Positions 1-64,000 of a stretch of DNA of 64,000 bases are shown in pieces. A model generated the notes under the pieces. It was not told where the DNA came from and made no database searches. It saw nothing but the letters and a program-made list of their open reading frames with translations. This DNA comes from Spirochaetaceae bacterium. Its GTDB lineage: Bacteria; Spirochaetota; Spirochaetia; SZUA-6; Bin103. Each line of letters begins with the position of its first letter. Position 1 is the stretch's first letter. The stretch spans positions 1 to 64,000 of the forward strand of contig JAPPGB010000054.1 of assembly GCA_028821475.1 (NCBI GenBank). Reading direction: 5' to 3'. The position numbers were made by a program, and so were the translations under genes.

Positions 1-428
1 TGGACATCGTCAGCCTGGTGGTGTTCCTGATCCTGCTGACCATCACCATGGTCGGCGTGGTAAACACGTTCCGGATGGTACTGCTGGAGCGCATCCGGGA
101 GATCGGCACCATGCGCGCGGTCGGCATGCAGCGCGGCACGGTGCGCGCCATCTTCCTGATGGAGGCGGGCTTCATCGGCCTGCTCGGCGCACTCGCCGGT
201 CTGGTGCTGGCCGCGGTCGCCATGCTGGTCCTGAGCGGGCTCACCCTGGACACCGACTCGCCGCTGCAGTTCTTCCTGGATGACGGCCGGCTCACCTTCG
301 CGGTGCCGCCGCTGTCGATCGCCGCCAACGTGGCGATCCTGTTGGCCCTGAGTCTGCTGGCGGCCTTGATCCCTGCCCGCCGCGCGGCCGGCATGGACCC
401 GGCGGCGGCGCTGCGCAGTTCGACATGA
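1..428 (+). CDS. ABC transporter permease, FtsX/MacB type, C-terminal part (5' end outside window)
   Basis: The reading frame is already open at base 3 and stops at 426-428, so only the last ~142 residues are present. Visible are three hydrophobic segments: one at the very start, one after a short cytoplasmic loop (FLMEAGFIGLLGALAG) and one near the end (NVAILLALSLLAALIPA). The loop REIGTMRAVGMQR between the first two is the hallmark of the FtsX-like permease domain in LolC/E and MacB exporters. The C-terminus PARRAAGMDPAAALR is the usual cytoplasmic tail that follows the last helix. The next two genes encode a LolA-like periplasmic protein and an outer-membrane barrel, so the permease probably exports lipoprotein or lipid cargo. 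The partner ATPase is probably upstream, outside the window. Confidence 0.9.
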   Translation, partial: DIVSLVVFLILLTITMVGVVNTFRMVLLERIREIGTMRAVGMQRGTVRAIFLMEAGFIGLLGALAGLVLAAVAMLVLSGLTLDTDSPLQFFLDDGRLTFAVPPLSIAANVAILLALSLLAALIPARRAAGMDPAAALRSST

Positions 429-474
429 CCGGGTGTGACCGGATGACGCACCCTTTGCAGGAGGAGGAACCTCG

Positions 475-1233
475 ATGACTCGACGCTATGCGGTCGCCGT
501 CCTGTGCGCGGCCGGGCTGCTCGCCGGAACCGGCCTGCCGGCCGCCGATGTCGACGTGCAGGCGCTGCTGGTGGAGATCGACCGCCAGCGCAGCTTCGGC
601 GACCAGGACTTCTCGGCCGTGTTGACGCTGATCTCGGAGGATCCGGAGGAGGGGGTGGAGCGCACCGTGGCGCAGCAGTTCCGGCGCGACGCCGACGACG
701 CGTTCCTGATCCTGATCCGGGATCCGGCGGTGCAGCGCGGCCAGGGCTACCTGCGGCAGGGCGACAACCTGTGGTTCTACGATCCGGAGAGCCGCAAGTT
801 CTCGCACACCTCCCTGAAGGAGGCGTTTCAGGATACCGACGCGCGCAACTCCGACTTCGGCGATTTCAGCTTCGCCGAGGACTACGCGGTGCGCAGCATC
901 GAGGAGGGGACGCTCGGCAGGTACGCCGTCTACGTGCTCGACCTGCAGGCGGCCAGCGACGAGGTCACCTATCCGTTCCTGAAGGCGTGGGTGACGCGCG
1001 AGGCCAGCCTGGTGCTCAAGACCGAGGATTACAGCCTGACCGAGCGGCTGATGCGGACCTCTTACTACCCGCGCTATGCGCGCGTCGGCAGCGCCGTGGT
1101 GCCCACCGAGATGATCTTCGTCGACGAGCTGGTGGAGGGCAAGAAGACCCGCATCAGCATGACCGACCTGTCCGCCGCGGCGATCCCGGACTCCGTGTTC
1201 ACCAAGGCATACGTGGAGCGCGCCAACCGATGA
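475..1233 (+). CDS. Outer membrane lipoprotein-sorting protein (LolA-like)
   Basis: A 252-residue exported protein. The start ATG follows a strong AGGAGGAGG site at 460-468. The signal peptide covers residues 1-24 (hydrophobic AVLCAAGLLAGTG, then LPAADV). The mature part has the alternating pattern of the LolA/LppX-like half-barrel fold and family motifs such as GYLRQGDNLWFYDP, a Phe/Asp-rich middle (NSDFGDFSFAEDY) and a C-terminal IPDSVFTKAYVE close to the F-T-x-x-[YN]-[LV] ending of this family. It sits 46 bp behind the FtsX permease and overlaps the next gene by 4 bp (ATGA), so the three are likely co-transcribed and form one envelope-transport unit. The family assignment is by pattern; the cargo is unknown. 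Confidence 0.85.
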   Translation: MTRRYAVAVLCAAGLLAGTGLPAADVDVQALLVEIDRQRSFGDQDFSAVLTLISEDPEEGVERTVAQQFRRDADDAFLILIRDPAVQRGQGYLRQGDNLWFYDPESRKFSHTSLKEAFQDTDARNSDFGDFSFAEDYAVRSIEEGTLGRYAVYVLDLQAASDEVTYPFLKAWVTREASLVLKTEDYSLTERLMRTSYYPRYARVGSAVVPTEMIFVDELVEGKKTRISMTDLSAAAIPDSVFTKAYVERANR

Positions 1234-2735
1234 CGGCGACCGTGCGGCCGCGCCTGCCGGCGGCGGCGATCCTGTTCGCCGTCGCCGTCGCCCTGGTGGG
1301 CGGCGTGGCGGGCGCGCAGGCGATCGACACCGACGAGGAGTCGCTGTTCGGCTCGCCCGATGAGGACGACCACGGCACGCAGGAGAGTCTCGACGCGGCC
1401 GATCCGTTCGGCTCGCCCGACCGGGAGGACGAGAGCGTTGGGGACAGTTCAATCGACACCTCCGACCTGTTCGACAGCGACCTGTTCGAAGGCGAGGTGC
1501 CGGCCACCGAGCCGGGGACGGCCGGGGCTGCCGCCGCGCCGCCGCCGCCGCCGGTCGAGATAGGCGGTGCGTACCGATTCTCGCTGACCGGGGAGGCGCA
1601 CTGGGCGTCGCCGGCCGAGCTGGCCGACGAACCGCTGCAGCCGGACTCGCACCGTGCCACGGTGGACCTGGGGGCGACCGTGTTCCTGGACGCCCGCCCG
1701 GCGGACGACTTCCGGGTGTTCGGCAAGGTGGACCTGAGCTATCCGTTCAGTACCGATGCGGACGCGCAGCCGGCGCGCGAATTCGACGACGTGGTCAAGG
1801 TGAAGGAGCTGTTCTCGGACTTCTCGGTCGGTGACGCGCTGTTCCTGCGCGGCGGCAAGCACACGATCGCCTGGGGTGTGGGCTACTTCTTCAGTCCGGC
1901 GGACGTGCTGAACCTGACCGCCATCGACCCGGAGGATCCCGACGCCGAACGCGAGGGACCGGTGTCACTGCGTGCCAACCTGCCGATCGACTTTCACAAC
2001 CTCTACCTGTACGCGATCGCCGACCCGATCGAAGGCGGCGTGCAGCTTGCCGCGGCGCCCAAGGCGGAGGTGGTGCTGGACGGGGCCGAGGTGGGCATCG
2101 GCGCCTACTTCCATCCCGAGCGCGTGCCGCGCGCCATGCTGACGCTGACTACCAGCCTGCTGGACTTCGACCTGTTCGCGGAGCTGGAGGGCAGCCTCGG
2201 CTCCGACCGGCGGTTCGTGCAGCGGGCCGCTCGCGGCACCGGCAATGCGTTCGGGCTGCGCACCGCGCGCAACACCGAGGACCCGTTCGCGGCGGCCACC
2301 GCCGGGTTGCGCTACACCTATGCGCCGGCCGAGGAGGACTGGTCGGCCACCCTGGCGGGCCAGTACCTGTGGAACGGCGAGGGCTACGCCGACCCGGCCG
2401 TGCTGCGCGACAACCGCGCCGGGGTGGCCGCGCTGCTGGCGGCGGGCGACCTGAGCGGCGCCGACCTCGCCTTCCGGGGCCGGCACTACGCGGCCGCGTC
2501 GCTCAACGTCGCGCTCGGCCGCGGCGCCGACTGGTCGGCCGGCGTGCTGTGGCTATCCAACCTGAGCGACGGCTCCGCGCGCATCGCGCCGTCGGTCACG
2601 TTCCGGCCGCTCGACCACCTGAGCCTGCGCGCCGCCGCCACCGTCACCTACGGCGAGGAAGGCGCCGAAATGACCCCCCTCGGCCCCCGCGTCGGCGCCT
2701 CCCTCACCGCCACCCTCGGCTCCGGTCGCTTCTGA
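1230..2735 (+). CDS. Putative outer-membrane beta-barrel protein with acidic N-terminal spacer
   Basis: 501 residues, starting at the ATG that overlaps the preceding stop (ATGA at 1230-1233). Residues 1-31 are a signal peptide ending in GAQA. Residues ~32-90 are strikingly acidic with repeated LFGSPDED / PFGSPDRED / DLFDSDLFEGE units. A Pro run (PPPPP) at ~105-109 leads into the barrel. From ~115 to the end, short amphipathic strands alternate with polar turns (for example RVFGKVDLSYPF, SLNVALGRGADWSAGVLWLS). The protein ends in Phe, as is typical of outer-membrane barrels recognised by the BAM machinery. With the upstream LolA-like protein and FtsX permease it probably forms an inner-to-outer-membrane export route. 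I recognise no named family. Confidence 0.8.
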   Translation: MTATVRPRLPAAAILFAVAVALVGGVAGAQAIDTDEESLFGSPDEDDHGTQESLDAADPFGSPDREDESVGDSSIDTSDLFDSDLFEGEVPATEPGTAGAAAAPPPPPVEIGGAYRFSLTGEAHWASPAELADEPLQPDSHRATVDLGATVFLDARPADDFRVFGKVDLSYPFSTDADAQPAREFDDVVKVKELFSDFSVGDALFLRGGKHTIAWGVGYFFSPADVLNLTAIDPEDPDAEREGPVSLRANLPIDFHNLYLYAIADPIEGGVQLAAAPKAEVVLDGAEVGIGAYFHPERVPRAMLTLTTSLLDFDLFAELEGSLGSDRRFVQRAARGTGNAFGLRTARNTEDPFAAATAGLRYTYAPAEEDWSATLAGQYLWNGEGYADPAVLRDNRAGVAALLAAGDLSGADLAFRGRHYAAASLNVALGRGADWSAGVLWLSNLSDGSARIAPSVTFRPLDHLSLRAAATVTYGEEGAEMTPLGPRVGASLTATLGSGRF

Positions 2736-2754
2736 CCGCCCGGGCCTCGATACC

Positions 2755-3153
2755 GTGAATAAAGGCAAGAACGAAGAGCTGATTCACGCCGAAGTTGACA
2801 TTTTCAGTGAATGGAACGGCAATGGCCGGGTGGGGCGCGTAATCATCAATGCTCAACTGCAGAAGCTGGGCTTGCCGGCGCTGATGATTCGCAACTCGGA
2901 AAAGCAGACCTACTATCGCGCCTTCCGGGAATACACTGACCGCAAGCGCACCGCGACCATGGAGCGGATCCTGGCGCTGGCCCTGCTGGAGTCGTTGCAC
3001 AAGCGGCGGAGCTACCTCTTGGGGCAACGCATCACTACGCTGTCGGATTACATCAGACAGGAGGGCGCGTCCGCCCCGGCCGTCACCAACGCCGCCCGCC
3101 GCCAGACAATTCCCGCGTTTCGCGAGAAGGGAGTATGGAAGATCGGTCAGTGA
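2755..3153 (+). pseudogene. Fic-family C-terminal fragment lacking the catalytic His
   Basis: The 132-residue frame, if started at the GTG at 2755, contains NGNGRVGRVIINAQL followed by LGLPALMIRN and YYRAFREY. This is the conserved GNGRxxR half of the Fic AMP-transferase motif and the helices after it. The first half of the motif (HxFx[D/E]) is not there: aligned back from GNGR, the His position is Phe and the acidic position is Asn. The whole N-terminal Fic core, normally 100-200 residues, is absent because the outer-membrane protein gene ends only 19 bp upstream. There is no ribosome site before the GTG. I read it as a decayed Fic gene. The alternative is a short Fic-derived protein without AMPylation activity. 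Confidence 0.55.
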
Positions 3154-3199
3154 TCGTGTCGCCACGCGGCAGCGTCGTGTGCGTCTCGCGGTGCGCCAC

Positions 3200-5311
3200 A
3201 TGAGTAACTGGATCACCCGGGTGGCGACCGATGTCGGCGGCACGTTCACGGACCTGGTCCGATTCGACGTCGATCCCAAGTCCGGCCGGTCGCGGGTGAC
3301 CACGGCGAAGACGGCAACGACGCCGCCGGATTTCGAACGCGGCGTCCTGGACGTGCTGCGCAAAGGCGGCGTGGCGCTGCCCGAGATCGGCTTTCTCGCC
3401 CACGGCACGACCGTCGTGATCAACGCCCTCACCGAGCGCACGGGGGCGAAGGTCGGATTGATTACCACCGAGGGCTTTCGGGACACGCTGGAAATAGCGC
3501 GCGGCAACCGGCCCGACCTGTTCAACCTGCACTACCGAAAGCCGAAGCCGTTTGTGCCGCGCTACCTGCGCCGCGAGCTGCCGGGCCGGATGAACTATCG
3601 CGGCACGGAAGTGCGGCCGGTGGACCTGTCGCCCCTGGCGGCGATCGTTGCGGACTTCCGCGCCGACGGCGTGGAGGCGGTCGCCATCTGCTTCCTGCAC
3701 TCCTACGCCAATGATGCGCACGAACGCGCCGCCGAAGCGGAGGTGCGGCGTCTCTGGCCCGGCATCTACGCGGTGTCGTCACACCGCATCGCGCGCGAGT
3801 GGCGCGAGTACGAGCGCACCAGCACGGCGGTCCTTTCCGCCTACGTGCAGCCGACCGCCGAACGCTACCTGCGGCGTCTGAGCGACGGCCTCGCCAGCCG
3901 GGGGTTCGCGGGCAGCCCCTACGTGATGCAGTCCAACGGCGGCGTCGACTCGCTGCAGGCCGCGGCACGGACGCCGATCACGATGATCGAATCGGGGCCC
4001 TCCTCGGGTGTCTGGGGCGCCGCCCAACTCGGCGCGCTGATCGGCGATGCGAACATCATCGCCCTCGACATCGGCGGCACCACGGCGAAGTGCTCGCTCG
4101 TCGACCGCGGCAACATCAGGATCGTGAACGACTACTGGATCGGGCGGGACGGCAGGACGGCGGGCTACCCGGTGATGGTGCCGGTGGTCGACATGGTCGA
4201 GATCGGCAACGGCGGCGGTTCGGTAGCCTGGGTCGACGAGTTCGGGAAGCTGCACGTGGGGCCGCGTTCGGCAGGCGCCGTGCCCGGTCCGGCGGCCTAC
4301 GGCATGGGCGGCACGGACGCCACCACCACCGACGCGAACCTGTGGCTGGGAAGAATCAACCGCGACAACTTCAGCCGGGGCCGTAGCGGGGGCGGTGGCG
4401 GCGGCCGAGGCGGCGGCGAAATGCAAGCGGACATGGAGGCGGTGGAAGCGGCGCTGCGGGAGGTCGGCGGCAGGCTCGGCATGGACCCGGACCAGGCGGC
4501 GGCCGGGATCGTGCGCATCGCCAACAACAACATGGTCAACGCGCTCAAGCTGGTGTCGCTGAACCGGGGGTTCGACCCGCGCGATTTCACGCTGATCGCG
4601 TTTGGCGGCGGCGGCGGCATGCACGCGGTGGCGCTGGCCGCCGAACTCGGCATCTCCAAGGTGGTGATCCCGGCGGACGCGGCCGTGTTCTCGGCCTGGG
4701 GCATGATGATGTCCGATCTGCGCCGCGACTACATCGCCACCCGGCTGCTGGACCTGGTGCCGGACAACGCGGCGGCGATCGAGAGCGCCCTGGCCGAGAC
4801 CGAGGAGGCGGCGCGGGCGCAGTTCCGGGGCGAGGGCGTCGACAGCGGAGGACTGTCGTTCACGAGGTTCGGCACGTTCCGCTACCAGAACCAGGAGCAC
4901 ACCACCGAGGTGGCGCTCGGCACCGGTGTGGTGACGGCGAACCGCATCCGGGAAATCAGAAGGGCGTTCGAAACCGGGTACGAACGCGAATACACGTACC
5001 GCCTCGATGCTCCGGTGGAGATGGTCGGTATCCACGTCATCGCCACGGCAACCGTCGGCCGCGTGGAGATGAGGAAGCGGGAGCTGGGCCCGGCAAGCGC
5101 AACCGGGGCGCAGAAGGGTTCCCGCAAGGTGGACTTCGCGCAGGAGGGGATCATGGAGGCGGCGATCTACGACGCCGGCAGACTCAGGCCGGGCATGCGG
5201 TTCGCCGGCCCGGCCATCGTCGAGGATGCGGCGTCGACCGTGGTCGTGCACCGCGGCAACGAGGCGCGGGTCGACGGCTTCGGCAACGTCGTCATCCACA
5301 TTCACCAGTGA
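3200..5311 (+). CDS. hyuA: Hydantoinase/oxoprolinase family protein, subunit A
   Basis: 703 residues from the ATG at 3200; an in-frame GTG at 3179 would add seven residues with no support. Residues 8-18 (ATDVGGTFTDL) are the N-terminal ASKHA-type phosphate-binding motif of the hydantoinase A N-domain. LAHGTTVVINALTER follows, and ALDIGGTTAKCSLV near residue 288 opens the main hydantoinase A domain. The family hydrolyses hydantoins or 5-oxoproline with ATP, or acts as the beta subunit of acetone carboxylase-like enzymes. The immediately following hydantoinase B and racemase genes favour hydantoin or lactam use. An odd Gly-rich run (about residues 394-409, RGRSGGGGGGRGGG) interrupts the domain and looks like a low-complexity expansion. 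Confidence 0.9.
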   Translation: MSNWITRVATDVGGTFTDLVRFDVDPKSGRSRVTTAKTATTPPDFERGVLDVLRKGGVALPEIGFLAHGTTVVINALTERTGAKVGLITTEGFRDTLEIARGNRPDLFNLHYRKPKPFVPRYLRRELPGRMNYRGTEVRPVDLSPLAAIVADFRADGVEAVAICFLHSYANDAHERAAEAEVRRLWPGIYAVSSHRIAREWREYERTSTAVLSAYVQPTAERYLRRLSDGLASRGFAGSPYVMQSNGGVDSLQAAARTPITMIESGPSSGVWGAAQLGALIGDANIIALDIGGTTAKCSLVDRGNIRIVNDYWIGRDGRTAGYPVMVPVVDMVEIGNGGGSVAWVDEFGKLHVGPRSAGAVPGPAAYGMGGTDATTTDANLWLGRINRDNFSRGRSGGGGGGRGGGEMQADMEAVEAALREVGGRLGMDPDQAAAGIVRIANNNMVNALKLVSLNRGFDPRDFTLIAFGGGGGMHAVALAAELGISKVVIPADAAVFSAWGMMMSDLRRDYIATRLLDLVPDNAAAIESALAETEEAARAQFRGEGVDSGGLSFTRFGTFRYQNQEHTTEVALGTGVVTANRIREIRRAFETGYEREYTYRLDAPVEMVGIHVIATATVGRVEMRKRELGPASATGAQKGSRKVDFAQEGIMEAAIYDAGRLRPGMRFAGPAIVEDAASTVVVHRGNEARVDGFGNVVIHIHQ

Positions 5312-5322
5312 AGGGACGGTCC

Positions 5323-6975
5323 ATGCATGACCCGATTACGCTCGAGATCATTCAGAACTCGGTCCAGGCGGCGGCCGACGAAATGTTCGCGGCCATGCGC
5401 AGGACGGCAATGAGCTCGATCATCTACGAAGTGCTCGACATGGGCACCGGCATCCTGGACGCCAGCGGAGAGATCGCGTCCTCCGGGGCGGGGATTCCCG
5501 CGTTCATCGGTGTGCTCGACAAGTCGGTGAAGTTCATCGCCGCCCGGTTCGACCAGCACGGGGACATCGAGCCGGGCGACGTGTTCGCCACCAACGATCC
5601 CTATTACGGCGGCGTCACGCACCTCAGCGACATCGTGGTGATGATGCCGGTGTTCCACGGCGGACGGCTGATCGCCTGGACCGCCACCATCGCCCACCAC
5701 TCGGACGTGGGGGGCATGGCGCCGGGATCGCTGACCGGGGAGGCCAGCTCGATCTTCCAGGAGGGCGTGCGGCTGCCCGCGATCAAGATCATCGCGCGCG
5801 GCCAGACCAACGAAGCGGTGATGCAGATCATCAAGGTCAACTCGCGCATGCCGGACGTGCTCGAAGGCGACCTGTGGGCATCGATCGCCTCGGTACGGGT
5901 CGGGGCGAGGCGGATCGAGGCGCTCGCGGAGAAGTACGGCACCGACACGTTCACCGCGGCGATCGGGCGTTTCATGGAGTTCGGCGAGCGGGCGTCGCTG
6001 AGCGCGCTCTCGAGGCTGCCCCGCGGCACGTTCGAGTTGACGGAAGAGCAGGACAACGGCCAGGCCTACCACGTGCGCATCACCATCACCGCGGACCGCT
6101 TCACGGTCGATCTGCGCAACAACCCCGAACAGCTCGACGGACCGCTGAACACCAGCCGCGACAGCGCGATGGTCGCCGCGCAGATGATCTTCAAGTCGCT
6201 CACCGATCCCTACACGCCGGCGAACGGCGGTTCGTTCCGCCCGGTCGAGCTATTGACGCACAAGGGCACCGTGTTCGATGCGCGCGAGCCGGCCGCGCTC
6301 GGCTTCTACTACGAGATCGGGCTGCGCGTGTACGACCTTATGTGGCGCTGCCTGGCGGGCCACGTGCCCGACCGCCTGGCGGCCGGCCACTTCGCATCGA
6401 TCTGCGGCACCTTCATCGGCGGCGTCCATCCCGACACCGGGCGCCAGTACACGGTGATCGAACCGCAACTCGGCGGCTGGGGGGCGAGCACGGGCGGCGA
6501 CGGCAACACCGCCATGTTCAGCGGATTCCACGGCGAGACCTACAACTGCCCGGCCGAGGTCAGCGAGGCGCGCAACGGCCTGATCGTCGACCAGATGCGG
6601 CTGAACACGGAGCCGGGCGGCGAGGGCAGGCATGCCGGCGGCCGCGGCATCGTGCTGGACTACCGGGTGCGGTCCGAAAACGGCTTTCTGACCGTGGGCT
6701 ACACGCGCTCGAAGTTTCCCGCCTGGGGCGTGGAGGGCGGGCGCGACGGTTCGCCCAACTACATCGAGTTCATCCCCAAGGAGGGCGAGCGGCGGCGGTT
6801 CGCCCACGTGTCGGAGCTGGCCACCGGCAAGGACGACGTGATCCGCGTGTTCACCGGCAGCGGCGGCGGCTGCGGCGACCCGCGCGAGCGCGACCCTGAG
6901 CTGGTGCGCACCGACGTGCGCAATAGCCTGCTCTCGCCGGAGCACGCCCGCGACGTGTACGGCGTGGAAACCTGA
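5323..6975 (+). CDS. hyuB: Hydantoinase B/oxoprolinase family protein
   Basis: 550 residues. The ATG at 5323 is chosen over a GTG at 5308 because MHDPITLEIIQNSVQ is the typical family start. Conserved stretches include DMGTGILDASGEI, PGDVFATNDPYYGGVTHLSD and AHHSDVGGMAPGS, the metal-site-like region of hydantoinase B proteins, and GWGASTGGDGNTAMFS further on. It lies 11 bp downstream of hydantoinase A, with which it forms the heteromeric ATP-dependent amidohydrolase. The GSGGGCGDPRERDPE tail is also typical. The substrate (hydantoin, N-methylhydantoin, oxoproline or another lactam) cannot be told from sequence. Confidence 0.92.
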   Translation: MHDPITLEIIQNSVQAAADEMFAAMRRTAMSSIIYEVLDMGTGILDASGEIASSGAGIPAFIGVLDKSVKFIAARFDQHGDIEPGDVFATNDPYYGGVTHLSDIVVMMPVFHGGRLIAWTATIAHHSDVGGMAPGSLTGEASSIFQEGVRLPAIKIIARGQTNEAVMQIIKVNSRMPDVLEGDLWASIASVRVGARRIEALAEKYGTDTFTAAIGRFMEFGERASLSALSRLPRGTFELTEEQDNGQAYHVRITITADRFTVDLRNNPEQLDGPLNTSRDSAMVAAQMIFKSLTDPYTPANGGSFRPVELLTHKGTVFDAREPAALGFYYEIGLRVYDLMWRCLAGHVPDRLAAGHFASICGTFIGGVHPDTGRQYTVIEPQLGGWGASTGGDGNTAMFSGFHGETYNCPAEVSEARNGLIVDQMRLNTEPGGEGRHAGGRGIVLDYRVRSENGFLTVGYTRSKFPAWGVEGGRDGSPNYIEFIPKEGERRRFAHVSELATGKDDVIRVFTGSGGGCGDPRERDPELVRTDVRNSLLSPEHARDVYGVET

Positions 6976-6991
6976 GGAGGAGGAGCCCGAG

Positions 6992-7801
6992 ATGGCAGAC
7001 GGCGGCCCGCTGAAGCTGATGTACCTGAATCCGGTCGGCACGCCCGATTACGACGAGGTGTTCGCCGCCATGGCGCGCACCGTGAAGCTGCCCGGCACCG
7101 AGGTGCACGTCACCTCGTTGAAGCCGGTCGACGGCGCCTTCACCCACATCGAGTACCGCTCTTACGAGGCCGTCGTGTCGACCGGCATCGTGCGGGCGGC
7201 GCGCGCGGCCGCCGCGGAGGGGTTCGACGCGCTGGCCATCGGCTGCTTCTACGACACCGCCCTGCTCGACGCGCGCGAGGTATCCGGCGCCATGGTGGTG
7301 ACGGCACCGTGCGCCGCCGCGCTGGAGATCGCGGCGAGCCTCGCCAACCGGTTCGGCATCATCGTCGGGCGCCGCAAGTGGGTGCACCAGATGCACGCCA
7401 CGGTGCGCGACAACGGCATGGCCGACCGGCTGAGCGGCTTCTACCCGGTGGAGCTGGGCGTGAGCGACTTCCAGACCGATCACGCCGAAACCGAGCGGCG
7501 CCTCACGGCAGCCGGCAGGAAGGCGATCGAGGAAGACTACGCGGAGGCGCTGATCCTCGGCTGCACCCTGGAGATCGGTTTCCACGACCGCCTCTCGCAG
7601 GCGCTCGGCGTCCCCGTGATCGACCCTTCGATCGCGGCGCTGAAGCGCGCCGAATACGCCGCCGACCTGAAGCGCACGTGCGGCTGGAACCCGAGCCGCC
7701 GCTGGTCCTGCGAGCCCCCGCCGGAAGCCGAGATCGCCGCCTTCGGCATCATCGGCGACACCGACGTGTTCGGCAACCGGCTCGTGGTTGCCGCGGAGTA
7801 G
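6992..7801 (+). CDS. Asp/Glu/hydantoin racemase family protein
   Basis: 269 residues behind a strong GAGGAGGAGG site and 16 bp after hydantoinase B. Residues 8-16 (LKLMYLNPV) fit the first strand of the fold. Two Cys-containing motifs of the two-base racemases are visible: AIGCFYDTAL near residue 84 and LILGCTLEIGF near residue 190. The family interconverts enantiomers of Asp, Glu or 5-substituted hydantoins. Next to a hydantoinase pair it most simply supplies the correct hydantoin enantiomer. It is about 30 residues longer than typical members because of the C-terminal part after residue ~225 (RTCGWNPSRRWSCEPP), which I cannot assign. Confidence 0.88.
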   Translation: MADGGPLKLMYLNPVGTPDYDEVFAAMARTVKLPGTEVHVTSLKPVDGAFTHIEYRSYEAVVSTGIVRAARAAAAEGFDALAIGCFYDTALLDAREVSGAMVVTAPCAAALEIAASLANRFGIIVGRRKWVHQMHATVRDNGMADRLSGFYPVELGVSDFQTDHAETERRLTAAGRKAIEEDYAEALILGCTLEIGFHDRLSQALGVPVIDPSIAALKRAEYAADLKRTCGWNPSRRWSCEPPPEAEIAAFGIIGDTDVFGNRLVVAAE

Positions 7802-7827
7802 CCGGCGTGCCAAGTGCCAGGACAGCG

Positions 7828-9144
7828 ATGCCCGCCCGCCCCAACATCGTGTTCGTCTTTTCCGATCAGCACCGGGCGCGGACGACCGGCTACGAGGGCG
7901 CGGCCGTCGCCACGCCGGCGATGGTCCGCCTGGCGGCGGAGGGCGTGGTGTTCGACACGGCGGTCTCCAGCATCCCCGTGTGCACGCCGTGGCGCGCCGC
8001 GCTGCTCACCGGGCAGTACCCGCTCACCAGCGGCGTGTTCCTCAACGACGTGCGGCTGCCCACCGACCGTCCGACCCTCGGTACGATCCTTTGCGACGCC
8101 GGCTACGACACGGCGTACATCGGCAAGTGGCACCTGGACGGCAATCGCCGCGGCGCGTTCACGCCGCCGGGCCCGCGCCGGCAGGGGTTCCGGTTCTGGG
8201 CCGCCGCCAACTGCACGCACGACTACCTGCGATCGTTCTACTACCGGGACACGCCGGAGCGGCTGTGGTGGGACCGTTACGACGCCGCGGCGCAGACCGA
8301 CATGGCGGTCGACTACATCGCCTCGCGGCAGGCGGGCGAGCCGTTCGCCCTGATGCTTTCCTGGGGGCCGCCGCACAACCCCTACCGCGACGTGCCGCGG
8401 AAGTACCTGGACCGCTATCCGGCGGCGGACGTCGAGGTCCCGGCGAACTGCCCGGACCCGGTCCGCGAAGACCTCGCCGGGTACTGCGCCCACGTCACCG
8501 CGCTGGACGAGCAACTGGGCCGCATCGACGCCGCCATCGACGCGGCCGGGCTGCGCGACGACACCATCTTCGTCTACACCTCCGACCACGGCGACATGCT
8601 GGGCTCGCAGGGGATGACCCGCAAGCAGCACCCCTGGGACGAGTCGATCCGGGTGCCATTTCTCCTGCGTTGCCCGGACCAGGCGGGCCGCGGCCGCCAC
8701 CTCTCGTTTCCGTTCGGCGTGGTCGACATTCTGCCGACGCTGCTCGGCCTCGCCGGCGTGCCGATTCCCGAAACCGTGGAGGGCCGCGACGTGTCGTCCG
8801 CCATCCGCGGCGAGCCGTTCGCGGAGCCGGAGCACTCCCTCACCATGTGCATCGCTCCGTTCGCGGAATACGTCGGCGCCCCCTGGCGCGGCGTCCGCTC
8901 CGCCCGCTACAGCTACGCGCGCTGGCTGGACGGGCGGGGCATCCTGTACGACACCGCGGCCGACCCCGACCAACTCGACAACCGCTACGGCAACCCCGCA
9001 TGCGCCGCCCTGCAGCGCCGCCTGGAAGACGCCATGCGGCAACTCCTCGCCGAGCGCGCCGACCCGTTCCTGCCCGCCGCCCACTACATCGAACGTTACG
9101 GATTCACCGTCGACGAGCGCGGCGCCGTCCCCTACACACCGTGA
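7828..9144 (+). CDS. Sulfatase (formylglycine-dependent type, S1 family)
   Basis: 438 residues from the ATG at 7828; a GTG at 7807 is a possible alternative. The N-terminus MPARPNIVFVFSDQHRA has the usual first metal-binding Asp (D13). Residues 52-56 are C-T-P-W-R followed by AALLTG, the exact C-x-P-x-R-x4-TG signature in which Cys is matured to formylglycine. Further sulfatase motifs are YIGKWHL (about residue 109), FVYTSDHGDMLG (about residue 250) and the C-terminal FxLxxDPxxxxN-like ILYDTAADPDQLDNRYGN. It lacks a signal peptide, so it is probably cytoplasmic. It is the last gene of the hydantoinase/racemase run, so a substrate carrying both a sulfate ester and a hydantoin or lactam part is conceivable. 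Confidence 0.92.
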   Translation: MPARPNIVFVFSDQHRARTTGYEGAAVATPAMVRLAAEGVVFDTAVSSIPVCTPWRAALLTGQYPLTSGVFLNDVRLPTDRPTLGTILCDAGYDTAYIGKWHLDGNRRGAFTPPGPRRQGFRFWAAANCTHDYLRSFYYRDTPERLWWDRYDAAAQTDMAVDYIASRQAGEPFALMLSWGPPHNPYRDVPRKYLDRYPAADVEVPANCPDPVREDLAGYCAHVTALDEQLGRIDAAIDAAGLRDDTIFVYTSDHGDMLGSQGMTRKQHPWDESIRVPFLLRCPDQAGRGRHLSFPFGVVDILPTLLGLAGVPIPETVEGRDVSSAIRGEPFAEPEHSLTMCIAPFAEYVGAPWRGVRSARYSYARWLDGRGILYDTAADPDQLDNRYGNPACAALQRRLEDAMRQLLAERADPFLPAAHYIERYGFTVDERGAVPYTP

Positions 9145-9241
9145 AGCGCGGCGTGATCGGAGTGCTGCCCGGCTCTCTCGGCTTCGCGGTTCTGGCATTG
9201 CTCATCGGCCAACGCCCGAGCCGTTGACTCCGTCGTCGCGG

Positions 9242-11773
9242 TCAACCTGTGAGCAACTCGGTGAGGCGGCGCTGCCATTCGGCTTCGTCGACCACCTCGA
9301 AGCGCATGGGTCGGCCACGCATCGCCGGAACGAACTCTGCCCAGTCGCGGCGGGTGGCGTGGCGGGAGCAGATGTCGAAGACCGAGCGCTTGTACTCGGT
9401 GTCGGCGGCTTCCTTGAGGTGGAGGCCCTTGGTCTCGACCACGAACACCTGGTGGAACGGGTCGGTGGCGTCCGGGTCGTCGGGCTTCAGCGTGAATATG
9501 AAGTCGGCGTAAATCTTGCCTCGCTTCCAGCCCTGCACGTAGTAGTCCTGGCGCGCGCGGTTGCGGTACCAGAAGAACAGGCGTTCCTGCTGGTCGAGGA
9601 AGGTCGCCACGCGATTCTCCAAGGCGTTCAGTTCGTTGTCGTCGGTGCGGTCGAACAGATTGAGCAGGTACTGGGTGCCGTCAACGCGGTTGGCTTGCGT
9701 GGCGGGAACGGCCTTGATTTGCCGGGGCAGCCTGTTGAAGCCGAAGTCTTCGGCGGCCACGATGAAGCGCATCACTCCAGTGTCGAGCAGGTTGACGAAG
9801 GCGCCGCGCGCCAACCGGTCACGCTCCAGTTCCAGCCGCTTGTGCAATTCCTCCAGGATGAAGCCGTGGTTGCTTACCACGAGGTCACGGTCGTGGCGCT
9901 CAAGGAGTGCGCCGAACACGCGGCGCGCGACCTCACTGCCGCGCCACGGGTTCGGCATCACATCGAGCAGGTGGCTGGCGGCGAACGCATGGTCCAGGTG
10001 GCCGCCGCCCCCGGCACGGTCGGGAGCGGCATACGTGGAAGCCGCTGCAATACCGCCGTCCACGCCGACCTGCATCTCGATGTCGTCGCCCGGCCGTTCG
10101 CCGAGCGGCAGGTCGTAGAGCGGGGTCACATCCACCTCGTCCCACGGCGTGCGTGACAGAATGTCGGCTTCGTAGTGCGCCGGACGCCACGTGCTGCCGT
10201 CGCGGATCATGAATGCTGGCAGCACGAGGTCGCGTGCCGCCCGCCGGAACCGCCTGCGTTGTCTGTGCACGACGGACGCCGCGGGCTCCATGGGGCTGTC
10301 GCCGTCGTCAGCCAGCTTGGGTTCCAGGTCGCCGAGCCCCTCGCGATTGAATCCCCGGCGCACCTCGCGCAGGAGTTCGACGCTCTGGCGCTGGAAGCAG
10401 AACACGTAGCTCTCGTCCAGCCAGCGGTCGCCGGTCTTGCGCGCGTAGGGCTGGCGCAGGATGCGGCCCACGAGCTGGGTCAGCGCGCTCCTGGAGCTGG
10501 GGCGCGTGAGGATCGCCAGCACGTAGGCGAAGGCGCAGTCCCAGCCCTCCTGCAGCGCCTGCTTGGTGATGATGAACCGGATCTGGCAGTCGCGCACCAG
10601 CAGGCCGCCGGCGTCATCGACCTCCTTGAGGTCGTCGCGGGCGCTGGTCTTGATCGCGATCTGCTCCGCGCCGATGTCGGGGTGCTCCATGAGGTACTCG
10701 CGCGCGTCCTCGGCGTGTACGACGCCGGGCAGCCGCTGGTCGCGGCCGGTGCGCTCCACCTGAATCAGGCAGATCGGGCGGATGTGCATGCCGCTGGCGG
10801 CGTCGTGGCGCCGCGCACGTTCCTCCAGCTTTGCCCGGTGCTCGACGGCCGCCAACAAGGTGTCCTTCCAGCTCGTGCTCGACCGATTCCTGATGTGCAG
10901 GTCGAGCTTGATCATCTCCTCCTCATTCAGGTCGCGGCCGAAGATCTCGATCAGCACGTTCGCCTCGGCGGTGGGCGTCGCCGACAGCTCCACGATCAGC
11001 GACGGGTTGAACCCCTCCAGCGTTGCCTTGGCGTTGCTGCTGTATGCCTTGTGGCCCTCGTCCAGCACGATCATCGGGCGCAGCAGGCGCAGGGTGTTGC
11101 CGAGCGACGTCTTGATCTGCCGGCCCCAGAAGCCGCCGCCCGCGAACGTGTCCAGGTTCGGTACCCGTTCCAGCAAGGCGCGATGGCCGGCGGCGTCGTC
11201 ATCGGCGGGGAAGAAGCGGTCGAACCCGCCGCTGTCGCGAAACATGCGCAGTTGTTCCTTGGTCTCGCGGTTGGCGGACGGGAGCATCAGCAGCAGGATG
11301 CACAGACTGCCGGCCACGTCCGCCGGCCGGAACCCGCTGGTCTTCTCCAGGACCATGGTGCGGCCGGCGGATGCGAGGTCGAGCTGCTGGCGGTACGGAT
11401 GATCGCGGTCCTTCAGCGCCGCCAGCGTCTGCCGGTAGATCTGGGTGGTGGGTACGATCCACAGCACCAGCCCGGTCTGGCGGTAGAGCAACTTGGCGTG
11501 CACGAGGTCGATCACGCGCGTCGCCAGCAGCGTCTTGCCGCCGCCGGTGGGAATCTTGAGGCAGAACGCGGGCAGCGGCTCACCCGTGCCGGTGGTGCGC
11601 CGCACGTACGGACGCGCCGGCACGGCCTTCTCCCAGGCTTCGCGCGCCCAATCCAGCTTCAACTCCGGATCGATCCCCCGCACCTTGGCTGCCCTGTCGC
11701 GCTGCCGCGCGAGCTCATCGAGGAGGCTGCGTACGGCGGCCAGCGCGCGTTGCTGGTACTCCTTGAGGATCAT
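9242..11773 (-). CDS. res: Type III restriction enzyme, Res subunit (helicase-nuclease)
   Basis: 843 residues. SF2 helicase motifs in order: Walker A KIPTGGGKT at 73-81, DEGH at 238-241, SATPT at about 270, and QLVGRILRQPYAR (motif VI) further on. A C-terminal PD-(D/E)XK nuclease is visible as YADFIFTL followed by FVVETKG, with E780 and K782 as the E-x-K pair. The protein pairs with the Mod methyltransferase encoded just upstream (start codon overlaps the Mod stop by 4 bp, ATGA). Together they should cleave DNA with unmethylated asymmetric sites using ATP-driven translocation. At 843 residues it is slightly shorter than classic EcoP1I-type Res (about 970). No inactivating lesion is visible. 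Confidence 0.93.
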   Translation of the reverse strand: MILKEYQQRALAAVRSLLDELARQRDRAAKVRGIDPELKLDWAREAWEKAVPARPYVRRTTGTGEPLPAFCLKIPTGGGKTLLATRVIDLVHAKLLYRQTGLVLWIVPTTQIYRQTLAALKDRDHPYRQQLDLASAGRTMVLEKTSGFRPADVAGSLCILLLMLPSANRETKEQLRMFRDSGGFDRFFPADDDAAGHRALLERVPNLDTFAGGGFWGRQIKTSLGNTLRLLRPMIVLDEGHKAYSSNAKATLEGFNPSLIVELSATPTAEANVLIEIFGRDLNEEEMIKLDLHIRNRSSTSWKDTLLAAVEHRAKLEERARRHDAASGMHIRPICLIQVERTGRDQRLPGVVHAEDAREYLMEHPDIGAEQIAIKTSARDDLKEVDDAGGLLVRDCQIRFIITKQALQEGWDCAFAYVLAILTRPSSRSALTQLVGRILRQPYARKTGDRWLDESYVFCFQRQSVELLREVRRGFNREGLGDLEPKLADDGDSPMEPAASVVHRQRRRFRRAARDLVLPAFMIRDGSTWRPAHYEADILSRTPWDEVDVTPLYDLPLGERPGDDIEMQVGVDGGIAAASTYAAPDRAGGGGHLDHAFAASHLLDVMPNPWRGSEVARRVFGALLERHDRDLVVSNHGFILEELHKRLELERDRLARGAFVNLLDTGVMRFIVAAEDFGFNRLPRQIKAVPATQANRVDGTQYLLNLFDRTDDNELNALENRVATFLDQQERLFFWYRNRARQDYYVQGWKRGKIYADFIFTLKPDDPDATDPFHQVFVVETKGLHLKEAADTEYKRSVFDICSRHATRRDWAEFVPAMRGRPMRFEVVDEAEWQRRLTELLTG

Positions 11774-13419
11774 GTCTCCTGCCGCACGCCGCCGTCCGCC
11801 AAGGCGTCGATCGCCTGGTAGATCTGGAACGGCAACTGGCAGAACGTGATGCGGTACAGGTCCAGAAACTCCTGGTCCAGGTACTTGGTCGGTGCGAACA
11901 CCAGCCGGTTGGCCCCCTTCGGCCTGGGCAGCGAGCGAGCGAAGTCGAGCGTGAGCGCCAAGTCCTTGATCCGCTCGCGGTCCGGCTCGTAGATCAGGTA
12001 CACGTCGCCGCGGCGGCTGCGGCCGATCAGTCCGGTGTCACGGTTGACCTTGCGCGGATCGAACTGCTCCCCGGTGGCGGTGAAGAACACGTAACCCGCC
12101 AGCGCCTCGTAATCCGGTAGATCGCGCCCGGAAAGCAGCGACTCCTGCTGCATCGGCGAACCGAGCTCGAAGTAGCTGAACGAGCCACCGAGCCCCGCCT
12201 TCAGGCTGGCATCCCTGGCAGACGGCACACCCTTGATCACCCGCCGCACCCGCTCGGCGGTAATCGAATCCGCGTAGTCCTCACATTCGATCAACACGAA
12301 CCGCCGGTTGCCGCCGTCCTCCTGGTTGAGGGCGAGAACCGCGTGCGCCGTGGTGCCCGATCCTGCGAACGAGTCAAGGACGACAGAATCCCGGTCAGTC
12401 GCGATTTCGAGGATGCGTCGAATGAGACCGGTAGGCTTCACGGTATTGAACACGTCCTCCGATCTTTCGAAGTTCAGAACTGACACCAGCTCCCTCTTGG
12501 CATCCTGCGTGTGCCCAACCTCAGTGTGAGGCCACAACGTCCGCGGCACGACGCCCGTCTTTACCTCAGACAGATAGCGCTTGAGGCGAGGCATACTGTC
12601 GCCGTCAGGTCCCCACCAGATACGATTGTCCTGATCAAGCTCTGCAAACCGCGCTTGCGACATCAGGAAGTACCTGCCCATCGATGGTCCGAACGTCCTC
12701 CCTGATGGGCTGATCACTTCGTATGTACCAAGGCTGTAGAAATTCCGCGCGGTCAAATCGCTCGATGACCAGTCGCCACGAGGATCGTCGTCCGGGTTCT
12801 TGTATCGGCTTGTTGCCTGCTCGCTTCGCTCAAGGAGGTGTGGTGTCCACTGCTGAGAGTCCTGGGCGTAGATGACCACGAAGTCGTGGTCTTCCGAAAA
12901 CTGTCTGGCGCTGTTCTTCGGTGAGAAGTTCTTCTGCCAGATTGCAGTCGCTACGAAGTTCTCCTCGCCGAACACCTCGTCCATGAGGCATCTCAGGTTG
13001 TGGACTTCGTTGTCGTCAATCGAGACGAATATGACGCCGTCTTGTCGGAGCAACTCTCGCAGCAGTTTCAGGCGCGGCAGCATCATGCAGCACCACTTGT
13101 CGTGGCGGGTCAGGTCATCGCGGTCAACGGTCTTGCCGAGCCAGTCCTGCATCATCGGCGAGTTGACGTTGTCGTTGTAGGCCCATCCCTCATTACCTGT
13201 GTTGTATGGAGGATCGATGTAGATGCACTTGACCTTGTTGTGGTAGGTCGGCAGCAGAGCCTTCAGCGCCGCCAAGTTGTCTCCGTGAACGATAAGATTG
13301 TCGTGCAGGCTCGCCGTCCTGCCGATCCCCTTGCTAGCCACCGGACGCAACTCGTGGAATGGTACCGAAAGGTGGTGGTTGTCGACGAACGTCTTGCCTT
13401 TGAACTGTAATGACGGCAT
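11770..13419 (-). CDS. mod: Type III site-specific adenine DNA methyltransferase, Mod subunit
   Basis: 549 residues. NLIVHGDNLAALKALL followed by CIYIDPPYNTGNEGW contains motif IV DPPY at residues 69-72. Motif I, SFAGSGTTAHAVL, lies near residue 350. This IV-before-I order is that of beta-class N6-adenine or N4-cytosine methyltransferases and of Mod proteins. The region between (about 150-330) is the target-recognition part and is visibly AT-richer than the flanks, as is usual for exchangeable recognition domains. Upstream there is 230 bp with no gene before the divergent Uma2 gene. Together with Res it forms a complete type III restriction-modification system. The recognition site cannot be predicted here. 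Confidence 0.93.
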   Translation of the reverse strand: MPSLQFKGKTFVDNHHLSVPFHELRPVASKGIGRTASLHDNLIVHGDNLAALKALLPTYHNKVKCIYIDPPYNTGNEGWAYNDNVNSPMMQDWLGKTVDRDDLTRHDKWCCMMLPRLKLLRELLRQDGVIFVSIDDNEVHNLRCLMDEVFGEENFVATAIWQKNFSPKNSARQFSEDHDFVVIYAQDSQQWTPHLLERSEQATSRYKNPDDDPRGDWSSSDLTARNFYSLGTYEVISPSGRTFGPSMGRYFLMSQARFAELDQDNRIWWGPDGDSMPRLKRYLSEVKTGVVPRTLWPHTEVGHTQDAKRELVSVLNFERSEDVFNTVKPTGLIRRILEIATDRDSVVLDSFAGSGTTAHAVLALNQEDGGNRRFVLIECEDYADSITAERVRRVIKGVPSARDASLKAGLGGSFSYFELGSPMQQESLLSGRDLPDYEALAGYVFFTATGEQFDPRKVNRDTGLIGRSRRGDVYLIYEPDRERIKDLALTLDFARSLPRPKGANRLVFAPTKYLDQEFLDLYRITFCQLPFQIYQAIDALADGGVRQET

Positions 13420-13650
13420 CGCAAGCAGGTGTGCCGGATGGAACCCCAGGCAAGCTCAGTCTACGGTGGCACGCGTCGCGCGTCCAGCTTTTCGGTACCG
13501 GCCGGCTTTCTCGGACCAGGCAAAGGAAGAGCACCTGAGCCTCAACGAGATGGCTTCCGCGCTGGAGCGGCGGTGCTCGTCGGTCCGCGTGCGCTTGCGA
13601 ACGATGCAGCCGCCGGGTACGCTGGCTCGGGCTCGTGAGGAGGTGGCGTG

Positions 13651-14445
13651 ATGAGCAGCTCCATGGCCGCTCCGGTCGCGGTCGAGTACCCGGACTCGGA
13701 CGGTAAGCCGTTGCCGGACAGCGATTTCCAATTCGACGACCTGATCTACGCGCGTGAGCGGTTGCGTATCTACTACCGCCACGATGACGTGTACGTCGGC
13801 GGCAACCTGCTGATCTACTACGAACAAGGCAATCCGCGAGCGTCGGTGGCGCCGGACGTGTTCGTAGTGCTGGGAGTGCCGAATCACAAGCGGCGCTCCT
13901 ACCTGCTGTGGGCGGAGGGCAAGGTGCCGGACTTCGTGCTGGAGATCGCGTCGCACAGCACGTGGGCCGAGGACCGGGGGCCGAAGCGGGAGCTGTATCG
14001 GCGGTTGGGCGTCACGGAGTATTGGCAGTACGACCCGACGGGCGATTATCTGGAGCCGGTGTTGCAGGGGCTGGAGCTGGTGGCGGGCAAGTACGTGCCG
14101 ATCGCGGGGCGCAAGACGGCCGGGGGGCTGCCGGCGCTGCCGAGCAGGGTCCTGGGGCTGGAGTTGCACGCCACGGAGGACGGGTTGCGGTTCCCGGATC
14201 CGGTGACGGGGAAGTACCTGGTCTCGCATGCGGAGGACGCGGAGCCACGAGCAGCGGCCGAAGGGCGGGCGACGGCAGAAGCGGAGGCACGAGCAGCGGC
14301 CGAAGCGCGGGCGACGGCAGAAGCGGAGGCGCGGGCCGCGGCGGAAGCGCGGGCGACGGCAGAAGCGGAGGCGCGCGCCGCGGCGGAGGCGCGGGTCGCG
14401 GAACTGGAGGCCCGGCTGCGCAAGCGCGGTGATCCTGAACGGTGA
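13651..14445 (+). CDS. Uma2 family endonuclease-like protein with coiled-coil tail
   Basis: 264 residues from the ATG at 13651, behind GAGGAGGTGG at 13637-13646. The N-terminal ~190 residues match the Uma2 (DUF820) restriction-endonuclease-like fold: SVAPDVFVVLGV and PDFVLEIASHSTWAEDRGPKR carry the D...E-x-[SA] pattern of the PD-(D/E)XK core, then KRELYRRLGVTEYWQYDP. Residues from about 200 onward form an Ala/Glu/Arg heptad-like coiled coil from a tandem repeat, ending in VAELEARLRKRGD. Uma2 proteins are abundant in cyanobacteria and some other phyla, and their role is not settled. It stands alone between the restriction system and the ParDE module. Confidence 0.85.
   Translation: MSSSMAAPVAVEYPDSDGKPLPDSDFQFDDLIYARERLRIYYRHDDVYVGGNLLIYYEQGNPRASVAPDVFVVLGVPNHKRRSYLLWAEGKVPDFVLEIASHSTWAEDRGPKRELYRRLGVTEYWQYDPTGDYLEPVLQGLELVAGKYVPIAGRKTAGGLPALPSRVLGLELHATEDGLRFPDPVTGKYLVSHAEDAEPRAAAEGRATAEAEARAAAEARATAEAEARAAAEARATAEAEARAAAEARVAELEARLRKRGDPER
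14245..14412 (+). repeat. 42-bp tandem repeat, four copies, inside the Uma2-like gene
   Basis: Units at 14245-14286, 14287-14328, 14329-14370 and 14371-14412 (the last diverged). Each unit encodes the 14-residue block ARAAAEARATAEAE, equal to two heptads, so copy-number change would lengthen or shorten the coiled coil without a frameshift. Confidence 0.85.
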
Positions 14446-14650
14446 GCCGGCTCGCGGTAAAGGGCGGCGTGATAGCGTCAGGAGGACTACGCCGAGGCGT
14501 TGAAGACCGCACTGGATACCAACCGCTAGCGCGACTTCTGCGCCGGTGACCCGGGAGTGCTGGATCGCGTGCAGTTGGCCGAGCGGGTCGTCCTGCCGCG
14601 CGTGCCGTTGACCAACTGTGTGCCGGCAGGATCCGGGTTCCGGTCCGCCG

Positions 14651-14679
14651 TTGACCGTGGTGCTACCGAGTAGTACCCT
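14651..14679 (+). promoter_or_regulatory. parDE promoter with inverted-repeat operator
   Basis: A -35 box TTGACC at 14651-14656 and a -10 box TACCCT at 14674-14679 are separated by 17 bp. An inverted repeat GGTGCTAC-CGA-GTAGTACC (14659-14677, 7 of 8 pairs) lies exactly between and over the boxes, where a ParD dimer would repress. The expected +1 falls on or next to the GTG start at 14686, so the transcript would be nearly leaderless. Confidence 0.55.
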
Positions 14680-14685
14680 GGATCT

Positions 14686-14961
14686 GTGGCGGTCAAGTCG
14701 TCGATATCGCTGACCGACGAGCAGCACGCGTTTGCGCGGGCGCTGGTCGAGGCAGGGCGCTACTCCAGCCTCAGCGCGGTCCTGCAGCAGGGCGTCGATC
14801 TGCTGCGGCAGCGAGTCGACGCCGAGGAGTTGGAGACCGAGGCACTGCGCGAGCTGCTGTCGCGCCGCCGCAAGGACGAGCGCATCAGTGCGGAGCGGAT
14901 GGACACGCGGCTCGGCTGCATGTTCGCCGACAAGCGCCGCGCGCATGGCCTTCCGTCTTGA
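14686..14961 (+). CDS. parD: Type II antitoxin, ParD/CopG-like
   Basis: 91 residues with a GTG start. The N-terminus VKSSISLTDEQHAFARALVEAGRYSS is the ribbon-helix-helix pattern of ParD antitoxins, followed by SLSAVLQQGVDLLRQR (second helix) and a charged C-terminal half that would wrap the toxin. The stop overlaps the start of the downstream ParE gene by 17 bp, the normal order and coupling of parDE. An inverted repeat in the promoter just upstream fits autoregulation by the RHH domain. No good ribosome site precedes the GTG, in line with leaderless translation. Confidence 0.88.
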   Translation: MAVKSSISLTDEQHAFARALVEAGRYSSLSAVLQQGVDLLRQRVDAEELETEALRELLSRRRKDERISAERMDTRLGCMFADKRRAHGLPS

Positions 14962-15292
14962 GTTCGCCGCCGGCGCGGAACGCGACTTCGGGCTGATATT
15001 CGATCATCTCCTGCGCAGCTACCTCCACTTCGGCGAGAGCCCGGAGAGCGCGCTCGATCACGCCGAGGACCGGATCCTCGAAATCCGTGCGGCCGCCGAA
15101 CGCATCCTGGGTGCTCCGCATCGGGGCGAACGCCATGACGACATTCTGCCCGGGTTGCGGCATCTCGCCATCGGACCTGCGATCTACTGGTTCGATATCG
15201 ACGAGTCCCGCGCAACGGTGCGTGTCCTGGCGGTGTTCTTCGGCGGCCAGGACCACGTCCGCCGCATGATGGCCCGCCTACTCCAGGAATAA
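14945..15292 (+). CDS. parE: Type II toxin, RelE/ParE family
   Basis: 115 residues from the ATG at 14945, overlapping parD by 17 bp. The pattern FRLEFAAGAERDFGLIFDHL, ILGAPHRGERHDDILPGLRHLAIGPAIYWFDID and VRVLAVFFGGQDH matches ParE: first strand and helix pair, then the antiparallel sheet with the R-x-L-x(n)-YWF core and a C-terminal GGQDH-like end. Known ParE toxins poison DNA gyrase; related RelE toxins cut mRNA on the ribosome. The YW-F and GGQ-H residues fit ParE better. The reading frame is intact. Confidence 0.88.
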   Translation: MAFRLEFAAGAERDFGLIFDHLLRSYLHFGESPESALDHAEDRILEIRAAAERILGAPHRGERHDDILPGLRHLAIGPAIYWFDIDESRATVRVLAVFFGGQDHVRRMMARLLQE

Positions 15293-15352
15293 CGCGAGTC
15301 AGCGTTGCCGGCCCACGCACGCCCACGGCACGCTACGGATCGCCGCGTCCTT

Positions 15353-15381
15353 TTGACAGGCCGGGGCGGCGCTCCTACACT
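15353..15381 (+). promoter_or_regulatory. Near-consensus sigma70-type promoter upstream of a deleted peptide-transporter operon
   Basis: Perfect TTGACA at 15353-15358, a 17-bp spacer, and TACACT at 15376-15381. Transcription would start near 15388 and run into the degraded permease remains from 15430 and the substrate-binding-protein remnant at 15819. Confidence 0.65.
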
Positions 15382-15429
15382 GGCCGGGCCTCTGCCGCTC
15401 CGGTGCGGCAGGAGCGCTCGGCCTGAACC

Positions 15430-15706
15430 ATGCAGCATTTCCTGATACGCCGCGGCCGCCATCCCGATCGGCATCGTCAGCGCCGTGCGCCGGTACTCGC
15501 TGACCGACTACACGGTCACCCTGCTCGGCTTCATCGGCCTGCAGCGCCCGGTGCTGAGTTGGGGCGTGCTGCAGAACGCCCACAACGTGCGCACCACGGC
15601 GGTGCACCCGTGGCTGATCCCGGTGCTGTTCGTGATCGCCGCGGTGCTGCAGTTCAATTTCGTCGGCGACGGCCTTCGCGATGCCGCCGACCCGTACAAG
15701 AGGTAA
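15430..15706 (+). pseudogene. Oligopeptide/dipeptide ABC permease remains (OppB and OppC pieces joined by deletions)
   Basis: Three pieces of different permease parts lie side by side. At 15430 a start MQHFLIRR in one frame looks like the N-terminus of an OppB/DppB permease. After a frame change, 15458-15540 reads AIPIGIVSAVRRYSLTDY, typical of the OppB loop and helix in the middle of that protein. Then 15556-15706 reads QNAHNVRTTAVHPWLIPVLF and FNFVGDGLRDAADPYKR, the C-terminal end of an OppC/DppC permease. Only about 90 of the ~630 residues of the two permeases remain. A near-consensus promoter is preserved just upstream. Deletion decay of a transporter operon is the simplest reading; assembly error is the alternative. 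Confidence 0.65.
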
Positions 15707-15818
15707 GGAAGAGAGCAAGAGTGAGGTAACGAACCGGCGGATCGCCGGCAGCCCGATGGCGGCCGGGGTGCGGGCCTCGTAGGAGGCGCGTGAGCCGGGA
15801 CCTCAAAGGAGCATCACA

Positions 15819-16196
15819 ATGCGGAAGAAGCTGGTGACAAGTATCGCGGTCGGCGCGCCGGCGCTGGCCTCGGCATGGGCCTACAACGAGGCGCATTTCC
15901 GCCAGCTTGTCGGCGTCCTGGAAGTCCTCGAGGAGCCGATTGCCGAGGTGAAGCAGATTCGGGACTGGTGGGAGCAGTACACCACCACCGTGGACTTGGC
16001 CGAGCGTGACCGGCTGATCGACAACGTGCTGCGCACGCATGCCGAGAACGCGTTCGTGATCGGGGTGATCGGCGACGTGATGAAGCCGGTGCTGGTGAAC
16101 AAGAGCCTGTTCAACGTGCCAACCGAGGGCGCGCACGGCTACGACGCCATCCGCTTCCAGCCCAACCACCCGGAGCAGTTCTTCTTCCGCGGCTGA
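15819..16196 (+). pseudogene. Peptide ABC transporter substrate-binding protein remnant (N-terminus fused to C-terminus)
   Basis: A 125-residue frame with an AAAGGAG site in front of the ATG. Residues 1-20 (MRKKLVTSIAVGAPALASAW) look like the start of an exported protein. From about residue 25 onward, LVGVLEVLEEPIAE..., WWEQYTTTVDLAERDRLIDN and VPTEGAHGYDAIRFQPNHPE match the C-terminal end of family 5 (OppA/DppA-like) binding proteins, which normally have 500-600 residues. So about 450 residues between are missing, without a frameshift. It follows the broken permease remains in the order expected for an opp/dpp operon and shares their promoter. It could be translated but could not bind peptides. 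Confidence 0.7.
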
Positions 16197-16268
16197 CGCC
16201 GCTTGCCGTACCTTGCCGCCGGCCCGCCCACCCGTGGCCGGTGCCGGCGGCGGGATTCGTCCACCGCC

Positions 16269-19200
16269 ATGGCACGCAACTACACGCTCCTCCTGCACGA
16301 CACCGTGCGCGCCCACGTCCTGTCCCTGGACGCCCGCGCAAAGCAGCGCCTGCGCGAGAAGCTGGAGTTCCTGCAGGCGGGCCTGTGGGACGCCGGGGTG
16401 CGGGTCAAGAAGCTCAAGGGCAGCGGCCGCGCCGTGTTCGAGGCGCGCCTCAGCCGCGGCGACCGCATCCTGTTCACGCTCGGCGAGGCGCCGGAGGGCG
16501 AGGCGCCGGCAGGGTCCGGCGGCAGCGCCGGCGTCACCCGCATCTACGTGTGGGGGGTGGTAAAGCACGACGACGTGAACGCCGCCGCGGAGCGCCGCAT
16601 CGTACCCGCCAACGCGCCGTTTCTGGATTTCGAGCCGGCGCAGGTCGAGGAGTTGCCGGAACTCGATGCTGACACCCTTGGGAGTGACTACTTCTCGCCG
16701 GCGCTCGACCAGCCGGTCGCCGTGCCGGGAGCCGGGCTCGGCTCCGACGCTTACGGCGAGCCGCTCGGCGAGGTGCCCGGCGACGCCGGCCCGCAGCGCT
16801 GGCTGGTGGTGGACGAGGAGGAGTGGCGGCGCCTGCAGGCAGACCACCAGGGTGACCACCTCGAACTGTACCTGTTCCTGACCCGCGAGCAGGCTCGGCT
16901 GCTGCACGGCGAGCCCCCGCTGCTGCTGTCCGGCACCGCCGGCAGCGGCAAGACCACCATCGCCGTCTACTTCCTGCTGCGCCACCGGGTGCGCCGGCTC
17001 GTGCACGCGCCCGACCGGGGCAGCGGAGCGCCGGCCGGCGGCAGCGTGCGATCCGGAGCCGCCGGCCCCGCCGCGTACGCCGCCCCGGGCCGCGGCGCAC
17101 CGGGGTCCGTATCCGTTGGCTCGGCAGCGGCACCGCGAGACGGCGATGGCACCGACGGCGGCGAATCGGGCGCCGAGCGGGCGCTGTTTCTGACCTGCAG
17201 CGCTCACCTGAAGCGGTTCTCCGAGCGCATCTACCGCGGACTGGTGAAGGCCACCGAGCTGGAACATGCGCCCGAGGCGGTGCGTTTCGCGACCCTGGGC
17301 GAACTGCTTGGCGAAATCCTGGGCCACGCCGGGCGTCCCGAGTGGCAGGCGCCGCCGGCCGGGCTGGCCGAGTTCGGCGCCATCCTCCGCAACCACCCCG
17401 GCGCGGCCCGCTACGACACGGAGTTGGTGTGGGAGGAGATCCGCTCCATCATCAAGGGCGCCAAGCCGCCGGTGAGCCGGCGCCGGTTCGCGCAGTTGGC
17501 GGCGCGCTTCGCGGCGGGACAGGCTGCGTTGCGCGAACGCGTGGAGCTGGCGGAGTACGTGGTGCGGCTCGCCAACCTGGAGTCGGGTGCACGGCTCGAC
17601 GGCGTGCGGGCGCGCAAGACCGCGTTCGGGTCGCTGGAGGAATTCGCCGCCTGCCTGCGGGACGCGGCGGCGTTGCGCCGGGACGAGCAGCTGTTCCTGC
17701 TCGAAGCGGCCGCGAGACTCCTGGAGAAGCAGTCCGCGCGCCTGGAACAGCCACTGCTTACCTTGCGCGAGTACGAGGGCCTGGGACGCAAGCGCGCGCC
17801 CAACTTTCCGTTCGACCGGCGCGACATCCACCGCCTCGCCGAGTACTACCAGGGGCGGCTGGAGGCGGACGCGCGCTACGACGAGATCGACCAGACCCGC
17901 GCCGCGCTGCAGCACCTGGAGCGGCACGGTGACCGGTTCCGCTACGACCTGGTGGTGTGCGACGAGGTGCAGGATTTCACCGACATGCAGCTCGCCCTGC
18001 TGTTCCGCCTGGCCCGCGATCCGCGCCGTACCGTGCTCACCGGCGACCCCAAGCAGATCATCAACCCGAGCGGCTTCCGCTGGGAGGAGGTGCGCGCGCG
18101 CTACTACGAGCGCGGCCTGCCGGTGCCGCCGGTGATCAACCTCAGCGTCAACTTCCGCAGCGTGGGCAACGTCGTCGGCCTGGCAAACGAGGTGCTGCTG
18201 TTGAAACGCACGCTGATCGGGCTGGCCGGCGGCGAGATCACCGAACGCTGGACGTTCCGTGGCCGGCCGCCTCTACTGGTCGATGGAGTCGCCGAACCCG
18301 ACCTGCTGGAGACGATCCGCCGCGGCGGTGCGGGCCGGGTGGTGCTGGTGCGCACGGAACGGGAGCGGGACCGGGTGCGCGCCGTGCTGCAGAGCGAGCT
18401 GGTGTTCACCATCGGCGAGGCCAAGGGACTGGAGTTCGACGCCGTGCTGCTGTGGCGGTTTCCGACCGCGCTGGGCTCGCCGGCGATCTGGCGGCGCATC
18501 GCCGCCGGCCGGGTGCGCGGCGCGGCCGATGCCCCGCACGTCCGTCACGAGCTGAACCTGCTGTACGTGGCGGTGACGCGGGCGCGCAACACGCTGGTGA
18601 TCTGGGACGGCGAACAGGTCAGCCCGATCTGGAGCCTGGATCGACTGGCCGGCCACGTGTACCGGTCCGCCGATGCCGCCGCCATCGACAACCTGTGGCA
18701 GAGCGTGTCCACTCCCGCCGAGTGGCGGGAGCAGGGCGACTACTTCATGCAGCGCGAGCACTTCGCCGCGGCCGAGGAGTGCTACCGCAACGCCCAGGCG
18801 GCCACCGAGGAGGAGCTGGCGCGCGCCCACCGGCTGGAGCGGGAGGGGGAACTGGAAGCGGCCGCCAGGGTGTTCGTCCGCCTCGGGCGGGTGCCGCGGG
18901 CGGCGGAGGGCCTGGAGCGGGCCGGCGCATTCCCGGCCGCGGCGCACATGTGGCGCCGTGCCGGCAACGAGATGCGTGCGATGGCGTGCGAGGCGAAACA
19001 GGCCGAGGCGGCCGGCGATTACGCCACCGCGGCGGTCCGCTGGCAGCAACTGGGCGTGGAAGAGGGCGTGCTGCGCAACTGGCAACGGGGTGGCGAGAAC
19101 GGCAAGCTGGCGCAGTTCTACCTGGAACGCAAAATCCCCAGTGAGGCGGCGCGCTATCTGCAGAGAATCGGTGACCACCCCAAGGCGGCGGAGCAGTTTC

Positions 19201-20753
19201 GCCGCGCCGGAATGCTGACCTCGGCGGCCGCCGAGTACGAACTCGCGGGCGACCACGAGCGCGCCGCGGGGCTCTACCGGCGGCTGGGCGACAACGACGG
19301 CCTGCTGCGCAGCCTGACGAGCGCCGGCCTGTTCCACGATGCCGGGCTGCTGCACGAGAAGCGCGGCGACCTGGAGCAGGCAGCCGACTGCTTCCTGCGC
19401 CACGCCGAGAGCTCGCCCGAGGCGCGCCAGGACCTGGAGCGCGAGCTGGAACGCATCGCGGTCCGCCATACCGGCATGCCCGCCGCGATTCGCATGGCCG
19501 CCGTGGGGCAGCCGGGGCGGGCCGCGCCGATCTACCTGGAGCACGGCCATCCGGAGCGCGCCGCCGAGCTGTTCAGCGCCGCCGGCGAGCACCGATCCGC
19601 CGCCGCCTGCCTGGCGCAGTGCGGCCAACTGCGGGAGGCCGCGTGCGAGGCGGCCGCCGGCGGCGAGGAGGGCATCCGGAATGCGGTGCGCTATCTGGTC
19701 GCCTACCTGCACGAGGACATTCTCGAAGCCTACGACCGGGGCAGAGAGTTGGCCCGTACCGCCGGGCGCCTGTTCCGCGGCGGCGAGTACCCGAGGGCGC
19801 TGGCGCACTACCTTGCGGTGGGAGCGGTGCGCGGCGACCTCTACCTGGAGGAAGTTACCGCGGCCTGCGGCAAACTGGAACTGCACGCCGTCGCCATCGA
19901 CTACTGCCTGGACCGAGGTCGGAGCGCCGCGGCGGCGGCCTACCTGGACGCACGCCCGGGCCTGGTGCTGACGCCGGCGGAGGTTGAGTGGCTCGTGTGC
20001 GGGCCTGGTCATGGCTCGCGGCTCGACACTACCGAGAGCGAGTACGCGGGCGCGCACGGGGTGCTGTTTCGGCTCATGCACGGCTGCCTGTACCGCGGCG
20101 CGGCGCCCGACTGCCGGCAACGGGTGGCCGCGCTGCTCGACGGGCTGCCTCCCCACTATGGCCTGTCCGGTCTCCTGCCGGTCGAGTTGAGCGACCTGAT
20201 CGTCGATCTGCGCCGCTACGAGGTGATCGTCGACGTCCACACGGGGCTGCGGTACTCCCCGCCGTCGGATGAGGAACGGGACCACTTTCTCGCCCGTCTG
20301 AAGCGTACGGCGGAGCAGGAACACGATCCGGAGTTGACGCTCTGCACGCTGCTCGACGATCGTGCGGCGTTCGATGCGGGGCTGCAGGCGATGCAGCCGA
20401 GTGCACGCAACGTGGCGCTGTTCGCGCACAGCGGCCGGCACTATGCCGCGGCGGCGGAGTTCCTGGTGCAGCAGGGCGACCGGGAGCGGGCTGCAACGGT
20501 GTGCACCGACCACGAGGACTACGAGCGCGCCGGCAGAATCCACGAGCAGGCCGGCGACCTCGCCGCGGCCGCACACTCCTACCGCGACGGCATGTGCCTC
20601 GACGACGCGCTGCGCTGTTACGAGCAACTCGGCGAGGAAGGGGAGATGGCGCGCGTCTTTGAAGTTCAGCACCGGTATGAGGAGGCGGTTGCGATCTGGC
20701 AACGGCTCGGCCACAAGCAGGAGGTGGAGCGCGTACGCGGCAAGATGGGGTGA
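16269..20753 (+). CDS. Giant RelE-like / SF1 UvrD-type helicase / TPR-like fusion protein
   Basis: 1494 residues from the ATG at 16269; TTG at 16203 is an alternative start. Residues 1-~125: a RelE/ParE-like fold (ARNYTLLLHDTV, helices, VKKLKGSGRAVFEARLSRGD, RILFTL, VWGVVKHDDV). Residues ~210-800: SF1 helicase with Walker A GTAGSGKTT (~223-231), CDEVQDF (~564, motif II), TVLTGDPKQII (motif III), GEAKGLEFD (~716, motif V) and VAVTRARNTL (~767, motif VI). A ~55-residue Gly/Ala/Ser insert separates motifs I and Ia. Residues ~818-1494: a long array of helix pairs of TPR type (AAEECYRNAQ, AARYLQRIGDHPKAAEQF, AADCFLRH). RelE-like cleavage, helicase and scaffold functions in one chain suggest an RNA- or DNA-surveillance or anti-phage role, which is inference. 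It lies in a defence-rich zone and has no obvious antitoxin gene. Confidence 0.85.
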   Translation: MARNYTLLLHDTVRAHVLSLDARAKQRLREKLEFLQAGLWDAGVRVKKLKGSGRAVFEARLSRGDRILFTLGEAPEGEAPAGSGGSAGVTRIYVWGVVKHDDVNAAAERRIVPANAPFLDFEPAQVEELPELDADTLGSDYFSPALDQPVAVPGAGLGSDAYGEPLGEVPGDAGPQRWLVVDEEEWRRLQADHQGDHLELYLFLTREQARLLHGEPPLLLSGTAGSGKTTIAVYFLLRHRVRRLVHAPDRGSGAPAGGSVRSGAAGPAAYAAPGRGAPGSVSVGSAAAPRDGDGTDGGESGAERALFLTCSAHLKRFSERIYRGLVKATELEHAPEAVRFATLGELLGEILGHAGRPEWQAPPAGLAEFGAILRNHPGAARYDTELVWEEIRSIIKGAKPPVSRRRFAQLAARFAAGQAALRERVELAEYVVRLANLESGARLDGVRARKTAFGSLEEFAACLRDAAALRRDEQLFLLEAAARLLEKQSARLEQPLLTLREYEGLGRKRAPNFPFDRRDIHRLAEYYQGRLEADARYDEIDQTRAALQHLERHGDRFRYDLVVCDEVQDFTDMQLALLFRLARDPRRTVLTGDPKQIINPSGFRWEEVRARYYERGLPVPPVINLSVNFRSVGNVVGLANEVLLLKRTLIGLAGGEITERWTFRGRPPLLVDGVAEPDLLETIRRGGAGRVVLVRTERERDRVRAVLQSELVFTIGEAKGLEFDAVLLWRFPTALGSPAIWRRIAAGRVRGAADAPHVRHELNLLYVAVTRARNTLVIWDGEQVSPIWSLDRLAGHVYRSADAAAIDNLWQSVSTPAEWREQGDYFMQREHFAAAEECYRNAQAATEEELARAHRLEREGELEAAARVFVRLGRVPRAAEGLERAGAFPAAAHMWRRAGNEMRAMACEAKQAEAAGDYATAAVRWQQLGVEEGVLRNWQRGGENGKLAQFYLERKIPSEAARYLQRIGDHPKAAEQFRRAGMLTSAAAEYELAGDHERAAGLYRRLGDNDGLLRSLTSAGLFHDAGLLHEKRGDLEQAADCFLRHAESSPEARQDLERELERIAVRHTGMPAAIRMAAVGQPGRAAPIYLEHGHPERAAELFSAAGEHRSAAACLAQCGQLREAACEAAAGGEEGIRNAVRYLVAYLHEDILEAYDRGRELARTAGRLFRGGEYPRALAHYLAVGAVRGDLYLEEVTAACGKLELHAVAIDYCLDRGRSAAAAAYLDARPGLVLTPAEVEWLVCGPGHGSRLDTTESEYAGAHGVLFRLMHGCLYRGAAPDCRQRVAALLDGLPPHYGLSGLLPVELSDLIVDLRRYEVIVDVHTGLRYSPPSDEERDHFLARLKRTAEQEHDPELTLCTLLDDRAAFDAGLQAMQPSARNVALFAHSGRHYAAAAEFLVQQGDRERAATVCTDHEDYERAGRIHEQAGDLAAAAHSYRDGMCLDDALRCYEQLGEEGEMARVFEVQHRYEEAVAIWQRLGHKQEVERVRGKMG

Positions 20754-20876
20754 TGCGGTGGCACAACGCCGGGTGGCTCACCGGGGGGCGTTTCGCCGCG
20801 CCGGTGTTCGGTTCACCTCGTGGCGGGTTGCCGGCTGCGCGGAGGCGCCGGTAGAGTGGCGCCGGATGGAGGGCTG

Positions 20877-21974
20877 ATGGAACGATTGCGGGTCGGCGTC
20901 GTCGGATGCGGCAAGATCAGCGCGGCCTACTTCAGGGGCTGCCGGGAGTTTCCGATTCTGGACGTGGTGGCGTGCGCCGACCTGGTCGCCGGGCGCGCGG
21001 CGGCGCAGGCGGCGGAGTTCGGCATCCCGCGCGCGCTCACGCCGGAAGAGCTGCTGGCCGACGACGGGGTCGACCTGGTGGTGAACCTGACCATCCCGGC
21101 CGCCCACCACGCGGTGTCGCGGGCGGCAATCGATGCCGGCAAGCACGTGTGGTGCGAGAAGCCGCTGGCCGTGGAGCGCGCCGAGGGCGAGGACCTGGTG
21201 CGCGCCGCGGGGCATGCCGGGGTGTTGCTCGGCTGCGCGCCCGACACCTTCTTCGGCGGTGGCCACCAGACCTGCCGCAAGCTGATCGACGACGGCTGGA
21301 TCGGCAAGCCGCTGCACGCGGCGGCGTTCATGGCCGGCCCCGGCCACGAGAGCTGGCACCCCGATCCGGAGTTCTACTACCAGCCCGGCGGCGGCCCGAT
21401 GTTCGACATGGGCCCCTACTACCTGACCGCCCTGGTGCACCTGCTCGGCCCGGTGCGCAGCGTCGCCGGCCTCACCCGCGTCAGCCGGCCCGAGCGGCTG
21501 ATCACCAGCGAACCGCGCCGCGGCGAGCGCATCACGGTACGGGTGCCGACCCACGTGCAGGGCCTCTTGGAGTTCGCCGGCGGCGCGCAGGCGGTGATCG
21601 TGACCAGCTTCGACGTGCAGGCGGCGCACCTGCCGCGCATCGAGGTGTTCGGCAGCGAGCGGACGCTGGCGGTGCCCGATCCGAACGGACCGGGCGGGCC
21701 GGTGGCGGTCGGGCAGGCGCGCAGCGAGTGGCAGGAGGTGCCGCTGACGCACGGCTACACCGCCACCAGCCGCGGCATCGGCGTTGCCGACATGGCGTAC
21801 GCGATCCGCACCGGCCGCCCGCACCGCGCTTCCGGCGCCCTCGCACTGCACGTACTCGACATCATGCACGCCATCCATGAAGCCGCGGCCGAGCGCCGCC
21901 AGGTCGACCTCACCACCACCTGCGAACGCCCGGCCCCGCTGCCCATGGGCCTGCAGCCCGCTACCCTGGACTGA
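20877..21974 (+). CDS. Gfo/Idh/MocA family NAD(P)-dependent oxidoreductase
   Basis: 365 residues from the ATG at 20877, preceded by GGAGGG. RVGVVGCGKIS (residues 4-14) is the Rossmann dinucleotide-binding motif. VNLTIPAAHHAVSRAAIDAGKHVWCEKPLA carries the family-defining E-K-P. GGPMFDMGPYYLTALVHLLG is the typical second-domain segment containing the catalytic D-x-G-x-H-like region, here with Tyr in the usual His place. The family acts on sugars, inositols and related polyols. The substrate is unclear and no sugar transporter or isomerase is adjacent. Confidence 0.9.
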   Translation: MERLRVGVVGCGKISAAYFRGCREFPILDVVACADLVAGRAAAQAAEFGIPRALTPEELLADDGVDLVVNLTIPAAHHAVSRAAIDAGKHVWCEKPLAVERAEGEDLVRAAGHAGVLLGCAPDTFFGGGHQTCRKLIDDGWIGKPLHAAAFMAGPGHESWHPDPEFYYQPGGGPMFDMGPYYLTALVHLLGPVRSVAGLTRVSRPERLITSEPRRGERITVRVPTHVQGLLEFAGGAQAVIVTSFDVQAAHLPRIEVFGSERTLAVPDPNGPGGPVAVGQARSEWQEVPLTHGYTATSRGIGVADMAYAIRTGRPHRASGALALHVLDIMHAIHEAAAERRQVDLTTTCERPAPLPMGLQPATLD

Positions 21975-22305
21975 TCCTTGGCAGCACGCGCCCGTGCCGC
22001 CTGCCGTTGGGCCGCCAACAGGACACCCTGGACTGAATCTTGGAACGCTGCGACGCGGTCCAGCGCGCCAACGCGTGTCGCGCAGGCGCATGTCGGGCGC
22101 CGCGGCCGTTGGGCTCGGCTCGGGCTCCCCGGTCTGATCCTGTTGCGCGCCCGTGCGCTGCCGACGGGCTTGTCAACCCGGCGCTTCCGGCGGCGCTCAC
22201 CTGCCGGGCGCCGCCCGTCGCCACCCGGACCGGCGCGCCGTCTCTGGAGCCGTAACGACCACGCCAAGTTGACGGCTCGTGGCGCGGTTGTGGTAATCAG
22301 GCGCC
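21975..22305 (+). other. Intergenic stretch with imperfect copy of the upstream gene end
   Basis: 331 bp without a credible gene. The last 12 bases of the oxidoreductase gene (ACCCTGGACTGA, 21963-21974) recur at 22025-22036, and the 7 bases after each copy agree at five positions, so this is a small direct repeat with a 62-bp period. No terminator hairpin with a T tract is evident. Confidence 0.5.
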
Positions 22306-22935
22306 ATGACCAACGACTCTTCGACTGACTATCCCGTCCAGTTCCGCGTGGAGTACCCCGATGGGCCGCGCGACCGCGGTTCGGTGCTGGTGCGTGTGCT
22401 GCTCGCCATCCCGATACTGATCATTGCCGGCCTGCTGTCGGGCAACTTCCCCCTTGACGACTCCGACATGACCCGCGCGCAGGCGTCGGTGGCAGGCGCC
22501 GGCCTGTCGATCGCCACCGCGCTGATGATCCTGTTCCGGCAGAAGTACCCGCGCTGGTGGTTCGACTTCATGCTCGCGCTGTCCCGGTTCAGCGCACGGA
22601 TCGGTGCGTACCTGCTGCTGCTGCGCGACGAGTACCCCTCTACCGACGAGCAGCAGGCCGTGCACCTGGACATTGCCTATCCCGACGTCGCCGGGCTCAA
22701 CCGCGTGCTGCCGCTGTTCAAGTGGCTGCTGGCAATCCCGCACTACATCGTGCTGTCGCTGCTGAGCGTGGTGGCGCTGGTAATCGCCGTGGTCAGTTGG
22801 GTCGCCATCCTGGTCACCGGTGAGCAGCCGAAGTGGGCGTTCGAGTTCCTGGAAGGGCTGATGCGCTGGGGCTGGCGGGTCACGGCGTACGCCTTCCTGC
22901 TCACCACCGACCGCTACCCGCCGTTCAGCCTGTAG
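22306..22935 (+). CDS. DUF4389 domain membrane protein
   Basis: 209 residues with an N-terminal cytoplasmic VQFRVEYPDGP and three hydrophobic segments: residues ~27-46 (VLVRVLLAIPILIIAGLLSG), ~60-77 and ~150-172 (IVLSLLSVVALVIAVVSWVA). The repeated LDIAYPDVAGLNRVLPLFKWLLAIPHYI and TGEQPKWAFEFLEGLMRWGWRV segments define DUF4389, whose members are bacterial inner-membrane proteins of unknown function. It stands alone between forward and reverse genes. The start ATG is the first in frame, and the ribosome site is weak (GGCGCC). Confidence 0.85.
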   Translation: MTNDSSTDYPVQFRVEYPDGPRDRGSVLVRVLLAIPILIIAGLLSGNFPLDDSDMTRAQASVAGAGLSIATALMILFRQKYPRWWFDFMLALSRFSARIGAYLLLLRDEYPSTDEQQAVHLDIAYPDVAGLNRVLPLFKWLLAIPHYIVLSLLSVVALVIAVVSWVAILVTGEQPKWAFEFLEGLMRWGWRVTAYAFLLTTDRYPPFSL

Positions 22936-22959
22936 CCATCCGGCCCGGTACCGCGCGGG

Positions 22960-24291
22960 TCAGGGGCGGTCGAGGTAGGCGATGGTGAGCGGGCCGTCGG
23001 GGAGCACGCACAGGCGCTCGGGGGCCAGGTCGGCGAGGGTCGCCTCGATGTTGCGGGTGGGGCGAAACAGGGCGGCGCGGATCTGGGCGTCGCTGAGGCC
23101 GTCGCTGTACACGTAGACGTCGGCGTGCCGCTGGATCAGCGCCTGGATCTGCACCTGCCACTGGTCCTGCTCCGAAAACCCCGGGCGCCGCAGCAGTTCG
23201 AGGATCGCTTCCGGTGAGCCGGCCTCGGCGAGCAACTCGGCGTAGCGGCCGTGATCGGGCAGCCCGTCCTCGCAGCCGGCGGCCATGACGATCGCGCCAC
23301 CGGGCCGCACGATGCCCCTGGCGGCCTGCATCCCCTTCACCGTCTGGTACAGGTTCTGGTCGAGCGGGTAGCCGCTGTTGGTGGTGACCACGGCGTCGTA
23401 CGGCTCCTCCACCGCCACCATCGCGCTCTCGCGCACGAACGCGCACCCGCGCCGGTGCGCCTCGATCACGTCGCCGGCGAACACGCCGCTGATCTCGCCG
23501 CCGTTGTTCAACGTCACGTTGAGCAGGAACAGCGGTTCGATCAGCAGCGCCGCCTCGCGCATCTCCTCCCAGATCGGGTTGCCGTCGGTGATGCCCCAGG
23601 TGGCGCCGGGATCGCCGATCATGGCGTAGCCGTGGTTGGTGAGCACGCTCTCGTGGCCGGCCAGCGCCGGCAGCGCCCCCTTCGGTCCGCCCGAGAAGCC
23701 CGCGAAGAAGTGCGGCTCGATGAACCCCGTGAAGATCGCCAGGTCGGCCTCCATCACCAGCCGGTTTAGGCGAATCGCATTGCCGCGGCTCGTGGTGCCG
23801 GCGGCCACCAGACCTGCGTCGTCCCAGGCATCGTGCTGCAGGCAGCGGTAATTCTCCACGATGGCCGCGCCAAGCATCTGCCGCAACTCCTCCGGCGTCT
23901 GCCGGCGGTGGGTGCCGAGCGCGTTGATCAGGGTGATGTCGCCGCGCGCCACGCCGGCTTCCTCCAGGGCCGCCAGCAGCACCGGCAGGATACGGTCATT
24001 GGGCGTGGCGCGGGTGATGTCGCTGTGGGTCACCACGACGCGCCGCTTGCCGGCGGCCAGTTGGGCCAACGGCGGCGCGCCAATCGGCTCGGCCAGCGCC
24101 GCCCTGAGCGCCGCGGCCTCATCGCCCACGCCGGCCACGTGCCGCGGGCGCACCACGGCGGCCCCTTCCGGCACCTCGATAGTCAACCCGTCGCGCCCGT
24201 AGGCGAGCGCAACCGGCTTCGTTGCCGCGCCGTTTCCGGCGTGTCCGGCCACGCCGCCGTTGACCGGCCCGGTGCCACCCGCGCCGCTCAT
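22960..24291 (-). CDS. larA: Lactate racemase-like protein (LarA/DUF2088 family)
   Basis: 443 residues from the ATG at 24291. THSDITRATPNDRILPVLLAAL is the D-x-T-R-x-[TR]P motif of LarA and INALGTHRRQTPEEL the following conserved His region. HFFAGFSGGPKGALPALAG carries the lysine that binds the nickel-pincer cofactor in true LarA. TTNSGYPLDQNLYQTVKGM is also typical. LarA-fold enzymes racemise or epimerise 2-hydroxyacids using a nickel-pincer nucleotide made by LarB/C/E, none of which is visible here. The first ~25 residues (Gly/Ala-rich) do not look conserved. With the two sulfatase-fold genes upstream on the same strand it may belong to a carbohydrate or acid catabolic run. Confidence 0.85.
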   Translation of the reverse strand: MSGAGGTGPVNGGVAGHAGNGAATKPVALAYGRDGLTIEVPEGAAVVRPRHVAGVGDEAAALRAALAEPIGAPPLAQLAAGKRRVVVTHSDITRATPNDRILPVLLAALEEAGVARGDITLINALGTHRRQTPEELRQMLGAAIVENYRCLQHDAWDDAGLVAAGTTSRGNAIRLNRLVMEADLAIFTGFIEPHFFAGFSGGPKGALPALAGHESVLTNHGYAMIGDPGATWGITDGNPIWEEMREAALLIEPLFLLNVTLNNGGEISGVFAGDVIEAHRRGCAFVRESAMVAVEEPYDAVVTTNSGYPLDQNLYQTVKGMQAARGIVRPGGAIVMAAGCEDGLPDHGRYAELLAEAGSPEAILELLRRPGFSEQDQWQVQIQALIQRHADVYVYSDGLSDAQIRAALFRPTRNIEATLADLAPERLCVLPDGPLTIAYLDRP

Positions 24292-24682
24292 CGCCGTCCG
24301 CCGGTGGGCGCATGGCCCGGCCCGAATTGACCGCGGCCGCCGATGCTTCGCCTTCGCAACCGAGCCCCAAGTGTGGTCGCGTGGCCCTGCCGGCGTGCGG
24401 CGGCCCGATCGCCGCCCACCGTCCCGCTGCGGGCGGGGCGGCGCCGGGAATACCAAACGGCGGCGTTGGTGATTTGCTCCGGACGGCCTCCGGCGGCGCG
24501 GCGAACGATCGGCTGGGCACCGCGGCGTGCGGACGGGACGCGGAGCGTTGTGGCGCCGGCAGCGGCCTGCGAAGCGCCGGGGCACGCCGGAATGACCGCG
24601 GCCGGACGATGCTCATCGTCTCTCCCCCCTGCAGCCGGCGAGGCAAGGCCGCGCGCTCCGGACCACAGCGGATGGCATCGGC
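24292..24682 (-). other. Intergenic stretch, no gene seen
   Basis: 391 bp between the LarA-like gene and the sulfatase-fold gene. Open frames here are long only because of high GC and show no family pattern. A purine-rich GGAGGGGAGAGACG on the reverse strand (24618-24631) is not followed by a usable start. Nothing else is visible. Confidence 0.4.
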
Positions 24683-26074
24683 TCACTGCCCGCCTCCCGC
24701 CTGCAGGCGTTGCGCGGCGCCGGGGTCGCCGATGTGCAGGGTGTCGTAGGCCTGCTGCGGCGAGGTGAAGGCGCCCAACCCGGCGTGGCCGTGCCAATCG
24801 CCCTGGTTCAGGATCGGCGCAGGCAGCCCGGTGTCCCGGCATCGCTGTTCGATCCATCGCTCCATGCGCCCGCGCAGGAACGCCGCCACGTCGGGCAACT
24901 CGTCCGCCAGGTTGTGCAGTTCGTCCGGGTCGTCGGTCAGGCGGTACAGCTCCACCGGCGGCTTGAAGTGGAAGTCGGGCTCCAGCGCCGCGATCAGCTT
25001 CCACTCCGGCGTGCGCCAGCCGTGCTTGCGCATCCAGGTGCACTCGGTCAGGTACAGCTCGCTGGCGTGACTGTGGCGCGCGCCGCGCACCATCGGCAGC
25101 AGGCTGCGGCCGTCGAACCGCGCTTCGTCGTACGGCAGGCCGGCCAGCTCCAGCAGCGTCGGCACCAGGTCCTGGTGCTGGTTGTAGCCGGCCACGCGTA
25201 CCCCGCCCGGCAGCCCGGGCGGGTAGCGCAGGATCAGCGGCACGTGCAGCACGTTGTCGTACAGGCCGTGGTGATCGAACCAGCACTCGTGGTCGTACAG
25301 CGTCTCGCCGTGGTCGCCGTTCACCACCACGATGGTGTCGTCCAGGATGCCGTGCGTCTCGAGCGCGTTGAACAGGACGGCGATGGCGGCGTCCATGTAG
25401 GCGACGGCGCCGTCGTACTGGGCGATCACGTAGTCCTTGTCGGTGATGCCGGGCGGCATCCAGGCGGCGAAGTAGTCCCGGAACGGCTTGAACGACAGCA
25501 CCGGGTCCATGGAGCGGTTGGCCGGGTCGCACTCGTTGCCGTGGTAGAAGATGCGCTCGTACGGCTGCGGCGGCAGGTAGGGCGAGTGCGGGTCCATGTG
25601 GCGCAGGAACAGCAGGAACGGGTCGCCGCCGGCCACCAGCCGGTCCAGCTCCGGCAGCGCGGTCTCGTTGAGCAGGTGCGCCTTGGGTGCGCGGCCGCCG
25701 GCCGTGGGGGCCCATGCCTCGTAGTCGAGGTAGGTGTCGAAGCCGCGCGCGGAGGGATTGCCGGAGAAACCGATGCAGGTGCTGGTGTAGCCGTGGCCGC
25801 GCAGCAGCTCCGGCAGGGTGGTGACGGCCGCCCCGAGCGGACCCTTGTGGCGCAGCGCCACCACTTGCGTGCTGAAGCAGTCGAGGCCGGACAGCATCGA
25901 ACAGTACGCGGGGGTGGTCGGCACCGCCGGCGAGTACGTGCGCTCGAACAGCACCGCGTCGGCGGCGAAGCGGTCCAGGTGCGGGGTGGTGGGGCGATGG
26001 TAGCCGTAGCTGCTCATGTGGCCGGCGGACAGCGAGTCGATGCCGAGCAGAACGACGTTGGGTGGTCTTGCCAT
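24683..26074 (-). CDS. Sulfatase-fold hydrolase with Thr at the catalytic Cys position
   Basis: 463 residues. MARPPNVVLLGIDSLSAGHMSSYGY has the N-terminal metal Asp (D13), and later IVVVNGDHGETLYDHECWFDHH supplies the second metal site (D-H-G-E). At the place of the C-x-P-x-R signature the protein has T53-T-P-A-Y57 followed by CSMLSG, so both the formylglycine Cys and the Arg are absent. This suggests hydrolysis by a Thr nucleophile, as in phospho- or phosphonate-ester hydrolases of the alkaline phosphatase superfamily, or loss of activity. The start overlaps the stop of the upstream gene by one base (TAATG). No signal peptide. Confidence 0.85.
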   Translation of the reverse strand: MARPPNVVLLGIDSLSAGHMSSYGYHRPTTPHLDRFAADAVLFERTYSPAVPTTPAYCSMLSGLDCFSTQVVALRHKGPLGAAVTTLPELLRGHGYTSTCIGFSGNPSARGFDTYLDYEAWAPTAGGRAPKAHLLNETALPELDRLVAGGDPFLLFLRHMDPHSPYLPPQPYERIFYHGNECDPANRSMDPVLSFKPFRDYFAAWMPPGITDKDYVIAQYDGAVAYMDAAIAVLFNALETHGILDDTIVVVNGDHGETLYDHECWFDHHGLYDNVLHVPLILRYPPGLPGGVRVAGYNQHQDLVPTLLELAGLPYDEARFDGRSLLPMVRGARHSHASELYLTECTWMRKHGWRTPEWKLIAALEPDFHFKPPVELYRLTDDPDELHNLADELPDVAAFLRGRMERWIEQRCRDTGLPAPILNQGDWHGHAGLGAFTSPQQAYDTLHIGDPGAAQRLQAGGGQ

Positions 26075-27555
26075 TACCGTTCCAGGTAGTCGCGCGCCCA
26101 GCTCCCACCGGCGGCGCCGCTGCCGGGCGACCGCCACAGCGCCTGCGTCGCCTCGTCGGCGCCGTATTCCTTGAGCGAGGCCAGCAGCAGCTCGTGCAGT
26201 TCGGCCACCGCGGCGCGGTTCGCCTCGGCCACGTCGTGCTCGGCGCGCGGGTCGGCGGCCAGGTCGAAAAGTTGCGGCGCGCCGCCGGGGCCGACCGGCG
26301 CGTAGCCCCAGTCGGCGGCGCGCAGGAATGGCGTGCTCGCGCGTGCCGGGAGCTGGTTCGGGGTGGCCGCGGCCGGGCGCGCGTGGGCGGCGGTAATCAC
26401 GTGCTCGCGCAGCGCACCGCCGCCGGCCAGCAGTTGCGGGGCGAAGGAACGTCCCTGCACCGGTTGCGGCGGCGCGATGTCGACGCCGGCCAGCTCGCTG
26501 AGGGTGGGCAACAGGTCGAACGGCTGTGCGCGCAGGTCGAGCTGCGTCCCGGCCGGTACCGGCCCCGCCTGCGCGTTGCCGGCGATCAGGCACAGCTCGT
26601 CGCTCAGCACCGGATACAGCGGCCAGAAACGCCCGTCGTCGTCGGTGATGTTGCTCTTGCCGCAGCAGTTGTGCTCGCCCACCGCCATGCCGTGGTCGGC
26701 CATCACCACCACCAGCGAGTTGCGCCACAGGTCCAGGTCGTCGATCTTCTCCAGCACCCGCCCGATGTGGCGGTCCACCAGCTCCGACTCGGCGGCGTAG
26801 TGCGCCCACAGGTTGCGCAACTCGGCCTCGGTGTAGCGGTCGGCGGGGCCGTAATTGGGGTGCAGCATCGGCGGCCCGTTGTAGCCGGGGTCGTAGCGGC
26901 GCACCAGGTACTCCGGCGCATCCCACGGTTCGTGCGGGTCGAAGAAGTCCACCCACAGGAAGAACGGGCCGGCCTGGTAGTTGCGCTCCAGCCAGGTGGC
27001 GGTGGTCCGGGCGGTCTGCGCGCAGAACGTGTCGGCCTCGGCACGGATGTCGTTCAGCCACACGTGCAGGTCAATCAGCGTACCGCCGAGGGTCTGCGGC
27101 GACAGGCGCGTCTTGGCGCGCGGCACCGCTTCGGCGATCGGGTCGTTCATGTGCAGCAGGGTGAGGTCGCCCTCCTGGCCGCGGTGCTGGTAGCTGCCGT
27201 GGAAGCCGACCTGGAAGCCCGACTTGAACAGGTGCGGGCAGTCGCAGATGAGCTGCGTGAAGTAGCCTCGTTCCGCGAGCAGCGAGGCGATGTGGTTCGG
27301 GGTGCTGTGGCTGATCGGCTGCCACCCGTAGTGCGGCCACCCGACGCGTCCGCTGGCGAAGTCGGTGCGGTGCGGGATGGTGGGGAAGCTGCTCATGGTG
27401 AGCCCGGTCAGCTCGGTGGCGCGCTCGGCGGCGAACCGGTCGAGCGCGGGGGTGCGCACCGGGCGGATGGCGCGGTCGCCGAGGTTGTCGCGCCGAAAGG
27501 TGTCGGTGATCAGGACGATGATGTTGGGATGCTCGGAAGCTGCCATGGCGGCCAT
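26074..27555 (-). CDS. Sulfatase-fold hydrolase with Thr at the catalytic Cys position (second copy)
   Basis: 493 residues. EHPNIIVLITDTFRRDNLG gives the first metal Asp (D18), and VVVMADHGMAVGEHNCCGK the second metal region. The signature region reads FPT59-I-P-H-R63-TDFASG: the Arg is kept but Thr replaces the Cys that would become formylglycine. It shares architecture with the downstream gene, although the two are clearly different proteins, and the genes are translationally coupled (one-base overlap). Such Thr variants cannot be ordinary sulfatases; phosphodiesterase or phosphonate monoesterase activity is plausible. The start is the first of two nearby ATGs (27555, 27546). Confidence 0.85.
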   Translation of the reverse strand: MAAMAASEHPNIIVLITDTFRRDNLGDRAIRPVRTPALDRFAAERATELTGLTMSSFPTIPHRTDFASGRVGWPHYGWQPISHSTPNHIASLLAERGYFTQLICDCPHLFKSGFQVGFHGSYQHRGQEGDLTLLHMNDPIAEAVPRAKTRLSPQTLGGTLIDLHVWLNDIRAEADTFCAQTARTTATWLERNYQAGPFFLWVDFFDPHEPWDAPEYLVRRYDPGYNGPPMLHPNYGPADRYTEAELRNLWAHYAAESELVDRHIGRVLEKIDDLDLWRNSLVVVMADHGMAVGEHNCCGKSNITDDDGRFWPLYPVLSDELCLIAGNAQAGPVPAGTQLDLRAQPFDLLPTLSELAGVDIAPPQPVQGRSFAPQLLAGGGALREHVITAAHARPAAATPNQLPARASTPFLRAADWGYAPVGPGGAPQLFDLAADPRAEHDVAEANRAAVAELHELLLASLKEYGADEATQALWRSPGSGAAGGSWARDYLER

Positions 27556-27777
27556 TGTACGCCCCCGCCCGCGGCTCGGTAAACCGCGCCGGCCGCCCGC
27601 GTGATGGATCGCCCGGCCGTCTCCGCCACGCCGAGCGGGTTCCGCGGCGACCGGATCATGGGCGGCGCCACCGGCGCCGGCGGCGGAACGGTTTCGAATC
27701 GTCCGCGCGGCCCCCGGTGCGCCAACAGCGTTGACCCGGTGGCGTCAATGTTGCGCGGAGCATGGAATTGAACGATA

Positions 27778-28290
27778 ATGAGGGTGATGTCGGCACGCAT
27801 GCAATCCGCCCTGCGCCGGAAGTTCGATGCTGCGCCGGGAGCGACAGCGGCGCCGCCGGGCGGGGTGCCGGAGTCTTCGGGCGAGAGCCGGCCGATCCTG
27901 TTCGTTGACGGCTGTTGCGTGCTGTGCCAGCGGGCGGTCGGCTGGATTGCCCGCCGCGACCGCCGCCGGCGGGTGGCGCTCGCCGCTCTGCAGGGGGAGA
28001 CCGCGCGCCGCCTGTTGCCGGCCGCCCTGCGCGCCGCGGCGGCGGATGGGACATCCGGCTCGGTGGTATGTCGGGCGCCGGACGGGAGGCTGCTGCTGCG
28101 CTCGACGGCCGTGCTGACCGCGGTCGCCGCGCTCGGCGGGTGGTACCGGGCGGCCGCCCTGCTGCGGCTGGTGCCGGCGCCGTTGCGCGACGCGCTGTAC
28201 GCCGCGGTTGCGCGCCGCCGGCGCCGCTGGTTCGGCGTCACCCGAGAGTGCCTGCTGCCGGACGCCGCGCGCGGCGCGGTACTCGACTGA
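27778..28290 (+). CDS. DCC1-like thiol-disulfide oxidoreductase family protein (DUF393)
   Basis: 170 residues. ILFVDGCCVLCQRAVGWIARRD contains the DGxCxLC motif that names the DCC family (here DGCCVLC), at about residues 42-48. ALAALQGE and the C-terminal RWFGVTRECLLP also match family segments. The first ~38 residues are low-complexity Ala/Pro/Gly and may be unstructured; there is no signal peptide. The next gene, a DoxX-like membrane protein, starts inside its stop codon (TGATG). DCC and DoxX proteins are often neighbours, which suggests a shared redox function at the membrane. Confidence 0.8.
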   Translation: MRVMSARMQSALRRKFDAAPGATAAPPGGVPESSGESRPILFVDGCCVLCQRAVGWIARRDRRRRVALAALQGETARRLLPAALRAAAADGTSGSVVCRAPDGRLLLRSTAVLTAVAALGGWYRAAALLRLVPAPLRDALYAAVARRRRRWFGVTRECLLPDAARGAVLD

Positions 28291-28694
28291 TGGAGTCCGC
28301 CATGGACGGGGACGTGCTGTTCCTGGTCGGCAGGTTGCTGGCGGCGTTGATGTACCTGCTGATGGGAGTGAATCACTTCGTCCACCTGCCGGAGCTGATC
28401 GACTACGCCGAGGCGCGCCGTGCCCCGGTGCCATTGCTGACCGTCCCGGTTACCGGCCTCGCGCTGATCGCCGGCGCTCTGTCGATCGGCCTGGGGGTGT
28501 ACGCGGCCGCCGGCGTGACCATCGTGGTGGTGTTCCTGCTGCTCGGGGCGCTGCTCGTGCACCGCCCGCTGGCGAGCGACGACGCCCGCACCGGCCAGCA
28601 GGAAATGGTCAATATGCTGCGCAACCTCGCCTTGGCCGGCGCCACCCTTGCGCTGCTCGCCAAGCCCGACTGGCCCTACTCCCTGATGCCGTAG
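28290..28694 (+). CDS. DoxX-like small membrane protein
   Basis: 134 residues, four predicted membrane helices (about 9-25, 50-70, 72-90 and 106-124). GRLLAALMYLLMGVNHFVHL and the following P-x-x-x-x-P spacing fit the DoxX/DoxD superfamily (SURF4-like). The start overlaps the upstream DCC gene by one base, so the two are probably co-translated. Function in this family is poorly known; some members form redox complexes. The TAG stop is the first three bases of a REP-like repeat. Confidence 0.8.
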   Translation: MESAMDGDVLFLVGRLLAALMYLLMGVNHFVHLPELIDYAEARRAPVPLLTVPVTGLALIAGALSIGLGVYAAAGVTIVVVFLLLGALLVHRPLASDDARTGQQEMVNMLRNLALAGATLALLAKPDWPYSLMP

Positions 28695-28724
28695 CAGCCC
28701 GTGGTGGAACCCGGGCGTCGCACG
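28692..28724 (+). repeat. REP-like dispersed repeat, copy 1
   Basis: The element starts with the TAG stop of the DoxX gene and contains GCCCGTGG at 28697-28704 and then GGAACCCGGGCGTCGCAC. Nearly the same 25 bases occur in reverse orientation at 36500-36523, and the first 13 bases (TAGCAGCCCGTGG) recur exactly at 36464, again on a TAG stop codon. Confidence 0.6.
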
Positions 28725-28847
28725 AGAGCGGCCAGCCGGGATGCATCGCTGCTTGCGTGCAGCCGATGTCTCGCCCACGGACTGCAGACAGACGTACACC
28801 CGCACCGGAGGAGGGACACCCGCCGGGACGCCTCCGGCGGCAGCCGG

Positions 28848-29177
28848 TCAGCGCGCGCCGGGGCGACGGAGCAGGCCGGTGAGCGCGGAGATGCCGCCGG
28901 CCGCGATCAGGGCGGCGCCGGCGAAGCTGACCACGCCTTTCAGGAGCGAGCCGAACAGGAACATGCCGGCGCCGCTGGCGAGCGCGATCCAACCGGCGCG
29001 CCGGTTGTGCGGCTGCGTGATCAGCACCCACACGCCCCAACCCGCCGCGGCCACCGCGAGGACAGTGCGCGACACCGGGTTCAGCAGGATGCCGTTGGCC
29101 AGCAGGACCGCCACGCCGCTGCCGGCGAGGAACAGGCCGCCGGCGACCGGCGCCGAGAGCTGCTTGCGTTCATCCAT
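28848..29177 (-). CDS. Small conserved-looking membrane protein
   Basis: 109 residues. Three or four hydrophobic stretches: APVAGGLFLAGSGVAVLLAN, VLAVAAAGWGVWVLI, GWIALASGAGMFLFG and VSFAGAALIAAGGISAL. The cytoplasmic start MDERKQL and the Arg-rich end RRPGAR fit a small inner-membrane protein. It is transcribed in the same direction as the isochorismatase-like gene, 33 bp downstream of that gene's stop. I recognise no family. Confidence 0.6.
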   Translation of the reverse strand: MDERKQLSAPVAGGLFLAGSGVAVLLANGILLNPVSRTVLAVAAAGWGVWVLITQPHNRRAGWIALASGAGMFLFGSLLKGVVSFAGAALIAAGGISALTGLLRRPGAR

Positions 29178-29210
29178 GGCCGGAAGGTACTGCCCCGGCT
29201 TGCCGGCGGG

Positions 29211-30002
29211 CTACCGCGCGGCGGACGCGCGCAGTTCGGCGCCGGTGATGCTCGGGCACCAGAACTTCTCGATGTAGTGCACCGTCATCTCGGTGGCGGC
29301 GGCGTGGCTCACGTACGGCGGGCGCGCCGGGTTGTACATGCAGTCGGTCAGGTCGCGCAGCAGGTACACGGGAATGCCCCAGCGTACCAGTTGCTTGATC
29401 GCGAAGCTGCGGTTCAGGACGCACATGTTGGTGTGCACGCCGGCGATCAGCACGGTATCGATGCCGCGCTGCCGGTACAAGCCGAGCAGTAGACCGCCGT
29501 CGTCGCCGATGGCGTCGCGTTCGGGATCGATCCACACCCCGGCATGCTGGCGCGACCAGCGGCGGGTGGGCTTGGGAACGGGGTCGGGGTCGGTGTCCGA
29601 CGAGTCGCTGCCGTCGACCGGCTGCGGCGGATCGTCATGCTCGCGCTCGGCGGGTGGCGCGACCGGCGGCGCCTCCAGCACCCGCGCCCGCGCCGCGTGG
29701 CCGGCGTAGAACGCCATGGTGTCGGACGGGGCGTGCACCACCAGCATGCCCAGGTCGCGCGCCGCCCGCGCGGTGCGGTCGATCAACGGCACCAGCGGCT
29801 CCAGCCGCTCCTCGGCGCCGCGGCACCAGTGATGGTCCCACACGTCGCACAGCACCAGCGCCGTGCGCGCCGGCTGCAACTCCACCGGCCCTTCGCGCAC
29901 GTGCCAGTCGCGATAGCCGCGCTCGTCGAGCGCCAGCTCACGCCGGCGCGCGGTCACCCGCACCGGTCGCGGGCCGGCGGAGGTCACGTTCGAGTCTGCC
30001 AT
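29211..30002 (-). CDS. Isochorismatase-like cysteine hydrolase
   Basis: 263 residues from the ATG at 30002. ARTALVLCDVWDHHWC (about residue 45-60) contains the catalytic Asp and metal-site residues of the cysteine hydrolase (isochorismatase-like) family. VLIAGVHTNMCVLNRSFAIKQ contains the catalytic Cys at residue 194 with the preceding cis-peptide-type V-H turn. Between the two, residues ~110-150 form a polar, Pro/Asp-rich insert (DDPPQPVDGSDSSDTD) not typical of the family. Members hydrolyse amides or vinyl ethers such as nicotinamide, N-carbamoylsarcosine or isochorismate. The substrate is open. Confidence 0.85.
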   Translation of the reverse strand: MADSNVTSAGPRPVRVTARRRELALDERGYRDWHVREGPVELQPARTALVLCDVWDHHWCRGAEERLEPLVPLIDRTARAARDLGMLVVHAPSDTMAFYAGHAARARVLEAPPVAPPAEREHDDPPQPVDGSDSSDTDPDPVPKPTRRWSRQHAGVWIDPERDAIGDDGGLLLGLYRQRGIDTVLIAGVHTNMCVLNRSFAIKQLVRWGIPVYLLRDLTDCMYNPARPPYVSHAAATEMTVHYIEKFWCPSITGAELRASAAR

Positions 30003-30113
30003 GAGTCCATCATACCGCGGACGATGGTCGATGCGCCGGCGCAGGAGGCGATGGCATTGCCAGCGTCGCGGTGCCGTGGCAAGGTGCGCGGGAGATGACT
30101 GAGTCGGAGTGCG

Positions 30114-30932
30114 ATGCCTGAGCTGCCCGAGGTAGAGACCACGCGGCGCGGCATCCGCCCGCTGCTGGTGGGGCGGCGCGTGCAGGCGGTGGAGGTGCGC
30201 CAGCGCCAACTGCGATGGCCAGTGCCCGAGGCGCTCGGCCATGCGCTGCCGGGCCGCACGATCCGCGACGTAAGGCGGCGCGCCAAGTACCTGTTGCTGG
30301 ACACCGAACCCGCTGCAACGGTGCTGCTGCACCTGGGCATGTCGGGACGCCTGCGCGTGATTCCGTCCGCCACCGCGGCCGCGAAGCACGATCACGTCGA
30401 CCTGGTGCTGGACGGCGGCGACGCGCTGCGGCTCACTGACCCGCGCCGCTTCGGTGCGTGCCTGTGGATTCCGGCAGGCGGGCCGCCCCACCCGCTGCTG
30501 CGCCACCTGGGCGTCGAACCGCTGAGCGCGGCGCTCACCGCCGACTACCTGTACCGGGTCGCCCGCCGCCGCCGGGTGGCGGTCAAGAACCTGCTGATGG
30601 ACTCGCGCGTGGTGTGCGGGGTGGGCAACATCTACGCCAACGAGGCGCTGTTCCGGGCGGGCATCCACCCCCTGCGCGCCGCCGGCAACATCTCGCGGCG
30701 CCGCTACGCGGCCCTGGTGGAGGCGGTGCGTGCCGTGCTCGGCGAGGCGATCGCGGCCGGCGGCACCACGCTGCGCGACTACCGCGACGCAGCCGGCAAC
30801 CCCGGCTACTTCGTCACCAGCCTGGCCGTGTACAGTCGCGGCGGCCAGCCCTGCCTGCGCTGCGGCGCGAAACTCAAGCAGGTCCGCATCACCGCCCGCA
30901 GCACAGTCTACTGCCCCCGCTGCCAGCGTTGA
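30114..30932 (+). CDS. mutM: Formamidopyrimidine-DNA glycosylase (Fpg/MutM)
   Basis: 272 residues, the standard length. The start MPELPEVETTRRGI places the catalytic Pro2 and Glu3. RRRAKYLLLD (about residue 58) holds the conserved Lys, LHLGMSGRL the following motif, and VGNIYANEALFRAGIHP the helix-two-turn-helix. The C-terminal zinc finger is CLRCGAKLKQ...VYCPRCQR with all four Cys. The enzyme removes 8-oxoguanine and formamidopyrimidines and nicks the abasic site. It is divergent from the isochorismatase-like gene. No neighbour is functionally linked. Confidence 0.97.
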   Translation: MPELPEVETTRRGIRPLLVGRRVQAVEVRQRQLRWPVPEALGHALPGRTIRDVRRRAKYLLLDTEPAATVLLHLGMSGRLRVIPSATAAAKHDHVDLVLDGGDALRLTDPRRFGACLWIPAGGPPHPLLRHLGVEPLSAALTADYLYRVARRRRVAVKNLLMDSRVVCGVGNIYANEALFRAGIHPLRAAGNISRRRYAALVEAVRAVLGEAIAAGGTTLRDYRDAAGNPGYFVTSLAVYSRGGQPCLRCGAKLKQVRITARSTVYCPRCQR

Positions 30933-30956
30933 AGGCGGACCGTGCAATTTACTCGT

Positions 30957-31244
30957 TCACAACAGCTTTCGAAAGTGAATTATACCCTTTGGCGCCGACA
31001 TGGTCAGCATGTCAGCAGGATTGTCGTGTACAGGTGCACGAGGCTCCCTCGTTGACCGCTTTGGCGGTGGAAATTTATCCGCCTTGAACGCGATGGTATC
31101 ATTTGGCGTGCCCAGTAGTTTCAGGACATATCCCTGTTGGCCCGACTCTTCGAGCGTGATCGTCTTCGGTCGCCCTCTCAGGTTTTCGACAGGTGCCAGC
31201 GCTTCTCCTCTAAGCAGATCATATAGCACCTCGAAGTCATCCAT
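30957..31244 (-). CDS. Small protein of unknown function paired with an AAA ATPase
   Basis: 95 residues whose start overlaps the end of the ATPase gene by 8 bp, so translation is coupled. It is soluble and charged, without membrane segments or recognisable motif. Notable segments are MDDFEVLYDLLRGEALAPVE (acidic helix) and GYVLKLLGTPNDTIAFKADK. The lower GC content and codon use (many A/T-ending codons) match the ATPase and differ from the flanking mutM and pnt genes, so the pair was probably gained together. It could be an effector or a regulatory subunit, or the stump of a longer effector; I cannot choose. Confidence 0.6.
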   Translation of the reverse strand: MDDFEVLYDLLRGEALAPVENLRGRPKTITLEESGQQGYVLKLLGTPNDTIAFKADKFPPPKRSTREPRAPVHDNPADMLTMSAPKGIIHFRKLL

Positions 31245-32577
31245 CGTCGCCCCAAATGATAGCGTCCTGAATCTCGTTCATCTCATTGATGGTGTTGTCG
31301 AAACTCCGGGCTTCTATACCGAGTTCAGAGTCTATCGGAGCGCGTACCAGTGAGTGGCTGGACATATCCCCGCTCGGTGTCTCGGTAGGTTCCGCTAAAT
31401 ATACCTGGATCTGGTCAGGTGTCAGGAGCTCCTCAGGGCGGTAGCCGTTGTCCTTTGCAATCCGCTTCAGATTGGGCTTGTCCTGCTTCAACATGATCAG
31501 AGTATTCAGTTCCTTGACGATGTAGTCACTGTGTGTAGTCGCAAACACGCGAATGCCGACATTCACCAATTGCGCAAGTAGACGGGCGACGCGGCGTTGG
31601 TTTCTTGGGTGCAGGTTCAGTTCGGGTTCGTCAATCATCAGCAGATCTCCTGGACGCGCGACGTAACGCAGGTAGAGACCGATGATCAGCAGCGAGCGTA
31701 CCGCGCTCGAACTCTCGTCCATGGTCAGCCGCAGTCGTCGGCGAGCGGGTTTGAAGTAGATCGAATCGGCATCTTTCACTCGATAGTCTCCTCCGATGAT
31801 ATCGGAAAACCCTGCAAGAATGTGTTTGTGGTCTCGTGCAATGAAACTATCTGCCTTGACGGTCTGTTCGAGTCGCCGAATGAAGTCCACGTTTTCTTGA
31901 ACGGGAAGAGGATAGTCCGGTTTGTGACCCAAAAACAGACTCATTTGGTGGGGGTTGTATTCCAACTGGTCGCGAAACATGGTGCCGCCTGTACGTTCCG
32001 CACTGGCGATAAATGGTCGGGCAAACAACCTGCGAAAAAGGAGTTCGCAGGTAGCCCTTGAGATTACATCGTGAATTGTCCGGCGAGGCAAGGTATTATT
32101 GTCGCTCGTCAGCAGCGAGATCACTAGATCGAAGTCACCTTTCTCCTTTGAAAAAGAAAAAAGAGTGTCTTCGGATGCCCCTCTCCAGTTGCCGTGGAAG
32201 GCACGGTCAGCTGCTTTGTCGAGAGCACCACCGTTAAGCGATATCCGGAATTCGGTCGGTTTGAAACGCTCCGCTCGAGAAGCAAATACCGCGGCCAGCT
32301 CGTCGACATAGTCGGCACAGCCCGCGGTCAGAATTTCGCTCGCTTGCTTGACAAGCGTCCTGACATCGATTCGCGCTACTCCGTCCTTCACAAGCACGTC
32401 GATTGTCGACTTGGGAATGTCGACCGACAGTAACCGTCGCCAATTCGACAAGAATCCGAACAGTGTGTAGGTAGCGTAGGTCTTGCCGGTGTTGTTGTCG
32501 CCGCATATGAGGGTCAAATCGCCCAGTTCGAATTCTGCCTGCTTGAGGACGCCAAGATTCCTCGCGCTGATCTTCAC
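31237..32577 (-). CDS. AAA-family ATPase (ABC-like, OLD/RecF type), probable defence component
   Basis: 446 residues if the GTG at 32577 is used (VKISARNLGVLKQAEFELG is the natural domain start); an ATG at 32667 would add 30 residues. LTLICGDNNTGKTYATY is the Walker A near residue 24. LLMIDEPELNLHPRNQRRVA is the Walker B/D-loop, and VFATTHSDYIVKEL the H-switch near the C-terminus. ARRRLRLTMDESSSAVRSLL is the signature-helix region. This is the layout of the AAA_15/AAA_21 ATPases found in OLD, PARIS-like and other anti-phage systems. No TOPRIM domain is present, so the effector would have to be the small overlapping protein or absent. The gene is AT-richer than its neighbours. Confidence 0.82.
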   Translation of the reverse strand: MKISARNLGVLKQAEFELGDLTLICGDNNTGKTYATYTLFGFLSNWRRLLSVDIPKSTIDVLVKDGVARIDVRTLVKQASEILTAGCADYVDELAAVFASRAERFKPTEFRISLNGGALDKAADRAFHGNWRGASEDTLFSFSKEKGDFDLVISLLTSDNNTLPRRTIHDVISRATCELLFRRLFARPFIASAERTGGTMFRDQLEYNPHQMSLFLGHKPDYPLPVQENVDFIRRLEQTVKADSFIARDHKHILAGFSDIIGGDYRVKDADSIYFKPARRRLRLTMDESSSAVRSLLIIGLYLRYVARPGDLLMIDEPELNLHPRNQRRVARLLAQLVNVGIRVFATTHSDYIVKELNTLIMLKQDKPNLKRIAKDNGYRPEELLTPDQIQVYLAEPTETPSGDMSSHSLVRAPIDSELGIEARSFDNTINEMNEIQDAIIWGDDG

Positions 32578-33037
32578 GATGCAATCACCGTTGCTCCCGT
32601 TGCGGTTTCCGACCGGCGCGGTAGCGTGTCTGACGCTCGGGGTTCGGGAGACCGCGTCGCTTCGCACTGTGGCAGAAGCACCAGCGCAATGCGTGGCTCC
32701 TGCACGGAATCAGTACTCGCTGGTCGGAGCCCGAAGGCGCACAGGCGAAGTGGCGCCGTGGGCCGCGCGGTCGCTGCCACGTCTGGCGTAGCGGCCTCCG
32801 CGACGCACACCTGCCGAACTCGCGTGTCGATGACTGCAGCTCCGGCCATGATGGGTTGCACAGGAGCCGTTGTACCGCATGCCGTTGTGGCGGTCAAATC
32901 GTATCAAGCCCTACGAGGACACTCTCCGGGGCTGCACACGACGACCGCCGCCCGTACCAGTTCTGTCCCGAGTCGCCATCGTGTACGCCGTATGGGAGGC
33001 AGTGGCGGTCTGTTGAATGTGGAGACCGGCTATGCCG
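32578..33037 (+). other. Intergenic stretch between the ATPase and pntB, no convincing gene
   Basis: 460 bp. Several frames stay open on both strands (for example a 143-codon frame on the plus strand from 32626), but none shows a domain pattern, and their composition is rich in Arg, Cys and Ser, as in random high-GC frames. It holds the upstream region of the ATPase gene. I see no hairpin terminator or clear promoter. It may be remains of inserted DNA, as the ATPase island borders here. Confidence 0.35.
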
Positions 33038-34480
33038 CTAGGCGGCGGATTCCTTGAACTCGGTGACCAGGCCTTCGACGGTGGCCTTGGCGTCGCCGAA
33101 GATCATGTAGGAGTTGTCGCGGAAGAACAGCGGGTTGTCGATGCCGGCGAAGCCGCTGGCCATGGAGCGCTTCAGGATGAAGCAGGTGCGCGCCTTGTCG
33201 GCGTCGATGATCGGCATGCCGTAGATCGGGCTGCCCTCGTCCTCGCGCGCGGCCGGGTTCACCACGTCGTTGGCGCCGATCACGATCGCCACGTCGACGG
33301 TGTCCATGCTCGGGTTGATCGAGTCCATCTCCACGAGCTGGTCGTAGCTGACGTTGGCCTCGGCGAGCAGCACGTTCATGTGGCCCGGCATGCGCCCCGC
33401 AACCGGGTGGATGGCGTACTTCACCTCGGTGCCGTTGTGCTCGAGCATCTCGGCCAGCTCGCGCACCGCGTGCTGCGCCTGTGCCACCGCCATGCCGTAG
33501 CCGGGAATGACCACCACCGAGCTGGCCGCTTCCAGGATGTAGTAGGCATCGCTGGCCTGCATCGGCTTGGCCTCGCCCTCGATGGCGCTGCCGCCGGACG
33601 AGCCGCCGGCCGCGCCGAAGCCGCTGAACAGCACGTTGCCGAGCGAGCGGTTCATCGCCTTGCACATGATGCTGGTAAGGATGATGCCGCTGGCGCCGAC
33701 CAGGGCGCCGGTAATGATCAGCAGGTTGTTGCGGATCACGAAACCGGCCGCGCACGCCGCCAGTCCCGAGTAGCTGTTCAGCAGCGAGATTACCACCGGC
33801 ATGTCGGCACCGCCGATCGGGATCACTACCATGATGCCGAGCAGCAGCGCCACCCCGGTGGCCACCACCGCGATCCAGTACTGGTCGGGACTGACGGTAA
33901 ACCACACCGCGCCCACCAGGATGGCGAGCAGGATCAGGAAGTTGACCACGTTCTGGCCGGTGAACAGCACCGGTTTCTGGGTCACCGCCCCGCTCAGCTT
34001 GCCCCACGCGATGATGCTGCCGGTAAACGTGATGCCGCCGATCAGGATCGCCAGGTAGATGGTGGCGGCGGAAAAGCCCCCGCCGATTTCCGACAAGAAC
34101 TTTGCAGCCGTGGCGGCATCCTGCGCCGGGGCGCCCCAACCGATGCCCATCGAGTCGGCCACCACCTGGTAGGTGCCCCAGCCGACCAGCAGGCTGGCCA
34201 GGCCGCCGAAGCCGTTGAACAGGGCCACCATCTCCGGCATCGCGGTCATCTTGACCAGCTTGGAGGCCAGCACGCCGATGATCGCGCCGGCGAGCGCGCC
34301 GACGATGATCCACTGGAACTGGAAGCCGCGCCCCACCAGGGTGGCGACGATGGCGATCAGCATGCCGAGCGCGCTGGTGGCGTTGCCGCGCCGCGCGGTG
34401 GTGGGCTTGGAGAGCTGCTTGATGCCGAATACGAACAGAATCGCCGAGACGATGTACAGGAACGGAGTGACGAAGATCAC
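33038..34480 (-). CDS. pntB: NAD(P) transhydrogenase, beta subunit
   Basis: 480 residues with a GTG start that overlaps the stop of pntA2 (GTGA, 34477-34480). The N-terminal half has about nine membrane helices (FLYIVSAILFVFGIKQLS, LGMLIAIVATLVG and others). The C-terminal ~180 residues are the NADP-binding dIII domain, with VVIPGYGMAVAQAQHAV, HPVAGRMPGHMNVLLAEA and ANDVVNPAAREDEGSPIYGMP. The enzyme couples hydride transfer between NADH and NADP+ to proton entry and supplies NADPH. It is the last gene of a three-gene operon in which the alpha subunit is split. Confidence 0.96.
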   Translation of the reverse strand: MIFVTPFLYIVSAILFVFGIKQLSKPTTARRGNATSALGMLIAIVATLVGRGFQFQWIIVGALAGAIIGVLASKLVKMTAMPEMVALFNGFGGLASLLVGWGTYQVVADSMGIGWGAPAQDAATAAKFLSEIGGGFSAATIYLAILIGGITFTGSIIAWGKLSGAVTQKPVLFTGQNVVNFLILLAILVGAVWFTVSPDQYWIAVVATGVALLLGIMVVIPIGGADMPVVISLLNSYSGLAACAAGFVIRNNLLIITGALVGASGIILTSIMCKAMNRSLGNVLFSGFGAAGGSSGGSAIEGEAKPMQASDAYYILEAASSVVVIPGYGMAVAQAQHAVRELAEMLEHNGTEVKYAIHPVAGRMPGHMNVLLAEANVSYDQLVEMDSINPSMDTVDVAIVIGANDVVNPAAREDEGSPIYGMPIIDADKARTCFILKRSMASGFAGIDNPLFFRDNSYMIFGDAKATVEGLVTEFKESAA

Positions 34481-34800
34481 GCGCCGCCTCCCTTCTTGTC
34501 GGGCGCGGGCCGCGTCTTGAACATCTCGAGCATGCGGTCGGTCACCAGGTAGCCGCCCACCACGTTGATGGTGGCGAACCCCACGGCGCACGCGCCCAGG
34601 ATGGTGGTGAGGGTGCTCGGCGACTCGCGTACCTCGAGGGTGATCAAGGCGCCGACCAGCGAGATGCCGGAGATGGCGTTGGAGCCGGACATCAGCGGCG
34701 TGTGCAGCTGGGACGGCACCTTGGTGATCAGCTCCAACCCCAGGAACATGGCGAGGATGAAGATGAAAAACAGAAATTCGAACTGTTGCAGGGCTTCCAT
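34477..34800 (-). CDS. pntAB: NAD(P) transhydrogenase, membrane part of alpha subunit (alpha-2)
   Basis: 107 residues with three membrane helices: FLFFIFILAMFLGLELI, SGISLVGALITL and ILGACAVGFATINVVGGYLV. LHTPLMSGSNAISGI is the conserved loop of the dII domain. In this organism the alpha subunit is split into a soluble and a membrane gene, as in several bacteria (for example Rhodospirillum). It overlaps pntB by 4 bp and lies 32 bp after the alpha-1 gene. The C-terminal tail FKTRPAPDKKGGGA is cytoplasmic. Confidence 0.95.
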   Translation of the reverse strand: MEALQQFEFLFFIFILAMFLGLELITKVPSQLHTPLMSGSNAISGISLVGALITLEVRESPSTLTTILGACAVGFATINVVGGYLVTDRMLEMFKTRPAPDKKGGGA

Positions 34801-34832
34801 GACTATTCCTTACCGATATGGCTGCGGCGCAA

Positions 34833-35969
34833 TCAGGCGCCGGTAATGCTCTTGACCATCTCGTTCACCATGCCGCCGTCATGCGTGACCAGGCTGCCGG
34901 AGATGATCTCGTCGTCGCGGTTCAGGGTGAACGTCTTGCCCTCGGCGTCCCAGAACTCGTCGACGAAGTTGAACAGGTTGTTGGCGTACATCTGGCTGGC
35001 GGAGCTGGCGAGGCGGCCCGGAATGTTGCGGTAGCCGATGATGGTGACATCGCTCATCACCACGTCCTTACCGGGCTCGGAGCCCTGCACGTTGCCGCCC
35101 GACTCGACCGCGTAGTCGACCACCACGCTGCCCGGTTTCATGCGCTGCACCATGTCGGCGGTCACCACCACCGGCGCCTTGCGGCCGAACAGTTGGGCGG
35201 TGGTGATCACGATGTCGGACTGCGCGCAGCGGTCGGCCATCGCCTCGCGCTGCTTGGCGAGTTGCTCCTCGGTGAGCGCCTTGGCGTAGCCCTGGGAGGT
35301 CTGGCCGGTCTCGCCGAGGTCCACCTTGACGAAGCGTGCGCCGAGCGACTCCACCTGCTCGGCGGTATCGGGGCGGGTGTCGAATGCCTCCACGCGTGCG
35401 CCGAGCCGCTTGGCGGTGGCGATCGCCTGCAGGCCCGCCACGCCGGCGCCGATGATGAACACGCGCGCCGGCTGCAGGGTGCCGGACGGGGTGACCATCA
35501 TCGGCAGGATGTGCTTGAGCTGGTCGGCCGCCATCAGCACCATGGCGTAGCCGGCGATGCTGTGCTGCGAGCTGAGCGCGTCCAGCTTCTGGGCGCGGGT
35601 GGAGCGTGGCACCAACTCCATGCTGAGCGCGCTGACCCCGTGCTCGGCGAGGCTGTCGACCAGCTCGGACTCGTTGAACGGGTCCAGGAAGCTGATGTGG
35701 ATCGCGCCCTGCTTGAGCAGCGCCACCTCCGCGGCCGGCGGCTGGCGCACGCGCAACACGATGTCCGCCTCGCCGAGTGCGGCCGCGCGGTCGGCGCGTA
35801 CCGCGGCGCCCGCCTTCTCGTAGGTCGCATCGGGATAGAACGCACCGCCACCGATGCCGCTTTCCACCGCGACGGTGGCGCCGAGCTTGACCAGCCGGGC
35901 CGCGGTGTCCGGCGTCACGGCGGCGCGCGGCTCGTTCGGGTCGGTTTCCTTGGGGGCAAATATGAGCAT
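34833..35969 (-). CDS. pntAA: NAD(P) transhydrogenase, soluble NAD-binding alpha-1 subunit
   Basis: 378 residues from the ATG at 35969. MLIFAPKETDPNEPRAAVTPDTAARLVKLG is the alanine-dehydrogenase/PntA N-domain start. RVFIIGAGVAGLQAIATAKRLGARVEAFDTR is the Rossmann motif with an acidic residue after beta-2, as expected for NAD. GSVVVDYAVESGGNV and GYRNIPGRLASSASQMYANNL are further dI motifs. It is first in the operon with pntA2 and pntB. The 170 bp upstream contain an AT-rich block likely to hold the promoter. Confidence 0.96.
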   Translation of the reverse strand: MLIFAPKETDPNEPRAAVTPDTAARLVKLGATVAVESGIGGGAFYPDATYEKAGAAVRADRAAALGEADIVLRVRQPPAAEVALLKQGAIHISFLDPFNESELVDSLAEHGVSALSMELVPRSTRAQKLDALSSQHSIAGYAMVLMAADQLKHILPMMVTPSGTLQPARVFIIGAGVAGLQAIATAKRLGARVEAFDTRPDTAEQVESLGARFVKVDLGETGQTSQGYAKALTEEQLAKQREAMADRCAQSDIVITTAQLFGRKAPVVVTADMVQRMKPGSVVVDYAVESGGNVQGSEPGKDVVMSDVTIIGYRNIPGRLASSASQMYANNLFNFVDEFWDAEGKTFTLNRDDEIISGSLVTHDGGMVNEMVKSITGA

Positions 35970-36049
35970 GCAGGCTCCAGCTACCGCGGGCGCATTGGTG
36001 CCTCCCGGCTGGAGAGGGCACGCTGACGGCAAGCGGGTAGGATGTTCGA

Positions 36050-36091
36050 GATTAACGCCTAATAGCTGCTAATATTTCGTCCGAAAGTCAA
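36050..36091 (-). promoter_or_regulatory. Candidate promoter region of the pnt operon
   Basis: An AT-rich island in otherwise GC-rich DNA. On the reverse strand it reads TTGACT (36091-36086) followed by AAATATTAG and CTATTAGG. TTGACT is a good -35 box, but no -10 box lies at 16-18 bp, so the exact start is uncertain. Confidence 0.3.
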
Positions 36092-36214
36092 CCTCGGCGG
36101 CACCCCGGGCCGCGTCGCGGGACCGTCCTGAGGACGTGTTTGCGCGGCTTGAGCATCCGCGTTGCAGGGCGGCTTTGTTCTTCGGTACAGTCCTGCCAGG
36201 AGCAATCACGAACG

Positions 36215-36466
36215 ATGACGGAAGGCAAAGGAGTCAAGGGCAAGGTGGCCGAGCCGATGCCCGCGGTGTTGGAACTGGAGCCCGGCAGCTACTGGTGGTG
36301 CCGGTGCGGGCAGAGCGAGAACCAGCCCTATTGCGATGGATCTCACCAGGGTACCGAGTTCGAGCCGCTTCAGTTCACCATCGACGAGACGCGCAACTAT
36401 GCGCTCTGTCAGTGCAAGCAGACGGACAACGATCCATTCTGCGACGGCACCCACTCTCACCTGTAG
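36215..36466 (+). CDS. CDGSH iron-sulfur protein with two binding sites
   Basis: 83 residues from the ATG at 36215, with an AGGAG site 12 bases upstream. Two CDGSH motifs are complete: CRCGQSENQPYCDGSH (about residues 29-44) and CQCKQTDNDPFCDGTH (about 65-80). Each gives three Cys and one His for a 2Fe-2S cluster. Tandem bacterial CDGSH proteins are small soluble monomers of the type that mimic the mitoNEET dimer; roles are in redox sensing or cluster transfer. Genes for low-molecular-weight thiol (bacillithiol) synthesis follow, so a thiol-redox link is possible. Confidence 0.9.
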   Translation: MTEGKGVKGKVAEPMPAVLELEPGSYWWCRCGQSENQPYCDGSHQGTEFEPLQFTIDETRNYALCQCKQTDNDPFCDGTHSHL

Positions 36467-36530
36467 CAGCCCGTGGCGAACTCCGGCAGCATTCGAGGTG
36501 CGACGCCGGGTTCCCCCACGGGCCGCTCGC
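36464..36530 (+). repeat. REP-like palindromic repeat, inverted pair (copies 2 and 3)
   Basis: Starts with the TAG stop of the CDGSH gene. Arms GCCCGTGG (36469-36476) and CCACGGGC (36516-36523) pair, with further pairing of GAACTCCGG and CCGGGTTCC inside. The right arm read in reverse matches the repeat at 28692. There is no T tract, so this is more like a REP element than an intrinsic terminator. Confidence 0.6.
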
Positions 36531-36551
36531 ACCTGACGGCTGCGCCGCACG

Positions 36552-38138
36552 GTGCCGGTGCGCCAGCCTGACCGCGTGCAACTGATCGAATCGCACCGCG
36601 TGGCGATGTCCCAGGTGTACGGCGGCAGCCGTTTCTACCTGGACTATCTCGCCGGCCGGGCCGACCGCTACTTCACCCACCCGGCCGGCGATGCCGCCGC
36701 GGCGCTGCGCAGCCGGCAGGCGGCGGACGGCCCGCGCGCCGAACTGGCCGCCGTGCTGTGCGACTACCAGCACGCCCTGGGGGCGCCGGAAGCGGCGCAG
36801 GCGGCGGCGCGCGCGCTCGGCGAAGCCGGCACGCTGTGCGTGCACACCGGCCAGCAGGCCGGCTTCATGGGCGGGCCCGCTTACACGCTGTACAAGATCG
36901 TTACCGCGATCCGGCTCGCCGCACGCTACCAGGAGGAGTTCGGGCGGCGCTGCGTGCCCGTGTTCTGGCTCGCCTCCGAGGACCACGATCTCGGCGAGAT
37001 CGACCATGCCCACTTCCTGGCCGGCGACGGCAACGTCGGCCGGGTGCGCTTCCAGTGGCGCGACGCGGGCCGGCCGATCAGCGACCTGCCGGTAACGGAC
37101 GAGGTGCGGGAGGCCGCGCGGCAGTACTTCGATCGCGTGGGCGATGCACCGTTCGCCGGCTACGCCGCAGGGCTGTTCGCCCCGCGCGGCGGCGGATTCG
37201 CGCGCTCGGTGGCGGCAGCCCTGTCGCGCCTGTTCGGCAACCACGGCCTGGTCGTGCTGGAGCCGCACCTGCTGCGGCCCCTGTTCCCGGAGTTCTTCGC
37301 ACGGGCAATCGCCGCGTCCGGCGCGGTGCGGCGCACACTGCGTGCCGCCGCCGCCGCCCTGACCGAGGACCACTACCCGGTTCCGCTCGATCCGGAGCGT
37401 GCCGGGACGCTGTTTCACACCTCCGGCGGCCCGCGCGAACGGCTCGCGGATGGCGCGCCGGCGCCGCCGGTGAGCCACCTGTCCACCGACGCGGCACTGC
37501 GTCCGGTGCTCGCCGACCTGGCGCTGCCGTCGCTGGCTACCGTGCTCGGCCCCGGCGAGGTGGCCTACCAGGCGATGCTGCGCGGGCTGTACGAGCTGTT
37601 CGGCGTGCCGCAGCCGCTGGTTGCCGCGCGCAAGGGCTACACCCTCGTCGACTCCGCCGCGGCGGCCGCGCTGGAGCACTACGACCTGGTCCCCACGCAG
37701 ATCGTCGGACCCGAGTTCTCGGTGCGCGCCGCGTTCAGCGCCGCGGTGCCGGCCAGCGAACGGTCCCGGTTCGCCGCGGTGCGCGACCGCCTGGCCGAGC
37801 TGTGGGCGCCGCTGGAGGGCCACGTGGCGGACGTCGATCCCAATCTGGCGCGCACCTGGCAGCGCAGCCTCGGTCATGCCCGGCTGGCCCTGGACCGCCT
37901 GGAGGAGCGCACGGCGCGGGCGTTGATGAGCCGGCGCGGCGCCGCCCGCCAGGAGCTGCAGGCGTTGCGCGGCCTGGTGTGGCCGCGCGGGCGGCTGCAG
38001 GAACGCGTACTGCCGGTTGCGCACTTCGTGAGCCGCTACGGTGCGGAGCTGCCGGCGGCGCTGCTGGCCGCCTGCGATCCGGGCGAGCCTGACCACGAGA
38101 TCCTGGTTTTTCGTGCGCCCAACGGTGCCTCCGACTGA
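36552..38138 (+). CDS. bshC: Bacillithiol biosynthesis cysteine-adding enzyme BshC
   Basis: 528 residues with a GTG start; the ATG at 36606 is an alternative giving 510. BshC landmarks include CVHTGQQAGFMGGPAYTLYK (residues ~96-115), VPVFWLASEDHDLGEIDHAH (about 136-155), NHGLVVLEPHLLRPLF, GPGEVAYQAMLRGLYELFGV and a long helical C-terminal part. The enzyme adds Cys to GlcN-malate, the last step to bacillithiol. bshA follows 35 bp downstream. The deacetylase gene bshB is not in the window. Bacillithiol genes were first described in Firmicutes and Deinococcus, so the product could also be a methylated or modified form. Confidence 0.92.
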   Translation: MPVRQPDRVQLIESHRVAMSQVYGGSRFYLDYLAGRADRYFTHPAGDAAAALRSRQAADGPRAELAAVLCDYQHALGAPEAAQAAARALGEAGTLCVHTGQQAGFMGGPAYTLYKIVTAIRLAARYQEEFGRRCVPVFWLASEDHDLGEIDHAHFLAGDGNVGRVRFQWRDAGRPISDLPVTDEVREAARQYFDRVGDAPFAGYAAGLFAPRGGGFARSVAAALSRLFGNHGLVVLEPHLLRPLFPEFFARAIAASGAVRRTLRAAAAALTEDHYPVPLDPERAGTLFHTSGGPRERLADGAPAPPVSHLSTDAALRPVLADLALPSLATVLGPGEVAYQAMLRGLYELFGVPQPLVAARKGYTLVDSAAAAALEHYDLVPTQIVGPEFSVRAAFSAAVPASERSRFAAVRDRLAELWAPLEGHVADVDPNLARTWQRSLGHARLALDRLEERTARALMSRRGAARQELQALRGLVWPRGRLQERVLPVAHFVSRYGAELPAALLAACDPGEPDHEILVFRAPNGASD

Positions 38139-38140
38139 CC

Positions 38141-38179
38141 TGCGCGGCGGACTGACGTGCGCGGCGGACTGACGTGCGC
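38141..38179 (+). repeat. 17-bp tandem repeat spanning the bshA start
   Basis: TGCGCGGCGGACTGACG at 38141-38157 and again, exactly, at 38158-38174, followed by a third partial unit TGCGC. The GTG start of bshA uses the last base of unit two. The duplication separates the bshC stop from the bshA start. Confidence 0.8.
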
Positions 38180-39325
38180 ATAGGCATTACCTGCTACCCC
38201 ACCCACGGCGGCAGCGGCGTGTTCGCAACCGAACTGGGCAAGCAGCTTGCCCTGCGCGGCCACACCGTCTCGTTCATCAGCTACTCGGCACCACTGCGGC
38301 TGGTCGACCTGCCGCCGCGGGTCACCTTCCACGAGGTCGAGGCCGGCGAGTACCCGCTGCTGAAGCAGTATCCCTATACGCTCGCACTGGCCGCCAAGAT
38401 GGTGGAGGTGGCAACCGCCAACCGCCTGCAGGTGCTGCACGTGCATTACGCCATTCCGTTCTCGCCGGCCGCGATCCTGGCGCGCCAGATGGCGCCCGAG
38501 CTGAGCCTCAGGGTGGTGACCACGCTGCACGGCACCGACACGTCGCTGGTAGGCGCCGCGCCCTACTTCCACCCGGTAACGCGCTTCTCGATCGCGCAGT
38601 CGGACGCGGTCACCACCGTGTCGGAGTATCTGCGCAAGGAGACCGAGGAGACGTTTCAGGTCACCCGTCCGATCGAGGTCATCCCCAACTGCGTGGATCT
38701 CGATCACTACCACCACGCCGACCGCGACGGCGGCAAGAAGCTGGTGCTGCACATCTCCAACTTCCGCGAGGTAAAGCGCGCCACCGACGTAATCAGGGTG
38801 TTCGCCCGCACCCTCACCCGCGTGGACGCGCGCCTGGTGCTAGTCGGCGACGGCCCCGACCTGAGCCGCGCGCTGGCGCTGGCCCGTGAGCTCGGGGTGG
38901 CGGACGACGTTGCCACCGTCGGCGTGGTGGACGACGTGGCGCCGTTTCTGCAGGCGGCGGACCTGTTGCTGTTGCCGAGCGCGTCGGAGAGTTTCGGGCT
39001 GGTCGCCCTGGAGGCGATGGCCAGCGGCGTACCGGTGGTGGCGAGCCACGCCGGCGGTCTGCCGGAGGTGGTGCCGGACGGCGAAGCCGGTTACCTGCTG
39101 CCGCCGGGGGATGTCGAAGCCATGGCCGAGCGGGTCGTGCAACTGCTCTCGGATGAGGGCCGCCATGCCCGTTTCGCCGCCGCCGGCCGCCGCCGGGCGG
39201 TGCAGTTCGGGTGCGACGAGGTGGTGCCGCGCTTCGAGGCGCTCTACGAGCGCGTACTGCGCCAGCCGCCGGCCCCGCCGGTGATGGATCCGGACGCGGG
39301 GGCGCACGCCGGAGCGCGGGGATGA
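38174..39325 (+). CDS. bshA: N-acetyl-alpha-D-glucosaminyl L-malate synthase (BshA)
   Basis: 383 residues with a GTG start. RIGITCYPTHGGSGVFATELGKQLA is characteristic of BshA among GT4 glycosyltransferases. LHVHYAIPFSPAAILARQM, TTLHGTDTSLVG and IPNCVDLDHY are further BshA-like segments. PSASESFGLVALEAMASGVPVV is the C-domain E-x7-E nucleotide-sugar motif. The enzyme joins UDP-GlcNAc and L-malate, the first bacillithiol step. Beyond residue ~365 a Pro/Ala/Gly tail is added. The stop overlaps the ATG of hemC by 4 bp (ATGA), so bshC-bshA-hemC-hemL may be one transcript. Confidence 0.93.
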   Translation: MRIGITCYPTHGGSGVFATELGKQLALRGHTVSFISYSAPLRLVDLPPRVTFHEVEAGEYPLLKQYPYTLALAAKMVEVATANRLQVLHVHYAIPFSPAAILARQMAPELSLRVVTTLHGTDTSLVGAAPYFHPVTRFSIAQSDAVTTVSEYLRKETEETFQVTRPIEVIPNCVDLDHYHHADRDGGKKLVLHISNFREVKRATDVIRVFARTLTRVDARLVLVGDGPDLSRALALARELGVADDVATVGVVDDVAPFLQAADLLLLPSASESFGLVALEAMASGVPVVASHAGGLPEVVPDGEAGYLLPPGDVEAMAERVVQLLSDEGRHARFAAAGRRRAVQFGCDEVVPRFEALYERVLRQPPAPPVMDPDAGAHAGARG

Positions 39326-40698
39326 ACCGCCCCCGCCCCCGCCCCCGCCCCCGCCGCCGCCGTTCGTCCGGCGGACGGCCCGGATCCGAACTGGCAGGCA
39401 CCTGCGGCGCGGCGGAAGCGGCGCCTCCGCGGCAGCGCGCCGAACTGGTGCTGGCGAGCCGCGGCAGCGACCTGGCGTTGGCGCAGACGCGGCTGGTCGG
39501 CGAAGCGCTGGCCGCGGCCCATCCCGGCGTCGGCTGGCGGATCCTGACCATCACTACCCGCGGCGACCGTAGCGCGGGCGCCGGCCGCGGCGCCCCGCCA
39601 CGGTCCGGCCCGGACACGATGCCGGGCGGTCCCCGGAAGATGCCGGCCACGGCAGGGGAAGAGCGGCTGCCGCGAGCTGCCGGCGGTTCGGCCCGGACCA
39701 CCGGCACCGCGGGAAGCGCGCCGTCCGCCGCCGGCCGGGTTGCCGGTTCGAGTCCGGCCGCGCGTCGAAGTGCGGGGTCGGGGCCGGCCCTGTCGTCGGT
39801 AGGACTGTCGTCGGTAGGACAGTCGTCGGTAGGACAGTCGCCGGCCGGTGAGCAGGCGGTCGCCGGAACCGGTCTGGCGGCGCTGGCACGCGTCAGCCCC
39901 GGGGTATTCACTTCCGAGGTGGCGGCGGCGGTGATGCGCGGCGATGCGGCCGCGGCCGTGCACTCCCTCAAGGACCTGCCGCTGGACAACCGGGGCGGCC
40001 TGTACGTGGCCGCCATCCCGCCGCGCGCGGCGCCCGGTGACGCGCTGGTTGCGGCAGACCGGTGGGTCGATGCTTCCGCTCCCCTGGGGCTGCGCGGCGG
40101 CGCCGCGGTCGGCACCAGTTCGCCGCGGCGGGCGGCCCTGCTGCGCACCTTTGCCCCGCAGGCTCGCGTGGTTGAGGCGCGCGGCAACGTGCCGACCCGG
40201 CTGCGGCGCTGCCGCGACGGGGAGCTGGGCGCGGTGGTGCTGGCGCGGGCGGGCCTGGAACGGCTGGACGCGCCGCTCGCCGGTCTGCGCCTGCTGGCGT
40301 TGCCGCCGGAACACTGGCAGCCGGCGCCGGGCCAGGGGGCGCTGGCGGTGCAGGCACGCCGCGGTGACGCCGCCGCGGACCTGCTGGCCGCGCTCGACCA
40401 TGCGTCCACGCGCACCGCGGTGGAGTTGGAGCGCGCCGTTCTGCGCGCCCTCGGAGGCGGCTGCGCGGCGCCGTGCGGGGCTTGGGCCCGGCGCAACGGC
40501 GGTGGTGACTGGGAGCTGCACTACGGCATCGCCGCCGCGGACGGTCGCGGCTGGCGGTCGTACCGCCTGCGCGGCACCGCCGCCGGCTGCCGGCGCGCAC
40601 TCGAGGCGTGGGCTGCCGGTGGACCGCCGCCGGGCGACGAGGTGCCGGCGGAGGCGGCGCAAGCCGGGATCGGAGCAGTACTATTCGGTACGACATGA
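39322..40698 (+). CDS. hemC: Porphobilinogen deaminase with a large low-complexity insert
   Basis: 458 residues; usual length is about 310. Residues 1-40 are an Arg/Pro-rich extension encoded by four CCCCCG units (39330-39353). The enzyme starts at ELVLASRGSDLALAQTRLV. ITTRGDRSAG marks the strand before the active-site loop. Then about 105 residues of Gly/Ser/Ala/Arg-rich sequence intervene before GVFTSEVAAAVM and AVHSLKDLPL (catalytic Asp-loop region). GTSSPRRAALL, VEARGNVPTRL and LRALGGGCAAP (with the dipyrromethane-binding Cys) are intact. The insert sits at the flexible loop that normally covers the active site, so activity may be kept. HemC makes hydroxymethylbilane. The stop overlaps hemL (ATGA). 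Confidence 0.92.
   Translation: MNRPRPRPRPRRRRSSGGRPGSELAGTCGAAEAAPPRQRAELVLASRGSDLALAQTRLVGEALAAAHPGVGWRILTITTRGDRSAGAGRGAPPRSGPDTMPGGPRKMPATAGEERLPRAAGGSARTTGTAGSAPSAAGRVAGSSPAARRSAGSGPALSSVGLSSVGQSSVGQSPAGEQAVAGTGLAALARVSPGVFTSEVAAAVMRGDAAAAVHSLKDLPLDNRGGLYVAAIPPRAAPGDALVAADRWVDASAPLGLRGGAAVGTSSPRRAALLRTFAPQARVVEARGNVPTRLRRCRDGELGAVVLARAGLERLDAPLAGLRLLALPPEHWQPAPGQGALAVQARRGDAAADLLAALDHASTRTAVELERAVLRALGGGCAAPCGAWARRNGGGDWELHYGIAAADGRGWRSYRLRGTAAGCRRALEAWAAGGPPPGDEVPAEAAQAGIGAVLFGTT
39790..39840 (+). repeat. 15-bp tandem repeat inside the hemC insert
   Basis: Units [CT]TGTCGTCGGTAGGA-like at 39790-39804, 39805-39819 and 39820-39834, plus a partial fourth, encode the pentapeptide repeat LSSVG/LSSVG/QSSVG. 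It lies near the end of the low-complexity insert. Confidence 0.75.
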
Positions 40699-41981
40699 AT
40701 ACGGAATCTGATCGAACACGGCCGCATTCGGAGCGGCTCTACGCGCGTGCCCGGGAGCTGATGCCGGGCGGCGTCAACAGCCCGGTGCGGGCGTTCGGGG
40801 CGGTCGGCGGCACGCCGGTGTTCTTCGCCTCGGCGCGCGGCAGCAAGGTGCGCGACGCGGACGGCCGCGAGTACGTCGACTTCTGCCAGTCGTGGGGCCC
40901 GCTGATCCTCGGCCACGCCGAGCCGGCGGTGGTCGGCGCCGTGCAGCGCGCGGCGGAGCGGGGCCTGTCGTTCGGCGCCTGTCACGCCGCCGAGGCCGAC
41001 CTCGCGGCGCTGATCGTGGACGGCTACGAGGGCGCTGAGCGGGTGCGGCTGGTCAGTTCCGGCACCGAGGCAGTAATGACCGCCATGCGCATCGCCCGCG
41101 GCGCCACCGGGCGGCCGCTCATCGTCAAGTTCGAAGGCGGCTACCACGGCCATCACGACAGCCTGCTGGTGAAGGCGGGGTCGGGCCTCGCCACCACCGG
41201 GCTGGCCAGCTCGGCCGGGGTGCCGGACGCGATCGCGGGAGCCACGGTGGTGGCCCGCCTGGACGACGAAGAGTCGGTGAACGCCGTGTTTGCCGCCCAC
41301 GGCGATGCGATCGCCGCGGTCATCGTGGAGCCGGTGCCGGCCAACAACGGGCTCCTGCTGCAGCGCGGCGCGTTCCTGGATCACCTGGCCGCGGAGACCC
41401 GCCGCGCAGGTGCGTTGCTGATCGCCGACGAGGTGATCGCCGGGTTCCGCCTGCGCTACGGCGCGTCGCCCGCCGCCGCCCGGCTGCAGCCCGACCTGGT
41501 GACGCTCGGCAAGATCATCGGCGGGGGCATGCCGATCGGCGCGATCGCCGGGCGTGCCGGGCTGCTGGAGCAACTCGCCCCGGTCGGCGCGGTGTACCAG
41601 GCGGGCACCCTGAGCGGCAACCCGCTGTCGGTGGCGGCCGGCGTCGCCACGCTGGAGGCCCTGACCGACCGCGCGCGCTACGCCGAGCTGGAGCGCCTGG
41701 GCGCCGCCGTCGAGGAGGCGCTGGGCGCCGCCGCCGCGCCCGGCGTGCAGTTGATCCGCAGCGGGTCGATGCTGTGGCCCTACTACGGAACCGGCCGCCC
41801 GCGCGCCGCGCATCAGGTCGCCGCCGCCGCGATCGAGCGTTTCAACCGCGCCTACGGCGGCTTCCTGGAGCGCGGCCTGTACCTGCCGCCGTCCGGCTAC
41901 GAGGTGGGTTTTCTGTCCACCGCGCACACGGTGTCGGAGTGCCGGATGCTGGCCGACGCGCTGGTGGCGGCCGCCGCGTAG
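40695..41981 (+). CDS. hemL: Glutamate-1-semialdehyde 2,1-aminomutase
   Basis: 428 residues, standard length. ARELMPGGVNSPVRAFGAVG is the family start. LVSSGTEAVMTAMRIARG binds the cofactor phosphate. GGYHGHHDSLLVKAGSG is the gating-loop region, LIADEVIAGFR has the PLP-ring Asp, and LVTLGKIIGGGMPIGA contains the Schiff-base Lys. The enzyme makes 5-aminolevulinate from glutamate-1-semialdehyde, so heme synthesis here uses the C5 route. It overlaps hemC by 4 bp and is the last gene of the forward run. Confidence 0.97.
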   Translation: MNTESDRTRPHSERLYARARELMPGGVNSPVRAFGAVGGTPVFFASARGSKVRDADGREYVDFCQSWGPLILGHAEPAVVGAVQRAAERGLSFGACHAAEADLAALIVDGYEGAERVRLVSSGTEAVMTAMRIARGATGRPLIVKFEGGYHGHHDSLLVKAGSGLATTGLASSAGVPDAIAGATVVARLDDEESVNAVFAAHGDAIAAVIVEPVPANNGLLLQRGAFLDHLAAETRRAGALLIADEVIAGFRLRYGASPAAARLQPDLVTLGKIIGGGMPIGAIAGRAGLLEQLAPVGAVYQAGTLSGNPLSVAAGVATLEALTDRARYAELERLGAAVEEALGAAAAPGVQLIRSGSMLWPYYGTGRPRAAHQVAAAAIERFNRAYGGFLERGLYLPPSGYEVGFLSTAHTVSECRMLADALVAAAA

Positions 41982-42082
41982 ACCCGCCGCGCGCCGGCGG
42001 CGTCTGCCGCCGGTCCGACCGTGTGCCATGTCCCGGCCGCCGGCGCGGGACGGGTTCGTCGGCGGAGGGCGCGCCGACCCGG

Positions 42083-42913
42083 CTACCGGGCGGTGGCGGG
42101 GGCTCCCGACGCGGCCGCCGGCCCGGCATGTTGGGCGGTTGGACGCGCCGGGAACACCGTGCGCCGGTCCGGATCGTGGATCAGCGTGGACAGCGGCAGG
42201 CGGCCGTTGCCGACGATCACCTCGATGCCGCGTGCGGTCATGCGTTCGGCGGCCACGACCTTGGAGTACATGCCGCCGAGCCCGACCGGCGACGGGCCGC
42301 CCCAGGCCAACGCCTTCACGTCGTCGGTGACCGCCTCCACGAGGCGCACCAGGGTGTCCGCGTGGCCGCCGTTGCCGTCGTCGCGGCGGTGCATCAGTCC
42401 GTCCACGTTGGTCAGCAGCAGCGCCTGGTCGACGTGCAGCCGCTCGGCGACCAGGGCGGCGAGAATGTCGTTGTCGGTGAAGTGGCCGCGGTGTTCCAAC
42501 TCCTCCTTGTTGACCACGTCGTTCTCGTTGATGATCGGTACGATGCCGCGCTCCAGGTACGCCTCCAGCAGCCGGCTCACCGTGCGCTCCTCGCCCGGCG
42601 AGGCGAAGTTGTGGTGGGTCAGCAGAAGCTGCGCGGTCTGCCGCCCGTAGTAGCCCAGGTAGTCGCGGTAGTACTTCATGAGCCGGGTCTGGCCGATGCC
42701 GGCGAGCAGTTGCAGTTCCAGCGTCTCGCTCGGCCGCTGGTGGTGCTCGGTGACCTCCATGCCGGCGGCCACCGCCCCGGAGCTGACCAGCACGATGCGG
42801 TCGCCGGCCTCCATCAGCGCGGCGATCTCCGTGCACTTGGAAACCAGGAACACGTGATCGAGCCGCCCGGAGGGGCTGATCAGGGCGCTGCCGATCTTGA
42901 TGAGCCGGGTCAC
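42083..42913 (-). CDS. proB: Glutamate 5-kinase (no PUA domain)
   Basis: 276 residues from the GTG at 42913, which gives MTRLIKIGSALISPSG, the normal kinase start; a GTG at 42994 with an upstream GAGGAG would add 27 residues and is possible. IVLVSSGAVAAGME, QLLAGIGQTRLM, IPIINENDVV and FTDNDILAALVA are the amino-acid-kinase motifs, and GGMYSKVVAAE the late phosphate-site motif. The C-terminal PUA domain of E. coli-type ProB is absent. It makes gamma-glutamyl phosphate for ProA, whose gene is immediately upstream in the same direction. Long Ala-rich tail (HAGPAAASGAPATAR). Confidence 0.93.
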   Translation of the reverse strand: MTRLIKIGSALISPSGRLDHVFLVSKCTEIAALMEAGDRIVLVSSGAVAAGMEVTEHHQRPSETLELQLLAGIGQTRLMKYYRDYLGYYGRQTAQLLLTHHNFASPGEERTVSRLLEAYLERGIVPIINENDVVNKEELEHRGHFTDNDILAALVAERLHVDQALLLTNVDGLMHRRDDGNGGHADTLVRLVEAVTDDVKALAWGGPSPVGLGGMYSKVVAAERMTARGIEVIVGNGRLPLSTLIHDPDRRTVFPARPTAQHAGPAAASGAPATAR

Positions 42914-42998
42914 GAGCGTGGTGTCCCGCGGCGCTCCGGCGTCGACAGCGGCGCCGCTGGGGTTCGTTCCCGGGTAGGGGAGTTTCCGGGACACCACA

Positions 42999-44276
42999 CT
43001 AGCGCAACTCCTCGTAGTGGTAGGAGCGTGCGCCGCTCTCGTAGTCGGCCACCACCTGGCCCGACCCCCGCACCTGGTACTTGTAGGTGACCAGCCCGTC
43101 CAGCCCCACCGGGCCGCGGGCGTGCACGCGGTTGGTGGAGATGCCCACCTCGGCGCCCATGCCGAAACGAAAGCCGTCCGCAAAGCGGGTGGAAGCATTC
43201 CACAGCACGGTGGCCGAATCGACCCGGGCCAGAAAGCCCTCGGCCGCCGTCGCGTCGCCGGTGACGATGGTGTCGGTGTGGTGGCTGCCGTGCGCGTTGA
43301 TGAACTCGACCGCCTCGCCCAGGCCGGCGACCACCTTGATGGCCAGCACCAGGTCCAGGTACTCGGTATCCCAGTCGGCGTCGCTGCACGGCGCCGCGTC
43401 GATGAGCGCACGCGCGGCCGCGTCGCCGCGCAACTCCACGCCGGCATCCCGCAACGCGGCCGCCGCCGCCGGCAGGAAGCGCGGCGCGATCGCCTCGTGC
43501 ACGAGCAGCGTCTCGGCCGCGTTGCACACCGCCGGATACTGCGTCTTGGCGTCGCGGATGATGCGCACGGCCATCGCCACGTCGGCGCCGGCGTCGACGT
43601 ACACGTGGCAGATGCCGTCGGCGTGACCCATCACCGGGATACGCGTGGCGTCCTTGATGTCGCGCACCAGCTCGTTGCTGCCGCGCGGGATGATCAGGTC
43701 GACCAGGTCGTCGAGGGCGAGCAGCGACTGGATCTCGGCGCGCGTCTCGGCCAGGTGCAGGGCGCCGGCCAGCGCCGGATCCTCGCGCAGCGCCGCGTCG
43801 ATGGCGTCGAACAGCGCGGCGTTGGTGCGGCTCGCCTCCGAGCCACCCTTGAGAATGGCGGCGTTGCCCGACTTCAGGCACAGCGTGGCGATCTGTACCA
43901 GTGCATCGGGGCGCGATTCGAACACGATGCCCAGAACGCCGATCGGCACCGCGATCCGGGTCAGCACGAAGTCGTCGTCCAGGCGCCGCCGCCACTGGAT
44001 CTCACCGGCCGGATCGGGCAGCGCGATCAGTTGCCGCACCCCCTCCACCACGCCGCCGTACTTCTTCTCCAGGCCCAGCCGCTGGATCAGCGGCGCCGCC
44101 ACGCCGGCGCCGGCCGCATGCTCCAGGTCTTCCCGGTTGGCGGCCAGGATCGTCTCGCGGCGCGCCTCCAGACTGGCGGCGATGCGCTCCAGGGCGGCGT
44201 TCTTGGCCGCCGTCGAGGCGGTGGCCAACCGCCGGCTGGCGATGCGGGCCGCCGCGGCCATCTCGCGTACCGTCAT
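42999..44276 (-). CDS. proA: Glutamate-5-semialdehyde dehydrogenase (gamma-glutamyl phosphate reductase)
   Basis: 425 residues from the ATG at 44276; a GTG at 44291 overlapping the proC stop (GTGA) is an alternative. VPIGVLGIVFESRPDA, GNAAILKGGSEA, LIIPRGSNELV and GHADGICHVYVD are ProA motifs, and YPAVCNAAETLLVH contains the catalytic Cys. SHHTDTIVT and NASTRFADGFRFGMGAEVGIST are late family segments. It reduces gamma-glutamyl phosphate with NADPH. Sitting between proC and proB, it completes a three-gene proline biosynthesis operon. Confidence 0.97.
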   Translation of the reverse strand: MTVREMAAAARIASRRLATASTAAKNAALERIAASLEARRETILAANREDLEHAAGAGVAAPLIQRLGLEKKYGGVVEGVRQLIALPDPAGEIQWRRRLDDDFVLTRIAVPIGVLGIVFESRPDALVQIATLCLKSGNAAILKGGSEASRTNAALFDAIDAALREDPALAGALHLAETRAEIQSLLALDDLVDLIIPRGSNELVRDIKDATRIPVMGHADGICHVYVDAGADVAMAVRIIRDAKTQYPAVCNAAETLLVHEAIAPRFLPAAAAALRDAGVELRGDAAARALIDAAPCSDADWDTEYLDLVLAIKVVAGLGEAVEFINAHGSHHTDTIVTGDATAAEGFLARVDSATVLWNASTRFADGFRFGMGAEVGISTNRVHARGPVGLDGLVTYKYQVRGSGQVVADYESGARSYHYEELR

Positions 44277-44287
44277 ACTGCTCGTTT

Positions 44288-45076
44288 TCACTCCCCCAGC
44301 TCGCGGCTGCGCGCGGTCGCCGCGGCAACCGTGCGCTCCAGCGCCGTCCGCACCGCGCCCGCCTCCAGTTCGCGGCGTCCGGCGACGGTGGTGCCGCCCG
44401 GCGAACTGACCATGTCGACCAGGGCGGCGGGTGCCATCCCCTGCCGCTGCATGAGTAGCGCGGTGCCGAGCGCGGTCTGCACGGACAGTGCCGCCGCCAC
44501 TTCCGGGGCGAGTCCCTGCTGCACCCCGGCGTCGCTCAGCCACTCAACGAAGCGAGCGAAGTAGGCGGGCCCCGACCCGCTCAGGCCGGTAACCGCGTCG
44601 AGCTGCTCCTCCGGTACCTCGATCGCCACACCGGCGGCGGCCAGCAGGCGGGTCACCAGGGCCCGGTCGTCGTTGCCGACGCCGTCGGCGACGGTGAACC
44701 CCGCCGCCATGGCGCCGACCAGGCAGGGCGTGTTCGGCATCACCCGCACCAGCCGCGCGCGCGGCAGCCGGGCGCCGAGCGCGGCCAGCGAGACGCCGGC
44801 CAGGATCGAGATGATCAGCGCGCCGCTGTCCTCCAGGCCGGCGGTGGCGGCCTGCACGTCCTGCGGCTTGACCGCCAGGAAGGTGGCGTCGGCGGCACCG
44901 CTCACGGCGCCTGCTTCGCCGGCGACGGTGACCCCGTCGAACTCGCTCCGGAACAGCTCGCAGCGCTCGGCCAGCTTGTCGTACACGCAGATCCGCGTCG
45001 CCAGGCCGGCGCGCTGCAGGCTCCCGGCCAGTGCGAACCCCATGTTGCCGGCCCCTATGAATCCGATGGTGCTCAC
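44288..45076 (-). CDS. proC: Pyrroline-5-carboxylate reductase
   Basis: 262 residues with a GTG start. STIGFIGAGNMGFALAGSL is the NAD(P)-binding motif. FLAVKPQDVQAA, VRVMPNTPCLVGAMAAGF, LDAVTGLSGSGPAYF and MVSSPGGTTVAGRRELE (the P5C-binding C-terminal motif) are all present. It converts P5C to proline with NAD(P)H. First gene of the proC-proA-proB run; the stop is within 12 bp of proA. Divergent from gatC across 198 bp. Confidence 0.96.
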   Translation of the reverse strand: MSTIGFIGAGNMGFALAGSLQRAGLATRICVYDKLAERCELFRSEFDGVTVAGEAGAVSGAADATFLAVKPQDVQAATAGLEDSGALIISILAGVSLAALGARLPRARLVRVMPNTPCLVGAMAAGFTVADGVGNDDRALVTRLLAAAGVAIEVPEEQLDAVTGLSGSGPAYFARFVEWLSDAGVQQGLAPEVAAALSVQTALGTALLMQRQGMAPAALVDMVSSPGGTTVAGRRELEAGAVRTALERTVAAATARSRELGE

Positions 45077-45124
45077 CGTCGGGAGAACTTATAGCAGGCC
45101 GATGCCGCAAGGCAACGCACCCGC

Positions 45125-45154
45125 GGGCGAGGCGGGGCGAGGCGGGCCGAGGCG
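45125..45154 (+). repeat. 10-bp GC-rich tandem repeat in the proC-gatC divergent region
   Basis: Three units close to GGGCGAGGCG lie at 45125-45154 between the divergent promoters. No coding role is seen. Confidence 0.55.
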
Positions 45155-45232
45155 AGGGCGCGGCGCCGCAAGGGGCGGCTCACCGCCGGTGCCGAGTCCG
45201 GCCCGCGCCGGGTCAGCGGTCAACCGGTCAGC

Positions 45233-45262
45233 TTGACAGGCCGGCGAGCATGCAATCATCTT
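45233..45262 (+). promoter_or_regulatory. Candidate promoter of the gatCAB-aspS operon
   Basis: Perfect TTGACA at 45233-45238, about 36 bp before the gatC ATG. The best -10 matches are AATCAT (15-bp spacer, 4 of 6) or CATCTT (18-bp spacer, 3 of 6), so the -10 is uncertain. Confidence 0.4.
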
Positions 45263-45274
45263 ACGCGAGGTCCG

Positions 45275-45589
45275 ATGGAGTACCGGCACACCCTCAGCGA
45301 AGCGGAACTTGAGGTCACCGCGCAGATGGCGCGGCTGCGCCTGAGCAGCTCGGAACGCGACCGGCTTCGCGCCGGCGTGCAGCAGATCCTGGCGTACTTC
45401 GATGTCATGGCGGCGGCCGACGTCGGCGACGTGGAGCCGACCACGCATGCGCTCGTGCCGCGCAACCGGCTGCGTCCCGATGCCGTGGTGGCGTCCGAGC
45501 AGCGCTGGGCCGCGGCTTCGCCGGAGCGGCTCCTGGAGACGGCAACGGAGAGCGAGGACGATCACTTCACGGTACCCAACGTGCTATAA
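45275..45589 (+). CDS. gatC: Asp/Glu-tRNA amidotransferase subunit C
   Basis: 104 residues from the ATG at 45275, with GCGAGG in front. The pattern LSEAELEVTAQMARLRLSSSE, ILAYFDVMAAADVGDVEPTTH and NRLRPDAVV, ending in HFTVPNVL, is the whole GatC family signature. GatC holds GatA and GatB together. It is first in gatC-gatA-gatB-aspS, spaced 29 bp from gatA. Confidence 0.95.
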   Translation: MEYRHTLSEAELEVTAQMARLRLSSSERDRLRAGVQQILAYFDVMAAADVGDVEPTTHALVPRNRLRPDAVVASEQRWAAASPERLLETATESEDDHFTVPNVL

Positions 45590-45618
45590 GTGCCCGAGAG
45601 TCCGGGATTCAGACGTAC

Positions 45619-47145
45619 ATGTTGACTGGTATGATCGATAAAGGGCGGCCGGCAGCCGCCGCGGCATGGTCTGCCGTGATGAGCAGCGCTGGCGGCGCGC
45701 GGCGCTGGCAGCAGGCGGCGCTGGCGGCCGACGAGGCGATCAACGGGTTCGTCGAAGTGGACGCGGCGCGCGGCGTATCCGCCGCTGGCGGTGCGGCCGG
45801 CAGCAACGGCGCAGGCGGCTCGCAGGCGGCCGCCGCCGACGGCGCCACCGCGGCTCCGGTGCTGGCCGGAGTGCCGTTCGCGGTCAAGGACAACATCGCG
45901 GTGGAGGGATTCTCGCTGTCCTGCGGCTCGGCGCTGCTGCGTGGCCTCGCGGCACCCTATACCGCCACCGCGGTGGCCAGGCTGCAGCGCGCCGGGGCGC
46001 GGGTGGTGGGCAAGACCAATCTCGACGAGTTCGGAATGGGCTCGTCGAGCGAGCACTCCTGCTTCGGTCCGGTACGCAATCCCTGGAACCCGGCGGTGGT
46101 GGCGGGCGGTTCGAGCGGCGGCTCGGCGGCGGTGGTGGCAGCCGGCCTGGTGCCGTTCGCGCTCGGCTCCGACACCGGCGGCTCGGTGCGGCAGCCGGCG
46201 TCGTTCTGCGGCGTGTACGGCCTCAAGCCCACCTACGGCGCGGTGTCGCGGTTCGGGCTGGTGGCGTATGCCTCCTCCCTGGACGTGATCGGCGTAACCG
46301 CCTCCGACCCGGCCACCGCGCGGGTGGTGTTCGAGACCATGCGCGGCGTCGATCAGCTTGATCAGTCGTCCGCGGACTATCCGATGCCGCCGCCGGATCG
46401 GGTGCCCGGCGGCCTCGCGGTGGGCGTCCCGAACGGCATCCTGGAGGGGGTGGATCCGGCCGTGCGCCGAGCGCTGGAAGCGTGCCGCGAGCGGCTGCGC
46501 GAAGCGGGCGTCCGCTGTGTGCCGGTGGAGCTCGGCTCGTTGGAATACGTGGTCCCCGCCTATTACGTCATCGCCACCGCCGAGGCGAGTGCCAACCTGG
46601 CCCGCTACGACGGCGTGCGCTACGGGGCGCGCGACGGGTACGGCGCGGCCGACGCCGAGGAGATGACCATCGCGGCGCGCAGCGCCGGTTTCGGGGCCGA
46701 GGTGAAGCTGCGTATCCTGGTTGGCACCTACGTGCTGCGCTCCGGCTTCCAGGAGCAGTACTACCAGCGCGCCCAGCGTATTCGCACCCTCATCCGCCGG
46801 TCGTTCGAGCGTGCCTTCGGCGAGGTGGACCTGCTGCTCATGCCCACCTTTCCGGTGCCGCCGTTTGCGCACGGCGACGCCGGCCTCGACGCCTTCCGCC
46901 AGAAGCAGGGCGACCTGTTCACCTGCGCCGCCAACCTGACCGGCCACCCGGCGCTGGCGGTACCGGGCATCATCGACGGCGGGCTGCCGGTCGGCGTGCA
47001 GTTCATGGCGCCCTACTTCCGCGAGGATCTGCTGTTTCGCGTTGCCGAGCCGCTGGCGGCGCAGTTCGAGACGCCGCGCCCGCCCCGCTACCTCGGCCCC
47101 GGCGCTGTGCCGGGCGCCAGCGCCGCCTCCGGGGAGGATGGCTGA
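45619..47145 (+). CDS. gatA: Asp/Glu-tRNA amidotransferase subunit A (amidase)
   Basis: 508 residues. PFAVKDNIAVEGF contains the catalytic Lys, VAGGSSGGSAAVVAAG the cis-Ser region and SDTGGSVRQPASFCG the nucleophile Ser, a complete amidase-signature Ser-cisSer-Lys triad. YQRAQRIRTLIRRSFERAF and LTGHPALAVP are typical late segments. Between residues ~52 and 75 there is an unusual Gly/Ala/Ser-rich insert (GGAAGSNGAGGSQAAAADG) just before the conserved core. GatA releases ammonia from glutamine for transfer to misacylated Asp-tRNA(Asn) or Glu-tRNA(Gln). It directly precedes gatB. Confidence 0.96.
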   Translation: MLTGMIDKGRPAAAAAWSAVMSSAGGARRWQQAALAADEAINGFVEVDAARGVSAAGGAAGSNGAGGSQAAAADGATAAPVLAGVPFAVKDNIAVEGFSLSCGSALLRGLAAPYTATAVARLQRAGARVVGKTNLDEFGMGSSSEHSCFGPVRNPWNPAVVAGGSSGGSAAVVAAGLVPFALGSDTGGSVRQPASFCGVYGLKPTYGAVSRFGLVAYASSLDVIGVTASDPATARVVFETMRGVDQLDQSSADYPMPPPDRVPGGLAVGVPNGILEGVDPAVRRALEACRERLREAGVRCVPVELGSLEYVVPAYYVIATAEASANLARYDGVRYGARDGYGAADAEEMTIAARSAGFGAEVKLRILVGTYVLRSGFQEQYYQRAQRIRTLIRRSFERAFGEVDLLLMPTFPVPPFAHGDAGLDAFRQKQGDLFTCAANLTGHPALAVPGIIDGGLPVGVQFMAPYFREDLLFRVAEPLAAQFETPRPPRYLGPGAVPGASAASGEDG

Positions 47146-47146
47146 C

Positions 47147-48625
47147 GTGACCGCGAAGGCCTCGACCGGCGCCGCCGCCTACCAGCCCCACATCGGGCTG
47201 GAGATCCACGTGCAACTGATCACCGACTCGAAGGTGTTCTGCCAATGCCGCAACGCGTTCGGCGACCGCCCGAACGAGAACGTGTGCCCGGTCTGCCTCG
47301 GCTACCCCGGCATCCTGCCGGCGCTGAACCGCGAGGCGGTGCTCGGCGCGTACGTGCTCGCGCGCACGCTCGGCTGCACCCTGAGCACGCGCACGGTGTT
47401 CGAGCGCAAGAACTACTTCTACCCCGACCTGCCCAAGAACTACCAGATTTCGCAATTCGGAGCGCCGGTCGGACGGGACGGGGCGTTCACCGCCGAAGTC
47501 GACGGCAACCCCACGTCGGTCGGCATTCGCGAGGTACACCTGGAAGAGGACGCCGGCAAGATGATTCACGCCGGCGACATCTCGCTGCTCGACTACAACC
47601 GCACCGGAACGCCCCTGGTGGAGGTGGTCACGCAGCCCGAGCTCACTGGCGCCACCGCCGCCGAGCAGTTCCTGGAGGAGTTCCGCCGCATGGTGCGGTT
47701 CCTGGGCGTGTGCGACGGCAACATGGAGCAGGGGTCGTTGCGCTGCGACGCCAACGTGTCGGTGAACCGCGCCGGCGCCGGCCTCGGCAGCAAGGTGGAG
47801 ATCAAGAATCTCAACTCGTTCAAGTTCGTGCGCAACGCGCTTGCGTTCGAGATCGGGCGCCAGACCGCGGTGCTGGCCGCCGGCGGTGCGGTGCGTGTTG
47901 AGACGCGGCTGTGGAACGAGAACCGCGACTGCACCGAGCCGATGCGGGTCAAGGAGAGCGAAGACGACTACCGCTACTTCCCGGAGCCGGACCTGCCGCC
48001 GTTCTGTCCCGACGAAGCCTTCTTCGCCGCGGTCGAGGAGCGCCAGGTGGAGCTGCCGCTGGCGCGCCGCGACCGGATGCGGGAGCAGCACGCGGTGACC
48101 GCGCAGCAAGCCGCGTTCCTGACCGCCGAGCCCGACACCGCCGACTTCTTCGAGCGCACGGTGGCTGCGGGCGCAGACGCGTCACTGGCCGCCCGCTGGC
48201 TGGGCGCCGACATCCGGGGGCACCTCAACCAGCGCCGCGAGACGCTGGCCGCCAGCCACCTGACGCCGGAGCGCCTGGCCGCACTCCTGGCCATGCTCGT
48301 GAGGGGCGAAGTGAACGGCAAGATCGCCAAGCAGGTGTTGGCCAAGGTGATCGTCGAGGACCGCGACCCGGAAGCCGTGGTGGAGCAGGACGGACTGCGC
48401 CAGATCACCGATTCCGGCGAGTTGCGCCCCATCCTGGAGCGCATCGTGGCCGGCAACCCGCGCGTCGCGGCGCAGATCGCCGCCGGCGAACGCAAGCCGG
48501 CCGGGTTCCTGGTGGGACAGGTGATGCGCCATACGGCCGGCCGCGCACACCCCGACCAGGTGCATGCGCTGATCGAGGCGCTGTACGAACCGGCGCGCAC
48601 CGGGGAATCGCGCGACGATGGCTAG
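47147..48625 (+). CDS. gatB: Asp/Glu-tRNA amidotransferase subunit B
   Basis: 492 residues if the GTG at 47147 is used: GGGGAGG at 47131-47137 is well spaced for it. An ATG at 47138, touching that site, would add three residues. IGLEIHVQLITDSKVFCQC and VCPVCLGYPGILP are the N-terminal kinase-like cradle with zinc-site Cys. KNYFYPDLPKNYQISQ, EEDAGKMIH and DYNRTGTPLVEVV are further hallmarks. The C-terminal helical and YqeY-like tail is complete (LVGQVMRHTAGRAHPD). The gene overlaps aspS by 8 bp. GatB binds the misacylated tRNA. Confidence 0.96.
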   Translation: MTAKASTGAAAYQPHIGLEIHVQLITDSKVFCQCRNAFGDRPNENVCPVCLGYPGILPALNREAVLGAYVLARTLGCTLSTRTVFERKNYFYPDLPKNYQISQFGAPVGRDGAFTAEVDGNPTSVGIREVHLEEDAGKMIHAGDISLLDYNRTGTPLVEVVTQPELTGATAAEQFLEEFRRMVRFLGVCDGNMEQGSLRCDANVSVNRAGAGLGSKVEIKNLNSFKFVRNALAFEIGRQTAVLAAGGAVRVETRLWNENRDCTEPMRVKESEDDYRYFPEPDLPPFCPDEAFFAAVEERQVELPLARRDRMREQHAVTAQQAAFLTAEPDTADFFERTVAAGADASLAARWLGADIRGHLNQRRETLAASHLTPERLAALLAMLVRGEVNGKIAKQVLAKVIVEDRDPEAVVEQDGLRQITDSGELRPILERIVAGNPRVAAQIAAGERKPAGFLVGQVMRHTAGRAHPDQVHALIEALYEPARTGESRDDG

Positions 48626-49934
48626 CGCAACGCCGGGGAAGGAGCGCATCCTGGCGCGCGAGCTGGCCGGGCACACCGGCGCCGCGGTGCTGCTGCGCGG
48701 CTGGGTGCACCGCCAGCGCGACCTCGGCGGCGTCTGCTTCGTGCTGCTGCGCGACCGCTCCGGCATCTGCCAGGTGGTGTTCGACAGCGCACCCACCGAC
48801 GGCGCCGGCGCCCCGGTCACCCTGGAGTCGGTGGTGGAGATTGGCGGTGTGGTGGCCGCCAACGGCAAGGCGCCGGGCGGCTACGAGGTGAAGGCGCAGC
48901 GGCTGCAGGTCATCTCCGCGGCGGCCGGGGAGTTGCCTCTGGCGGTGAACCAGGACCCGTCGCAGCTCAGTCTCGACGCCATGCTCGAGCACCGCATGGT
49001 GAGCCTGCGCAACCCCAAGACGCTGGCCATCTTCCGGCTGCAGGCCGCCATCGTGCACCACTTCGCCGAGCACCTGCGCGGCGAGGGGTTCACGGAGATC
49101 AAGTCGTCCAAGCTGATCGGCAGCGGCACCGAGGGCGGCACCGGGCTGTTTGCCGTGGAGTACTTCGACCGCACCGTGTACCTGGCGCAATCGCCGCAGC
49201 TCTACAAGCAGGCGATGGTGGCGGCCGGGCTGGAGCAGGTGTTCGAGATCGGCATGGCCTACCGGGCGGAGAAGCACGATACGCCGCGCCACATCAATGA
49301 GTACGTGTCGCTGGACGTGGAGACGGCGTTCATCGATTCGGAGCACGACCTGATGGACCTGGAGCAGCGCCTGCTCGCGGGCATGTTCGCCGGCCTGGCG
49401 CGCGACTGCGCCGACGTGCTCGAGGCGTGGCAGGCCACGCTGCCGACCCCCGCCGAGGTGGCCGCGATCCCGCGGTTCAGCCACGACGAGGCGCGCGCCG
49501 CCGTCGCCGAGGCGACCGGACGGCGGGTGTACGACATCAATCCCGAGGGCGAGCGCGTGCTGTGCGACCAGGCTGCCGCCGAGCACGGCATCGGCGCGGC
49601 GTTCGTGTACGGCTACCCGCGCCGCAAGCGCCCCTTCTACACGTATCCCTCCGGCGGCAACCGGACCATGTCGTTCGACCTGCTGTTCCGCGGCCAGGAG
49701 ATCACCTCCGGCGGGCGGCGCATCAGCGATTACGCCACCCTGGTGGACAGCATGCGGCGCTTCGGCCTCGACCCGGAGGCGATGAGCGACTACCTGTCCG
49801 TGTTCCGCTACGGCTGCCCGCCGCACGGCGGCTTCGCGATCGGCCTCGAGCGGCTCACGCAGACCATTCTCGGGCTGGCCAGCGTCAAGCAGGCCTCCCT
49901 GTTTCCACGCGACCGCAAGCGCGTGCGCCCGTAG
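48618..49934 (+). CDS. aspS: Aspartyl-tRNA synthetase, archaeal type, probably nondiscriminating
   Basis: 438 residues, the length of archaeal-type AspRS, without the large GAD insert of the bacterial enzyme. The OB-fold has GWVHRQRDLGGVCFVLLRD. Class II motifs follow: FTEIKSSKLIGSGTEGG, YLAQSPQLYKQ, EIGMAYRAEKHDTPRH (motif 2) and GFAIGLERLTQTILG (motif 3). His31 and Pro86 fall where Deinococcus AspRS2, a nondiscriminating enzyme, has His28 and Pro77, and where discriminating archaeal enzymes differ. So it likely charges both tRNA(Asp) and tRNA(Asn) with Asp, and GatCAB, encoded just upstream and overlapping by 8 bp, amidates the latter. Confidence 0.94.
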   Translation: MASATPGKERILARELAGHTGAAVLLRGWVHRQRDLGGVCFVLLRDRSGICQVVFDSAPTDGAGAPVTLESVVEIGGVVAANGKAPGGYEVKAQRLQVISAAAGELPLAVNQDPSQLSLDAMLEHRMVSLRNPKTLAIFRLQAAIVHHFAEHLRGEGFTEIKSSKLIGSGTEGGTGLFAVEYFDRTVYLAQSPQLYKQAMVAAGLEQVFEIGMAYRAEKHDTPRHINEYVSLDVETAFIDSEHDLMDLEQRLLAGMFAGLARDCADVLEAWQATLPTPAEVAAIPRFSHDEARAAVAEATGRRVYDINPEGERVLCDQAAAEHGIGAAFVYGYPRRKRPFYTYPSGGNRTMSFDLLFRGQEITSGGRRISDYATLVDSMRRFGLDPEAMSDYLSVFRYGCPPHGGFAIGLERLTQTILGLASVKQASLFPRDRKRVRP

Positions 49935-49971
49935 CCGGGCAGCAGCTCGCGTCAACGCCGCAGGGAGCGCT

Positions 49972-50658
49972 TCAGGAGGCGAGGTAGGCGCGCACCGCGC
50001 TTGGATGGGGTGCCAGGCGGGCGGCGCCGGCCGCCAGCAGCGCGCGCGGACTGCGATAGCCCCAGGTGGCGCCCGCCGGCCAGGCGCCGGCGCGGCGGGC
50101 GGCGAGCATGTCGGTGTCGCCGTCACCCACCACGAGCACGCGCCAGGGGGCGACGCGCAGCGCCCGGCACAGTTCCAGGATGCCGGCCGGGTCCGGCTTG
50201 GCGGGGCGCGGCGGCTGCAGCCCCAGGATCGCCCGGAACGGCACACCCGGAAACGCGCCCCGCACCACGTGCACGGTCTCCGGGTGCAGCTTGTTGGACA
50301 GCACCGCCATCGGGACGCGCCGGCGGGTCAGGTCGGCGAGGAGTGCGCGCACGCCGGGGTAGGGCCGCGTGGTGCGCAGCGCGTTGCGGCGATAGTGGGC
50401 GCGCATCATGGCGCCGGCGGTCGCCACCAGGCGCTCACTGCGGCGGTCGGGATCGATGGCGCCGGCCACCATCACCTCCACGCCGCCGCCGATCAGCGGC
50501 AGGTAGAACGGCAGCGGGTGGACCGGCTCGCCGAGCGCGCGCAGGGTGGCGTTCATGGCGGCTGCCAAGTCGGGCAGCGAATCGACCAGCGTGCCGTCCA
50601 GGTCGAAGATGGCGGCGGCGAAGCGGGAAGCGCGGCTGCGGTGCAAGACGCCGCGCAT
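49972..50658 (-). CDS. gph: HAD-family phosphatase (phosphoglycolate phosphatase-like)
   Basis: 228 residues. AAIFDLDGTLVDSLPDLAAAM is motif I with both Asp. The cap is helical. VPMAVLSNK is motif II, PPRPAKPDP contains the motif III Lys, and VLVVGDGDTDMLAARRAG is motif IV. It fits the Gph/PGP subgroup. An extra C-terminal part (LLAAGAARLAPHPSAVRAYLA) is normal. It faces aspS tail to tail across 37 bp. The role would be clearing 2-phosphoglycolate from DNA repair or a similar phosphomonoester; subgroup assignment is tentative. Confidence 0.85.
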   Translation of the reverse strand: MRGVLHRSRASRFAAAIFDLDGTLVDSLPDLAAAMNATLRALGEPVHPLPFYLPLIGGGVEVMVAGAIDPDRRSERLVATAGAMMRAHYRRNALRTTRPYPGVRALLADLTRRRVPMAVLSNKLHPETVHVVRGAFPGVPFRAILGLQPPRPAKPDPAGILELCRALRVAPWRVLVVGDGDTDMLAARRAGAWPAGATWGYRSPRALLAAGAARLAPHPSAVRAYLAS

Positions 50659-50787
50659 CTTACGCGGCCGGGATTGCCTGTGCCAGAGCGGCGCCGCCGG
50701 AGCGCGGGGACCGGCGCGGCCGGTCAGGATAAGGTATTCGCCGCGGGTCGCCGGACGGCGTCGTCGCCGACACGCACGGCGTTCGGG

Positions 50788-51609
50788 TCAGGGCGCAAAG
50801 GCGTCCGCCACGGGCGTGATCAGTACGGTCCCGTCGTCGCCGACCTGCACGGCTTGCGCGGCGCCGCTGTCGTGAATCAGCAGGTGATAGCCGGCCGGCA
50901 ACTGTATCGTGAAGGCGGTTTGGCCATCGCTGTGCAGCGGGGCCGCCCAAGGATCCCACCACGCCCAGCGCCCGGCCGGCAGCGTCAGGCGGACCGTGTG
51001 CTTCGGGCGCGGGCGAATTGCCGAGACGCTCATCTCGCCGGCCTGCAGCGCGGCCAGGATGGCGCTGCGATCAAGTGCCCACGGGTCGGCGCCGGCGCGC
51101 ACGCCCAGTTCCCGATCCAGGCGTTCGATGTTGAGCAGCCACGGGTTCGCTCCGCCGCGCCACAGGTCCAGGATCAGCGTAGCCAGCACGCCGCCCTCCC
51201 AGGTGACCCGCAACTCGCCGCCGGCGTCGACGTGGAGCGGTACGACGCCGCCGGCGGGCCGCAGCCGCAGTGCGGGAGGTAGCACACTGCGGCCGCTGGC
51301 GCCCGCCGGCCCTACTACCACCGGTTCGGCGACAACCACGGTGGCGGTGTGGCGGCCGACCGGGAGCACGGCGACGGATCCCGGAAGCGCGTCGGGCAGC
51401 CGCTGCTCGGCGCCGTCGCGGGCGTCCACGGCGGTGAGCCGCAGGATGATCGCGAAGTGCCGCCACCCCGCGGGCAGTTCGGGGAGGTAAACTTCCCGCG
51501 GTCCGGGGAACAGGTTGCAGCCGCACAGCGACATCAGGGCCATCGCCGCGGTAGCGCCGGCAGCCGCGCGTCGCCACGCGCAGGATCCGGGTGTCCGCCA
51601 TCGTGTCAC
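50788..51609 (-). CDS. Putative lipoprotein of unknown function
   Basis: 273 residues with a GTG start. An Arg-containing N-region, a hydrophobic stretch (residues ~15-28) and L28-C-G-C31 form a lipoprotein signal, so the mature protein starts at Cys31 and is membrane-anchored. The mature sequence is rich in beta-strand patterns (VAVLPVGRHTATVVVAEPVVV, FTIQLPAGYHLLIHD) and Trp (WAWWDPWAAP). It recalls surface or periplasmic carbohydrate-associated lipoproteins, but I recognise no domain. It lies on the reverse strand between the HAD and DAHP-synthase fusion genes, about 100 bp from the latter's stop, and may be co-transcribed with it. Confidence 0.65.
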   Translation of the reverse strand: MTRWRTPGSCAWRRAAAGATAAMALMSLCGCNLFPGPREVYLPELPAGWRHFAIILRLTAVDARDGAEQRLPDALPGSVAVLPVGRHTATVVVAEPVVVGPAGASGRSVLPPALRLRPAGGVVPLHVDAGGELRVTWEGGVLATLILDLWRGGANPWLLNIERLDRELGVRAGADPWALDRSAILAALQAGEMSVSAIRPRPKHTVRLTLPAGRWAWWDPWAAPLHSDGQTAFTIQLPAGYHLLIHDSGAAQAVQVGDDGTVLITPVADAFAP

Positions 51610-51708
51610 GCCAGGTACAATGGCCTGCGCTCCGTGGCGCTTCCCGCGGCGCCCGGACCGCCGGCCGACAAGGCGCGCGGGGTGCCGGCGGGATGGTTGC
51701 GACTTGGC

Positions 51709-53610
51709 TCAGCGGCCCTTGTTGGAGTGATACAGGCCGAGGAGCCGGTAGCTGGCGGCGGCCGCCTGGACCTGCTCCATGGCGCGGTCGAACAAGGCGC
51801 GTTCGGCGGGCACGTCCAGGTCGACGTAGAACATGTACTCCCAGGGGCTGCCGGGAATGGGCCGCGACTCCAGCTTCTTCATGTTGAGGTTGTTGTCCGC
51901 GAGCACCTGCAGGACCTGGAACAGGCTGCCGGGCTCGTCGCGTGCCGAGAACACGATCGACGCGCGCGTGGGATCGGGAACCTCCGCCTGACCGGCGCGC
52001 GCCAGGGCCACGAACCGGGTGTAGTTCCGGATGTTGGTCTCCACGCCTTCGGCCAGGATCTCCATACCGTGCTCGCGCGCCGCGGCGGCGCCGGCAAGCG
52101 CCGCCTGCGTAACGTCGCCGCCCCGCGCCACCTCCGCCACCGCGCCCGCGGTGTCGTAGAACGGCACTTCCTCCCACTCCGGGAACCCGGCCAGGAACCG
52201 GGCGCACTGCGCCAGTCCCTGCGGATGAGACAGCACGCGCCGGATGCGCGCGGTGGAGGAACCGGGCGGCGCGATCAGGCACCACCGGATGCGGATGGTG
52301 ATCTCGCCGACGATGTGCACGTCGGGGTACTGCATCAGCAGGTCATAGTTCTGGTGGATCGAGCCGGTCAGGGAGTTTTCCACCGGCAGCACGCCGAAGT
52401 CGACCGAGCCGTCGAGCACCATCCGGAACACGTCCTGGAACTCGCGGCCCGGTACCGGGCGCGGGTCGGAGAAGTACTGGTAGATCGCGTTCTCGCTGTG
52501 CGCGCCGCGCTCGCCCTGGAATGCCACGCTGACCGCGTCCGTCTCCGTGTCCGGCGCGGACACCGCGCGCTGCCGCGGCCGGTCGGTGCGCGGCAACCGC
52601 AGCACCTCCTTGCCGAGTACCGGCGCCAGCCGCTCGATGTCGCGCATCAGCTTTTCGAACTGGCCGGGGTAGAGCGACTGCGGGCCGTCGGAGCGCGCCG
52701 TGTCGGGATCCGGGTGCACTTCCACCAGGATGCCGTCGGCGCCGGCCGCCACGCCGGCGAGTGCCATCGGCTGCACCTGGTCGCGGCGCCCGGTGCCGTG
52801 GCTCGGATCGACCAGCATCGGCAGGTGGCTGAGCTTCTTGACCACCGGGATGGCGGACAGGTCGAGGGTGTTGCGGGTGTAGGTCTCGAACGTACGGATG
52901 CCGCGTTCGCACAGGATCACCGAGTCGGTGCCGTGCGCCATCAGGTACTCCGCCGACATCAGCAGGTCCTCGATGGTGGCGGCGAGACCGCGCTTCAGCA
53001 GCACCGGCTTGCCGAGTGCGCCGACCCGCTTGAGCAGTTCGAAGTTCTGCATGTTGCGCGCGCCGACCTGCAGCACGTCCACGCAATCGGCGAGCATGGG
53101 CAGGTACTCCGCCGCAACCACCTCGGAAAAGATCGGCATGCCGTAGCGCTCGCCCGCTTCCTTGAGCAACTCGACGCCGGGCTTGCCGAGGCCTTGGAAC
53201 GAGTACGGCGAGGTGCGCGGCTTGAAGGCGCCGCCGCGCAGCGCAACGGCGCCCGACTCCCTGAGCTGTGCCGCGACCTCGAAGATCTGCTCGCGCGACT
53301 CCACCGCGCACGGGCCGGCGACCACGGCCAGGCGCCCGCCGCCGATCTTGATCGGACCGACGGCAATTTCGGTTTCGGTGCCCTTGAATTCGCGCGACGC
53401 CAGCTTGTAGGGCTGATTGAGGGGGATCACCTGCGCCACGCCCGGCAACCCTTCAATCCGGCGCTGGTCGAGTGGGTCGCCGCCAACCGCCCCGAGGATC
53501 GGCTCTCCGTCCTGAAGCAGCTCGCGGATTTGGTACCGGTGCCCGGTGAGGAACTCGCGCACCGCCCGCTTGTGCTGCGCGCTGATGCCGCGATCGAGAA
53601 CGACGACCAT
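51709..53610 (-). CDS. aroF/pheA: DAHP synthase / prephenate dehydratase fusion with ACT domain
   Basis: 633 residues. 1-70: ferredoxin-like regulatory part ([16 protein letters not shown]). ~70-340: class I-beta DAHP synthase, with [42 protein letters not shown] and [11 protein letters not shown]. ~356-540: prephenate dehydratase, starting [15 protein letters not shown] and containing NIRNYTRF with the catalytic T-R-F. ~549-633: ACT domain with EPGSLFQVL and KLESRP, the Phe-binding GALV/ESRP-like motifs. So the first shikimate-pathway step and the Phe-specific step are in one chain, with a Phe sensor at the end that could control both. No chorismate mutase domain is seen. Confidence 0.93.
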
Positions 53611-53652
53611 GGCAGACACTATGGAGACCGCTTTTCCCGTGTCAAGACGCCC

Positions 53653-53684
53653 GCCGGAGTGCCGGAGTGCCGGGGTGCCGGAGT
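53653..53684 (+). repeat. 8-bp tandem repeat, four copies, upstream of the DAHP-synthase fusion
   Basis: GCCGGAGT at 53653-53660, 53661-53668, a variant at 53669-53676, and again at 53677-53684. It lies between the divergent fusion and HD-protein genes, where both promoters should be. Confidence 0.7.
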
Positions 53685-53765
53685 GCCCCTGCGCCGTGCA
53701 GGCGGTGGTGCGCGAAAGCGGCGCCGCCGATGCGTTCAGGCGCGGATCGCGGTACACTTGGTGGC

Positions 53766-54314
53766 GTGCGCAAGCTGATTGTTCAATATGTCAAGGATCT
53801 GACCGCGGGGCGGCTGGCGTCCGGTTTCGAGCACTCCTACCGGGTGTACCACCTGGCGCGCGAGATCGGCGAGGGAGAGCGGTACGACGACGACGTGCTG
53901 CACGCGGCGTGTTTTCTGCACAACGTCGAGATCCCCGCCCGGCGGCTGGCCGAGGCCGCCGAGAAGGCGGAGTTGATCTTGTCCGAGACCGGGTTCCCGC
54001 CGGACCGCACCCAGTTGGTGATTCAGGCGATTCGCCAGCACCGCCCAGGCAGCCGGCCCACCACCGTCGAAGGCAAGCTTCTGTACGATGCCAATCTGCT
54101 CGACACCACCGGCGCCATCGGGTTCGCGCGGCTCGCCATCGGCGCCTTCTTCTGGCACCACTACAAGACCATGCAGGAGGTGCTGGATCTGCTGCGCGAG
54201 CGGCTCGGCCACGCCGACAGCTTCCACTTCGAACGTGCGCGCCGGATGGCGGCGCCCAAGGTGGCGTTCATGCGCGAGGCGATTGCCCAACTGGAGGCGG
54301 AGTTGGACCTGTAG
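53766..54314 (+). CDS. HD-superfamily protein with a substituted metal ligand
   Basis: 182 residues with a GTG start (RKLIVQYVKDLTAG). The helical pattern FEHSYRVYHLAREIG, then DDDVLHAACFLHNVEIPARRL, then YDANLLDTTGAIG resembles the H...HD...D arrangement of HD phosphohydrolases, with HSYRVYHLA as first His and DANLLD as last Asp. At the central H-D doublet the sequence reads H-N, so the classic metal ligand Asp is replaced by Asn. Either another Asp fills in or the protein is a nucleotide-binding non-enzyme. The gene is convergent with radC. Confidence 0.7.
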   Translation: MRKLIVQYVKDLTAGRLASGFEHSYRVYHLAREIGEGERYDDDVLHAACFLHNVEIPARRLAEAAEKAELILSETGFPPDRTQLVIQAIRQHRPGSRPTTVEGKLLYDANLLDTTGAIGFARLAIGAFFWHHYKTMQEVLDLLRERLGHADSFHFERARRMAAPKVAFMREAIAQLEAELDL

Positions 54315-54335
54315 CGCGCGGCCGCCGGGTGCCGG

Positions 54336-55190
54336 TCAATTCGGCAGGTCCGGGTCGAAGCCGAGGCCGCGGCGTTTCATGCTCACGAAGCCGGCGGCGG
54401 CGATCACCACGTGGTCGTGCAGGCAAATGTCCATCGTTTCGGCACTGCGCGCCAGTCGGCGGGTGACGCGGATGTCATCGGCGCTGGGACAGGGATCGCC
54501 GGAGGGATGGTTGTGTGCCACGACGATGTTGGGGCAATTGTCCTTGATCGCCGGCCGGAGCACTTCGGCAATCCGCACCGACGCCGAATTGACCGTGCCT
54601 TGGTACACCTCGTGCACGCGCAGCAGCTCCTGCTTGGTGTTGAGCAGCAGTACGTACAGTTTCTCCTGCGCCAGCGGCGCGAGATCGGCGCGCAGCAGAA
54701 GGTCGACATCTTCGGGCGTGCTGATCAGCGGCCGGTCCGCGGGTCCGAGCGAGGCTGAGCGCCGCCCCAGCTCCAGCGCGGCCAGAATCTGGCACGCCTT
54801 GGTCTCGCTGATCCCGCGCAGCGAGCACAGCTCCGCCACCGAAGCGTGCGCCAGGCCGCGCAGGCCGCCAAAATCGGCGAGCAACCGTGCCGACAGCTGC
54901 AGCACGTTGGCGCCCGCCGATCCGGAACGCAGCAGGACCGCGATCAACTCGGCGTTGGACAGAATTCGCGCACCGGCCGCCAGCAGCCGTTCACGCGGGC
55001 GTTCGGCAGGCGGCAGGTCGCGCACGTCCGCGTGGTAGTTGACCTCCCGGTAACGGATCGACTCGCCCGGTTCTGTTTCGCGGCGCACCGGTACGGCGCC
55101 GGGCAAGGATGGCGGCGCCTGCGGTGCGATGACTGGTGCGGGGTGCGGCACGCGAATGCGTGGCAGGCCATTGCTGGTTGAGGTATCCAT
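54336..55190 (-). CDS. radC: RadC/JAB-type DNA repair protein
   Basis: 284 residues from the ATG at 55190. Residues 1-65 are a Pro-rich low-complexity extension. RYREVNYHADVRDLPPAERPRERLLA then begins the RadC family region: AELIAVLLRSGSAG, a helix-hairpin-helix (LCSLRGISETKACQILAALELG) and the MPN/JAMM domain with IVVAHNHPSGDPCPSADD (metal H-x-H...D). The H-x-H and Asp residues are intact. RadC was linked to repair, but its actual role is unsettled. No mobile element, a common RadC context, is adjacent. Confidence 0.95.
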   Translation of the reverse strand: MDTSTSNGLPRIRVPHPAPVIAPQAPPSLPGAVPVRRETEPGESIRYREVNYHADVRDLPPAERPRERLLAAGARILSNAELIAVLLRSGSAGANVLQLSARLLADFGGLRGLAHASVAELCSLRGISETKACQILAALELGRRSASLGPADRPLISTPEDVDLLLRADLAPLAQEKLYVLLLNTKQELLRVHEVYQGTVNSASVRIAEVLRPAIKDNCPNIVVAHNHPSGDPCPSADDIRVTRRLARSAETMDICLHDHVVIAAAGFVSMKRRGLGFDPDLPN

Positions 55191-55376
55191 GTCACTGACA
55201 ATGGCGCGCCGTGGCCTGGCGCTTTTGCGCGCCGCGTCCGGCGCGCGCGGCGTTCGTGGGCGCTTGACATCGACTGGCACCCTCTTGCCACTATCGGGCC
55301 ACCCCGCCCGGCTGCACCGGGGCGGCCATGCCGCCTTTCGGTTGCCGCCACGCCGGCAAGGAGACCAAGCGCCGCT

Positions 55377-56432
55377 ATGGAAGCATGGCTGACCGGACTG
55401 GCTCAGCAACTACCGCTCCCCGCCCTGTTTGCGATCATCGCGGGATCGATCCTGGTGCTGGTCAAGGGCGCGGACCTGCTGGTCGACCAGGCGGTGGCGC
55501 TGTCGCTGCGCTGGGGGGTACCCACCATGCTGATCGGCGCCACCATCGTCAGCATCGGCACCACCCTGCCGGAGGCTTCGGTCAGCGTGTTCGCGGCGCT
55601 GCAGGGCGCCCCCGGCCTGGCGCTCGGCAACGCGGTCGGCTCCATTATCGCCGACACCGGGCTGATCCTCGGTCTGGCCATCCTGATCGGGCGGGTGCCG
55701 GTCGAACGGCGGCTGGTGAGCCGGCAGAGCTGGATCCAGGTGGCGAGCGCGCTGTTGCTGGTGGCGGCGTGCGTACCCTACCTTGCGTTGCGCGCCACCT
55801 TCAGCGCCGGCGGACGGCTGCCGCAACTGGTCGGGGTCGCCTTCCTGGTGCTGCTTGCGCTCTACCTGTGGCGCTCCATCGCCTGGTCGAAGGACGCACC
55901 GGCGCCCGGCGCGGAGGAGGCCGAGGCGCATGCCGGCGGCGCCAACGAGAACACGCTGCCGGCGCTGCTGAAGCTGGCGGCGGGCCTGGCGATGGTGGTG
56001 GTCGGGTCGCGCCTGCTGATTCCGGCCGTGGAGGAGACCGCGCTGCGCCTGCACATACCGGACGCCATCATCGCCGCCACGCTGGTCGCGTTCGGCACCT
56101 CGCTGCCGGAGCTGGTCACCTCGGTCACGGCGGTGCGCAAGGGGCACGGCGCCCTGGCGATCGGCAACGTGCTCGGCGCCGACGTGCTGAACGTGCTGTT
56201 CGTGAGCGGCGCCGCCGCTGCCGCCACCCGCGGCGGGCTGGAGGTGCCGCCGCAGTTCTTCTTCCTGTTCTTCCCGTCGATGCTGTTCGTGGTGCTGGTG
56301 CTGCGCGTCGGGGTGAGCCGCGCCGAGGGCGAGTTCAGCAAGGGCTTCGGGGTCGTGCTGCTGGCCGCCTACCTGATCACCGTAGTGCTCGGCTACGTGG
56401 TCCCCGGCGCCCCCCGCGACCCACACGGCTGA
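55377..56432 (+). CDS. Calcium/sodium antiporter, CaCA family (YrbG-like)
   Basis: 351 residues with about ten membrane helices. The two inverted alpha-repeats are clear: GTTLPEASVSVFAALQGAPG with GNAVGSIIADTG (about residues 60-95), and GTSLPELVTSVTAVRKGHGA with GNVLGADVLN (about 240-275). The conserved Glu in both GT[TS]LPE motifs are the ion-binding residues. A hydrophilic loop rich in Ala/Glu (residues ~180-200) joins the halves. It exports Ca2+ in exchange for Na+ or H+. The gene stands alone, with a strong hairpin about 130 bp downstream. Confidence 0.94.
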   Translation: MEAWLTGLAQQLPLPALFAIIAGSILVLVKGADLLVDQAVALSLRWGVPTMLIGATIVSIGTTLPEASVSVFAALQGAPGLALGNAVGSIIADTGLILGLAILIGRVPVERRLVSRQSWIQVASALLLVAACVPYLALRATFSAGGRLPQLVGVAFLVLLALYLWRSIAWSKDAPAPGAEEAEAHAGGANENTLPALLKLAAGLAMVVVGSRLLIPAVEETALRLHIPDAIIAATLVAFGTSLPELVTSVTAVRKGHGALAIGNVLGADVLNVLFVSGAAAAATRGGLEVPPQFFFLFFPSMLFVVLVLRVGVSRAEGEFSKGFGVVLLAAYLITVVLGYVVPGAPRDPHG

Positions 56433-56560
56433 TCACCGCCGCAGGTGTTGCGGGAGATCTGGCGACCCATCAGAACATTCGTCGGTGGGGTACTTGCATG
56501 CCGGCGACACATATAGTAGACTTCGACCAGTTACCCGCCGGCAGCGTGCTGTCGGCTCAG

Positions 56561-56589
56561 GGGTCGCTCTTCGGAGCGACCCTTGCTAT
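56561..56589 (+). terminator. Perfect 9-bp hairpin with a TTCG tetraloop
   Basis: GGGTCGCTC (56561-56569), TTCG loop, GAGCGACCC (56574-56582), then TTGCTATTT. The C(UUCG)G loop is the ultrastable RNA type. The T-rich tail is short, so termination of the antiporter transcript is probable but not certain. It ends only 21 bp before the NYN-gene start. Confidence 0.6.
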
Positions 56590-56603
56590 TTCGGGGAGTA
56601 GCC

Positions 56604-57392
56604 TTGCAAGTCAGAGTCTACGTCTACGTCTACGTCTACGTCTACGGCTTCAATCTGTACTACGGCGCCGTCAAGCGTACGCCGTACAAGTGGCTTGATC
56701 TTGTCGGGTTGGCCCGTCAGTTGGTACCTGCGGGTTTTGTCGTGGACAAGCTGAAGTACTTCACGGCGCGCGTCTCTGGAGTATCGAACAAGAGAGCGCC
56801 GGCCCGTCAACAAGCTTTCTTGAGCGCACTTCAGACGTTACCAGAGGTAGAGATACACATGGGTAGCTTTCTGGCCAAAACGATTTGGCGTCCGCTCACT
56901 AACCTGCCGGTCGCCGGCAGAGCAATCCACGCACCGACGGTTGCTACCTTGCCCGCCGGGGACCACAGAGTCGTAGGTCGGCCTCGTCCACAGACGTTGC
57001 CGGTGAAGAGCTATCGGCAATCGAGTACGGGAAAGAAGAAACGTCGGATCACGCCGCCGCTTCCTGATGCAGTGATCGCCGAAGTCCACTCGATGGAAGA
57101 AAAGGGCTCTGACGTTAACCTGGCGGTACATCTGTTGAACGACGCTTGGAAGGGACTGTTCGACTACGCGGTAGTGATGTCGAACGACACCGACTTGGTT
57201 GAGCCAATTCGCATGGTTACGGTGGAACAACGCAAACCAGTCATGGTGGTGTGCCCGGGACGTTGGCCCATGGCGCCAAAGCTGAGGAACGTCGCCAGTC
57301 ATGTCCGTCACATCCGCGCAACAATGTTGAAGGCGGCACAGCTTCCCGCTCTCATTCCGGGAACCACCATCTCGAAGCCTCAAGGGTGGTAG
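56604..57392 (+). CDS. NYN-domain (PIN-like) ribonuclease-type protein with repeat-altered N-terminus
   Basis: 262 residues from a TTG that has GGGGAG six bases upstream. After QVR a run of Val-Tyr pairs leads into YGFNLYYGAVKRTPYKWLDL. The NYN family normally reads Y-[IV]-D-G-F-N-L-Y-Y there, so the first catalytic Asp is replaced by Tyr. The rest is intact: KGSDVNLAVHLLNDA and VVMSNDTDLVEPIRMV are the other acidic motifs, and VMVVCPG a core strand. NYN proteins are metal-dependent RNases. Codon use is AT-richer than the flanks, so gain by transfer is likely. No partner gene. Confidence 0.85.
   Translation: MQVRVYVYVYVYVYGFNLYYGAVKRTPYKWLDLVGLARQLVPAGFVVDKLKYFTARVSGVSNKRAPARQQAFLSALQTLPEVEIHMGSFLAKTIWRPLTNLPVAGRAIHAPTVATLPAGDHRVVGRPRPQTLPVKSYRQSSTGKKKRRITPPLPDAVIAEVHSMEEKGSDVNLAVHLLNDAWKGLFDYAVVMSNDTDLVEPIRMVTVEQRKPVMVVCPGRWPMAPKLRNVASHVRHIRATMLKAAQLPALIPGTTISKPQGW
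56616..56645 (+). repeat. Hexanucleotide repeat GTCTAC x5 at the start of the NYN gene
   Basis: Five exact GTCTAC units encode Val-Tyr pairs, directly before the GFNLYYG motif. Unit gain or loss would keep the frame but alters the strand that normally bears the catalytic Asp. Confidence 0.9.
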
Positions 57393-57576
57393 AGCGTCGA
57401 TATCGCAGAGTCGCAGCATCAGAACGACGTGCAGGTGGTACCTCGGTTGGTTGAGAGTTCCGTATAGCGCCGGTTGATTCTCCGCTCGCGCACGTCGACG
57501 TAAGCGATGGGTGGTTGTGGTAGCACTCGACAACCGCTGCGCCGCTGACGTAACTTGAACCTACCGAGCCACAGTC

Positions 57577-59112
57577 ATGAACGCCGTAGAACAGTTACAT
57601 CCGCTGGAAATCCGTACCCTGCGCGCGGTCGCCGGGGATGCGCCGTTCACGGGTGCCGACGTGATAGCGGCGGCCGGGATGATTCTGGGACAGTGCAACC
57701 AAGCCTTCAGTTGGCTGCTGGACAAGGGGCTGATCGCGGAGCGCGAGCGGGTCCGGGAGGTGCGCTACGAGCTGACCGAACTGGGCGAGCAGTACCGCCG
57801 CGACGGGTTGCCGGAGGAGCGCATGGTGGCCCTGCTGCGCGACACCGGGCCGTTGCCGATGCCGGAGATTGCCGCCCGGCTGGGGCTGCAGCAGCGCGAT
57901 GTCGGATCGGCCTACGGCGCCCTGGCGCGGGAAGGCGTGCTGGCTATGGACGGTGGCCGGCAGGTGAGCGCGGCCGGCGGCGACAGCGCGCGTGTGGCCA
58001 CCGTACGCGGGCTTCTGGAGCGGCTGGGCGGCGGCGTGGCGGCCGACGCGCTGAGCGAAGCGGAGCGCGCGCAGGCGGCGGCACTGAGCCGCAAGCGGGG
58101 GGCGGCGCGCGGCGTGTTTCGCGCCACCGAGACCGAGACGGTGAGCTATGTGCTGACCGCGGCTGGAGAAGAGATGCGGCGCGCGGCGGCGGAAGCCGGC
58201 CTCAGCGGCGTGGAGGTGGGGGCGCTGACGCAGGACATGCTGGCCGACGGCTCGTGGCGCGAGGTGCAGTTCCGCCGCTACAATGTCAACTCGCCGCCGG
58301 GCCGGGTGCTGCTCGGGCGGCGCAACCCGTACACCGCCTACCTTGACCGGGTGCGCGACCAGCTCACCGCGCTCGGCTTCGAGGAGTTCGACGGGCCGCT
58401 GGTGGAGACCAACTTCTGGTGCTGCGACGCGCTGTTCATGCCGCAGTTCCACGCCGCCCGCGACGAGCACGACGTGTACTTCATCAAGGAGCCGCGCCAC
58501 GCCAGCGGCCTGCCGGAGCCCTACCTGCAGCGGGTCGCGGCCACCCACGCCGACGGCTGGCAGACCGGCAGCCGCGGCTGGGGCTACCGGTTCGACCCCG
58601 ACTTCGCGCGCCGCACCATCCTGCGCAGCCACGGCACCGTGGTGTCCGCCAAGACCCTTACCCGCGCCAAGGTGCCGGGCAAGTACTTCGGCATCATGCG
58701 CTGCTTCCGGCCCGACGACGTGGACGCCTCGCACCTGGCCGACTTCTACCAGACCGAGGGTATCGTCCTCGGCGAGCAGGTCAACCTGAAAACCCTGCTC
58801 GGGTTGCTCAAGCTGTTCGCCGAGGAGGTGGCCGGCGCGGCCAGCGCCGACGTGCGCTACGAGCCCGCCTACTTTCCGTTCACGGAGCCGTCGGTGGAGG
58901 TGTTCATCCGCCACCCCACGGTGGGCTGGATCGAACTCGGCGGGTCGGGAATTTTTCGCCCCGAGGTGACCCGCCCGCTCGGAGTAGACGTGCCGGTGCT
59001 GGCGTGGGGCCTGGGCATCGACCGCATGGCGATGATGTCGCTGGGCATCGATGACATCCGCGACCTGTTCTCGCCCGACCTGGACCAGGTGCGTCGGCGC
59101 GTGGCGCACTGA
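57577..59112 (+). CDS. pheS: Phenylalanyl-tRNA synthetase alpha chain, archaeal/eukaryotic type
   Basis: 511 residues, the archaeal/eukaryotic length (bacterial PheS about 330). Residues 1-~230 form winged-helix-like units (IRTLRAVAGDAPFTGADVIA, YELTELGEQYRRDGLPEE). The class II core follows: NPYTAYLDRVRDQLTALGFE, DGPLVETNFWCCDALFMPQF, RTILRSHGTVVSAK, YFGIMRCFRPDD, and at the end WIELGGSGIFRPEVTRPLG with LAWGLGIDRMAMM (motif 3). This PheRS type is known from spirochaetes such as Borrelia and Treponema. pheT follows. Confidence 0.95.
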   Translation: MNAVEQLHPLEIRTLRAVAGDAPFTGADVIAAAGMILGQCNQAFSWLLDKGLIAERERVREVRYELTELGEQYRRDGLPEERMVALLRDTGPLPMPEIAARLGLQQRDVGSAYGALAREGVLAMDGGRQVSAAGGDSARVATVRGLLERLGGGVAADALSEAERAQAAALSRKRGAARGVFRATETETVSYVLTAAGEEMRRAAAEAGLSGVEVGALTQDMLADGSWREVQFRRYNVNSPPGRVLLGRRNPYTAYLDRVRDQLTALGFEEFDGPLVETNFWCCDALFMPQFHAARDEHDVYFIKEPRHASGLPEPYLQRVAATHADGWQTGSRGWGYRFDPDFARRTILRSHGTVVSAKTLTRAKVPGKYFGIMRCFRPDDVDASHLADFYQTEGIVLGEQVNLKTLLGLLKLFAEEVAGAASADVRYEPAYFPFTEPSVEVFIRHPTVGWIELGGSGIFRPEVTRPLGVDVPVLAWGLGIDRMAMMSLGIDDIRDLFSPDLDQVRRRVAH

Positions 59113-59123
59113 GCGGGAGAACC

Positions 59124-59222
59124 ATGCCGACCGTTGACGGACGAGACGAGTTGCTCGCCGGGCTGTTGGGCGCCGCGGTGCCGGGTGGCACGCAGAGCGA
59201 GAGGATCGATGCCGACTATTGA
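59124..59222 (+). pseudogene. Partial duplicate of the pheT 5' end (32-codon minigene)
   Basis: The frame MPTVDGRDELLAGLLGAAVP repeats, with a few changes, the first 20 codons of pheT (59209-59268) at a distance of 85 bp, and then runs to a stop at 59220-59222, past the pheT start. It has its own weak site (GCGGGAGAACC). It contains no Phe codons, so it is not a classic attenuation leader. It looks like a tandem duplication left when pheT shifted its start. Confidence 0.65.
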
Positions 59223-60963
59223 CGTACGGGACGAGTTGCTCGCCAGCCTGCTAGGCGCCGCGGTGCCGGCGGACGATGAGCTGGAGCGGCTGCTGTCCAC
59301 CGCCAAGGCGGAGGTGGAGGGCTACGATCCGGCTACCGGCGTGCGCCGGGTCGAACTCAAGGACACCAGCCGGCCCGACCTGTGGACCACCCCCGGGCTG
59401 GCCCGCCACCTGCGCTGCTACCGCGGCGACGCGCTGCCCGACTACCCGTTCGTATCCACCGGCGCGGCGCCGCCGGACACCGGTGAACGGGTGGTGGAGG
59501 TAGACCCGGCGCTGGAGACGATCCGGCCCTGCATCGCCGCGTTCACGGCCGCCGGGCCGCCGGTCGGCGAGGCGCTGCTGCTGGAGCTGATCCAGTCGCA
59601 GGAGAAGCTGTCCGACAGCTACGGCCAGCGCCGCCGCGCCATCGCCATGGGCCTGTACCGCGCCGCCGCCATCGAGTGGCCGGTGCGCTACCGCGCCGCG
59701 TCGCCGGACACCACCCGCTTCGTGCCGCTCGGCTTCGAGCACGAGTTGTCGCTGACCGAGATACTCGACCACCACCCCAAGGGGAAGGAATATGGTCACA
59801 TCGTGCGCGGGCAGCCGGCGTTCCCCTACCTGGAGGACGCCGCCGGCGCCACGCTGTCGTTCCCGCCGGTGATCAACAGCGCCGGTCTCGGCAGCGTCGA
59901 AGTGGGCGACGACTACTTCTTTGTCGAATTGACGGGGCCGCACCTGGACACACTGCTGCTGGTGGCCTCGATCGCCGCCTGCGATCTGGCCGACGCCGGC
60001 TACGCCATCAAGCCGGTGCTGGTCCGCTACCCCTACCACACCGCCCACGGCCGCGACGTGGTGACGCCGCGCTACTTCCAGGCGGAGACCCGCATCGAGT
60101 TGGCGGCCGCCGAACGCCTGCTCGGCGAGACGATCGCCCCCGAGGAGGGGCGCCGGCTGGTGCAGCGCATGGGCAGCCGAGCGCGCGTGGAAGGATCTTC
60201 GGTGGTGGTGACCCCGCCGCCCTACCGCAACGACTTCATGCACGCCGTCGACGTGGTGGAGGAAATCGCCATCGGGCGCGGGCTCGGCAGCTTCGAGCCG
60301 GAGCTGCCGGACGAGTTCACGCCCGGCCACCTGACCGAGCAGACCCGCTTCGGGCGCGCGGCACGCGACGTGCTGGTGGGGCTCGGCTACCAGGAGATGA
60401 TCTTCAACTACCTCGGCGCGCGCCGCGACTACACCGAGCGCATGAACGCGCCCGACCGGGTGCTGGTGGAGGTGGCCAACCCGATGACCGAGAACTACGC
60501 CGTGGTGCGCGACTCGATCATCCCCTGCCTGCTCGCCGCCGAGATGAGCTCCCAGAACGCCGCCTACCCGCACCACATGTTCGAGGTCGGCAAGGTGGCG
60601 CTGCCCGACGACGCCGACCCCACCGGCTCGCGCACCGTCGACGCCTGTACGCTGCTGGTGGCGGACCGCGCCGCCGGCTTCAACGACGCCAGCGCCCACC
60701 TCGCCGCGCTGCTGTTCTACCTCGGCGCCGAGCACCGCCTCATCGAGCTGGACGACCCCCGCTTCATCCCCGGCCGCGCCGCCCGCGTCGAGGCCGCCTC
60801 CCCGGCCGCCTCCGCCGCGGAAGGCGGCGAGCGCACCTGGACCCCGATCGGCGTGCTCGGCGAACTGCACCCCGCCGTGCTGGAGCACTGGTCGATCGGC
60901 ATGCCCTGCGCCACCGTCGAGCTCCACCTCGACCCCCTGCGCACCACCCTGCACGGCACCTGA
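59209..60963 (+). CDS. pheT: Phenylalanyl-tRNA synthetase beta chain, archaeal/eukaryotic type
   Basis: 584 residues from the ATG at 59209, with GAGAGG in front. Landmarks are EVEGYDPATGVRRVELKDTSRPDLW and GLARHLRCYRG (N-terminal domain), ETIRPCIAAFTAAG, FVPLGFEHELSLTEILDHHPKGKEYG, then VTPPPYRNDFMHAVDVVEEIAIGRG (B5-like) and NPMTENYAVVRDSIIPCLLA with HHMFEVGKVAL (core). There is no EMAP/tRNA-binding N-domain of the bacterial type, as expected for this class. It forms the (alpha beta)2 enzyme with PheS, whose gene ends 96 bp upstream; a duplicate of the pheT 5' end fills that gap. Confidence 0.95.
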   Translation: MPTIDVRDELLASLLGAAVPADDELERLLSTAKAEVEGYDPATGVRRVELKDTSRPDLWTTPGLARHLRCYRGDALPDYPFVSTGAAPPDTGERVVEVDPALETIRPCIAAFTAAGPPVGEALLLELIQSQEKLSDSYGQRRRAIAMGLYRAAAIEWPVRYRAASPDTTRFVPLGFEHELSLTEILDHHPKGKEYGHIVRGQPAFPYLEDAAGATLSFPPVINSAGLGSVEVGDDYFFVELTGPHLDTLLLVASIAACDLADAGYAIKPVLVRYPYHTAHGRDVVTPRYFQAETRIELAAAERLLGETIAPEEGRRLVQRMGSRARVEGSSVVVTPPPYRNDFMHAVDVVEEIAIGRGLGSFEPELPDEFTPGHLTEQTRFGRAARDVLVGLGYQEMIFNYLGARRDYTERMNAPDRVLVEVANPMTENYAVVRDSIIPCLLAAEMSSQNAAYPHHMFEVGKVALPDDADPTGSRTVDACTLLVADRAAGFNDASAHLAALLFYLGAEHRLIELDDPRFIPGRAARVEAASPAASAAEGGERTWTPIGVLGELHPAVLEHWSIGMPCATVELHLDPLRTTLHGT

Positions 60964-60990
60964 GCCGACGCCCGTTGCGCCCTGTCCTTG

Positions 60991-61012
60991 GAGATATATC
61001 TCATGGTATACT
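60991..61012 (+). promoter_or_regulatory. vapBC promoter/operator
   Basis: A perfect 12-bp palindrome GAGATATATCTC (60991-61002) is followed by a -10 box TATACT (61007-61012). Transcription would start at about 61019, two or three bases before the vapB ATG. No good -35 box is seen. The palindrome is where a VapB dimer would bind to repress. Confidence 0.55.
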
Positions 61013-61021
61013 GCTCCGAGG

Positions 61022-61273
61022 ATGGAATTCGTGGGGAAGACGGGTAGCTATCGAGGCATCGCCAAGGTGTTCTGGAGCGGGAGAAGTCAGGCGGTCAGGT
61101 TACCGGCGGCGTGTCGGTTCGAGACCTCCGAGGTCGAGGTGATCAAGGAGGGAGACCAGGTCACCCTGCGTCCACGCGGGAAGAACTGGCGTGCCTACTT
61201 CGACCGGGACACGCGCGGGTCACTGCCGGCAAGGCAGCAGCCGCCGCTTGAAGAGCGGGACCAGCTTCGTTGA
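61022..61273 (+). CDS. vapB: Type II antitoxin VapB (AbrB/MazE-type)
   Basis: 83 residues from the ATG at 61022. AKVFWSGRSQAVRLPAACRF is the swapped-hairpin AbrB pattern (F-x-[ST]-G-x-SQAVRLP), followed by VEVIKEGDQVTLRPR. The charged C-terminus (RQQPPLEERDQLR) would neutralise VapC. The stop overlaps the vapC start by 4 bp (TTGA). An upstream palindrome fits autoregulation. The Tyr/Asp region NWRAYFDRDT is typical of VapB before the toxin-binding tail. Confidence 0.92.
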   Translation: MEFVGKTGSYRGIAKVFWSGRSQAVRLPAACRFETSEVEVIKEGDQVTLRPRGKNWRAYFDRDTRGSLPARQQPPLEERDQLR

Positions 61274-61665
61274 GATACATGCTCGATACCAATATCTGTA
61301 TCTACGTCATCAACGAGCGCGATCACGGTGTCCGGGAACGGTTCGAGGAACACTCCGCCCGGATATGCATCTCGTCAATCACGTACGCGGAGCTGTGCTA
61401 CGGGGTCGTGAATTCGGCTCACATCGAGCGCAACACACGGGAGCTGGACGCGTTTCGGCTCGACCTGGAGATCCAGCCGTTCGGGGCGGAGGCGGGGATG
61501 CACTACGCGGAAATCCGGCGTGCCTTGCGGCAGCGCGGCACCGCGATCGGCGCCAACGCCCTCCTCCTTGCAGCCCATGCCCGCAGCCTGGGCGCTGTCC
61601 TGGTCACCAACAACCGCAACGAGTTCGACCGGGTGCCGGAACTGAACGTCGAGAACTGGGTATGA
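61270..61665 (+). CDS. vapC: Type II toxin VapC (PIN domain) with one catalytic Asp replaced
   Basis: 131 residues from a TTG overlapping vapB; ATG at 61279 is an alternative. MLDTNICIYVIN gives the first PIN Asp, SSITYAELCYGV the Glu, and LVTNNRNEFDRVP the late TNNxxEFxRV motif. The third acidic residue, normally in I-G-x-x-D-x-L-I-A-A, is Ala here (IGANALLLAA). Because metal binding needs this Asp, RNase activity is probably lost or reduced unless the residue is a sequencing change (GCC for GAC). VapC of this subgroup cuts initiator tRNA(fMet) or other RNAs. Confidence 0.92.
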   Translation: MRYMLDTNICIYVINERDHGVRERFEEHSARICISSITYAELCYGVVNSAHIERNTRELDAFRLDLEIQPFGAEAGMHYAEIRRALRQRGTAIGANALLLAAHARSLGAVLVTNNRNEFDRVPELNVENWV

Positions 61666-62136
61666 AGATCATACCTGGACGGCCCGTTCGCCCGTTGGCG
61701 AGTGCTTTGGAGACGTCATGCTGACCCGCATCGAGCTGCAGTCCTATCTGCTGCCACCGGAGGATGCCCAGCTCAGGTTCCCGGACGAATTCTGGCCGGA
61801 GCAGCGGCAGGAGTACGGTGACAGTCCGGTTCCTGCTGATCTGTGAGGCGCAGACCCGAAGCAGAGGTTGCGGGAGGTGCTGCTGAGCGCGGGAGGGCAG
61901 CGCGGCGTCCGGCGCAGAAAGAGATTCATCGCAGGGTTCGGCGGGCTCCGCAGGCAGCTCACGGAGAATCTGCCGCTCGGCGGACCCTTGGAGCAGGTGC
62001 CGCATGGGTGCGATTCCGCAACGATGTTTTCGGGGTGGTGAGAACCCGACTGGGCGGTTGATGCTGCCGGCGTCGGAGCGGGGGTGCGGAGCGTCGTCTC
62101 CGTTGGCGGCGGTGGGCGGAGCGCGTATGATGGGCC
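61666..62136 (+). other. Stretch between VapBC and HEPN/MNT with possible decayed gene
   Basis: 471 bp. A small frame at 61718-61846 (42 codons, MLTRIELQSYLLPPEDAQ) has no clear ribosome site and no recognisable family. A second frame, open from 61853 to 62041, reads basic sequence (QRLREVLLSAGG, RRRKRFIAGFGG, LPLGGPLEQVP) that looks like a protein end in a different frame. They could be parts of one broken gene. No terminator is seen. Confidence 0.3.
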
Positions 62137-62580
62137 ATGGCAGAGAGAAGCGGCGACTGGTTTCGGCAGGCGCGGCGCGATCTCGACAGTGCCCGAGCAC
62201 AGCGGGCGGCGGAGTTCTTCGAATGGGCGTGTTTCATTTCCCAGCAGGCGAGCGAGAAGGCGCTGAAGGCGGCGTTGCAGAAGCTCGGCGGCGAGGCCTG
62301 GGGCCACTCGATTGCCGATCTGCTCAGAACGCTGAAGGAACGGGTGGAGGTGCCCGCCGACCTGCACGTCTCGGCCGTCAACCTGGACCGTTACTATATT
62401 CCCTCCCGCTACCCCAACGGCTGGGCGGGCGGCAGTCCCGCCGACTACTTCACGGATGAGGACGCAGATGGCGCGATCGGTCATTCAGAAGCAATCCTGC
62501 GGTTCTGTGAAGGTGTTCTGGCTGGACCGGGACCTGCTGAAGTGCCGGATCAGGAAGGCGGCGAGGAACCTGAGTCGTGA
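62137..62580 (+). CDS. HEPN-domain protein, toxin-type partner of an MNT nucleotidyltransferase
   Basis: 147 residues. WFRQARRDLDSARAQRAAEFFEWACFISQQASEKALKAAL is the HEPN four-helix start. YYIPSRYPNGWAGGSPADYFT and DGAIGHSEAILRFCEG are the usual end of this subgroup. After residue ~125 the protein continues (GVLAGPGPAEVPDQEGG) into sequence that overlaps the next gene and is probably a read-on extension after stop-codon loss. HEPN proteins of HEPN/MNT pairs are RNases silenced by AMPylation or by complex formation with the MNT partner. Confidence 0.9.
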   Translation: MAERSGDWFRQARRDLDSARAQRAAEFFEWACFISQQASEKALKAALQKLGGEAWGHSIADLLRTLKERVEVPADLHVSAVNLDRYYIPSRYPNGWAGGSPADYFTDEDADGAIGHSEAILRFCEGVLAGPGPAEVPDQEGGEEPES

Positions 62581-62860
62581 CCATGAAGCGGTCGTCCGGG
62601 TTGTCCTGTTCGGTTCGGTGGCTTCCGGCCGCGCCCTTCCGTCAAGCGATGCAGACATCCTCATCGTCGTGCGAGCCTCCGACGTCCCGCTCATCGATCG
62701 CGCCGCCGGGTTTCGTGAATACTTCGCCGACATCGGAGTAGGCGCAGATCTGTTCGTATACACCGAGCAGGAGGTGGCCGCCGGAACCATCCCCCTGGCC
62801 GCCACCGCGCTGCGAACGGGAATCGATCTCGTTTTGTCCAAGCTCTCCCGAGCGCCGTAA
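62468..62860 (+). CDS. MNT-domain nucleotidyltransferase, antitoxin-type partner of the HEPN protein
   Basis: 130 residues from the ATG at 62468; ATG at 62456 is an alternative. VVRVVLFGSVASGRALPSSDADILIVV contains G-S-x(10)-D-x-D, the nucleotidyltransferase active site, and IGVGADLFVYTEQE the third acidic residue. The N-terminal VKVFWLDRDLLKCRIRKAARNL is the normal helix before the catalytic strand. It overlaps the HEPN gene by 113 bp, far more than the few bases usual for such pairs. Its expected role is AMPylation or neutralisation of the HEPN toxin. Confidence 0.9.
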   Translation: MARSVIQKQSCGSVKVFWLDRDLLKCRIRKAARNLSRDHEAVVRVVLFGSVASGRALPSSDADILIVVRASDVPLIDRAAGFREYFADIGVGADLFVYTEQEVAAGTIPLAATALRTGIDLVLSKLSRAP

Positions 62861-62941
62861 TCGCGCCACGAATCAGGTGGTCCGTTCCCGTGCGCCACGG
62901 CAAGCGCAGCTAGCTGAGTAAATGCTCAATAGCCGTTCCGA

Positions 62942-64000
62942 TCATAGGGCGGCGAGGTAGGCGGCGCCGGCCTGGTCGGCGTGGTGGCGGGTCCAGTCGG
63001 CGAGCAGGGTGCGGTGCTGCTGGAGCATGGCCTGGTGCGGCGGCGATGCGGCGAGGTTCACGGTTTCCAGGGGGTCGTCGTGCAGGTCGCACAGCAGCTC
63101 CTCCGAGACGCCGGCGTGGTGGTAGACGCAGTACTTGTAGCGGGCGCTGCGCAGCATCCGCCCGGACACCGTTTCGCTGACGGTGAACACCGGCCACTCC
63201 GGCGCCGGCTCGGCCTGCGCGAGACCCATGAAGCTGCGGCCGGGCAGGCCGGCGGGGGGAGCGACGCCGGCCAGGTCGCACAGGGTGGGCAGCAGGTCGA
63301 TGCCGTTGTTGACCAGGTGGCTGTCGTCGATCCGGCCTGCAGGCACGCGGTCCGGCCAGCGCACCAGCAGCGGCACGTGCGCGGCCGCCTCGTAGAAGGA
63401 GCGCTTCATGGTGAGGCGGTGCTCGCCGTCGTGGTCGCCGTGGTCGCTGGTGAAGATCACTACCGTGTCGCGCTCCAGGCCCGACTCCCGCAGCGCGTCG
63501 AGCACGATGCCGATCTGCCGGTCCACGTCGGCCATGCAGTGACGGTAGAAACCGCGGTACAGGCGCCATTGCCGGTCGCTCCAGGAGTGCGCGCTGCGGC
63601 CGAAGCGGCGGTTCAGGCCCAGCTCCAGGGTCGCCTCGTCGCCGAGCGTGCCGTCGCGGAATTCGCTGATCCAGCGCGGCTCGGCGCGTGTCGGTGCGAG
63701 GTTCTCCGGCAGCGGCGGGGACGCGTCGAGCGTTGCCGGCGCGAAGGAAGGGTGATCGGCGCCGCGCGGCAGCACGTGGCAGATGTCGTGCGGATTGATG
63801 AACGAGGCCCACAGGAAGAACGGCTGCGATGAACGCGCCGGCTCGCTCCCGCGCCGCAGGAGGAATTCGCGGCTGCGCAGCGCCAGCTCCTCGCGCGAGT
63901 CGCCGGTCAGGCTGCGGAAGCCGAACCGTCCCTCCACCTCGGGCGTGAACGCCGGGACGCCCTCGACGTGCAGCTTGCCGCCGTAGACGGTGTCGTAACC
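62942..64000 (-). CDS. Sulfatase, C-terminal part (5' end outside window)
   Basis: The reverse frame is open from the end of the window (353 codons visible including the stop). It starts inside the enzyme, with GYDTVYGGKLHV (the [YF]xTxxxGKxH[LV] motif), then PFFLWASFINPHDICHVLP and VVIFTSDHGDHDGEHRLTMKRSFYE (second metal site). The C-terminus has LLCDLHDDPLETVNLAASP, the usual L-x-D-L-x-x-DP-x-E-x-x-N ending. The catalytic C/S-x-P-x-R lies upstream, outside the window. It is the fourth sulfatase-fold gene in 64 kb. Confidence 0.93.
   Translation of the reverse strand, partial: GYDTVYGGKLHVEGVPAFTPEVEGRFGFRSLTGDSREELALRSREFLLRRGSEPARSSQPFFLWASFINPHDICHVLPRGADHPSFAPATLDASPPLPENLAPTRAEPRWISEFRDGTLGDEATLELGLNRRFGRSAHSWSDRQWRLYRGFYRHCMADVDRQIGIVLDALRESGLERDTVVIFTSDHGDHDGEHRLTMKRSFYEAAAHVPLLVRWPDRVPAGRIDDSHLVNNGIDLLPTLCDLAGVAPPAGLPGRSFMGLAQAEPAPEWPVFTVSETVSGRMLRSARYKYCVYHHAGVSEELLCDLHDDPLETVNLAASPPHQAMLQQHRTLLADWTRHHADQAGAAYLAAL

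Follow-up and report, generated by a model that had tools for sequence, protein, structure and literature searches.

The window, which is the whole 64,000-nucleotide stretch of spirochaete DNA analysed, carries on its forward strand a gene that joins a predicted RelE-like domain, an SF1 helicase motor and a long helical solenoid in one chain, with the following parts:

16269 to 20753, forward strand: the whole fusion gene (RelE-like domain, SF1 helicase and alpha-solenoid), a single gene of 1,494 aa
16269 to 16631, forward strand: RelE/YoeB/HigB-like domain, residues 1-121, recognised by invariant residues and a fold match
16632 to 16868, forward strand: linker with conserved D-x-GPQ-x-W and EW motifs, residues 122-200
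16869 to 18668, forward strand: SF1A (UvrD-type) motor with motifs I-VI, lacking 2B, residues 201-800
17007 to 17177, forward strand: low-complexity variable insert inside the motor, residues about 247-303
18666 to 20750, forward strand: alpha-solenoid with 13-residue helix spacing, residues 800-1494

The preliminary description of this locus had reported one intact frame of 1494 codons, and the frame is indeed uninterrupted from 16269 to 20753, with its start codon at the same site as in homologues. The fusion is not a product of chance, because a paralogue (61-76% identical) is found elsewhere in the same genome, full-length homologues are present in other spirochaete genomes, and dN/dS between the window gene and its orthologue is low (0.24 for the RelE-like domain, 0.27 for the helicase, and 0.17 and 0.46 for the first and second parts of the solenoid). 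All three parts are under purifying selection. In comparisons with distant homologues, the N-terminal domain is the most conserved part of the protein (57-63% identity) and the solenoid the least (23-36%), with the motor between them (47-50%), and the C-terminal half of the solenoid is the fastest-changing part of all. A scan for promoters and terminators found none.

The motor contains every helicase motif quoted in the preliminary description, namely GTAGSGKTT (residues 222-230), CDEVQDF (564-570), GDPKQII (592-598), AKGLEFD (718-724) and AVTRAR (768-773), and is matched by the Pfam models UvrD-helicase (E=1.1e-8) and UvrD_C (E=4e-8), the latter profile only at positions 288-345 of 350. It has motifs I, II, III, IV, V and VI in common with the SF1A helicases UvrD, PcrA and Rep; unlike these, it lacks the 2B subdomain, since motifs IV and V are separated by only 90 residues, compared with 272-309 in the UvrD/PcrA genes of related genomes, and no 2B subdomain was found between them, which agrees with a UvrD_C match restricted to roughly the final 60 positions of that profile. 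The NCBIfam equivalogs for UvrD, PcrA and Rep remain far under cut-off (PcrA 36.8 of 911 bits). Other matches to the motor are slight, including weak local PADLOC matches to GajB, a weak match to the Pfam SLFN-g3 helicase and a Pfam nSTAND3 match (E 0.11) confined to the P-loop of a motor that bears UvrD motifs throughout. The structure of residues 1-835 was modelled from five sequences with a mean pLDDT of 45, and motor geometry is therefore left out of the argument.

The RelE/ParE-like character first proposed for the N-terminus is borne out at the level of fold, though no curated toxin family in Pfam or NCBIfam reaches its cut-off for residues 1-121. A template-free model of this region places strands and helices in the order of RelE at low confidence (pLDDT 31-44), and Foldseek pairs about 100 of its columns with RelE and YoeB structures: thermophilus RelE (probability 0.99, TM 0.61 by target), S. 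aureus YoeB (0.99, TM 0.68 by target) and M. tuberculosis RelE2 (0.92, TM 0.68 by target), with E-values of 0.14-0.8. The best Pfam families for the N-domains of family members are YoeB (E 0.0011) and HigB (E 0.0027), both below gathering scores, while TIGR02116 (Txe/YoeB) matches one cyanobacterial member at 0.0058 and the PDB match of the family to a YoeB chain stands at 0.43. In profile-profile comparison with HigB, the widened family scored 25.5 against a maximum of 16.3 in 40 column-shuffled controls and a narrow set 19.9 against 17.4, the HigB profile coming from genomes of the same group; against YoeB, scores were 19.5 for the widened family and 18.4 in its controls, and the narrow set gave no excess over its controls. 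Because model confidence is low, the case for RelE rests on the agreement of these several lines, which support a RelE/YoeB/HigB fold for residues 1-121.

An alignment of 16 N-domain sequences shows K47, K48, L49, G51, E58, A59, R60, R66, T70, Y93, H100 and D101 to be invariant, and all of these but A59 are listed as invariant across spirochaetes and two cyanobacteria. Catalytic residues are well established in YoeB. R60 and R66 fall on both catalytic arginines of YoeB and HigB in the alignment, and H100 sits where the last strand ends, which is also the place of the terminal histidine of these toxins; the match is by position only, as end gaps keep the two from being paired in the automatic alignment. 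The position of the YoeB general base (Glu46) is occupied by Lys47 in the window protein, and mRNase catalysis by the putative toxin domain is for this reason unproven. Among RelE/ParE (BECR-fold) toxins, YoeB and HigB are the nearest likenesses, sharing the fold and the order of strands, the KL-x-G and R-[ILV]-x-[FY] motifs, a pair of aligned arginines and, by position, the terminal histidine. Unlike them, the window protein is fused to a motor and a solenoid and has no antitoxin; it further differs in its lysine at the YoeB Glu46 position and in scoring below all curated cut-offs.

The C-terminal part had been described as approximately 670 residues of TPR-like helical repeats, of which the helical solenoid stands and the TPR label does not. 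Helices in the solenoid model (mean pLDDT 81.5, and about 90 or more across residues 820-1059) start every 13 residues, or 26 per hairpin, and hydrophobic positions show autocorrelation peaks at 26, 13 and 39; the 34-residue helix-pair repeat of classical TPRs was not found in the solenoid. Pfam solenoid families respond weakly (GEMI5 TPR 0.001, clathrin 0.04), and by fold the solenoid matches IFT-A subunits best (E 4.6e-8), Ski3, clathrin, OGT and GEMIN5 being among the other matches listed. Z-scores near 12 are usual among repeat proteins, and these matches therefore imply no function.

The architecture recurs in spirochaetes and on cyanobacterial plasmids. The N-domain is joined to the motor in 11 of 61 related genomes and in 8 of 393 genomes across the phylum (~2% of sampled Spirochaetota), two of the eight being short pieces, and the named relatives are MAGs of Spirochaetaceae and other spirochaetes. 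Two cyanobacterial plasmids encode shorter proteins that share the N-domain motifs and have TPR-like repeats. Distant kin on Paraclostridium and Cetobacterium plasmids have their parts in the same order, while those on Polymorphobacter and Thermus plasmids form a distant sister group that keeps the order of RelE-like motif region, UvrD motor and repeats but, unlike the window protein, has ankyrin repeats. For all four, only motifs identify the RelE-like region, and no Pfam model responds to it. Plasmid homologues sometimes lie near ParA/ParB. Within the genus, orthologous positions of the fusion gene are kept, and in a tree of the RelE-plus-motor region, whose deep branches are long and unsure, the window gene pairs with one copy from another genome of the genus, and the second copies of both genomes pair with each other, so that the duplication is older than the split of the two genomes. 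No match to the fusion protein was found in the phage records searched, nor at E 0.001 or below in the viral structure library; ten relatives occur on viral contigs, all helicase-only or divergent, and neither the phage records nor the viral contigs yielded a phage-linked copy in which a RelE domain could be recognised. The eukaryotic TRANK1 family may also be kin.

Upstream of the fusion gene, the window contains a type III restriction pair, a Uma2 protein and ParDE, with ParE below its Pfam cut-off, and a defence role had been argued from this neighbourhood. The argument fails. In the sister genome, a dipeptide ABC-transporter operon directly precedes the fusion gene in place of mod, Uma2 and ParDE, although a restriction subunit is also nearby; eroded remnants of that operon (two permeases and SBP_bac_5, in order) persist at 15344-16196 of the window, and the operon is intact at 3745-7931 of the sister contig, L033. 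Where the window has type III mod, Uma2 and ParDE (11770-15292), L033 has an AAA-type ATPase-like gene. At 12 homologous loci the neighbours differ and are mostly housekeeping genes; they include transporters, a tRNA synthetase, an aldehyde dehydrogenase and an iron permease, and translation genes among them are a class II tRNA synthetase (L062) and a SpoU methylase (L061). The proposed check for defence genes beside homologues returned 1 defence-like gene among 20 neighbours (AbiEii-like, L054), no recurrent defence-gene neighbourhood among the homologous loci scanned, and no GajA among the neighbours scanned. Because neighbours vary between loci and are mostly housekeeping, the fusion gene has neither a conserved partner nor a consistent defence island around it. 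The earlier statement that no dedicated antitoxin gene adjoins it agrees with the output of a simple gene caller, which called none of at least 80 aa, and no fused antitoxin domain was found in the chain by Pfam. Also present in the window are three sulfatase-like open frames, recognised by eye, on either side of the locus (7309-9144 and 24683-27555), and DUF3696 and DUF262 genes lie near a cyanobacterial plasmid homologue (L037, 2072-4365).

The three-part anatomy is well supported, while activity and role are inferred from it. On the modelled fold, the protein is best filed as a multidomain RelE-fold protein. STAND immune proteins such as Avs combine an N-terminal effector, a central NTPase and a C-terminal repeat sensor in one chain, and group III Schlafens such as SLFN11 join an RNase-type domain to an SF1 helicase. 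The window protein has the effector-NTPase-sensor layout of Avs, with an SF1 helicase rather than a STAND NTPase at its centre, and the RNase-helicase join of SLFN11, whose RNase fold is unrelated and whose group lacks a long solenoid. By analogy, its logic would be that of effector-NTPase-sensor immune proteins, yet it is not one of them; the weak local likeness to GajB of Gabija comes with no GajA among the neighbours scanned.

The reading we prefer, tentatively and at somewhat less than an even chance, is that of an accessory protein built from effector, motor and sensor, which has no antitoxin and uses its RelE domain to cut or grip mRNA on the ribosome. The RelE domain would dock in the ribosomal A site and cut, or at least grip, mRNA; the motor would be held off until the solenoid binds a trigger and, once released, would switch or deliver the RelE domain, such that cis control by motor and solenoid would replace the missing antitoxin. 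The outcome might be translation arrest or mRNA clearance in response to a particular stress, of which infection or foreign nucleic acid is the likeliest. The RelE fold with its conserved basic and histidine residues, the strong conservation of the N-domain, the divergence of the solenoid C-terminus, patchiness and the lack of a called antitoxin count in favour of such an effector, against which stand the low pLDDT and high Foldseek E-values of the RelE region, the lysine at the Glu46 position, mostly non-defence neighbours and the failure to find a copy linked to phage in which a RelE domain is recognisable. The suggestion of an RNA or DNA surveillance or anti-phage machine survives in part: the scattered distribution of the gene and the presence of relatives on plasmids suit an accessory and possibly defensive function, though the analysis yielded no direct evidence of defence.

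The same RelE fold could instead serve ribosome-linked mRNA quality control, in a one-chain counterpart of Ski-like machines where the RelE-like domain anchors in a stalled A site, the motor extracts mRNA and the solenoid recruits partners. The solenoid's resemblance to Ski3, IFT-A and GEMIN5, of which Ski3 and GEMIN5 serve RNA machines, the translation genes beside the homologues in L062 and L061, and the positions kept within the genus all point this way; however, presence in 8 of 393 genomes is too patchy for a core role, solenoid folds, being promiscuous, are a poor guide to function, and this solenoid diverges fast. The reading is unlikely. A DNA-acting accessory helicase for plasmid or genome maintenance, with a catalytically dead, ParE-like module docking on nucleic acid or protein, would suit the UvrD-type motor, the plasmid homologues near ParA/ParB and the changed general-base position. 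It is nonetheless distinctly unlikely, given that E58, R60, R66 and H100 do not vary across spirochaetes and cyanobacteria, which is more than docking would require, and that the motor lacks the 2B subdomain characteristic of UvrD/PcrA/Rep. The latter point, together with the distance from every equivalog cut-off, the patchy distribution and the separate UvrD/PcrA genes (about 670 aa) that related genomes also hold, leaves an ordinary housekeeping UvrD/PcrA-like repair helicase with decorations, already disfavoured, very improbable in spite of its common SF1A motifs.

No description of a RelE-helicase fusion was found in the literature searched (a 2003 paper on links between toxin-antitoxin systems and RNA decay fell outside its scope), in line with the earlier suggestion of a candidate undescribed system, which a search of this kind cannot prove. 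A bolder and rather doubtful proposal is that the protein belongs to a widespread, hitherto undescribed class of self-contained proteins that target translation for immunity or surveillance, with an SF1 helicase in the antitoxin's place as controller of a RelE nuclease and a repeat arm, of 13-residue helices or ankyrins, as the interchangeable sensor. If the RelE domain is active, a ribosome-directed toxin domain would be under the control of a motor in its own chain instead of an antitoxin, in a protein whose repeat arms can be exchanged; this single-gene effector-motor-sensor design would join known immune architectures and offer a simple test case for helicase gating of nucleases.

Two plasmid genes, at 5191-8127 of L039 and 5001-7769 of L050, combine a RelE-like motif region with a UvrD motor and ankyrin repeats, and among the matches listed, close relatives of these genes lie on many Shigella and E. 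coli plasmids. Contig L120, which has a transposase and phage terminase-like genes, encodes at 184-4536 a 1,450-aa UvrD-plus-solenoid protein with an unrecognised N-terminus.
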